IMG/VR virus record: IMGVR_UViG_3300023174_000472
Location: 1-30,841 of that record
Origin: a virus
DNA length: 30,841 nucleotides
Reading direction: 5' to 3' (one strand)
This document shows, in pieces, positions 1 through 30,841 of this stretch (its first letter is position 1; every line of letters begins with the position of its first letter). A program made the translations under genes and the position numbers. Below the pieces are notes generated by a model. The model was not told the origin of the DNA and searched no databases. It saw only the letters and a list, made by a program, of their open reading frames with translations.

Positions 1-1391
1 GCAATGTTACCGCTGGTAGCGGAACCAGTGTATTCAATACTGTACAGGCCAACCAATTCATCGGAGCTACTCTATCAGGTAATGCAGGCTCTGCTACAAG
101 ATTAGCCACCACTCGAACTATAAACGGAGTGGGCTTCGACGGCACAAATAATATAACAGTGCCTGCTGATGCTGGGACGTTGACTGGCAATGTCCTAAGT
201 GATTCAGTTACGTTAAGCTCATTGACACAGGTAGGTACACTAAGCTCATTAAGTGTCAGCGACAATGGGGTATCTTTGGGCAGTGGAAATCAACTGAGAC
301 TATTTGTTGATTCCAGCGTTCCTACAATAAGATCTGCTACTGGTCGTTTGAATTTTGATATGGGTGTGTCAGGACCTGACATAAATTTTGTAAATTCAGC
401 AACATCATTGAGTCTTGGTGGCCCTAGTGCTCCAGCGGTGATAGGAGACAACACTACGAATCTCGGCATCACAGGATACAAATTTAACGGTGTGTATGCC
501 AATAACTTTTTTGGAAATGCAGACACTGCTACACTTTCGACTAATGCTAACAATCTCGTCGGTGGCGGCCTGGGTGCTATTGCAGTTCAGCAAGCCGTAG
601 GAGCTACAGGATTTTTGGGACTAGGCGCAGACAATTATGTATTGAGAGCTAGACCAGGCGGCCCAGCATGGGAGCCATTAACACTTGAACAGTTAAACAA
701 GGGCAGTTACATCAACATGATTAATACCACTACTAGTGGTAGTGTAAATCAGTTTAACTCGTCAGTGCCAGTGACCATATCAGTAGATGCTACTTCGACT
801 AATACTGCTAGTAAAGTTGTAGCACGTGATGCCAGCGGCAATTTTGCAGCAGGTACTATCACAGCTAATCTTGTAGGAGCAGTTACAGGCAATGCTTCCA
901 CCGCAACACAATTACAAACTGCAAGAGCAATCAACGGTGTATCATTTAACGGCACACAAGATATAACAATTACTGCTGTTGACACTACTAAAGTAGCGTT
1001 GGCAGGCAGTACTATGACAGGATATCTAACATTGGTTGGTGCACCTGTAGATGCAAATCATGCTACTACTAAAATCTATGTAGACAGTAGATTGCCTCAA
1101 TATACTATTGTTAGCGGTGCACAATACAGCACATCGGGATTTACCAATCAAGTTGGATCATTCAATGATGGTGCAAACTTTTTTGATGTGTTCCCCCCAG
1201 CGGGGAAAAGCATGGGAAATATTGTAGCTTTCATTCCGTCTATTCACGTAATTCATTATGCTGGCGGTGTTAACGGTGATGATTCAATGCGATGTACATA
1301 TTCGTATCTCAGTGATAGGATTAGAGTCTATGTGCAGAATACAGAACAAAGAAGCACCCCAGCAGCAAACTACTTGGCCATTTGGAGTTAA
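1..1391 (+). CDS. Long tail fibre protein, C-terminal part (5' end outside window)
   Basis: The frame is open from base 3, so this is the last ~462 residues of a longer gene; the in-frame GTG at 129 is not the start. It carries two clear copies of the phage tail-fibre repeat (GNAxSATxLxxxRxINGVxFxGxxxIT), one at the very start of the window and one at about 894-990, plus a 'DNTTNLGxxxxxFxxVYAxxFxG' block near 449-520. These are typical of trimeric adhesion fibres of T4-like marine phages. The last ~90 residues are non-repetitive and aromatic-rich, ending YLAIWS, as expected for a receptor-binding or trimerisation tip. It is followed after 2 bases by a tail-fibre-assembly-like gene. The fibre assignment is firm; the exact T4 equivalent (gp34/36/37 class) cannot be given. 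Confidence 0.85.
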   Translation, partial: NVTAGSGTSVFNTVQANQFIGATLSGNAGSATRLATTRTINGVGFDGTNNITVPADAGTLTGNVLSDSVTLSSLTQVGTLSSLSVSDNGVSLGSGNQLRLFVDSSVPTIRSATGRLNFDMGVSGPDINFVNSATSLSLGGPSAPAVIGDNTTNLGITGYKFNGVYANNFFGNADTATLSTNANNLVGGGLGAIAVQQAVGATGFLGLGADNYVLRARPGGPAWEPLTLEQLNKGSYINMINTTTSGSVNQFNSSVPVTISVDATSTNTASKVVARDASGNFAAGTITANLVGAVTGNASTATQLQTARAINGVSFNGTQDITITAVDTTKVALAGSTMTGYLTLVGAPVDANHATTKIYVDSRLPQYTIVSGAQYSTSGFTNQVGSFNDGANFFDVFPPAGKSMGNIVAFIPSIHVIHYAGGVNGDDSMRCTYSYLSDRIRVYVQNTEQRSTPAANYLAIWS

Positions 1392-1393
1392 TC

Positions 1394-1750
1394 ATGCATT
1401 ATGTTTGTATAGAAAACAATCTAGTAATTAGTATATTAAGTTATCAACCTAATGTGCCGAGCTCTGTTTTAGTGTTAGAAATCACAGATGCGCAAGCTGC
1501 TCAAATAGCAGCGCAGACGCATTACTTTGATGTCGCCAGCAAATCTGTTGCTGCGGTAGCAGCTGGAGTTACAGCACAACGAGCCACAGACATTGCTAAT
1601 GGTCAAGAACGTGAATTTTTAAACAGTACAGATTGGAAGGTTCTGCGCCATATTAGGCAGAAAGCACTGAATATTGCTACTAGCCTATCAGATGCAGAAT
1701 ATCTACAACTTGAGCAGCAGCGAGAAGATGCGGCAGCTCGTATACAATGA
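1394..1750 (+). CDS. Tail fibre assembly-like protein (DUF4376/XkdW-like)
   Basis: 118 residues from the ATG at 1394, chosen because GGAG sits at 1384-1387 with 6-base spacing; an in-frame TTG at 1382 lies inside the fibre gene. The C-terminal part reads 'FLNSTDWKVLRHIRQKA', then a Glu/Gln-rich helix ending REDAAARIQ. This 'sTDWkvlRhi' pattern is typical of small proteins encoded directly after phage tail fibres and thought to help fibre folding or assembly. An Ala-rich middle (about residues 35-65) is probably helical. It follows the fibre gene by two bases, as expected for a dedicated chaperone. Family placement is from memory of the motif; a minor structural role is the alternative. Confidence 0.6.
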   Translation: MHYVCIENNLVISILSYQPNVPSSVLVLEITDAQAAQIAAQTHYFDVASKSVAAVAAGVTAQRATDIANGQEREFLNSTDWKVLRHIRQKALNIATSLSDAEYLQLEQQREDAAARIQ

Positions 1751-1754
1751 CAGC

Positions 1755-1762
1755 AATAAATA
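1755..1762 (+). promoter_or_regulatory. T4-like late promoter box (AATAAATA)
   Basis: CAATAAATAC lies 22 bases before the ATG at 1785 in the only gap between the assembly gene and the next fibre gene. It matches the T4-type late consensus TATAAATA in seven of eight positions. The same CAATAAATA form appears at 17363-17371 before the sugar dehydrogenase. Confidence 0.45.
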
Positions 1763-1784
1763 CAAGATACTAGGGGCTAACAGC

Positions 1785-3587
1785 ATGGCATATGAAGTCA
1801 ACAAATTTAACGGTGTATTTTTAACGTCAGTAGCTGACGGCACTATCGACACCACTACTGATCTAAGATTAGTTGGTAAGAATTACGCAGGTTACGGCGA
1901 AGTACAGAATGAGAATTTTGTACATTTACTAGAAAATTTCGCTAATACCACAGCACCACCTAAATCTATCACAGGTCAAATTTGGTTTGACACTTCTGCT
2001 AAGAAACTCAAATTCTATGATGGATCTAGATTCAAAGTAGCAGGCGGTGCAGAAGCCAGTGCATCGGCTCCTAGCGGACTAGTTGCTGGAGATTTTTGGT
2101 GGGACACAGGAGCCAAACAGCTATACACCTATACAGGTACAGAATTCACATTAATTGGTCCAATCGCCAGCCCTGATCTAGGTACATCGATTATCAGCCC
2201 AGCAGTGGTCTATGGTACCATAGGCACTGCAGAAGGCCCGCACACTATATTAAAAGTTATTTCAGATAGCAAAACCATTGCAATAGTCAGTAAGACAGCA
2301 TTTACTCTTGACAATAGTAAAAATGCCATAGACGATTTTACAGTGATAAAGAAAGGCGTTACATTGGCCAAATCACAGACCGGTGTTTCCACTGACGATT
2401 TTACCTTTTGGGGTACCGCAAGTAATGCTACTAAACTAGGCGGGTTCACAGCTGACCAGTATATTAAAACAGGTGAGAGCTCATTCACTTCAGAAGTCAG
2501 CTTCAAAGATCCAGGATTTCAAGTCGGTGATGGCAATGATCTAAGAATACGCATAGAAAACGGAAATGAAGCCATAGTCGAGAATCGATTAGGCAACGAC
2601 ATCACATTTAGAATCACAGTTACAGAAACCACAGATGAAAGAGACATAGCTGTAGTAAGATCCACAGGGCTAGTCCCTGGCGCCGGCAATGCCTACACGT
2701 TAGGTTCGTCAACACTGGCTTGGAGTGATGTGTATGCTACAACTTTTAGAGGAGCGGTAGTAGGAGCAGTTACAGGTAATACCACAGGTAGTCATAAAGG
2801 TAACGTGTTGGCTAATGATAATGATATCATGATCAATGCTGCTACAAAACAGATAGGATTCGCCGGTGCTAATATTGTAGGAACACTAACAGGATCAGTG
2901 ACTGGCTCAGCTGCCACTGCTGCAGACGCAGGAACACTGAACGGATTGACCTCAAGTGCTACTGTGCCAGGATCTGCGGTGTCCACAGTAACCATACGTA
3001 ATTCCAGCGGTAACATATTAGCCAACCAGTTTATTGGAATAGCTGACAAAGTAGATAGAACTTTTATTGATCGTACTGATGCTAGAGTTGACCCAGCATG
3101 GTCAGACGGCACAGCCAGCACTCAGTATAGAACTGCAAGACTCACAGCCACTGCTTACAGCATCGTAGCAAGAGATATTAGTAGTAATATCACAGCTAAC
3201 ATTTTTAATGGTACAGCCACAGCGGCCCGATATGCCGACCTAGCTGAAAAATATCTTGCTGATCAAGAGTATGAAACAGGCACGGTGGTAATGATAGGCG
3301 GCGAAAAAGAAGTCACTGCTGCAGATGTTAACACTCGTGCTGTTGGTGTAGTATCTTCTAACCCAGCCTATATGATGAACAGTGAATTACAAGGGGGTAC
3401 GTATATCGCTCTAAAAGGGCGTGTACCATGCAAGGTATATGGGTCAATTAGAAAAGGCGATCGTTTAACAGCTGGTTCTAGAGGTGCAGCGATTGCAGCA
3501 CACGGTAATTATGCCAATGTGTTTGCAGTGGCATTGGAGTCAACTGGTTCAGATAGCACCAACATAATAGAAGTATTGGTATTGTAA
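1785..3587 (+). CDS. Large tail fibre / virion structural protein
   Basis: 600 residues from the ATG at 1785, chosen for AGGGG at 1772-1776 with 8-base spacing; the longer frame from 1674 runs back into the previous gene. The N-terminus (NKFNGVFL... VQNENFVHLLENFAN... GQIWFDTSAKKLKFYDG) is a block I know from T4-like cyanophage structural proteins, followed by a second 'GDFWWDTGAKQLYTYTG' copy. The middle has 'NATKLGGFTADQYI' and 'YTLGSSTLAWSDVYATTFRG' fibre motifs. The C-terminus (AARYADLAEKYLAD..YETGTVVM to IIEVLVL) is a compact conserved domain found at the ends of related phage fibres. It shares a 17-bp identical stretch with the upstream fibre gene. Role: adhesion or baseplate-linked fibre; the precise T4 equivalent is unknown. 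Confidence 0.75.
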   Translation: MAYEVNKFNGVFLTSVADGTIDTTTDLRLVGKNYAGYGEVQNENFVHLLENFANTTAPPKSITGQIWFDTSAKKLKFYDGSRFKVAGGAEASASAPSGLVAGDFWWDTGAKQLYTYTGTEFTLIGPIASPDLGTSIISPAVVYGTIGTAEGPHTILKVISDSKTIAIVSKTAFTLDNSKNAIDDFTVIKKGVTLAKSQTGVSTDDFTFWGTASNATKLGGFTADQYIKTGESSFTSEVSFKDPGFQVGDGNDLRIRIENGNEAIVENRLGNDITFRITVTETTDERDIAVVRSTGLVPGAGNAYTLGSSTLAWSDVYATTFRGAVVGAVTGNTTGSHKGNVLANDNDIMINAATKQIGFAGANIVGTLTGSVTGSAATAADAGTLNGLTSSATVPGSAVSTVTIRNSSGNILANQFIGIADKVDRTFIDRTDARVDPAWSDGTASTQYRTARLTATAYSIVARDISSNITANIFNGTATAARYADLAEKYLADQEYETGTVVMIGGEKEVTAADVNTRAVGVVSSNPAYMMNSELQGGTYIALKGRVPCKVYGSIRKGDRLTAGSRGAAIAAHGNYANVFAVALESTGSDSTNIIEVLVL

Positions 3588-4501
3588 TGACTACAGGAAC
3601 AAATATCCTTGCATCGCAGTATGTAACCATACAGGATAAAGCCCAGTCTTTGTTAGGCACAGGGTCAGGTACTAGAGGTTACGGACAGACAGTGGCATCT
3701 TCTGATGTATTCTCTGGCAATACTATAACAAAAGCCCAATGGGATCTAATTAAGTTTGATATTATCAACATCAAATTTCACCAGGACGGTAATGTTCCTC
3801 CGGTAGTAAACGTCAATATTGGAGATCCTATAGGATTTGGTCCTAGTTCTCCAAATACAAATTATGATATAATATTAGAAGATGCGATTGTAAAAAGATT
3901 CCTTATAGCAGGAAGTCAGTCTATTACCTCCGCCAAAGGCAGCCAAACGTATAGTTCACCGTGGTCTACACAGGCACAGGCAACACTTACAGTGACATTT
4001 GCTAACTCTAATCAAGGTAGATATTTTTTTAACAGTGGCGGCAAAATAAGATTTAATTCAGCACTAGTGGGTGCAGTAACTACAGCACAGGTTAATGCAT
4101 GGGTTAATTTTCTAAGTGCAGTAGGCACACAGAGTTTTGGAGCTGACACTGATCCGTTGGTTAATTATTATACATTAACAAATTCTTATCAAACCTATTA
4201 TCAAAATTTCTTAAGCAGCTCGTATTCTGCCAATAGTTATAAACTTGAAGCTAGATGCAATGTGGCAAATAATTCTACAGGAACAGCTACACAATTAGAA
4301 CTACGTGTAACACTGTTGGATAGTTATGTTGATCCTGATACAGCTAATCCCGGACCTCCGACTTTTGCTCCAAATGATGTTGTTAACGGCACATTAACTA
4401 TATCGGTGTCTGAACTCAAAGCATCCGGGCAATTACAACCTTCCGGTACCTTTACCATAACAAGTCCTACGTATTCACTTTCTAGTATCTCAGCTAGTTA
4501 A
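3587..4501 (+). CDS. Virion structural protein, tandem paralog 1
   Basis: 304 residues. The ATG overlaps the previous stop as TAATG, so translation is probably coupled. It opens with an 'ILASQYVTIQDKAQSLLGTGSGTRGYGQ' type block and 'ITKAQWDLIKFDIIN', and has a central 'RYFFNSGGKIRFNSA ... TQSFGAD' segment. I recognise this layout from structural proteins of T4-like marine phages, where it sits among fibre and tail genes. The following gene (4518-5522) has the same domain order and is a clear paralog. No enzyme motif is seen. Likely a small fibre, fibre-tip or capsid/tail decoration; the exact role is not known to me. Confidence 0.65.
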   Translation: MTTGTNILASQYVTIQDKAQSLLGTGSGTRGYGQTVASSDVFSGNTITKAQWDLIKFDIINIKFHQDGNVPPVVNVNIGDPIGFGPSSPNTNYDIILEDAIVKRFLIAGSQSITSAKGSQTYSSPWSTQAQATLTVTFANSNQGRYFFNSGGKIRFNSALVGAVTTAQVNAWVNFLSAVGTQSFGADTDPLVNYYTLTNSYQTYYQNFLSSSYSANSYKLEARCNVANNSTGTATQLELRVTLLDSYVDPDTANPGPPTFAPNDVVNGTLTISVSELKASGQLQPSGTFTITSPTYSLSSISAS

Positions 4502-4517
4502 GAACTTAAATAATCTC

Positions 4518-5522
4518 ATGCCATCAGTTAACGATAAAATTTTTAAAGCTGATTATAATACAATCAGAAACAAAATAGTTGGAGTCTTGGGTTTTGGCTC
4601 AGGTAATACTGGGTACGGTCAGCAGGCACGTGTTCAATCAACAGCTGTCTCAGAAGACAACAAAGTTACAATCAACGAATGGGCCAATCTTAGATATGAT
4701 ATCATCAACGCCTACAAACATATATATGGATCTAATCCGACCACAGCTACAGTTTCTGAAGGCGGAACAATCCGTTATACTACGAATTTTACACCGGATA
4801 CTGGCACACTAGATGTGCCGCAACGACAGTATGATGTGTGGGCAGATGCTATAGTTGCTAATAGATTTACGGTTGCAGCCGGCGAGTCCGCCACCACTGG
4901 AGTTATATCATCAAGTAAAACAACTTCGTGGGTGTCTCAATGTGCGTGTACCATACAAATTTATTGGTCAAATTCCAACGATGCTAGATATTGGTTTAAC
5001 AGCGGTGGACGAATCAGAATTAGTGCATCGAGATCCGGAGGAGCTGCTACTTCTCAGAATACATCTTGGACTTCTTTATTGAGCGCAGCAGGCTCACAAA
5101 GTTTTGGAGGAGCCCTACCCAACACAGGTACTTCTCCTAATGACGGCACAAATTGGTATAGAACCACCAGTACTTTTCAAACTTTTTATACCGCTACAGC
5201 ATCGAGTCCTTATGGATCTAACAATTATCAATTACAGGCTAGATGCGTAGACCAGCCCAGTAACAGTGGAGGATTAGCATCTCAATTAGAGATTCGAGCG
5301 TTATTTACGGACGGTTATGTTGATCCGGGCATTGCCCCTATTACCTTTCCGGGCAACGTTCAAACAGCCACTCCGGCAAATTTCCCCCCAGATGACGTAG
5401 TAGATGGAACACTGACTGTAAACGTCTCCTCGATCTACGCTACAGGCATTATGGTGCCCGCTAGTCAAATATTCACAGTAACGCAGCCAACCATTGCTAT
5501 TGGCGCCGTTACCGGCAGTTAA
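4518..5522 (+). CDS. Virion structural protein, tandem paralog 2
   Basis: 334 residues, starting 16 bases after the previous stop; no convincing Shine-Dalgarno is visible. It repeats the architecture of the preceding gene: 'YNTIRNKIVGVLGFGSGNTGYGQQ', 'ITINEWANLRYDIINAYKH'-like block, 'RYWFNSGGRIRISASRSGG' and 'AAGSQSFGGA', then a 'VDPG ... PDDVVDGTLTVNVS' tail matching 'VDPD ... PNDVVNGTLTISVS' in the first copy. It is about 30 residues longer, mostly through insertions in the middle and the C-terminal third. A virion role is inferred from position and from memory of cyanophage relatives. The stop is followed by a late promoter for the next transcription unit. Confidence 0.65.
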   Translation: MPSVNDKIFKADYNTIRNKIVGVLGFGSGNTGYGQQARVQSTAVSEDNKVTINEWANLRYDIINAYKHIYGSNPTTATVSEGGTIRYTTNFTPDTGTLDVPQRQYDVWADAIVANRFTVAAGESATTGVISSSKTTSWVSQCACTIQIYWSNSNDARYWFNSGGRIRISASRSGGAATSQNTSWTSLLSAAGSQSFGGALPNTGTSPNDGTNWYRTTSTFQTFYTATASSPYGSNNYQLQARCVDQPSNSGGLASQLEIRALFTDGYVDPGIAPITFPGNVQTATPANFPPDDVVDGTLTVNVSSIYATGIMVPASQIFTVTQPTIAIGAVTGS

Positions 5523-5548
5523 TTAATTTTTCCAGATTCTAGTTCACC

Positions 5549-5556
5549 TATAAATA
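5549..5556 (+). promoter_or_regulatory. T4-like late promoter box (TATAAATA)
   Basis: An exact TATAAATA lies in the 61-base gap between the structural genes and the glycosyltransferase block. A 7-bp inverted repeat (ATAAACT 5554-5560 / AGTTTAT 5565-5571, loop ACGC) overlaps its downstream edge, and a strong AAGGAG ribosome site (5573-5578) follows, 5 bases before the ATG at 5584. This is the best late promoter in the window and probably drives 5584-11183. Confidence 0.6.
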
Positions 5557-5583
5557 AACTACGCAGTTTATCAAGGAGAACTC

Positions 5584-5934
5584 ATGGACCAACAGCTTAA
5601 AGATGCTTTGGATTTTGCCAACTATCAACAGACTGTCTCTATTCAAAAAAAAGTTCTTAAAGAACGCATAGCAGCCAAACTAACTTATGGCTTCAATGGC
5701 GGGTTGTTTCGAATCGATAGAACCCTTTTAACTTTTGTAGACATGTTATGTATGAAAGATAGAACATCTGGAGTAATTCTGTTAGACGCCAATGAAAATC
5801 CTGTGCTAATAGACGACCTCAATGAATTTTCTGAAGAGATTTTTCGAAGGTATTTTGAAGCTACTAACGAATATTTTGAACAACATCAAAAGATCAAAAA
5901 AAGTAGATCTGTGGAAAAATTAATATCTCAATGA
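5584..5934 (+). CDS. Conserved phage protein of unknown function
   Basis: 116 residues, first gene after a TATAAATA late box, with a perfect AAGGAG site 5 bases upstream. The sequence is charged and predicted helical, with no membrane segment or signal. The middle contains 'YGFNGGLFRIDRTLLTFVDML' and 'GVILLDANENPVLIDDLNEFSEEI'; the C-terminus is a basic helix (KKSRSVEKLIS). I do not recognise a catalytic motif. It overlaps the next gene by ATGA, so it is co-translated with the glycosyltransferases. Its strong expression signals suggest a structural or stoichiometric role, but that is inference. Confidence 0.6.
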   Translation: MDQQLKDALDFANYQQTVSIQKKVLKERIAAKLTYGFNGGLFRIDRTLLTFVDMLCMKDRTSGVILLDANENPVLIDDLNEFSEEIFRRYFEATNEYFEQHQKIKKSRSVEKLISQ

Positions 5935-6791
5935 CACAGGGAATACTACTCTTTGCGCACAACAATCGTACAGTTGATTATGCATTAATGGCTGTGATAT
6001 CCGGCGGACTGGCTAAGAAAAATTTGCAGGTTCCGGTTTCGTTGATCACAGATGCATCTACCATTGCATGGATGCAGGAATCAAATATTTTTAATCAGGC
6101 CGAAAGTTTGTTCGATCACATCATTACGGTTGACAGACCCACTACTGATAATCAAAGACGCTTGCATGACGGGCAATCTGGCCAGATGATTCCTTTTATA
6201 AACACCAATAGAAACACAGCATATGATCTTACTCCGTACGATCGAACATTGTTAATAGATAGTGATTTCTTTATCTTGTCATCTAGTCTTGGAGAATATT
6301 GGAATGTCGATGCAGATGTGATGCTAGGAAGTGCTATTAATGATATCTATAATGATTCCCGTGTAGGATACTTGGATAGACATGTGAGTGATACAGGTGT
6401 TAAAATGTATTGGGCTACCACAGTGATGTTTTCTAAGAATGCAAATGCTAAATTATTTTTTGACACAGTGAATTATGTCAAAGAAAATTATTCTCAATTT
6501 GCTGATGTGTTTAGATTCGACCCTCGACAATTTAGAAATGACATTGCTTTTAGTGTAGCTAAACATATATTAGATGGCTATCAACAGAACGACATTCTAT
6601 CATTGCCTCCGGTATTATCAGCACTAGACAAGGATGTCCTGTATGGTGTTAATGGTAACACGCTGACGTTTCTAGTAGATCATAAATTGACCAACTCATA
6701 TTGTGCTACTGCTATATCTAACGTGGACATACACATTATGAATAAGCAAAGTGTGATTAGAAATAAACAAGCATTATTGGAGTTAATATGA
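5931..6791 (+). CDS. GT-A-fold glycosyltransferase-like protein
   Basis: 286 residues, ATGA overlaps at both ends. The N-terminus (GILLFAHNNRTVDYALMAVISGGLAKK) and the following 'VSLITD' strand fit the nucleotide-sugar half of a GT-A fold. 'YDRTLLIDSDFFIL' gives a DxD motif at residues 110-112, the usual metal/nucleotide-diphosphate site. C-terminal 'DVDIHIMNKQ' resembles the late His-containing strand of GT8-like enzymes. It is a distant paralog of the next gene (same order: N-terminal strand, 'FDHVI', 'LTPYDRT', DxD). Predicted to transfer a sugar in the cytoplasm of the infected cell; donor and acceptor are unknown. Confidence 0.65.
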   Translation: MTQGILLFAHNNRTVDYALMAVISGGLAKKNLQVPVSLITDASTIAWMQESNIFNQAESLFDHIITVDRPTTDNQRRLHDGQSGQMIPFINTNRNTAYDLTPYDRTLLIDSDFFILSSSLGEYWNVDADVMLGSAINDIYNDSRVGYLDRHVSDTGVKMYWATTVMFSKNANAKLFFDTVNYVKENYSQFADVFRFDPRQFRNDIAFSVAKHILDGYQQNDILSLPPVLSALDKDVLYGVNGNTLTFLVDHKLTNSYCATAISNVDIHIMNKQSVIRNKQALLELI

Positions 6792-7627
6792 ACTTTGGAT
6801 ATCTGCTAGTTGTTGCAGAGCATGATTCTATTGATTATCTACAGCTAGCCTACGGGTTGGCACTAAGCATAAAAAACACACAGCGAGAAGGCTACGATCG
6901 AGTAGCGATTGTAATAGATGATAAAACAAAAATAGAAAAACTTACTAGCCCGTGGGTGTTTGATCATGTGATAGAATGGAGTCAAGAAACATTTTGGGAT
7001 GGACGCAGCTGGATGGATCAGCTTACTCCGTTTGATCACACAGTATGTTTAGATGTCGATATGCTGTTCTTACAAGATCACAGCCATTGGATTGATTATT
7101 TTGTTGATAACAGTGAATTATATATTGCAAATCAAGTATTGACTTACAGAAGTGATATCGCTACTAATCGTACCTATAGAAAAGCCTTCGATAAAAATAA
7201 TCTTCCAAATTTATATTCCATGTGGACTTTTTTTAGCAAGGACTCTCAAATGGTCAAAGAATTCTTTGATCTAGGGAGAAGCATAATTAAAAATCCTATA
7301 GAATTTTCAAACATGTTCTTGAATCATTTCAAGCCAAAAGTTTTAGGCACTGACGAAGCATTGGCATTGGCTGCAGAAATATTGGGGATCTCAGACGACA
7401 TTGCTTATGAATTAGAATTTCCTAGAATAGTACATATGAAGCCCATGTTACAGAATTGGCCGTGGCCTGCAGATACATGGAGCGATCATGTGGGATTTTA
7501 TCTCAATAAAAAAGGTCAACTAAAAATAGGAAATTACCAGCAGTATGATATAGTTCACTATGTAGAAAAAGATAAAATAAACACGGAAATGATAAACAAT
7601 CTCGAGGAAATAGCATGGAAACTGTAG
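6788..7627 (+). CDS. GT-A-fold glycosyltransferase-like protein (paralog of upstream gene)
   Basis: 279 residues, starts in an ATGA overlap with the previous gene. Order of features matches its neighbour: 'YLLVVAEHDSIDYLQLAYGLALSIK', 'VAIVIDD', 'FDHVIEW', 'QLTPFDHTVCLDVDMLFLQD' with a DxD at residues 89-91, and a late 'PRIVHMKPMLQNWPW' strand whose His could be the third metal ligand of GT8-like enzymes. The pair looks like an old duplication, now divergent enough to have separate specificities. Predicted sugar transferase acting with the other island enzymes. The family is inferred from motif pattern only. Confidence 0.65.
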   Translation: MNFGYLLVVAEHDSIDYLQLAYGLALSIKNTQREGYDRVAIVIDDKTKIEKLTSPWVFDHVIEWSQETFWDGRSWMDQLTPFDHTVCLDVDMLFLQDHSHWIDYFVDNSELYIANQVLTYRSDIATNRTYRKAFDKNNLPNLYSMWTFFSKDSQMVKEFFDLGRSIIKNPIEFSNMFLNHFKPKVLGTDEALALAAEILGISDDIAYELEFPRIVHMKPMLQNWPWPADTWSDHVGFYLNKKGQLKIGNYQQYDIVHYVEKDKINTEMINNLEEIAWKL

Positions 7628-8232
7628 AAGATTTCGACAAATGGTTGGCTGAATATAAGCCAGCACCTGTGAAATATGTAGCTGTATATGATCCGTTGAC
7701 AGGCTTTGTGATAAGTGTAGGTCCCGATTACGCTTTTCCGGATGAAGACCATGTAGTTAACATAGACAGCGAAACAGCGGTGTCAATCATCACAGCAGAA
7801 ATACAGATACACCATTGTCAAATAGATATCCATTCAGGCGAATTAGAAATAGCCGAAACAAAGACTTTGACTAAATTAGACGATGTGTTGCACAGAATAC
7901 CATTAATACAATACAGCGATATTACTAAACCAGATGTGTATCTTACTTATACGGCAAAAAGCAAAACTTTAAAAATACAGTTGTCAACTGAGTTTGGCGG
8001 AAATAAAAAATACAAAGATGGAAATAAGCAGAGAAAGTTTGTTTGGGACGGAAGCACAGTTATGGATTTTCTAATCACTGAGTATAATGATCCTAATTTG
8101 ATCTACGAGATGTTTTCTGTTAAAATAAATGATCTAGTAGGTAAAACTGTTACAGTTAAAAACGTGTCTTATGACAACTTTAGTGTTTATACCAGACGAT
8201 TATTTAAAAATTATGTGATTGAACTAAAATGA
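7615..8232 (+). CDS. Conserved phage protein of unknown function
   Basis: 205 residues, overlapping the upstream glycosyltransferase by 13 bases and the downstream one by ATGA. The N-terminal half has 'VAVYDPLTGFVISVGPDYAFPDEDHVVNIDSETA' and 'CQIDIHSGELEIAE', a beta-rich segment I recall from proteins among late genes of T4-like cyanophages. The C-terminal half is also beta-strand rich, with basic stretches (GGNKKYKDGNKQRKF). No enzyme motif, signal or membrane segment. Lying between two pairs of glycosyltransferases, it could be a virion protein and acceptor of glycosylation, but this is only position-based inference. Confidence 0.55.
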   Translation: METVEDFDKWLAEYKPAPVKYVAVYDPLTGFVISVGPDYAFPDEDHVVNIDSETAVSIITAEIQIHHCQIDIHSGELEIAETKTLTKLDDVLHRIPLIQYSDITKPDVYLTYTAKSKTLKIQLSTEFGGNKKYKDGNKQRKFVWDGSTVMDFLITEYNDPNLIYEMFSVKINDLVGKTVTVKNVSYDNFSVYTRRLFKNYVIELK

Positions 8233-9128
8233 AAATTGTTGAATTTGATGTTATATTTTTAAGTTACGACGAACCTAATGCAGATCTGCACTATGCTGAT
8301 CTCTGTGCCAAGGCGCCTTGGGCCAAGCGTGTACATGGAGTCAAAGGTAGCGATCATGCACACAAGGCCGCAGCAGAGTTAGCAGAAACAGATTGGTTTA
8401 TCACTGTGGATGCTGATAATATAGTAGATCCTAGTTTCTTTAATTTAGACCTTGATATGACTGATCCTACGATAGAAGTATATGGATGGTGTGGACGAAA
8501 TAAGATCAACGGACTGAGATATGGTAATGGTGGAATAAAAATTTGGAAGAAAACCTTTGTTCTCAACATGAAGACACATGAAAATTCAGAAAGTGATCGA
8601 GGTCAAGTAGACTTCTGTTGGGAAGATGGATATCGTAATTTTCCAAGAGTCTACAGCGACAGTATTATTACAGGTAGTCCATTCCAGGCCTGGAGAGCAG
8701 GATTCCGCGAAGGTGTTAAAATGACCTTGCTTGACGGAGTTCGTGTTCCGCCACAGGAAATTCAAGAACGTATCTGGTGGCACAATATTCATAGATTGCG
8801 TATGTGGTCAACAGTTGGCGCCCATGAGGAGAACGGCCTTTATGCTGTTTACGGTGCAAGATTAGGCACATGGCTGGCAAATTGTACAGACTGGAACTAT
8901 GTTGAAGTTAGAGATTTTGAAATTCTTAGAGCAATATGGAATCAGTATGGTCGACCGTTTGAAGAAGTAGGAGGTACCGGCCTACGAGAAGAAATTGAAT
9001 CGCTCGGAGATAAAATTAAAATTAATTTGGGCTTGGTGTATCCGTACCTAGATGCAGCACAAAGCAAGTATACAATAGATTTATACGATGAAACGATAAA
9101 TCTAGGATTAACCTACTTTAGACAATAA
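8229..9128 (+). CDS. GT-A-like glycosyltransferase with DAD motif
   Basis: 299 residues, ATGA overlap with the preceding gene. It begins 'FDVIFLSYDEPNADLHYADL', then 'RVHGVKGSDHAHKAAAE', then 'DWFITVDADNIVDPSF' with the DxD at residues 61-63, which is the layout of GT2-like GT-A enzymes (nucleotide strand, ribose contact, DxD). Later 'YGNGGIKIWKK' and 'SPFQAWRAGFREGVKM' are shared with the next gene, marking both as paralogs of a phage-typical family. The C-terminal ~60 residues are absent from the paralog. Likely transfers a sugar from a nucleotide donor; acceptor unknown. Confidence 0.65.
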   Translation: MKIVEFDVIFLSYDEPNADLHYADLCAKAPWAKRVHGVKGSDHAHKAAAELAETDWFITVDADNIVDPSFFNLDLDMTDPTIEVYGWCGRNKINGLRYGNGGIKIWKKTFVLNMKTHENSESDRGQVDFCWEDGYRNFPRVYSDSIITGSPFQAWRAGFREGVKMTLLDGVRVPPQEIQERIWWHNIHRLRMWSTVGAHEENGLYAVYGARLGTWLANCTDWNYVEVRDFEILRAIWNQYGRPFEEVGGTGLREEIESLGDKIKINLGLVYPYLDAAQSKYTIDLYDETINLGLTYFRQ

Positions 9129-9826
9129 TGTACGATATTATTTTTATCAGTTATAACGAGCCTAATGCAGATGCAAACTTTGCTAAGTTGAAATCGCGAT
9201 TTCCATATGCCCAGAGAATCAATGGGGTCAAAGGAATTCACCAAGCACATATTGCTGCCGCTAAAAAATCATTCACTAAGATGTTTTGGGTAGTAGATGG
9301 AGATGCTGAAATCGTAAATACATTTAATTTTGATTATGTTGTCAACAAATACGATCTAGAATGTGTACATGTATGGCGCAGTCAAAATCCAATTAACAAT
9401 TTAGAATATGGGTATGGAGGTGTAAAACTATTACCTAAAGCGTTAACAACAAAATTAGATATCACAACACCTGATATGACTACTAGCATTAGTCCTCTGT
9501 TTAAGATAATGCCAGAAGTCAGTAACATAACAGCATTTAACACAGATCCGTTTAATACTTGGAAATCAGCATTTAGAGAATGTTGTAAACTAGCAAGTAG
9601 AGTTATTGATCGTCAAGATGACACAGAGACTACTCAAAGACTGACTGCTTGGTGCGCATTGAATGATGCAGTACCATACGGGTTCTATGCATTTTTAGGA
9701 GCCGAAGGCGGAAAGGTATACGGAGAAACTAATCGTAATGCCCCCGAGAATCTTAAATTAATAAATGACTTTGATTGGTTACAGACTCAGTTTGATTTGG
9801 TCAAGGAAAGAACAAGTGGACGATAA
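9128..9826 (+). CDS. GT-A-like glycosyltransferase with DGD motif, shorter paralog
   Basis: 232 residues, starting in a TAATG junction with the upstream paralog. Matching blocks: 'DIIFISYNEPNADANFAKL', 'RINGVKGIHQAHIAAAK', 'MFWVVDGDAEIV' (DxD at 57-59), 'LEYGYGGVKLLPK', 'DPFNTWKSAFRECCKLAS' and 'GFYAFLGAEGGKVYG'. It lacks the C-terminal extension of its neighbour but is otherwise complete, so it is a shorter form rather than a broken gene. Its last 11 bases overlap the probable GTG start of the radical SAM gene. Function is inferred to be sugar transfer, as for its neighbour. Confidence 0.65.
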   Translation: MYDIIFISYNEPNADANFAKLKSRFPYAQRINGVKGIHQAHIAAAKKSFTKMFWVVDGDAEIVNTFNFDYVVNKYDLECVHVWRSQNPINNLEYGYGGVKLLPKALTTKLDITTPDMTTSISPLFKIMPEVSNITAFNTDPFNTWKSAFRECCKLASRVIDRQDDTETTQRLTAWCALNDAVPYGFYAFLGAEGGKVYGETNRNAPENLKLINDFDWLQTQFDLVKERTSGR

Positions 9827-11183
9827 AGCTCGAATACAAAAATTCATTCCTATCATGAATGAGATCAGCCCTACGTTCTGTATGGCCAAGTGGCATCATA
9901 CAACCATTTATTTGCAAACAGGGGAAACACATAGCTGTTATCATCCTGCCCCTCATAAAATTCCTTTAGATGAGATTGTTATAGATGCAAGTGCATTGCA
10001 CAACACTAATCAAAAGAAACATGAACGATTAGAAATGCTCAATGGTGGAAAACCTAGCGGTTGTAATTACTGTTGGAATATCGAGGCTATGGGAGACGAT
10101 TATATTAGCGATCGTAAAGAACGCAACTCGACAATCTACACAGATCAAAGATTTCAACAGATCAAAGATAGTGACTGGGATCAGAATATTAATCCGCAGT
10201 ATGTTGAAATTAGTTTTGGTAACGAATGTAATTTTAAATGCGGATACTGCCATCCTAAACACAGCAGTAGTTATTATAAAGAAATCAAGGACCATGGGCC
10301 TTATAACATGGTTAAGAATCATCGTAACGACATCGATTGGTTTCGAATCTATGAAGAAGAAACTAATCCCTATGTAGAAGCATGGTGGCAGTGGTGGCCT
10401 GAAGTTCGTAAGACACTGACTATTTTACGTATAACTGGTGGTGAACCATTACTACAATCTAGTACATGGAAACTTCTAGACGATCTATTAATTAATCCTT
10501 TACCTGATCTTGAATTAAACATTAACACAAACTTCGGAGTTAAACCGATCTTAATCGACAGGCTAGTAGAAAAAGTTAACAATTTAATTGATAATGGTTG
10601 TATCAAAGATTTTAAAATCTTTACTAGTATAGACACATGGGGAGCTCCTGCAGAATACATTCGTACAGGATTGGATTTAACTGTTTGGGAACGCAACTTA
10701 GATACCTATCTAACTAAGACTACATTACCGATTACATTTATGTGTACCTTTAATGTTCTTACAGTGACTAATTTCCAAAGTCTATTAGAAAAGATCCTAG
10801 AATGGCGTGTTAAGTATAATGGTTTTGATCAAAACAAATGGCAACGCATCCGATTTGACACACCTTACTTAAAAGAACCGTTGCAGTATGATATGAATAT
10901 TTTGCCTAAGGACGAGTTTATACCTTACATGGTAAGTCATCTAGACTTCATTCTAGCCAATCTAGACGACAAAAACCGCAGCAAATTCAATGACTTAGAG
11001 TATGCAAAATTTGAAAGAGTCGTGAAATACATGGAATCAGCTATCTATACCCCAGAAAAACTGTTAGAAGGCAAACGAGACTTCTTTAATTGGTTTACAG
11101 AATATGATCGAAGACGCGGCACCAATTTCTTAGAAACATTCCCTGAGCTAGAGAAGTTCTATCATGACTGTGGCGCCACCTAA
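9816..11183 (+). CDS. Twitch-domain radical SAM protein
   Basis: 455 residues from the GTG at 9816, chosen because AAGGAAAG at 9803-9810 lies just upstream; the ATG at 9855 has no ribosome site. 'NECNFKCGYC' gives the radical SAM CX3CX2C cluster at residues 138, 142 and 145. 'ILRITGGEPLL' is the GGE SAM-binding motif. Upstream, 'HSCYHPAPHK' and 'SGCNYCWNIE' supply Cys residues ahead of the core, as in 'twitch' radical SAM proteins of phages and marine bacteria, which have no proven substrate. It closes the plus-strand glycosyltransferase run and overlaps the convergent gene by 4 bases. Possible roles include sugar dehydration, epimerisation or peptide modification. Confidence 0.75.
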   Translation: MDDKARIQKFIPIMNEISPTFCMAKWHHTTIYLQTGETHSCYHPAPHKIPLDEIVIDASALHNTNQKKHERLEMLNGGKPSGCNYCWNIEAMGDDYISDRKERNSTIYTDQRFQQIKDSDWDQNINPQYVEISFGNECNFKCGYCHPKHSSSYYKEIKDHGPYNMVKNHRNDIDWFRIYEEETNPYVEAWWQWWPEVRKTLTILRITGGEPLLQSSTWKLLDDLLINPLPDLELNINTNFGVKPILIDRLVEKVNNLIDNGCIKDFKIFTSIDTWGAPAEYIRTGLDLTVWERNLDTYLTKTTLPITFMCTFNVLTVTNFQSLLEKILEWRVKYNGFDQNKWQRIRFDTPYLKEPLQYDMNILPKDEFIPYMVSHLDFILANLDDKNRSKFNDLEYAKFERVVKYMESAIYTPEKLLEGKRDFFNWFTEYDRRRGTNFLETFPELEKFYHDCGAT

Positions 11184-12310
11184 AATTTAATATCGGTTAT
11201 TAGTTTTTCAAACTTTGATATTTGTTCTTTTCGATGCTTATTTTCAAGAAACACTCGATAATTATACTTTAGAATTTTTCGATTGCTAAACCGCCATTTG
11301 ATTTGCTGTTCTCTTGGTAGATTTTTTAAAATATTAACAGCAGTCTCGGCGCTCTTTAGTAGTTTTTTATACCGTATAATATCATCTGGTTCATCGTCAA
11401 ATCCCAAATCAAAATAACTTTCGTAATTTTTAAATCCTAATAGACTTAATTTTTTATTGATTCCTTGATGGCCGTATATCAGCATCGGTTGGAAGTTGAT
11501 AATAGGCTTTAAGAATTTTTCTGAAAAGAATAGCGTGGTATTATTAGCATTGTCCACTAGTGTCTCGTTGACAATACTAAATGCTGTTTTAGAATGTAAT
11601 TCAGACAATGCGTTAAATGGATCATTAACCTCAAATTGATTTTTATCAGCAATTAACGGAAGACTACTTTTAAAATTTTCAAATTGAAGATCAGTTATTT
11701 CCATTTTTTTAAGATCGTAATCGTTAATCGTACAATTAACTACATCTTGACTAGTAATACTATGTTCGACCAACGGTGAATTAAACAGCATACAATGTGC
11801 AAGTACTCGATGAAATCGATTTCTTCTTGATAAACTAAGTATAATTTTTTCGTAATTTTTACAGCATTCGGTCTCGGCTTGCTCTATTGTGTCGATCATG
11901 GTGTTTTTCCAGTCACGACTATGGTCTAATAAAAAAATTGGGATGATATTGATTTCTGCCGAATTATCAATAAGATTTCCTGTAAAGTAAAATATCTTTT
12001 TAGGATTTATATTATGAATAATACAACTCTTATACAATGCCATTGCAATAGGAGCGATGTCTGGACTAAATCCTTCAAACGCAGAATCAAATATTAATAC
12101 AGTTTTATGATTTCTGAGTTGATCTAACGATTCTTTACCAATAAATTGAAACAGGTCGACAGCATTGTAAGACGGCAATGGATAACTTAATAATAATTTA
12201 ATATAAGTTATTTCGGTGTCAATGTGATTGAAACAACTAGTAAGCAACGTTTCGTCGTCAGGACTCCAGAAATACGGGTTGCCAGTTATAGTAGCTTTTA
12301 ATTCTGTCAT
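11180..12310 (-). CDS. Phage glycosyltransferase-like protein, SEK-motif family (member 1, inverted)
   Basis: 376 residues, the only minus-strand gene between 1 and 18614. It shares two blocks with 13156-14370 and 16334-17368: 'LSLSRRNRFHR' at about 158-168 and 'FFSEKFLKPIINFQPMLIYG...LGF' at about 261-293. A basic RxxxHR block followed by an SEK/TEK-K-P block resembles the donor-binding C-terminal half of fucosyltransferase- or exostosin-like GT-B enzymes, but this is an inference and no named family is certain. No signal or membrane helix. The coding sequence is very AT-rich. No Shine-Dalgarno precedes the ATG; a CATAAATA box ends only 4 bases upstream. Confidence 0.5.
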   Translation of the reverse strand: MTELKATITGNPYFWSPDDETLLTSCFNHIDTEITYIKLLLSYPLPSYNAVDLFQFIGKESLDQLRNHKTVLIFDSAFEGFSPDIAPIAMALYKSCIIHNINPKKIFYFTGNLIDNSAEINIIPIFLLDHSRDWKNTMIDTIEQAETECCKNYEKIILSLSRRNRFHRVLAHCMLFNSPLVEHSITSQDVVNCTINDYDLKKMEITDLQFENFKSSLPLIADKNQFEVNDPFNALSELHSKTAFSIVNETLVDNANNTTLFFSEKFLKPIINFQPMLIYGHQGINKKLSLLGFKNYESYFDLGFDDEPDDIIRYKKLLKSAETAVNILKNLPREQQIKWRFSNRKILKYNYRVFLENKHRKEQISKFEKLITDIKF

Positions 12311-12314
12311 GATA

Positions 12315-12322
12315 TATTTATG
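12315..12322 (-). promoter_or_regulatory. Late-promoter-like box (CATAAATA), minus strand
   Basis: In the 27-base divergent gap between 12310 and 12338, CATAAATA on the minus strand ends 4 bases before the ATG at 12310. If used, the transcript would be leaderless or nearly so. The gap is AT-rich, so chance is possible. Confidence 0.3.
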
Positions 12323-12323
12323 T

Positions 12324-12331
12324 ACTAAATA
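12324..12331 (+). promoter_or_regulatory. Late-promoter-like box (ACTAAATA), plus strand
   Basis: ACTAAATA on the plus strand lies 6 bases before the ATG at 12338, back to back with the minus-strand box in the same divergent gap. It resembles the CTAAATA form reported for cyanophage late promoters. No ribosome site separates it from the start codon. Confidence 0.25.
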
Positions 12332-12337
12332 TTAGTT

Positions 12338-13144
12338 ATGCAGAATTCAACCCCCTCTATCGATTTTAAAAAATATAAAAGATTTTTTGCATTTGGTTGC
12401 AGCTTTACTACCTATTCATGGCCTACCTGGGCAGACATAATAGCAAAGGAAATTCCGGATCATTACATATATGCTAAACCAGGAGCTGGCAATTTTTATA
12501 TGTTTCAAGCATTAATGGAAGCAATTATACGTCACAAAATTAATAAAGATGATCTTGTGATGATTATGTTTACAAATATAACGAGAGAAGATCGATTTAT
12601 AAAAAACAAAGGGTGGATTACGCCCGGTAATTTATATCATCAAACAGAATACAGTCAAGAATTCTTAAAAAAGCACTTATGTCATCACGGATATTTAATG
12701 AGAGATTTAAATTTAGCTCAGGGTTGTAAATTGGCATTAGAAAATACTGGATGCGACTACGACTTACTGTCTATGGTTCCGTTTGATAGCGAGCAAAGCA
12801 ACGAAAAAAAAATAGATCATGTTGATTACATTCTTCAATTTTATAAAAATATTATAGAATCTGTTAGACCCAGTGTACTGGATGTAGTGTTTAATAATGA
12901 TTGGGAATCTCGCCCACATCGACCTGAATATTTTGTTCGCTGGCAAAAAGAGAAATTTAAAGATAGTCACCCTACACCTGCAGAACATCTGGAATTTCTA
13001 CAACATACCTATACCAATATTGAATTTAGTAAGTCTACGTTGGAGTTTGTCAACACTTATAATGAAGTTGTTTTATCTAAAAATTTCGACAACGATTCTG
13101 GATTGACTTTTTCTAAAAATTTATCTCCTAGACTAGGTAATTAG
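12338..13144 (+). CDS. SGNH/GDSL-type hydrolase
   Basis: 268 residues. 'RFFAFGCSFTTYSWPTWAD' carries the nucleophile block (GCSFT, Ser22), 'KPGAGNFYM' around 48-55 fits the Gly/Asn oxyanion blocks, and 'DSHPTPAEHLEFL' gives the Asp209/His211 pair of the last block. Together these define the SGNH family: esterases and O-acyl-transfer enzymes, many acting on polysaccharides. No signal peptide, so it works in the cell cytoplasm or is packaged. Lying between glycosyltransferase-like genes, it may add or remove acyl groups on the island's glycan; this is inferred from context. No Shine-Dalgarno is visible. Confidence 0.7.
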   Translation: MQNSTPSIDFKKYKRFFAFGCSFTTYSWPTWADIIAKEIPDHYIYAKPGAGNFYMFQALMEAIIRHKINKDDLVMIMFTNITREDRFIKNKGWITPGNLYHQTEYSQEFLKKHLCHHGYLMRDLNLAQGCKLALENTGCDYDLLSMVPFDSEQSNEKKIDHVDYILQFYKNIIESVRPSVLDVVFNNDWESRPHRPEYFVRWQKEKFKDSHPTPAEHLEFLQHTYTNIEFSKSTLEFVNTYNEVVLSKNFDNDSGLTFSKNLSPRLGN

Positions 13145-13155
13145 GCTTCCCGGTT

Positions 13156-14370
13156 ATGAGTAAAATACTTCAGATACTTGATATAAGTTCGACCCCGGTT
13201 AACACAAAGTTGTTTAACATAACGGCTGTAAATCACAAGAAAGACCCATATTGGGTTGATTTTATAGAGCCGCATTTTAATGAACTTGGAATGGAAATAA
13301 AAATCTTATCGCTAGATAATATTGATTTATCAAAAAAATGGTTAATCAACGTAGATATTAACAGTTGGAATTGGACAGTACACACTGGCAGTATTATTGC
13401 AGATTTTGATCCGTTGATACAACAAGAATTAAAATCAGGAAATGCTTTTTTAATACTAAACCACCAGTGCGAGTCGTTCACAAAATCATTCTTAAGTGTA
13501 ATCTACAAAAAAGTTTTAGATATTCCTTTCAACAAAATTATCTACATGGTTGCCGCAGCAGATATAGAACAAGAATACATGAATTTTGTAAAAGAAAATA
13601 ATATTAAAAATAAACTATCAGTCATGTATGTACATCATGTTTACAAAAGATTTAAACATGATGTTAACTTAGAATATTTTAAGTATAGCCCGATCAAGAA
13701 AACAAAAAAATACCTTTCACTGAATCGTAGAGGGAGAGATCACAGGATCATGCTAACAAGTTTGCTTTCTTATAAAAATTTATTGGATCAGGGGTTTGTT
13801 AGTTTAGGAGTAATGCCTAATGAAAGCACCGTTGCAATGAGAAAATTAACCAGCAATAATCAGCGTATTGGATTTTCAAAATTTAAAGATATGCTGCCGT
13901 TACAAATAGACGATGTTGATTTAAATGTTAATCAGTTCCAAATGAATTCTTTACCGATTGAATTCTATCAACAAAGTTGTTTTAGCCTAGTATCTAGTAC
14001 AATGGCCCTAAAATCCGACGAAGGGTCTGTGGGGTTTACAGAAAAAGAAATTAAACCAATATTAGCAAAACACCCCTTCATTATTTTAAATAGACCAGGA
14101 GTTCTTAAACACATGAAGAGCATGGGTTTTTTAACATTTGAAAAATGGTTCAATGAAAGCTACGACAGTGAATTAGATGATGAATCTCGCATAGAACAAA
14201 TTGTCAACGAAGTAGAACGACTGTGTAAATTTTCTTTTGAAGAATGGGAGATTATGTTAGACGAAATGCAGCCAGTGCTAGAACACAACTACTATAGAAT
14301 GGTTAACTATACAACCGAACATTGTTATTTTAACAGTGACTTAAAAAAGCTATTATACTATGTCTCTTAG
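13156..14370 (+). CDS. Phage glycosyltransferase-like protein, SEK-motif family (member 2)
   Basis: 404 residues. Contains 'KKYLSLNRRGRDHRIMLTSLL' (NRRGRDHR at residues 190-197) and 'GFTEKEIKPILAKHPFIILNRPGVLKHMKSMGF' in the C-terminal third, the two blocks that unite it with the genes at 11180 and 16334. The N-terminal half is divergent, as expected if it binds the acceptor while the C-terminal half binds a nucleotide sugar. 'FIILNRPGVLKHMKSMGFLTFEKWF' looks like a Rossmann-type strand-loop-helix. It starts 11 bases after the SGNH gene and overlaps the radical SAM gene by 11 bases. AT-rich coding with many AAA/TTA codons. GT assignment is a working hypothesis. Confidence 0.5.
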   Translation: MSKILQILDISSTPVNTKLFNITAVNHKKDPYWVDFIEPHFNELGMEIKILSLDNIDLSKKWLINVDINSWNWTVHTGSIIADFDPLIQQELKSGNAFLILNHQCESFTKSFLSVIYKKVLDIPFNKIIYMVAAADIEQEYMNFVKENNIKNKLSVMYVHHVYKRFKHDVNLEYFKYSPIKKTKKYLSLNRRGRDHRIMLTSLLSYKNLLDQGFVSLGVMPNESTVAMRKLTSNNQRIGFSKFKDMLPLQIDDVDLNVNQFQMNSLPIEFYQQSCFSLVSSTMALKSDEGSVGFTEKEIKPILAKHPFIILNRPGVLKHMKSMGFLTFEKWFNESYDSELDDESRIEQIVNEVERLCKFSFEEWEIMLDEMQPVLEHNYYRMVNYTTEHCYFNSDLKKLLYYVS

Positions 14371-16291
14371 ACTTATTAGTTTAGTCCAGCCCAATTTCCA
14401 ACAAGGCCCAAAGGAATATAACGCACATTACTTACCATATAGTGCAGGAGTACTATGGGCGTATGTTAATCAGTTTGATTCAATTAAATCTAACTATCAA
14501 CTAGAGGATATAATTTGGCGAAGAGATAACATTGAAGAAACCGTTGATAAATTATCTCGTTGCGACATTGTTGGATTTAGTACGTATGTGTGGAACAAAA
14601 ATTATAACTACACGCTGGCCCGAAAGGTAAAAGAACGCAATCCTGAATGTATCATATTATTTGGCGGACCTGAAATGCCAATAACAAAGAAAGATATATT
14701 TAAAAAGTTGCCGTTCATTGATGTTGTTATTAAATCAGAAGGCGAGCTGATACTGCGACAGTTATTAGATGCAATATCAGACAATACAGCTTGGGTTGAT
14801 ATCAAGGGATTATTAATTAACAGAGACGGCCTAGCAGTGGATACCGGCAACGGTGACCGCATCAGTACCTTGGAAGATTTGCCTAGTCCGTATCTCACAG
14901 GGGTGTTTGATAAGATCATGTCAGAAGTCACTGACGTAGAATGGAACGCCACAGTGGAAACTAATCGCGGGTGTCCATATGCGTGTACATTCTGTGACTG
15001 GGGCAGTTTAACTTACAACAAGGTTAAAAAGTTTGGCCTTGAAAAAGTATTTGCAGAGTTGGAATGGATCGGTCAAAACAAGTGCGGATTTGTTACTATC
15101 ACAGATGCCAACTTTGGTATGTTTGTTGAACGCGATAATGCTATTGCTGATAAACTAATTGAAGTACAACAGAAACATGGCTGCCCTAATAGTTTCAGCA
15201 TGAGTTGGGCCAAGGATCAGAAGCCAGAAGTATTTGATATTGTATTCAAACTAATTAAGAATCCCAAGTTTAATCAAGGACTAACGGTTAGTGTACAGAG
15301 CATGGATCTAGATGTACTGGAGAATATCAAACGCAAGAACCTTGCACAGCATAAGATTGAAAATATTTTTGCATTGTGCGATAAAAACAATGTGCCGGTA
15401 TACACTGAGATCATCCTAGGATTACCGGGCGAAACTGTTTCAACCTGGAAGGAAGGTTTCTATAAAATATTCCGTGCAGGCAATCATACAGGCATCAATA
15501 TTCTTCAAGCACAGATGTTGGAAAATGCCGAGATGAATCTGTTACAAGAAAAACTCTTTAAGATCACAAGTGTACCTGTGTACGATTACATGAGCGGGAG
15601 TTATAACTATAACGAATTAGAAGAATGTGTAAGTGTGGTAACAAGCACCAAAGATATGTCTATGGAAGAGATGTTAGATAGTCAAATATTCAGTTGGTTC
15701 ATGCAGACATTTCATATCAACGGGCTTACTACTTACATCAGTAGATTCTTGCACAAGAAGGCAGGAGTGGATTATTCAGTGTTCTACGATAAACTCTGGC
15801 AATACCTTATCAAAGATCCTTGGTTCATAGCAGAACAAGATGCTGTTCGTATGTATTACCGAAATTGGATGACAGTTGGCAAGATCAATCATCCTAATAT
15901 CAGCAACATTGAGATACATGGTTGGAATATCATACACAGAACTACCTTGCACATGCACAAGGATAGACGGTATGAATATGTTTTTGATTTAATAGAACGA
16001 TTTATAACCAACGAATTTGAATTAGAAAGCGATTGTTTGAATCAATTATTGTTGTTTCAAAAGAACTACGTGATAAACTATGATGATATTTCAAAGTTTC
16101 CGTATACCGTTGAATTCGATTATGACTTTCTTGGATACATTTTAGATGATACCTCATTAGAAACTGGCGTAAAATACAATTTTGAATTTCACGAACGCAG
16201 CGACATTAGTCTAGACAGATTTTTAGAAAATATCTACTTTGGAAGAAAACGTAATTTTGGAAAAACATTAATAACAAAGGAACCGGTATGA
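14360..16291 (+). CDS. B12-binding-type radical SAM enzyme
   Basis: 643 residues. The first ~150 residues fit a cobalamin-binding-like Rossmann domain, with 'CDIVGFSTYVWN' and 'ECIILFGGPEMP', the latter typical of B12-dependent radical SAM proteins; the DxHxxG His ligand is not seen, as in many members. 'ETNRGCPYACTFCDWG' gives CX3CX2C at residues 205, 209 and 212. The core continues with 'FVTITDANFGMF' and 'TEIILGLPGET'. The last ~200 residues form a long unassigned extension. Known relatives methylate unactivated carbons or rearrange sugars and peptides. Its context suggests a modified sugar, but the substrate cannot be read from sequence. Confidence 0.75.
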   Translation: MSLRLISLVQPNFQQGPKEYNAHYLPYSAGVLWAYVNQFDSIKSNYQLEDIIWRRDNIEETVDKLSRCDIVGFSTYVWNKNYNYTLARKVKERNPECIILFGGPEMPITKKDIFKKLPFIDVVIKSEGELILRQLLDAISDNTAWVDIKGLLINRDGLAVDTGNGDRISTLEDLPSPYLTGVFDKIMSEVTDVEWNATVETNRGCPYACTFCDWGSLTYNKVKKFGLEKVFAELEWIGQNKCGFVTITDANFGMFVERDNAIADKLIEVQQKHGCPNSFSMSWAKDQKPEVFDIVFKLIKNPKFNQGLTVSVQSMDLDVLENIKRKNLAQHKIENIFALCDKNNVPVYTEIILGLPGETVSTWKEGFYKIFRAGNHTGINILQAQMLENAEMNLLQEKLFKITSVPVYDYMSGSYNYNELEECVSVVTSTKDMSMEEMLDSQIFSWFMQTFHINGLTTYISRFLHKKAGVDYSVFYDKLWQYLIKDPWFIAEQDAVRMYYRNWMTVGKINHPNISNIEIHGWNIIHRTTLHMHKDRRYEYVFDLIERFITNEFELESDCLNQLLLFQKNYVINYDDISKFPYTVEFDYDFLGYILDDTSLETGVKYNFEFHERSDISLDRFLENIYFGRKRNFGKTLITKEPV

Positions 16292-16341
16292 AGATCGAAT
16301 GTATCTTAGCTACACAAGGAACGTTCGTCACGTATGGCTAA
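16288..16341 (+). CDS. Possible 17-residue mini-ORF or remnant
   Basis: An ATGA overlap with the radical SAM stop opens a 17-codon frame starting MKIECILATQG and ending TAA, 8 bases into the next gene. AAGGAAC inside it is the nearest ribosome site for the ATG at 16334. It could be a translational coupler, or the start of a gene whose body was deleted. Too short to judge coding. Confidence 0.2.
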   Translation: MKIECILATQGTFVTYG

Positions 16342-17368
16342 AAAACAAAAATCAAAAAGACCAACGTTAAATTACAATATCTGGAATACAAATATTCCAG
16401 TGGTCATTGAGCAGGATATCAAAGAACACAATCCCAGCCGAATTAATATATTTGCAGCAGAAGAACACGAAATAGCATCGACTTGGTCGGAAGATTTCAA
16501 TATTCTCAAAAAGTTATTCATAGATAATGATATAGAAGTTCACTTTATTTACGGTGCTGCTAATATGGAATTTTATAATACTAGATATCATTTTCCCGAG
16601 CATAGAATTTACACACATCTTTGGCCGTTTTATTATTTGTCTTTTACATTATCTTCGATGAAACACAATGAGTTTGTAAATCATGCTGATTATAACAACC
16701 CAAATTTTACAACGCCTTTTATATCAATGAACAACAGACCTCATACTCATAGATGTATGTTTATGGATCAAATGGCAAGATGCGACTTAATAGATACCGG
16801 TTCGGTGTCGTGGCACAATGACAATGTTCCGTATCAGTGGAAGTGGTGGAAAACTCCGCAGCGATTAAAGTTAGTTGATGATTTTAGCAACAACGGTAAT
16901 TCATATCGATTGCCAATAGAATGGAAATCTAGTTTTATGAATCTAGTATCTGAGTGCAGCATAAATCGAATATACTTTTCAGAAAAAACTTGGATTCCAT
17001 TATTATGTCACAAAGTTTTCCTTTCTCAATCTGATCAATACTTTTACAAGAAATTTAAAGAATGTGGATTTGAATTATACGATGAAATTTTTGATTATTC
17101 GTTTGATGATTATGCAGATGCTGATATTCGTACATCGATGATTATGGAAAATGTAAAAAATATAACAGGTAAAGATTATAATGCAATGCACAATTTACTG
17201 CTTCCTAAATTAAAACATAATTTTAATCGAGCAATTACTATTGCAACTAACAACGAGTATATGCCCAAGATTGCAAAAAATAGTGAATTTGCCATGGAAC
17301 TATATACTGCCCTTAAAGACATACAAAAATCAAAGTGTTTTTTGCTTTCCCTAAAAACCAAGCAATAA
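16334..17368 (+). CDS. Phage glycosyltransferase-like protein, SEK-motif family (member 3)
   Basis: 344 residues with a basic N-terminus (MAKKQKSKRP). 'FISMNNRPHTHRCMFMDQMA' (NNRPHTHR at 133-140) and 'RIYFSEKTWIPLLCHKVFLS...FKECGFELYDEIFDYSF' match the two family blocks of 11180-12310 and 13156-14370. This is the most divergent copy: the second block has 'SEKTWIPL' where others have 'xEKxxKPI'. 'HLWPFYYLSFTLS' near residue 95 is hydrophobic but too short and polar at its edges for a sure membrane helix. The ribosome site (AAGGAAC) is 13 bases upstream, rather far. Presumed sugar transferase by association; no biochemical family is certain. Confidence 0.45.
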   Translation: MAKKQKSKRPTLNYNIWNTNIPVVIEQDIKEHNPSRINIFAAEEHEIASTWSEDFNILKKLFIDNDIEVHFIYGAANMEFYNTRYHFPEHRIYTHLWPFYYLSFTLSSMKHNEFVNHADYNNPNFTTPFISMNNRPHTHRCMFMDQMARCDLIDTGSVSWHNDNVPYQWKWWKTPQRLKLVDDFSNNGNSYRLPIEWKSSFMNLVSECSINRIYFSEKTWIPLLCHKVFLSQSDQYFYKKFKECGFELYDEIFDYSFDDYADADIRTSMIMENVKNITGKDYNAMHNLLLPKLKHNFNRAITIATNNEYMPKIAKNSEFAMELYTALKDIQKSKCFLLSLKTKQ

Positions 17369-17371
17369 ATA
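17364..17371 (+). promoter_or_regulatory. Late-promoter-like box (AATAAATA)
   Basis: CAATAAATA at 17363-17371 overlaps the stop of the previous gene and lies 27 bases before the ATG at 17399. A TAGGAA ribosome site (17388-17393) follows with 5-base spacing. The same nonamer occurs at 1754-1762. Confidence 0.4.
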
Positions 17372-17398
17372 ACACAAGAAAAAGATATAGGAATCAAC

Positions 17399-18625
17399 AT
17401 GAAAATTGGATTTATTGGAATAGGCAAATTAGGAATGCCCTGCGCCGAGGTAATTGCCCAGAAAGGACATACAGTTACTGGATATGATGTAACAGATAGA
17501 CACAGCGATTATATTGATATTGTTGATAGCATAGAATCCTGTGTATACGACAAGGACATTGTTTTTATTGCAGTGCCTACACCACACGATCCTGCCTATG
17601 ATGGTCGTGAACCTACGGCACATTTAGAACCAAAAGATTTTTCATACAGTATAGTTGTAGGCTGCCTTAAGGAAGCAAACAAGTACATGAAAAAGAATCA
17701 GTTATTGGTTCTTATATCTACAGTTCTACCAGGAACAGTAAGGCGTGAGTTTGTAAAGCATGTTACCAATACTAGATTTATCTATAATCCATATCTTATA
17801 GCAATGGGCAGTGTGGGATGGGACATGGTCAATCCTGAAATGGTAATGATCGGCACCGAAGACGGCACCGAAACTGGTGATGCAAAACAACTAGTAGAAT
17901 TTTATAAATCTATAATGGAAAACAATCCACGGTACGAGATAGGAACATGGGACGAGTGTGAGTGTATTAAAGTTTTCTATAATACTTTTATCAGCACAAA
18001 GATCGGTCTTGTTAATATGATACAGGATGTTGCTATTAAACAAGGTAACATAAATGTAGATGTAGTAACAGAAGCTTTATCGAAGTCAACTATGCGTATC
18101 ATGGGTCCGCAATACATGACAGCTGGAATGGGCGATGGTGGCGGATGCCATCCTAGAGATAACATTGCTCTACGCTACATGGCCCAAGAGTTAGATTTGG
18201 GATATGATTTATTTGATGCAGTAATGAATGCTAGAGAAATACAGGCTAGGAATCTAGCTAAATTCCTTGCAATTGAATCAGAAAAGGCTGGCAAGCTCCC
18301 GGTATACATACACGGAAAAGCCTATAAGCCGGGTGTAGAATATTGCGATGGCAGTTATAGTCTATTGGTCGGGCATTATCTAGAACACGATTTTGGAATT
18401 ACTCCAATATATATAGATCCGTTGACGGGCGATACTGTAGCGGTGCCTATTAGGGGTGTGATACTCTTAGCTCACAATAAAAAAGTTACCTACGAATATA
18501 GAGGATTTGAAGAAACTCAGAATCTATATTGTGCAATAGAGAAAGGGTCTATTGTGGTAGACCCTTGGAGAACTTTTATTTCTAATGAACATAATGTAAT
18601 ACATTATGGAAATACTAGAAAATAG
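17399..18625 (+). CDS. UDP-glucose/nucleotide-sugar 6-dehydrogenase
   Basis: 408 residues, normal length for the family. The N-terminal Rossmann motif is GIGKLG (GxGxxG, residues 7-12) with 'FIAVPTP' and 'STVLPGT' following. The catalytic set is intact: Lys191 and Asn195 in 'ECIKVFYNTF', Cys250 and Asp254 in 'GGGCHPRDN' (family consensus GGxCxPKD, here Arg for Lys). The C-terminal domain has 'HGKAYKPGVEYCDGS', matching the usual GxAFKPxxxDxRxS. The enzyme performs a two-step NAD-dependent oxidation of a nucleotide sugar to its uronic acid; which sugar is not certain. It is likely the donor-making enzyme for the glycosyltransferases nearby. It converges on, and overlaps by 11 bases, the minus-strand operon. 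Confidence 0.85.
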   Translation: MKIGFIGIGKLGMPCAEVIAQKGHTVTGYDVTDRHSDYIDIVDSIESCVYDKDIVFIAVPTPHDPAYDGREPTAHLEPKDFSYSIVVGCLKEANKYMKKNQLLVLISTVLPGTVRREFVKHVTNTRFIYNPYLIAMGSVGWDMVNPEMVMIGTEDGTETGDAKQLVEFYKSIMENNPRYEIGTWDECECIKVFYNTFISTKIGLVNMIQDVAIKQGNINVDVVTEALSKSTMRIMGPQYMTAGMGDGGGCHPRDNIALRYMAQELDLGYDLFDAVMNAREIQARNLAKFLAIESEKAGKLPVYIHGKAYKPGVEYCDGSYSLLVGHYLEHDFGITPIYIDPLTGDTVAVPIRGVILLAHNKKVTYEYRGFEETQNLYCAIEKGSIVVDPWRTFISNEHNVIHYGNTRK

Positions 18626-18920
18626 TTTTAGTTGAATCCATAATATCTTTTTTAAGTCTTTCTACATCGACCTTGAAATCTATTTTTTTGATTTCGTCTT
18701 TGTATTCGTGAAGTGTATTGATTAACACATCTGCAATTCCTTCAGCAGTTTGCGTATCTAATTCCTGTTTGACGTTGATCTCCCAAACCCTACCATCTGT
18801 AAAATCTAATCGCACTGAATCCAGATAGGCTACAGGCATGGTATTCATATAGAGATCTTCAAAAACTTCCGGCCACTCTTTTACAAGGTGGCGCGGAGGT
18901 TTGAATAACGGATTAGGCAT
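18615..18920 (-). CDS. Conserved phage protein of unknown function
   Basis: 101 residues, last gene of the minus-strand run, overlapping the upstream gene by 8 bases and the convergent dehydrogenase by 11. 'MPNPLFKPPRHLVKEWPEVFEDLYMNTMPVAYLDS' precedes 'VRLDFTDGRVWEINV' and an acidic/basic helical C-terminus (about 60-101). I recall similar small proteins in T4-like marine phages, without function. No catalytic motif, signal or membrane segment is visible. Confidence 0.6.
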   Translation of the reverse strand: MPNPLFKPPRHLVKEWPEVFEDLYMNTMPVAYLDSVRLDFTDGRVWEINVKQELDTQTAEGIADVLINTLHEYKDEIKKIDFKVDVERLKKDIMDSTKTIF

Positions 18921-19545
18921 CAGCAGTTTCTTCTACCTTCTTGACCTTCTTAACTGTGGGATCAAGTTCTTCTGCTTCTTTACGCAATCTTGCAGCTTCT
19001 TTGTACATAGCATCAGCCTGACTGCGATATGATTTTGCTAGATCCTTGTCAGTTAATGCAGTATCATTTGTAGCCTGTGCTCTCACCGGAGCAGGAATAT
19101 CGGGATCAACTGCAGGTGTTTCCTCTTGGACTTCTTTGACCTCTGTCGGTGCACCTGACACAAATGTACATAACTCGTCCACAGTACAGTTCTTCTGTTC
19201 AGCAATTAATGTGTTAAGATTAACTAAAAGCACAGTGTCGTTTGTAGTAGGCGTCATCATTACAGAATCTGTAGGAACTTTAATCAATCTACCATCTGCC
19301 TGCATGGCCCGTAACATAGGTCTACCATCCGGGAATGGGCGTATGTGCATGATTTCGCCGAACTCAAATGCGTCTTGAGCTTGATCAGTTTCTACTAAAG
19401 TCATGATTGAATCATGATATTGATCTGGCAGTTGAGCCACAGGTAATACCAGAGCCATATTTGACTCTCCTGGCAGAGTTCTAAACACTACTAGTACCTT
19501 GGCACCGGTGTTTTGAATTCTACCTATATGTTTAAGGCTTTTCAT
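18913..19545 (-). CDS. Conserved T4-like marine phage protein, unknown function
   Basis: 210 residues, starting directly after the previous stop (TAAATG). The first ~140 residues are well ordered ('KVLVVFRTLPGESNMALVLPVAQLPDQYHDS', 'FEFGEIMHIRPFPDGRPMLRAMQADGRLIKV', 'LIAEQKNCTVDELCTFVSGAP'), a combination I know from T4-like cyanophages and pelagiphages. Residues ~145-170 are Pro/Glu-rich and disordered; 171-210 form a charged coiled-coil-like tail (RLRKEAEELDP, then Lys-Val repeats). The function is not established to my knowledge. Placement with small late-type genes suggests a virion-associated or scaffolding role, but this is inference. Confidence 0.65.
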   Translation of the reverse strand: MKSLKHIGRIQNTGAKVLVVFRTLPGESNMALVLPVAQLPDQYHDSIMTLVETDQAQDAFEFGEIMHIRPFPDGRPMLRAMQADGRLIKVPTDSVMMTPTTNDTVLLVNLNTLIAEQKNCTVDELCTFVSGAPTEVKEVQEETPAVDPDIPAPVRAQATNDTALTDKDLAKSYRSQADAMYKEAARLRKEAEELDPTVKKVKKVEETADA

Positions 19546-19785
19546 TTAGGCTTCCTTTTTAGATACAGCTTCTAGGAAGGAATTTAGTTTGTTGAAACTT
19601 TTACCAACTGCTTCCAATTCTGCTGCTTTAAACGCTCCTCTGCTTGTTGCAACTTCAATGATATTTTTTACAGCTAGCAGATCGCTGATATTTAAATCAG
19701 GACCTTGTGCTGCTGATGCATCTGTTGCCGCAGGCGCTGCTTCGGCTGGTGTCTCTACGACCTGATCTTTAACTTCTTCTGACAT
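19546..19785 (-). CDS. Small acidic/Ala-rich phage protein
   Basis: 79 residues from the ATG at 19785, chosen because AAGGAG lies 7 bases upstream and the start shares a TAATG with the upstream stop; a longer frame from 19809 overlaps that gene. The N-terminal ~35 residues (EEVKDQVVETPAEAAPAATDA) look disordered; the C-terminal part 'LNISDLLAVKNIIEVATSRGAFKAAELEAVGKSFNKLNSFLEAV' is a helical domain I recall in T4-like marine phages. No function known. Confidence 0.65.
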   Translation of the reverse strand: MSEEVKDQVVETPAEAAPAATDASAAQGPDLNISDLLAVKNIIEVATSRGAFKAAELEAVGKSFNKLNSFLEAVSKKEA

Positions 19786-20054
19786 TAGTTTCTCCTTAGT
19801 TGTGGGCATGCAAGCATGAAATAGGTTAATTCTTTTTGATCTTCAAAACCTACAAAATGCGAAGATCTTAAATTCCCACTCTTATCCAGAGCAGGTTTTT
19901 TGCAGATATAATATCTACCTTTGAGTTTGATCTTGATCCAATCTTCAATACCTTCAAATATCTCAGAATCTGAAATATTCAATTCAGTGAAATGTGGAGC
20001 CACAGTCTTCAGCTTGCGCTGTTGCAATACGTCCATTGGATTAAGGTCAAACAT
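19785..20054 (-). CDS. Conserved small phage protein, unknown function
   Basis: 89 residues. The ATG at 20054 has no Shine-Dalgarno but a perfect TATAAATA lies 8 bases upstream on this strand, so the message may be leaderless. The protein is a mix of short strands and charged loops ('EDWIKIKLKGRYYICKKPALDKSGNLRSSHFVGF'), with a hydrophobic 'TYFMLACPQL' near the end. No motif recognised. It is translationally coupled (TAATG) to the next gene. Confidence 0.6.
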   Translation of the reverse strand: MFDLNPMDVLQQRKLKTVAPHFTELNISDSEIFEGIEDWIKIKLKGRYYICKKPALDKSGNLRSSHFVGFEDQKELTYFMLACPQLRRN

Positions 20055-20062
20055 AGTGAAAA

Positions 20063-20070
20063 TATTTATA
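20063..20070 (-). promoter_or_regulatory. T4-like late promoter box (TATAAATA), minus strand
   Basis: Exact TATAAATA on the minus strand in the 24-base gap before the ATG at 20054, only 8 bases from the start codon. It can drive 20054 down to 18615. The short distance implies a very short or absent 5' leader. Confidence 0.45.
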
Positions 20071-20078
20071 TGGGGTTG

Positions 20079-20477
20079 TTATTCGGGGGCTGATTCTTGG
20101 CTAAGTCTTTTGCTCATGGCTCTGTTATGTCCTAGCTTTCTAACATCACCACTGAGTAGATATAGTTCAAAAGCAGCTTTTTCTTTCATTACTATGATGT
20201 ATTTTTTATTTACAAAAAACGGTGAATCGATATAGTTATCTAACCAAAGCAGTACCTGTGGAGTAAACGCAAATTCTTTAGGGAACTCTATCTTGTAAGT
20301 TTTTATTTTAGCATGTTCTTCGATGAATTTCAAGGCCTGTTCAGTCAATCTTAAACCGCCTTGATCTTTCTTTCTAAAACTCCACCACCATACGGCGTTA
20401 TAGTCTTTGATATTTTTTTCAGTAACGGGTATTTCTGCTGCCTGCAAGAACGCCTTGGTATAGGCATCTTTGTTCAT
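20079..20477 (-). CDS. Conserved phage protein, unknown function
   Basis: 132 residues from the ATG at 20477, which starts one base after the upstream stop; an in-frame ATG at 20519 would overlap that gene by 41 bases. 'YNAVWWWSFRKKDQGGLRLTEQALKFIEEH', 'EFPKEFAFTPQVLLWLDNYIDSPFFVNKKYIIVMKEKAAFELYLLSGDVRKLG' is a conserved signature I recall in T4-like marine phages. It may be a compact alpha/beta DNA- or RNA-associated protein, given the basic, aromatic-rich surface, but no function is known. A late promoter follows its stop. Confidence 0.65.
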   Translation of the reverse strand: MNKDAYTKAFLQAAEIPVTEKNIKDYNAVWWWSFRKKDQGGLRLTEQALKFIEEHAKIKTYKIEFPKEFAFTPQVLLWLDNYIDSPFFVNKKYIIVMKEKAAFELYLLSGDVRKLGHNRAMSKRLSQESAPE

Positions 20478-20478
20478 A

Positions 20479-20763
20479 TCATTTAATCTCTTCGCCAGCT
20501 GTGAGTTTGTAAACTGCAAAGTCTTTGGTCTTAAACAACCGATTTAATTTCTTTGCCAGGTTATGTGCATGTCCTGGATTTGAAAATGAGACCTTTTTGT
20601 ATTTTGGTCCGGGATAGCTGGCTACAAGACTGCCGCTTTTGAGATTGAATGGTTGGCCGTTGTAGAACACAGCCCAGATGGCTTCCGAATCAAGGATCTG
20701 CTCAACCTTGAAGGTTTCTTTACTAGCATATTCTAAAAGAATTTTTGGCTTGGGTCTACTCAT
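20479..20763 (-). CDS. Conserved small phage protein, unknown function
   Basis: 94 residues, basic. 'VEQILDSEAIWAVFYNGQPFNLKSGSLVASYPGPKYKKVSFSNPGHAHNLAKKLNRLF' is a block I recall from T4-like cyanophages and pelagiphages. It looks like a small beta-rich domain followed by a helix with many Lys/Arg. The start codon sits at the foot of a 9-bp hairpin whose loop holds the AGGA ribosome site, and a CATAAATA box lies just upstream, so this gene opens a transcription unit and may be controlled at translation. Confidence 0.65.
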   Translation of the reverse strand: MSRPKPKILLEYASKETFKVEQILDSEAIWAVFYNGQPFNLKSGSLVASYPGPKYKKVSFSNPGHAHNLAKKLNRLFKTKDFAVYKLTAGEEIK

Positions 20764-20791
20764 ATACGTGTTCCTAATTAACCACGTATAT
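20762..20791 (-). promoter_or_regulatory. RNA hairpin at a start codon with ribosome site in the loop
   Basis: ATATACGTG (20762-20770) and CACGTATAT (20783-20791) are a perfect 9-bp inverted repeat with a 12-base loop. In the minus-strand transcript the loop carries TTAGGAA and the 3' arm ends in the first two bases of the ATG at 20763-20761. This geometry could present or mask the ribosome site. Confidence 0.5.
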
Positions 20792-20798
20792 ATTTATG
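20791..20798 (-). promoter_or_regulatory. Late-promoter-like box (CATAAATA), minus strand
   Basis: CATAAATA on the minus strand, 27 bases before the ATG at 20763 and abutting the upstream arm of the hairpin. Seven of eight bases match TATAAATA. A start about 6 bases downstream would fall inside the 5' arm, which would weaken the hairpin in that transcript but not in read-through transcripts. Confidence 0.4.
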
Positions 20799-20804
20799 TC
20801 TTTT

Positions 20805-21053
20805 TTAGAACTGCCCGCCGTCGAATTTAACGTCTATTTGTGTGGTAGATTCTTTGATCGCTGCCAGCATTTGATGTATTTCGCTGATAGTCTGACCTAA
20901 TTTGGATGTCATCAGTGCTAACTCTGTGGTTAAATCACGTGCTTCCTGTAAACTAATACGTATCTCTTTCTGTTGGCTGCGTTCAGCCACCTGAGTACGT
21001 TGAATCAGCTTCTGGATGGTTGGCAGTGTATCTGGTAGATTATTTTGTGACAT
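20805..21053 (-). CDS. Small coiled-coil phage protein
   Basis: 82 residues, overlapping the upstream gene by 14 bases. Residues ~12-70 are a continuous amphipathic helix with heptad-like Leu/Ile spacing ('TIQKLIQRTQVAERSQQKEIRISLQEARDLTTELALMTSKLGQTISEIHQMLAAIKE'), so a dimeric or trimeric coiled coil is likely. The tail (IDVKFDGGQF) is a short strand. No family recognised. It is the last gene before the 20764-20804 regulatory gap. Confidence 0.6.
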   Translation of the reverse strand: MSQNNLPDTLPTIQKLIQRTQVAERSQQKEIRISLQEARDLTTELALMTSKLGQTISEIHQMLAAIKESTTQIDVKFDGGQF

Positions 21054-21516
21054 TGGCTAATACCTGTTTCATTTCTAGTTCAGTCTTGAATGGTCCCTTG
21101 TAAGCATATCTTTCAAGAGTAATTTTTTTAGGACAAAAGCTCTTGACCCAACCTTTCTCAAATTTTATACAGTAGTAGCCTGCACAGTATAGGCTTTTGG
21201 AATCACTGCTTTTTGTAAATAGAGGAAGTTTCTTGCGAATGTCGAACATGGCGTTGTGCGGTTCAGCACTGGTAGCATAGCCGTGTACTTCATTAGGCAG
21301 TGCTGTGTCGGCTTCTTTAACAATCTTTACAGTGAAAAACTTTTTACCAAACTGTTTGGTTAAGCTATCTTTGGTTTCATAAATTGTCACACCCGACTCG
21401 CTGCTCATAAAAAATCTTTGGTCATCATCTTTTCTCAGAGTAGCAATCTTCTCACCATTTGATTCTACGATCCAAAATTTATTTGCTATAATAGGTTTAG
21501 CATGTATATCTGTCAT
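21040..21516 (-). CDS. Conserved phage protein, unknown function
   Basis: 158 residues from the ATG at 21516, preceded by GGGAG at 6-base spacing. The frame stays open upstream: an ATG at 21585 with GAGG in front would add 23 residues containing three Cys (CQYEDTCENKTSDCWE), overlapping rnh by 26 bases, so a longer Cys-bearing form is possible. The body has 'NKFWIVESNGEKIATLRKDDDQRFFMS', 'VHGYATSAEPHNAMFDIRKKLPLFTKSSDSKSLYCAGYYCIKFEKGWVKSFCPKKITLERYAYKGPFKT', a signature I recall from T4-like cyanophages next to rnh. No known function. Confidence 0.65.
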   Translation of the reverse strand: MTDIHAKPIIANKFWIVESNGEKIATLRKDDDQRFFMSSESGVTIYETKDSLTKQFGKKFFTVKIVKEADTALPNEVHGYATSAEPHNAMFDIRKKLPLFTKSSDSKSLYCAGYYCIKFEKGWVKSFCPKKITLERYAYKGPFKTELEMKQVLANVTK

Positions 21517-21559
21517 TGTGTTCTCCCAACAGTCTGATGTTTTGTTTTCGCAGGTATCT

Positions 21560-22567
21560 TCATACTGACAAAATTTGAGTTTCATTTGTATACCTCGCGT
21601 TGAGTGGTTCTGCATAACTCTGTGCCTGATCAGCTATCTTTTTCAAATCCCATAGATTGCAGAACTTGATTAATCTTATACCAACTTGCGTTACATTCTT
21701 TTGTTCAGCGGTAGCAGTGGTAATGGTGTTTACAATTATTTCTTTGATGTCATCGGGTTGATGTGTTAGATCGATCAGTCGACGATTGCGTTCATAATCC
21801 TCTAGCACACGATGTTCTACTCCATTATGGTCAGACCATCTCTGAAGCATGAGATTGTTCCACGCATATCCTTTGCTGTTACGATCTTCGAACGCTTCAG
21901 TAAGACCCACTTTTTTGCTTGTGCCTTTAGTACGTACACCCGGATACGCTGAGAAGACATTATCACTGGTATCACCACGTATGCATTTTTCAAAGAGGAG
22001 CCATTCTGGATTAGGGGCCGGCTTGGGCTCTTGTGTTTTCTTGTCAATGACTGGCTTGCCTTTGTCATCAAAAATTCCTTCATACGTGATAACATGTTCC
22101 ATAACACCATTGTATTGTGTGACATTGGGTGCGATCAATTGCACAAAATCTGTGTCTGTGCTGATGATCACATGCTTGTCATTTGGATGTGTCTGTATCC
22201 AGCCAGCAATTAAATCATCTGCTTCTAACTGCGGATTTTGTAGTACTGTACAATTGGTCTTTTCTGCGATAAAGTCTTTGAATGTGTCAAATGCTTCCCA
22301 GAAGATTTTGTCTTCTTCTGCTTCTTTCTCAGTGTGTGCGGCACGAGCATCTGAACGATTACGCTTGTAAGGAGCATAGTAGTCCTTGCGCCACGATCTA
22401 CCTTCTAAACAGAAGATAACATGGCTACCTTCGAACTGCTGCCATGCTTTACGAATACTGTTTAGGGTAATGTGGAATGCCATGCCTAGTTTGATATCAG
22501 CGTCTCCGTTAATAACGTGTCTAGCACGAAAAAATGTATTTGCTGTATCAACTAAGATATAAGTCAT
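21560..22567 (-). CDS. rnh: T4-type RNase H / 5'-3' flap exonuclease
   Basis: 335 residues; T4 RNase H is 305. It belongs to the FEN-1/PIN nuclease family that removes RNA primers and flaps from lagging-strand fragments. Acidic metal ligands are in the expected order: Asp7 (LVDTAN), 'CLEGRSWRKDYY' with Glu55 where Asp is usual, 'YKRNR' (arch), 'EADDLIA' (Glu115, Asp117, Asp118), 'STDTDF' (Asp138, Asp140) and 'RGDTSDN' (Asp199, Asp202). A 'YPGVRTKGTSKKVGL' region follows as in the H3TH segment. It starts in an ATGA overlap with the upstream gene. High confidence in family; the T4 name is used by analogy. Confidence 0.88.
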   Translation of the reverse strand: MTYILVDTANTFFRARHVINGDADIKLGMAFHITLNSIRKAWQQFEGSHVIFCLEGRSWRKDYYAPYKRNRSDARAAHTEKEAEEDKIFWEAFDTFKDFIAEKTNCTVLQNPQLEADDLIAGWIQTHPNDKHVIISTDTDFVQLIAPNVTQYNGVMEHVITYEGIFDDKGKPVIDKKTQEPKPAPNPEWLLFEKCIRGDTSDNVFSAYPGVRTKGTSKKVGLTEAFEDRNSKGYAWNNLMLQRWSDHNGVEHRVLEDYERNRRLIDLTHQPDDIKEIIVNTITTATAEQKNVTQVGIRLIKFCNLWDLKKIADQAQSYAEPLNARYTNETQILSV

Positions 22568-23004
22568 AGATTGTTTTTCTTTACTGTTTTAATATCAATT
22601 ACGCCTGTGTTTACAGGACCGCCAAAGTCACCATCGACTACTACATTAGCACACAGTTCACGGAACCAACGATCTACAATTTCTTCGTCCTTGTCACCGT
22701 CTTCACCGTATCCCTCTTGCTTTAATTTTAACACAAAAAGGTCATTCCAGTCAAGCTCAAAAAAGCCATTACGCACATTATCTTTGTTGACATGTGTTTC
22801 GAGTACACCTACCCAGGGTTCTTTTTTGCGTGTGGCACGTTCTTTTGGTGATAGTTTGGCCTGTGCCTCGGCTTCTGCGGCACGTTCAGCAGCCTCAGTG
22901 GCTGATTTGGCAGCTTCGGCAGCTTCGGCTGCAATGATTACAGATCGTTCAGCCTCTGCTCTGATCTTGTCAATGCCAAATAATTTTTCAATCCATTTAT
23001 TCAT
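22564..23004 (-). CDS. Ala-rich helical phage protein, unknown function
   Basis: 146 residues from the ATG at 23004, which shares TAATG with the queE stop and has GGGGA 6 bases upstream. Residues ~12-55 are an Ala/Glu-rich long helix ('AERSVIIAAEAAEAAKSA' and 'ERAAEAEAQA'), probably a coiled coil. The C-terminal domain ('EPWVGVLETHVNKDNVRNGFFELDWNDLFVLKLKQEGY' and 'DEEIVDRWFRELCANVV') is a signature I know from T4-like marine phages, usually beside replication genes. No catalytic residues are evident. ATGA coupling to rnh suggests co-expression with replication. Confidence 0.65.
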   Translation of the reverse strand: MNKWIEKLFGIDKIRAEAERSVIIAAEAAEAAKSATEAAERAAEAEAQAKLSPKERATRKKEPWVGVLETHVNKDNVRNGFFELDWNDLFVLKLKQEGYGEDGDKDEEIVDRWFRELCANVVVDGDFGGPVNTGVIDIKTVKKNNL

Positions 23005-23867
23005 TATGTTCCCCATTCGTTTTTAAACAGTGGTACCTGTAGTCTATCACTGTAACGCAATCCCATCTTCATGGCTAGTTCTGCTACACGGCGATTATTT
23101 AGTGTGTATACACTTTCAACTCCGCCCACAGGCATTAGATAACAATGCCCAGTAAATCCTTCTGCTCGATATATATCTAAAGTTTCTAGAGCTTCTTCGG
23201 CATCTTCTTCTGTGGCTATTACAAATTTAAGATATGTATACCCTGCTTCTTGATATTCACAAACAACATCTGGTTTTATTGCTTCGTGTCTTTCTTCACC
23301 CGAACAGCTGAGCTTGGCACTGACTGAAAATGTAACTTCTCTAGAAGCGAATGGAGGATTCTGACCCCACTCTTGTAAGAATGTTTTAAATTCGGGAGTG
23401 AGTTTTTGAGTGCCATTTGTTTCAAACGTAATTTCTTTAAGTCTACGCATGCTAGAATGATTTAACAAGTCTGGATAAGCACGTTGCCAACCTAACAATG
23501 GCTCACCGCCTGTGATAACTAGATGTTCGTGTTGCCATTGATTAAACGGCAAGATTTCCATAATGCGTTCTGCAATGGCATCTGAAGTAAGCATCGGACT
23601 AAGGTCTTTAAACTCTGGCATCCATGATGCATAACTATCACATCCTGTAGACACTAGGGGAAGTTCTTCATACTTCTGAAAAGGTGTAACCAGACTATGT
23701 GTAGCCGCAATACCAGCAGCCTCCATGCTTAATTCTCCACGTGGCATTCCAAAGCCAGCACATTTAAAGTTACAACCAAATGTGCGTAGAAACACAGACG
23801 GGACGCCCATATAGCGTCCTTCACCTTGTATGCTGTAGAACAGCTCTGCTATTTTAATTTTGCTCAT
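23004..23867 (-). CDS. queE: 7-carboxy-7-deazaguanine synthase, phage type with expanded cluster motif
   Basis: 287 residues. QueE is a radical SAM enzyme converting 6-carboxytetrahydropterin to 7-carboxy-7-deazaguanine, a step to preQ0 and queuosine. 'LFYSIQGEGRYMGVPSVFLRTFGCNFKC' is a near-perfect family N-terminus. The third cluster Cys is not two residues later: 'TGCDSYASW' (Cys76), which matches the usual CDTxYxW, comes after a 39-residue insertion, giving CX3CX39C (Cys32, 36, 76). 'LVITGGEPLL' is the SAM-binding GGE motif; 'EITFETNG' and 'FSVSAKLS' are also conserved. It overlaps the upstream gene by 14 bases. folE and a QueD-like gene are in the same operon. Confidence 0.88.
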   Translation of the reverse strand: MSKIKIAELFYSIQGEGRYMGVPSVFLRTFGCNFKCAGFGMPRGELSMEAAGIAATHSLVTPFQKYEELPLVSTGCDSYASWMPEFKDLSPMLTSDAIAERIMEILPFNQWQHEHLVITGGEPLLGWQRAYPDLLNHSSMRRLKEITFETNGTQKLTPEFKTFLQEWGQNPPFASREVTFSVSAKLSCSGEERHEAIKPDVVCEYQEAGYTYLKFVIATEEDAEEALETLDIYRAEGFTGHCYLMPVGGVESVYTLNNRRVAELAMKMGLRYSDRLQVPLFKNEWGT

Positions 23868-24045
23868 TGTTTATTATACCTTTATGTATGAAGTTTGTCA
23901 AGTCCTCTTTGACAAGACTCCAAGTGCCGTCTTTGTTGTCAATCCAATTTAAACAATCGCCCTCTTTCCAACCTGCGGCATCGAGAAGATCCTGCGGTAA
24001 TGGCAAAATGCCATCTTCGTCGATAGTCAGTGTCCACGAATTCAT
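23854..24045 (-). CDS. AbrB/SpoVT-like small DNA-binding protein
   Basis: 63 residues from the ATG at 24045 (ATGA overlap with the upstream stop). 'WTLTIDEDGILPLPQDLLDAAGWKEGDCLNWIDNKDGTWSLVK' follows the swapped-hairpin AbrB pattern (beta, 'G.l.lP..ll...gw..GD.l.w......'), known from MazE/AbrB-type regulators and common as a lone domain in T4-like marine phages. It is probably a dimeric DNA-binding regulator or an antitoxin-like remnant. No toxin partner is next to it. Confidence 0.65.
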   Translation of the reverse strand: MNSWTLTIDEDGILPLPQDLLDAAGWKEGDCLNWIDNKDGTWSLVKEDLTNFIHKGIINNEQN

Positions 24046-24248
24046 GTTATATATCCATACTTTCTTTTCTGTTCTTCTAGCTTTTCTCTGATTAGTTTTC
24101 TGCACTCTACTTTAACTTGAGGAGGTACATCTGGATGAAACTCTACGTCTCTGCAACTGTAGTATCTACCTGAAGGTTCGTCCCAATTGTTAATAACAAT
24201 CAAAAACACTGCTATGAAGGCCACAATGACCAGTAAAATATTTTTCAT
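24042..24248 (-). CDS. Small single-pass membrane protein
   Basis: 68 residues from the ATG at 24248 (ATGA overlap). Residues 3-20 (NILLVIVAFIAVFLIVIN) form one clear hydrophobic segment, a membrane anchor or uncleaved signal. The rest is soluble, with two Cys (YYSCRDVEFHPDVPPQVKVECRKLIREKLEEQKRK) that could form a disulfide outside the membrane. This pattern of anchor plus 'CRDVEFHPDVP' is one I recall in cyanophages, without known function. Confidence 0.6.
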   Translation of the reverse strand: MKNILLVIVAFIAVFLIVINNWDEPSGRYYSCRDVEFHPDVPPQVKVECRKLIREKLEEQKRKYGYIT

Positions 24249-24445
24249 ATATAGTCGCTGACCAACAGTTGACACATAAGTCCTTGATGATCGTCATCAA
24301 AGACGAAATTCATATAGCTATCTGTCAACTCTGTGGTGTACTTGTCTCCAGGTAATCCAAACCGTTCTATGATAGATATAGTTATTTCGTCCCAGATTGG
24401 AATACTGCCTGCCTTAGGACTCCACGGTACATGAACAGTTACCAT
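24245..24445 (-). CDS. Small phage protein, unknown function
   Basis: 66 residues, overlapping the HIT gene by 7 bases and the membrane-protein gene by ATGA. 'VHVPWSPKAGSIPIWDEITISIIERFGLPGDKYTTELTDSYMNFVFDDDHQGLMCQLLVSDYI' has an amphipathic central helix and an acidic C-terminal half. I see no motif that fixes a function; its tight coupling supports it as a real gene. Confidence 0.55.
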   Translation of the reverse strand: MVTVHVPWSPKAGSIPIWDEITISIIERFGLPGDKYTTELTDSYMNFVFDDDHQGLMCQLLVSDYI

Positions 24446-24819
24446 TTTCTGTAGTTACCCTTTTCCGGAATCACGTGTCGAACTCCACCTGTAGGATCTT
24501 CCATGTCGCCTTTGCGTCGAGGAATTAAATGAACATGTGGATAAGGCACAGTCTGGCCAGCAGCTTCGCCCCAATTCATGCCAATGTTGAATCCGTCCCA
24601 CTCACCGCTTTTAACTTTTTCCTGTCCTATTCTAAGAGCATCAGCAAAACAATCTTCGATAACTCCTACCGCTGAATATTTAGGCACAAACAACAAGTGT
24701 CCTTCTGTAACAGGATACTTGTCTTTAAAAATAGCAACATGAAAATCATCTTGTACAACATCGTTCCAAGGAGCATCACCTGCATCACGTGCATCATCTA
24801 ATGAATAGTGTAGGTTCAT
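24439..24819 (-). CDS. HIT-family nucleotide hydrolase
   Basis: 126 residues, starting in ATGA overlap. 'YPVTEGHLLFVPKYSA' and 'GFNIGMNWGEAAGQTVPYPHVHLIPRRKGD' are the two hallmark regions of the histidine-triad family. The triad reads Tyr93-Pro-His95-Val-His97, so the first His is Tyr while the nucleophile position His95 and the last His97 are kept. Family members cleave nucleoside phosphoramidates or dinucleoside polyphosphates. In this operon, beside a phosphoribosyltransferase, it may act in nucleotide salvage during infection. The substrate cannot be deduced. Confidence 0.8.
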   Translation of the reverse strand: MNLHYSLDDARDAGDAPWNDVVQDDFHVAIFKDKYPVTEGHLLFVPKYSAVGVIEDCFADALRIGQEKVKSGEWDGFNIGMNWGEAAGQTVPYPHVHLIPRRKGDMEDPTGGVRHVIPEKGNYRKW

Positions 24820-25043
24820 CGCTTGTACTCCTGCTTTTCTCTAGGAAGATCGTCTTCACGAATAACAAATTCTCGACCGCCCAGACTGCCTACAAATGCT
24901 CGTGTACGTTCTGCATAGGCTAGTCGCAGTTTAATCGTTTGAAATGCAACTTCTAAAAATGCTTTAGGCTTGTAACCTAGTACATGCATGTCGAAATCTT
25001 TGCCTGCATCTGTACAATGCACTTTGATCTGCGTATCAATCAT
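24816..25043 (-). CDS. Small phage protein, unknown function
   Basis: 75 residues from the ATG at 25043, inside an ATGA overlap with the phosphoribosyltransferase stop; this overrules the longer frame from 25064. 'IKVHCTDAGKDFDMHVLGYKPKAFLEVAFQTIKLRLAYAERTRAFVGSLGGREFVIREDDLP' suggests a beta-strand, then a long amphipathic helix, then a strand. No known family. Confidence 0.6.
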   Translation of the reverse strand: MIDTQIKVHCTDAGKDFDMHVLGYKPKAFLEVAFQTIKLRLAYAERTRAFVGSLGGREFVIREDDLPREKQEYKR

Positions 25044-25579
25044 TTCGTCCACCAATCTTCCCAAGGAAAGTCAAGCCATACATCTTTTTCTGCCTTGTTA
25101 ACTTCCATGCCAACGAAATCCATCTTAACATTACATTGACTAGACAGATTATCTACTAGTACAGCAAATTTAACATTGTTATTCCACACTTCCTCCCAGG
25201 CCGGATCATCTGGAAAGCAACCACTGGGCCAATCCTGCATGATCCAATTGAGTGTAGTGCCTTGATCGTTGATATCATCTACAATTAAAATGTTTTTAAA
25301 AGTAGTATCGTTGTCAACTGCACGATCTTTGGATAGAGGGCCTAGCGCATCTTCAGCCATCCATAGATTGCTCTCCGGGCCAATCTCGCTATCTCGTAGA
25401 CTTATATTGAGAGTGTGCAACGGAATATTAAAATATTGACTGATCATAACAGCAGGAATCAGTCCACCTCGGGTAATGCCTACGATATAGTCGGGTCTCC
25501 AATCGCCTGTAGCAAGTTCTCTACAAATTTTGCCTACTAAACCAGTTACTTCACGCTGGGTGATTTTGAGTTTGTTCAT
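25040..25579 (-). CDS. Phosphoribosyltransferase
   Basis: 179 residues. The type I PRTase PRPP-binding motif is clear: 'ILIVDDINDQGTTL' at 97-110 (two acidic residues, then xxxxGTTL). 'DYIVGITRGGLIPAVMIS' at about 30-47 is the second conserved strand-loop of hypoxanthine/xanthine PRTases. The closing 'WLDFPWEDW' is typical of xanthine/hypoxanthine-type and phage members. The enzyme would convert a purine base and PRPP to a nucleotide. ATGG start has AAGGAT 5 bases upstream, within the cupin gene. The base used is uncertain. Confidence 0.85.
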   Translation of the reverse strand: MNKLKITQREVTGLVGKICRELATGDWRPDYIVGITRGGLIPAVMISQYFNIPLHTLNISLRDSEIGPESNLWMAEDALGPLSKDRAVDNDTTFKNILIVDDINDQGTTLNWIMQDWPSGCFPDDPAWEEVWNNNVKFAVLVDNLSSQCNVKMDFVGMEVNKAEKDVWLDFPWEDWWTK

Positions 25580-26021
25580 TTCTATCCTTGAGATATTGTT
25601 CGTGTTGTATCCATTTGTTGTTGACTAAAAATCCCCATTCACGTCTTTGCGGCCCTGGCATAAACAGTGTCCATGGAGTAACGCCTTGTTTTAATTCAAT
25701 ACGATGATAACTGTTAGGACTACAAATGCGGAAATGGCCGGGTCCACGCCACTTACGAACTTCACAGCTTTTTGTGCCATCTGTATTAAATTGTGGAATC
25801 CATTCATAATAACCGCCTTTCAAAATCAAAGTAAAATAACTCCACGGATGATCGTGAACATCGTCTGGATCACCTTTTAAGAATTTGTGCAGAAATACAT
25901 TGAAAGGAAAGCGTTCACGCTCTTTGAGAAACAGATAATACCGTTCGAGATAAGGTTCGTTGTTAACACGATCAAAAATGATACGTTTGCGACCTAGACG
26001 TTCAAGCAGTTTCAAAAACAT
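25551..26021 (-). CDS. Cupin-fold metal-binding protein
   Basis: 156 residues. 'VFLHKFLKGDPDDVHDHPWSYFTLILKGGYYE' contains the HxH of cupin motif 1 (His56, His58), followed by the typical gly-turn, and 'ICSPNSYHRIELKQGVTPWTLFMPG' supplies the second-motif His106. It is therefore a small single-domain cupin likely holding Fe, Mn or Zn. Possible activities include sugar isomerisation or dioxygenase-type reactions; sequence does not decide. I recall related proteins in T4-like marine phages. It overlaps the upstream glycosylase gene by 20 bases and the PRTase gene by 29. Confidence 0.7.
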   Translation of the reverse strand: MFLKLLERLGRKRIIFDRVNNEPYLERYYLFLKERERFPFNVFLHKFLKGDPDDVHDHPWSYFTLILKGGYYEWIPQFNTDGTKSCEVRKWRGPGHFRICSPNSYHRIELKQGVTPWTLFMPGPQRREWGFLVNNKWIQHEQYLKDRNEQTQNHPA

Positions 26022-26421
26022 TATTAACTTCTTCCTTGAGATATCTTATCAATTCTTTATCGGTTGGCTCAACTGTGTAATTGTTCTTGTAAAAAATTTC
26101 ATAGCTGTCGCTGCCGTATTTTCCAATGCCATATAACATTGTAGCATCATTTCCGTCCCAAGTCAAGTAGTCTTGACTCATTTTAATCAATCGATTGTAG
26201 CGTACATTCATCATGCCCAACGGTTGGATAATGCTTTTGACAAACTCTTCGTCTGCGTGTAACAAAGATAATGCTGTAGGAAACCAATATAGGAATTCTG
26301 GCAGCGTGGTCTTTACTGCCTTGCGTCCGGTTTGGTTTAACATGATCACACCAACAAAATGCTGCCAGGCATCATCCACTTGTTGTTGTACCATCAGGTC
26401 ATCACGCAGGGGTTTGATCAT
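26002..26421 (-). CDS. MBD4-like HhH DNA glycosylase
   Basis: 139 residues, ATGA start. The sequence follows the catalytic domain of mammalian MBD4 closely, as I recall it: 'FVGVIMLNQTGRKAV', 'IQPLGMMNVRYNRLIKMSQDYL', then the helix-hairpin-helix 'LYGIGKYGSDSYEIF' (residues 96-110) and 'VEPTDKELIRYL', where Asp121 matches the catalytic Asp of MBD4 (PEDHKL). MBD4 removes T or U opposite G. No methyl-CpG-binding domain or 4Fe-4S Cys cluster is present. In a phage it could repair deaminated cytosines or act on a modified base; the target is unknown. Confidence 0.75.
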   Translation of the reverse strand: MIKPLRDDLMVQQQVDDAWQHFVGVIMLNQTGRKAVKTTLPEFLYWFPTALSLLHADEEFVKSIIQPLGMMNVRYNRLIKMSQDYLTWDGNDATMLYGIGKYGSDSYEIFYKNNYTVEPTDKELIRYLKEEVNNVFETA

Positions 26422-26636
26422 TCTACACCTTCACCGAACCAATCGTCGACTTGGCGTTCTGCTTCTTCTTGTGTCATTGCATGAACAAAGATTCTTGCAG
26501 GTTGTCCAACAGTGTGTTGTATATTAAATTTTACAACACCTGCAGGAATTAAACCCCAATCGCGCTCTACAACAAACTCTTGTAGATTTTTAGCACGATA
26601 TATTAGATTATCTGTGAGATCCTTTGCGGTATTCAT
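26418..26636 (-). CDS. Small phage protein, unknown function
   Basis: 72 residues, ATGA overlaps on both sides. 'LTDNLIYRAKNLQEFVVERDWGLIPAGVVKFNIQHTVGQPARIFVHAMTQEEAERQVDDWFGEG' looks like helix, strands, then a C-terminal helix, a small alpha/beta fold. 'VHAMTQEEAERQVDDWF' resembles the last helix of many small phage proteins. No function recognised; co-translated with the DNA glycosylase. Confidence 0.55.
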   Translation of the reverse strand: MNTAKDLTDNLIYRAKNLQEFVVERDWGLIPAGVVKFNIQHTVGQPARIFVHAMTQEEAERQVDDWFGEGVE

Positions 26637-26833
26637 TCTGATCTCCTACTGGTACAACTATCGTTCCAAGTTTCTTGAGCATGTTTTCTATATTCATTTA
26701 AATCCCATTCCGCCTGCTTGGCTTGATACTGCTCTTCGGATAGCCCATGCCATCCAATACAATCGCCTGTGGGACTACGACCACAACCGCATGAGCCTAA
26801 TTTTTTTCCTTCTTCTGGTACTCTTACCTGCAT
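26633..26833 (-). CDS. CDGSH-like iron-sulfur/zinc mini-protein
   Basis: 66 residues with an excellent AAGGAG ribosome site 6 bases upstream. Residues 14-29 read SCGCGRSPTGDCIGWH: Cys15, Cys17, Ser20, Cys25, Gly27 and His29 mimic the CDGSH pattern (CxCxxS, then C-x-G-x-H), one residue shorter in the spacer. CDGSH proteins bind a 2Fe-2S cluster through three Cys and one His. The rest is a helical, charged tail with one more Cys at 60. Could instead bind zinc. Close relatives are common in marine phages as far as I recall, uncharacterised. Confidence 0.55.
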   Translation of the reverse strand: MQVRVPEEGKKLGSCGCGRSPTGDCIGWHGLSEEQYQAKQAEWDLNEYRKHAQETWNDSCTSRRSE

Positions 26834-26842
26834 GATATCTCC

Positions 26843-27586
26843 TTATCTTGGCGCAAACTCTTGTTGCATTTTAATGTTGTCAAAGAACTCTTTCTTTGTA
26901 CCTGGATCATCTTTAAATGCACCTTTAAGCACAGTAGTCTGCGTCAATGAACTATGTGCCATAATACCTCGATTCTCGCAACAACCATGTGTTGCTTGAA
27001 TGTATACACCTAAGTCTTGTGCGCCTGTGGCTTTTTGGATTTCCCTAGCAATGTCATTGCAAAGTTCTTCCTGTAATGTACCACGCCTAGCACACCACTG
27101 AGCAATGCGAGTATACTTAGATAGACCAATGAGCTTGTTGGCAGCGATGATTCCAATATAGGCGACCCCACTAACTGGTTGATGATGATGACTACACATA
27201 CTGCGGAGTTCACTGCGAACAACCAGCATGCCGTCATAACGGTCCTGCGAATCGTTTGGAAATGCTGTTGCGTCTGGTGCTGAATCATATCTACCTGCCA
27301 TTACTTCGTTAAAGTACATCTTTGCAAGGCGTCGAGCTGTGCCTCGGCTATTGGGATCGTTTTCACGGTCAATTAGCAAACGATCAAGCACTAGTTCAAA
27401 TGCTTCTGTTGCTTCGTCGATTAATTTTTCTACATCGCCTTCGTGTAGATAATCACTAATGTTATCACCAGCCCAGAAACGTTTGCCTTCACGCTTCATC
27501 TTAAAACGAATATGATCGCCAAGATAGGCTTCTTGATATCCGCCGTCGCCTGCCATTGCATCCAGGCCTGTTTCTTTATTTGTCAA
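26843..27586 (-). CDS. folE: GTP cyclohydrolase I
   Basis: 247 residues from the TTG at 27586, supported by GGAG 7 bases upstream; an ATG ten codons later is the alternative. The zinc site is intact: 'SMCSHHHQPVSG' (Cys131, His134) and 'ATHGCCENRGI' (Cys202). 'LIGLSKYTRIAQWCARR' is the family's substrate-binding stretch. The enzyme opens GTP to 7,8-dihydroneopterin triphosphate, the first step toward both folate and 7-deazaguanine. With queE and a QueD-like gene in the same operon, the deazaguanine branch is the likely use. Confidence 0.9.
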   Translation of the reverse strand: MTNKETGLDAMAGDGGYQEAYLGDHIRFKMKREGKRFWAGDNISDYLHEGDVEKLIDEATEAFELVLDRLLIDRENDPNSRGTARRLAKMYFNEVMAGRYDSAPDATAFPNDSQDRYDGMLVVRSELRSMCSHHHQPVSGVAYIGIIAANKLIGLSKYTRIAQWCARRGTLQEELCNDIAREIQKATGAQDLGVYIQATHGCCENRGIMAHSSLTQTTVLKGAFKDDPGTKKEFFDNIKMQQEFAPR

Positions 27587-27602
27587 TTAAATTCTCCGAG
27601 TT

Positions 27603-27624
27603 AATGTCGTGGATGACATTTATA
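27603..27624 (-). promoter_or_regulatory. Promoter-like box and 6-bp dyad before folE
   Basis: The 38-base gap between folE and the glycosyltransferase gene holds TATAAATG on the minus strand (27617-27624), a one-mismatch late box, overlapping AATGTC/GACATT (27603-27608, 27615-27620, 6-base loop). The dyad is too weak and lacks a T-run, so I read it as an operator- or leader-like element rather than a terminator. Confidence 0.3.
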
Positions 27625-28722
27625 TTATTTTAACATCTCTAATAGTTTGTTGCAACTAAAAAAGTTTTCTTTTAATGCATCTACTTGTTTATTTAGGCTA
27701 GGAACAAATTGTTTGTAATTTTCCATGTACTCAGTAATCTGCGCCACAATATAGTGTCTATTTGTTTTATAAGATTCAAATGACTCTGTCCATTTGCTGG
27801 GATATTTAAATATGTCCATAGCCATTTCACTGTAGCTAAGTCTATCTGGCACCATAGGAATTGCACTTACTATAGCACCTTCATACCAACTGATACCTAG
27901 AGTTTCTTGTAGATTGGCGCTGAATATTAGTTTCGCTTCGCCCAACAAGTTGTGATATTCGTTTTTTGTCAGTTGTTGATCTTGGCAGACGACAAATTCA
28001 TATTGGGGTAAGTGCTCTTTTAAATCACGGAAAATCTCAACTTGCTTTTCTGGAGCAATACGATGCGGGAACAAGATAAGATCACGCTTGGGCATATTCT
28101 TGTACATGAGTAGAGTATCATTCATATACTCCATAGGCCATCCTGTGCGTACAACCTTGTTGTTGAACACAACGTCGTCTAACACAGTCTTATACATTGT
28201 TTGTCTACGATCTGGATCAGCTTGGATCAAGTTCTCGTAAAACATATGAATATGAAAGTCTGTGGCAAAATAGTTGTGATCGAACGCATGATAGAAACTC
28301 TTCTCGGCATTGCGTACCCAAGGCTTATTGCCAACAAGACGCCCTAAAAAGTCTTGCGGATCATAACTGCCAGCATGCCATAGTCCGTGTGTTGTTACAG
28401 GAATCTGTAACAGTTCACTCATATATTTTAAATTTATAATGCCCGGATGCCAAGCATCAGTAAAAATAAAGTGGTCGCCGGGACGAACGGATCCGTTACA
28501 AAATAAACGACCCATTTGCTCAACTTGACTAGACTTGTATATATTGGTGCCACCAAAATTAAGAAAAGCACCAGGAGTAGTGGCTGTAGGAATATCCTCA
28601 GGGCCAGAGATAACTTGAACATCGTGACCTTCCTTTTTAAGCAATGTAGGCACATGAGTTTTCCACTGACCTGTATATCGTGTCTCAACTGCTTCTAGAT
28701 CAACAAGAAAAACTCGTGCCAT
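27625..28722 (-). CDS. GT4-like retaining glycosyltransferase (GT-B fold)
   Basis: 365 residues with AGAGG upstream. The C-terminal domain shows the retaining GT-B signature: 'LILFPHRIAPEKQVEIF' (the R-x-x-P-E-K donor-phosphate site) and 'SANLQETLGISWYEG', an EX7E motif at Glu273/Glu281. The N-terminal half ('ARVFLVDLEAVETRYTGQWKTHVPTLLKKEGHDVQVISG') is the acceptor domain. Its sits between folE and the QueD-like gene, away from the fibre-linked glycosyltransferases. Possible acceptors are modified DNA bases, as with T4 DNA glucosyltransferases, or surface glycans; neither is shown. I recall close relatives in T4-like marine phages. Confidence 0.75.
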   Translation of the reverse strand: MARVFLVDLEAVETRYTGQWKTHVPTLLKKEGHDVQVISGPEDIPTATTPGAFLNFGGTNIYKSSQVEQMGRLFCNGSVRPGDHFIFTDAWHPGIINLKYMSELLQIPVTTHGLWHAGSYDPQDFLGRLVGNKPWVRNAEKSFYHAFDHNYFATDFHIHMFYENLIQADPDRRQTMYKTVLDDVVFNNKVVRTGWPMEYMNDTLLMYKNMPKRDLILFPHRIAPEKQVEIFRDLKEHLPQYEFVVCQDQQLTKNEYHNLLGEAKLIFSANLQETLGISWYEGAIVSAIPMVPDRLSYSEMAMDIFKYPSKWTESFESYKTNRHYIVAQITEYMENYKQFVPSLNKQVDALKENFFSCNKLLEMLK

Positions 28723-28725
28723 TGA

Positions 28726-28950
28726 TTAACCTCTCTTTTGAAAGTTTGGTCTATTGCCTTGATATGGACGTCTTGGCCGCTTGCTGGCAAGATACGATCC
28801 ATAGTTTTGACTATCTCTACGATAGAGATCTGCTGGATTAAAATCGCAGAGTTGAATTCTGCACCAATCGTGGTAGGCCTCGAGGTCTTCCCACACCTTT
28901 ACAACGTCAGGACGATTTTCAAAGTACCTGTAGTCCTTGTAGTTTTTCAT
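28726..28950 (-). CDS. Conserved small basic phage protein
   Basis: 74 residues with AAGGAA 6 bases upstream. 'KNYKDYRYFENRPDVVKVWEDLEAYHDWCRIQLCDFNPADLYRRDSQNYGSYL' is a compact Trp/Tyr-rich domain, followed by a disordered, strongly basic tail 'KRPRRPYQGNRPNFQKRG'. The tail suggests contact with nucleic acid. I recall homologs in T4-like cyanophages, function unknown. It sits between the glycosyltransferase and the QueD-like gene. Confidence 0.6.
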   Translation of the reverse strand: MKNYKDYRYFENRPDVVKVWEDLEAYHDWCRIQLCDFNPADLYRRDSQNYGSYLASKRPRRPYQGNRPNFQKRG

Positions 28951-28961
28951 CTGTATTCCTT

Positions 28962-29351
28962 TTAGTATTTGATGAATGAACCATTTTCTCCGTCTTCGGA
29001 GACCTCAATCCAAACCTCACGGCCTGGATACTTTTTGCTAATAGTGTCATACAAATCGTCTGACATCATTTCACAACTTTTATGATCTAAACTTAGTATA
29101 GCATCTTTGTATAGATTTTCTAACCATCGTTTAAATTGAATAAACTCAATATCTCTATCGTTATGTGTAACACCAATCCAAACACGGAAGTGAAAAATAT
29201 GACGATGCTCGTTGGCTAGAAATGAAACATCATATTCATCACCAGTAGCTAGTGCGGGATCTGTAGCGGCTGCTGGATAACGATGCATACCTTCTTTGCG
29301 AAATGTAACCCAAATCATTTTGTTAGGTCGTTGATCTTGTCTAATAATCAT
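28962..29351 (-). CDS. QueD/6-pyruvoyl-tetrahydropterin synthase-like protein
   Basis: 129 residues, ATGA start. Aligned by eye to E. coli QueD: zinc His are kept (His23 in 'MHRYPAA', His49 and His51 in 'EHRHIFHFRVWI' for LHGHSFMV), 'RDIEFIQFKRWL' matches the 'xxIDFxxLK' strand, 'SLDHKS' keeps the Asp89/His90 of the catalytic triad, and 'IEVSED' keeps the pterin-anchoring Glu. The catalytic Cys of QueD (four residues before the HxH) is Leu45. So it is a QueD/PTPS family member with an altered active site. Likely makes or processes 6-carboxytetrahydropterin for QueE, but another pterin reaction is possible. Confidence 0.75.
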   Translation of the reverse strand: MIIRQDQRPNKMIWVTFRKEGMHRYPAAATDPALATGDEYDVSFLANEHRHIFHFRVWIGVTHNDRDIEFIQFKRWLENLYKDAILSLDHKSCEMMSDDLYDTISKKYPGREVWIEVSEDGENGSFIKY

Positions 29352-29596
29352 TTTATGTTCTTTGCTGTTATAGGACCTTTGCCTTGAAGTCCGAAGTTTT
29401 CTTTAATTGCAGTGCCACACAGTATACGTTGATAAGACGCACCTTCTGCAGGCCCTTCTGTAGTAAATCTAAGTTCAAAACATATTTTAGCACATTCTTC
29501 TATAAGAAGTCTAGCAAATAGTTCTTGATTGACAACAGGAACACCCAAAATGTCGTCTGTTGATTTATTTAGAATTTCTTGAATTTGTGGATTCAT
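29348..29596 (-). CDS. Small conserved phage protein, unknown function
   Basis: 82 residues, ATGA overlaps at both ends. 'VVNQELFARLLIEECAKICFELRFTT' and the ending 'IKENFGLQGKG' form a pattern very common in short phage proteins ('xxxFAxLIxxEC ... IKExFGxE'), whose role is unknown. Two Cys sit in the central helix. Coupled to the QueD-like gene. Confidence 0.6.
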   Translation of the reverse strand: MNPQIQEILNKSTDDILGVPVVNQELFARLLIEECAKICFELRFTTEGPAEGASYQRILCGTAIKENFGLQGKGPITAKNIK

Positions 29597-29865
29597 CGCA
29601 GTTGTTCCATGGTTATAATTTTAGATAATTCTTCACCGAGATCTTTATCTTCAGTGACCACATGTAGACTGTGTCGATTCTCATCGCTCTTACGGTCGTA
29701 CTTGGTAGTTTCGATAATAGTGCCGCCACTAGCGCCATAGACGTTTAATCGGAATGATTGAGAATGTAAATCTGGACCATTACTATCCTCGATGGCATAA
29801 CATTCTTCGGGTTCAGAATCATTCATTAGCCAGTTGCGTATTCGTTGTTTAAGTGTCATTTTCAT
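29593..29865 (-). CDS. Conserved small phage protein; start uncertain
   Basis: 90 residues from the ATG at 29865 ('MKMTLKQRIRNWLMND'), chosen because relatives I recall begin 'MxLKxKxRNWL'. The frame stays open upstream to an ATG at 29979, which lies in an ATGA overlap with the previous gene; that start would add 38 Ser/Arg-rich residues and fits the coupling seen in the rest of the operon. The body has 'SFRLNVYGASGGTIIETTKYDRKSDENRHSLHVVTEDKDLGEELSKIITMEQLR', a beta-rich domain conserved in T4-like marine phages. No function known. Confidence 0.6.
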   Translation of the reverse strand: MKMTLKQRIRNWLMNDSEPEECYAIEDSNGPDLHSQSFRLNVYGASGGTIIETTKYDRKSDENRHSLHVVTEDKDLGEELSKIITMEQLR

Positions 29866-29975
29866 TTTTCTTGATTCAGTTGTTTGAATTGGTATTGCAC
29901 GGCTTAGTCGATTAGAGTGGGTGATTCTTGGAATCCCTCTAGACTTAGCTTGCGATGCTACTGCGTATCCACCAC

Positions 29976-30533
29976 TCATTTAATGATCTCATCTTTGCCA
30001 TATTGATCCCAATCTGTGAAGCGATCTCTTCCCAGAAGGTCCTGTAGGTTATGACACCACACCCCAGGATTGGTTGCTGAAAAATCTTTGTCATCTATTT
30101 TTAGTGTAGCATTATAGCCTAATTGATTTAGATAAGGTAGTTTTACACTGATCTGCGGAATAAATCTACGCTTCTCTGTAAGACCGCTTTCAAGTAATCC
30201 TTCAGTTTCGCTGACATCAAAGTCTAAGGTACACCAAAGATCGTATTCGCTGTCTAGACAAACGTATATCATATTTTCCCAAGGACGCCAAGTTGCAGCA
30301 TCATTGACACCTTTAGTTTTAAAACTTTGATTAGCACCAAAGTAAATGTGTGTGATATGTTTGGATTTGTCGGTGTATGATCTAGACTCTTTAACAATGT
30401 CTAGAATAGTGTAGGCGTCGTGAACACCTACCACAAACAGTGTGGTCATGCCGTACGCAGGAGTCTTTTCAATCTCTATACCGGTGAAAAAGGTAATGCT
30501 ATCAGCAACACCAGAGTCGTAATTTCTTTTCAT
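29976..30533 (-). CDS. Conserved phage protein near deazaguanine genes, unknown function
   Basis: 185 residues, ATGA overlaps at both ends. 'ITFFTGIEIEKTPAYGMTTLFVVGVHD', 'ITHIYFGANQSFK', 'LWCTLDFDVSE', 'FIPQISVKLPYLNQLGYNATLKIDDKDFSATNPGVW' is a strongly patterned alpha/beta sequence that I recall as conserved in many marine T4-like phages, often close to queD/queE. The 'TLDFDV ... ISVKLPY ... LKIDD' order of strands with acidic ends suggests an enzyme with a barrel or metal site, but I cannot name a family. A role in the same pathway is a guess from synteny. Confidence 0.65.
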   Translation of the reverse strand: MKRNYDSGVADSITFFTGIEIEKTPAYGMTTLFVVGVHDAYTILDIVKESRSYTDKSKHITHIYFGANQSFKTKGVNDAATWRPWENMIYVCLDSEYDLWCTLDFDVSETEGLLESGLTEKRRFIPQISVKLPYLNQLGYNATLKIDDKDFSATNPGVWCHNLQDLLGRDRFTDWDQYGKDEIIK

Positions 30534-30676
30534 TTTTTAAATAAATTTTGGATTGACTTGATTAGATTAAGAAATCTAAAATGATAATCAGATAGAAAAG
30601 GAGTCCTATGAGGACACCGACCTTGATGCCAATCGCAGTTGGTTGCAACCTCTTGACCGCATGTATCACATTTCAT
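30530..30676 (-). CDS. Zinc-ribbon-like mini-protein
   Basis: 48 residues, ATGA overlaps at both ends. It begins MKCDTCGQEVATNCDWHQGRC, with Cys3, Cys6, Cys14, His17, Cys21 and His23 in a compact cluster able to hold zinc. The second half (LSDYHFRFLNLIKSIQNLFKK) is a basic amphipathic helix. I recall small phage proteins with the same 'NCDWxQGRCPH' core. Likely a nucleic-acid or protein-binding mini-domain. Confidence 0.65.
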   Translation of the reverse strand: MKCDTCGQEVATNCDWHQGRCPHRTPFLSDYHFRFLNLIKSIQNLFKK

Positions 30677-30834
30677 AGTTCTAGTCCGTTTCGCCTTGCT
30701 TCTTGTTCTGCCTGTGCTTCTTGCATCACTGCTTCGTGCTTATGTTTAAGTATAACAATATCATCCTTTAAACGCAACCTCTGTTTCTTCAATTCTTCTA
30801 TTTTTAGATCATCAAAGATACCAGTTTTTTCCAT
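30673..30834 (-). CDS. Small coiled-coil phage protein
   Basis: 53 residues, reaching almost to the window edge; the ATG at 30834 is complete. 'LKIEELKKQRLRLKDDIVILKHKHEAVMQEAQAEQEARRNG' is one long charged helix with heptad-like Leu/Ile/Val, so a coiled coil. The stop overlaps the next start by ATGA. An upstream extension in the same frame cannot be ruled out since only 7 bases remain. Confidence 0.55.
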   Translation of the reverse strand: MEKTGIFDDLKIEELKKQRLRLKDDIVILKHKHEAVMQEAQAEQEARRNGLEL

Positions 30835-30841
30835 AGTGTCT

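Follow-up and report, generated by a model that had tools for sequence, protein, structure and literature searches.

Gene content of the island

The window analysed here, a stretch of 30,841 nucleotides (IMG/VR record IMGVR_UViG_3300023174_000472), comes from an uncultured T4-like water phage and carries a group of sugar genes adjoining its tail-fibre genes. A preliminary description had placed a glycan island with seven glycosyltransferase-like genes next to the tail fibres, and all the genes that it named are indeed found there. The seven belong to three families: two are GT8/glycogenin-like, two more form a second GT-A pair, and three are GT-B "SEK" genes. With them lie genes for a UDP-glucose dehydrogenase (UGDH), a TokK/CysS-type B12 radical SAM methylase, an N-twitch radical SAM enzyme and a protein with an SGNH motif. 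Pfam, PHROGs and NCBIfam supply no name for A1, A2, B1, B2 or the SEK genes (labels as listed below); A1 and A2 were named by profile-to-PDB search, B1 and S2 by structure prediction. None of the island proteins contains a membrane segment. The genes on the fibre side are:

129..1391, +, tail-fibre-like protein (phrog_20242, phrog_6722 and phrog_1833, tail fiber protein, E 1e-10 to 6e-10)
1674..3587, +, tail-fibre / virion structural protein (phrog_19602 tail fiber, E 8e-17; phrog_14394 virion structural, E 9e-11)
3587..4501, +, st3, fibre-associated structural-like protein (st4 paralogue, 38% identical; composition, position)
4518..5522, +, st4, fibre-associated structural-like protein (st3 paralogue; weak Fibritin_C match, E 0.05)
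5584..5934, +, small conserved protein at the junction of fibre and glycosyltransferase genes (alignment A6, 22 sequences)

Serine and threonine make up 24% of st3. Elsewhere in the window lie QueE- and FolE-like genes, of the kind involved in 7-deazaguanine chemistry, and a further glycosyltransferase-like gene.

A fixed core beside the fibre genes

The first layer of the island consists of the GT8 pair and u7615, and the second of B1, B2 and the radical SAM enzyme R:

5931..6791, +, A1, predicted GT8/glycogenin-like GT-A glycosyltransferase (DSD110; profile A3 matches glycogenin, E 4e-7)
6788..7627, +, A2, predicted GT8/glycogenin-like GT-A glycosyltransferase (DVD89; profile A3 matches glycogenin, E 4e-7)
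7615..8232, +, u7615, fixed-core member with no assigned family (co-occurrence 57/57 and 62/62)
8229..9128, +, B1, predicted GT-A glycosyltransferase (DAD61; AlphaFold pLDDT 91.7)
9128..9826, +, B2, predicted GT-A glycosyltransferase, B1 paralogue (DGD57; 31% to B1, motifs in common)
9765..11183, +, R, N-terminal-twitch radical SAM enzyme (CNFKCGYC155; NCBIfam NF033640, 319.9 bits, cut-off 170)

A1 and A2 combine profile similarity with a conserved DxD and are classed on sequence grounds as GT8/glycogenin-like; Pfam PF01501 touches this family with one member only, at E 0.013. Both DxD pairs reported earlier (5931/6788 and 8229/9128) are real, their aspartates being invariant or nearly so in alignments of 25 and 31 sequences. 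B1 and B2, for which there was no sequence-level family match, are predicted to have a GT-A fold with DxD, and a Foldseek search with the B1 model retrieved the PBCV-1 capsid glycosyltransferase 2p6w (E 1.7e-5) as well as RmlT and HddC. The score of R exceeds the curated cut-off of NF033640, which places it in that family. In INPHARED, no match was found for R, B1, A2 or S2.

All fibre-anchored contigs carried the glycosyltransferase genes downstream (73/73, 68/68, 53/53 and 48/48); co-occurrence is conserved, and the preliminary description, which had named a lack of it among its refuting conditions, passes this check. The GT8 pair always lies 3′ of the small protein at 5584..5934 (73/73), and the order of the two layers after the fibre genes is constant in every close relative tested, also when the fibre genes were the start of the search. 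Every contig that extends far enough, dozens in all, repeats this gene order, which makes the association more than chance.

A cassette that is replaced as a whole

Between R and the convergent gene g18615 lies a third layer, a low-GC cassette that is replaced wholesale; 25 distinct versions of 2.1-8.3 kb were found, with a GC content of 0.339 vs 0.368 (lower in 25/25 versions). The version carried here contains:

11180..12310, -, S1, predicted SEK-family GT-B glycosyltransferase (aligned to S2; FSEK262)
12338..13144, +, SGNH-motif hydrolase/acyltransferase-like protein (GCSxT, GN and DxHP invariant in 24 sequences)
13156..14370, +, S2, predicted SEK-family GT-B glycosyltransferase (AlphaFold pLDDT 90.7)
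14360..16291, +, V, predicted B12-binding radical SAM methylase (CPYACTFC205, W78; TokK E 4.7e-81, CysS E 3.7e-49)
16334..17368, +, S3, predicted SEK-family GT-B glycosyltransferase (aligned to S2; FSEK215)
17399..18625, +, UGDH, UDP-glucose dehydrogenase-family enzyme (GGGCHPRD247; phrog_9148 E 1.5e-95)
18615..18920, -, g18615, convergent backbone gene at the cassette boundary (right border in 39 contigs)

The three SEK genes, described earlier, are all present, with the correction that S1 lies on the minus strand. Their motif reads FSEK or FTEK, with E and K invariant in 35 sequences, and 22/25 cassette versions hold such a gene. They are predicted to be GT-B enzymes with two Rossmann-like domains, S2 from its model and S1 and S3 by alignment to S2; the S2 model matched trehalose-6-P synthase, BshA and VldE in Foldseek (E 8e-6 to 4e-4). 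The fold comparison proposed at the outset gave GT-A for B1 and GT-B for S2. For the SGNH hydrolase, the motif part of the earlier claim holds, with S22, N52, D209 and H211 invariant, but family scoring gave nothing over cut-off, PF13472 being touched by 1/24 members at E 0.007. The nucleotide-sugar dehydrogenase was correctly named: PF00984 and PF03721 over cut-off, together with the catalytic Cys motif, assign UGDH to the UDP-glucose/GDP-mannose dehydrogenase family. Its score for the TIGR03026 subfamily was below cut-off (140.7 vs 189.8 bits). A strict either/or between UGDH and a 4,6-dehydratase-like gene was discarded, as both are present in 2/25 cassettes.

Two radical SAM enzymes had been noted, and both exist (R and V), each with CxxxCxxC; the class to which V belongs, that of B12 methylases, is unusual. 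The CxxxCxxC motif, an equivalent of TokK W76 and homology over both domains mark V as a predicted TokK/CysS-type cobalamin radical SAM methylase, and C205, C209, C212 and W78 are invariant in 39 phage sequences. V is a relative and not a member of the KedN5 family (NF033712; 250.9 bits against a cut-off of 700), and its INPHARED relatives are 24-26% matches only. Among 47 phage loci with V, SEK genes occur in 35, UGDH in 26 and SGNH genes in 27. Polysaccharide or nucleotide-sugar loci are a frequent setting for the bacterial relatives of both R and V. Those of V adjoin GT41, DegT, GHMP kinase, NTP transferase, NeuB and GT2/GT4 genes in several loci; among the Pseudomonadota loci read, inspection by eye found few glycan genes in L468 and L469 and none in L470.

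Division of the gene set into three layers

The preliminary description had treated the genes as one combination and had missed u7615 as a member. Co-variation across a small sample of 17 phages divides them. Beyond the backbone, the GT8 pair and u7615 vary with st3/st4 (partial Mantel 0.43-0.61, p 0.0005-0.004), and u7615 varies with A1 (partial r 0.78). B1 varies with R (partial Mantel 0.62), whereas B1 and R show no co-variation with st4 (0.02-0.07; R vs st4 0.02, p 0.44). A2 and B1 do correlate (0.40, p 0.004). Co-variation between neighbours can be explained by physical linkage, and a recombination breakpoint may be all that separates u7615 from B1. Because the three layers differ in history, the reading of the gene set as one toolkit was dropped. 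The sugar genes of the "near-complete toolkit" are there, but the term was generous: the island has one donor-synthesis gene and no initiating or lipid-carrier transferase, flippase, polymerase or exporter.

Possible function of the island

A fixed set of glycosyltransferases beside the fibres, combined with a swappable cassette that bears a B12 methylase, suggests that the phage probably decorates its own fibres or the host surface with an exchangeable unusual sugar. The reading that we favour, at about even likelihood, is a cytoplasmic phage-encoded glycosylation locus in which a conserved core is joined to an exchangeable cap, and whose acceptor is most likely the fibre-region proteins. The gene families, their constant order, the exchange of the cassette and the co-variation are observed; what each gene does as an enzyme, which molecule is the acceptor and how the phage gains from it we infer as follows. 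A1/A2, followed by B1/B2 and R, would build or modify a short glycan, which the cassette would then cap, the SEK transferases using a cassette-determined donor. This donor would be UDP-glucuronate here, and a sugar of the 4-keto-6-deoxy type where the cassette has a 4,6-dehydratase-like gene. The SGNH protein may act on acyl groups, and V may add C-methyl groups. With st3/st4 or their neighbours as probable acceptors, the receptor-binding apparatus would gain an exchangeable coat comparable to a serotype. A cytoplasmic protein acceptor fits because the island has no membrane segment, flippase, polymerase or exporter. Against the fibre reading, extension of the LPS core is also possible for cytoplasmic glycosyltransferases.

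The main rival, possible though somewhat improbable, is that the enzymes act on host LPS or another surface glycan during infection and block superinfecting competitors. In several loci, bacterial relatives of R have GT4, carbamoyltransferase and O-antigen-type ABC exporter genes as neighbours, a setting that is as suggestive of exported surface polysaccharide as of protein. UGDH relatives sit in cyanophage and pelagiphage islands alongside carbamoyltransferase and sugar epimerases, and a change of surface serotype would also fit cassette swapping. Such a role has been proposed in print for the GT8 genes of pelagimyophages, in the same type of island (PMC7029224). However, the island lacks a membrane protein, lipid-carrier transferase, flippase and exporter, and the GT8 pair tracks and always adjoins the fibre-region proteins, as a general host-surface enzyme need not.

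A mixed system is rather unlikely. Here the GT8 pair would act on the fibres, and B1, B2, R and the cassette on another target (host surface or small molecule), with a recombination hotspot in the fibre region accounting for their proximity. Two blocks of co-variation that correlate little with each other, and the separate swapping of the cassette, agree with this, as does a second site of V beside QueE, where an SGNH gene is present and UGDH absent in 8/11 such loci. Nevertheless, B1, B2 and R adjoin the GT8 pair without exception in close relatives.

Peptides are often the substrate of twitch/SPASM enzymes, and NF033640 is a twitch-type family, so that the radical SAM enzymes might modify a peptide (RiPP-like) or protein side chains instead of a glycan; in one Bdellovibrionota relative (L168), inspection by eye showed a short PqqD-like protein nearby. 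We consider this improbable: no precursor-peptide candidate was found beside R within the window, polysaccharide genes are among the cellular neighbours in several cases, and small molecules are the substrates of the solved enzymes closest to V. DNA hypermodification by the island glycosyltransferases is extremely improbable, since, despite the QueE-/FolE-like and further glycosyltransferase-like genes and a weak match of SEK to T4 alpha-glucosyltransferase (Foldseek E 6e-3), the island families are closer to other glycosyltransferases, the island lies with fibres and not nucleotide genes, and SGNH and UGDH are not fitting partners.

If the glycan is on the fibres, sequence-based host prediction overlooks a variable layer of the receptor-binding surface that would be encoded by enzymes, and the exchange of cassettes would offer a quick way to alter adsorption. 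If the host envelope is the target, the islands provide an extensive, ordered family in which surface change driven by phages could be examined. For chemistry of the TokK type, a methylase carried by a phage would be a novel context. The fullest form of the proposal, unlikely as it stands, is that aquatic T4-like phages carry an exchangeable radical-SAM-made sugar coat on their own fibre region, the product of a fixed fibre-linked core and of exchangeable cassettes, among them one that makes a C-methylated sugar via a phage-borne TokK-type B12 enzyme.

Comparison with known systems

V shares with TokK and CysS homology over ~475 residues, CxxxCxxC and the lower-axial Trp (TokK W76 = V W78), and differs in being phage-borne and in a glycan cassette; the substrates of TokK and CysS are antibiotic precursors, not sugars. 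PBCV-1 2p6w, a GT-A enzyme and B1's best Foldseek match, aligns partially with low TM (0.24-0.33), a resemblance of fold only. We know of no radical SAM enzyme or swappable cassette in mycobacteriophage glycosylation. In those unrelated phages, decoration of capsid and tail proteins by phage-encoded glycosyltransferases has experimental proof (Freeman 2023, cited via PMC12619734).

Synechococcus phage Bellamy (NC_047838) likewise has glycosyltransferases and many sugar genes together, including a UGDH 59% identical (gene 227). Its island is larger, with epimerases, heptose, carbamoyltransferase and NadE genes, and the stretch read has no annotated radical SAM enzyme, unlike the island here. 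The far larger Bellamy island and the pelagimyophage and cyanomyophage host recognition cluster (HRC; PMC7029224) do not bear out the earlier impression that phages are known with single sugar enzymes only.

According to PMC7029224, the HRC of these T4-like phages, located between VrlC and gp14, is hypervariable and combines tail fibres, radical SAM cassettes and GT8 enzymes. Among the relatives of the phage described here, gp23 (PF07068) was found in 7/10, ~53-57 kb from R in three; the search for gp14 (PF11649) gave zero matches, and its controls likewise zero. The island shares with the HRC a T4-like carrier, hypervariability, tail fibres, GT8-type enzymes, UDP-glucose dehydrogenase and radical SAM cassettes. 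It differs in that the GT8-GTA-radical SAM core is constant and swapping is limited to the cassette after it, and the available part of PMC7029224 makes no mention of a TokK-type B12 methylase or the SEK GT-B family. Fibres, several glycosyltransferases including GT8, radical SAM enzymes and hypervariability (25 cassettes) within conserved surroundings are all found here. Tail-fibre/GT8/radical-SAM hypervariable islands are known as a kind from pelagimyophages (PMC7029224), and the island described here is a variant of them.

Gene content of the island

Gene-by-gene reading of the window bore out the gene list of the preliminary description, in which two pairs of GT-A-like genes, three SEK-motif glycosyltransferase-like genes, a nucleotide-sugar dehydrogenase, an SGNH hydrolase and two radical SAM enzymes follow the tail-fibre genes. 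The IMG/VR record of 30,841 bases is probably a fragment, and the genes directly after the last island gene are in convergent orientation. Hydropathy analysis found membrane segments in none of the island proteins.

Genes of the island and its fibre-side flank (start positions unless a range is given)
129-5522, fibre-like or structural-like genes
5584, small conserved protein, first after the fibre-like or structural-like genes
5931, A1, GT8/glycogenin-like GT-A protein
6788, A2, partner of A1
7615-8232, u7615, protein of 205 aa
8229, B1, second GT-A pair
9128, B2, partner of B1
9765, R, N-twitch radical SAM enzyme
11180, minus strand, S1, SEK-motif glycosyltransferase
12338, putative SGNH protein
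13156, S2, SEK-motif glycosyltransferase
14360, V, predicted B12-binding radical SAM methylase
16334, S3, SEK-motif glycosyltransferase
17399, UGDH, UDP-glucose dehydrogenase-family enzyme, last of the island series

By profile, A1 and A2 match glycogenin (E 4e-7). Structure prediction gave B1 a GT-A fold (pLDDT 91.7), with the PBCV-1 capsid glycosyltransferase, RmlT and HddC as top Foldseek matches; their TM-scores are low and the matches therefore indicate fold, not function. S2 was modelled as a GT-B fold (pLDDT 90.7), nearest by Foldseek to trehalose-6-phosphate synthase, VldE and BshA, and both S1 and S3 can be aligned with it. This SEK family is uncommon in cells, being found in 1 of 299 Pseudomonadota genomes. 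The product of 12338 is assigned to the SGNH proteins provisionally, by its motifs.

A conserved core beside the fibre genes

Among relatives fetched with V (220 matches) or R (416 matches) as query, the order fibre, 5584, A1, A2, u7615, B1, B2, R recurs repeatedly. Because R and V themselves had selected this sample, the search was also run the other way round, fetching contigs by the fibre-associated structural-like proteins st3 and st4 and by the 5584 protein; the best 80 matches of each scan were taken, and these are nearer relatives. Downstream of st3/st4 in these contigs lay A1 (73/73), A2 (68/68), u7615 (62/62), B1 (53/53) and B2 (48/48), and the contigs fetched by 5584 in this way carried R (43/43); with A2 as query, R was found in 31 of 34. 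A good part of the order is retained in farther phages (30-60% identity), including L171, a 153-kb contig binned as Neomarinimicrobiota, and 7 of 10 long relatives encode a T4-type gp23. L171, with the fibre, glycosyltransferase and radical SAM core, and L182, from a Pelagibacterales bin, both contain the phage gene set and are probably phage contigs in cellular bins.

Co-variation was measured across 17 distinct phages after correction for backbone distance. A1, A2, u7615 and the 5584 protein correlate with st3/st4, as in the pairs A1-st4 (0.61, p 0.0005) and A2-st3 (0.55, p 0.0005), and B1 correlates with R (0.62, p 0.0005); no correlation with st4 was seen in these phages for R (0.02) or B1 (0.07). 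The difference between the GT8-fibre and the B1/R-fibre correlations persists under jackknife (0.29-0.45). Part of this pattern can come from linkage, and the step from u7615 to B1, between touching genes, shows at least a recombination boundary. A constant core member in close relatives, u7615 also co-varies with A1 (partial r 0.78), and is perhaps a glycosyltransferase partner or a fibre protein.

A swapped cassette behind the core

Between R and g18615, the convergent gene that bounds the cassette, 39 contigs yielded 25 distinct versions of 2.1-8.3 kb, the shortest consisting of one SEK gene alone. Of the 25, 22 contain SEK genes, 18 encode SGNH-type proteins, 11 carry a 4,6-dehydratase-like gene, 10 a UGDH and 3 V, and GC lies below that of the surroundings in every one (25/25). 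In some relatives (L086-L091) the flanking genes are 90-94% identical to those of the window, yet the cassettes are quite different.

The radical SAM enzymes

R scores 319.9 bits against the NF033640 cut-off of 170, and V matches TokK (E 4.7e-81) and CysS (E 3.7e-49). Trp78 of V aligns with W76 of TokK, which occupies the space on the lower axial side of cobalamin (PMC9692996); both Trp78 and the CxxxCxxC motif of V are invariant among 39 phage sequences. We infer the roles of R and V in the island from family and context alone. Bacterial relatives of R are mostly from Bdellovibrionota; several adjoin an ABC exporter pair, carbamoyltransferase and GT4 genes, and others do not. Of 299 Pseudomonadota genomes, 16 encode relatives of V (30-34%). 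Among the loci inspected, L464 and L468 have GT41, L465 a GHMP kinase, nucleotidyltransferase, DegT and GT2, and L467 NeuB and a GT2-like gene; in L470 no glycan gene was seen by eye. In phages, 35 of 47 V loci have SEK nearby, 26 UGDH and 27 SGNH, and an alternative site of V adjoins QueE, with SGNH present in 8 of 11 loci.

Another phage group (L058, L065-L076, L080-L084) carries V next to QueE/FolE, mostly with an SGNH gene and without UGDH, making V-SGNH a second, portable pair. Related large phages (L025-L078, G007-G009) have tandem N-twitch paralogues, up to about 10 matches per genome, and two Bdellovibrionota contigs (L166, L174) cluster six or seven such genes.

Outside the island, the window has another radical SAM gene, its third (23004-23867, minus strand), which resembles QueE and was recognised just by a weak Radical_SAM match, and a FolE-like gene named by eye (26843-27586, minus strand). 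As part of the 7-deazaguanine pathway, they suggest modified DNA or queuosine chemistry. A glycosyltransferase-like protein (27625-28722, minus strand) matches GT61 weakly (E 0.036), and its counterpart in L010 is kept beside FolE (78%).

Candidate acceptors and comparison with known islands

Since no lipid-carrier transferase, flippase, polymerase or exporter is found among the island genes, it is simpler to assume an acceptor in the cytoplasm, and position and co-variation make the fibre-region proteins the best candidates. Possibly the cytoplasmic enzymes of the island extend the LPS core instead, as already proposed for islands of this type (PMC7029224). Islands of this kind are already known. 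As far as open-licence PMC papers were searched, what appears to be new is the fixed core of fibre, GT8, GT-A and radical SAM genes with a separate swappable cassette, together with the TokK-type B12 methylase and the SEK family as recurring island parts.
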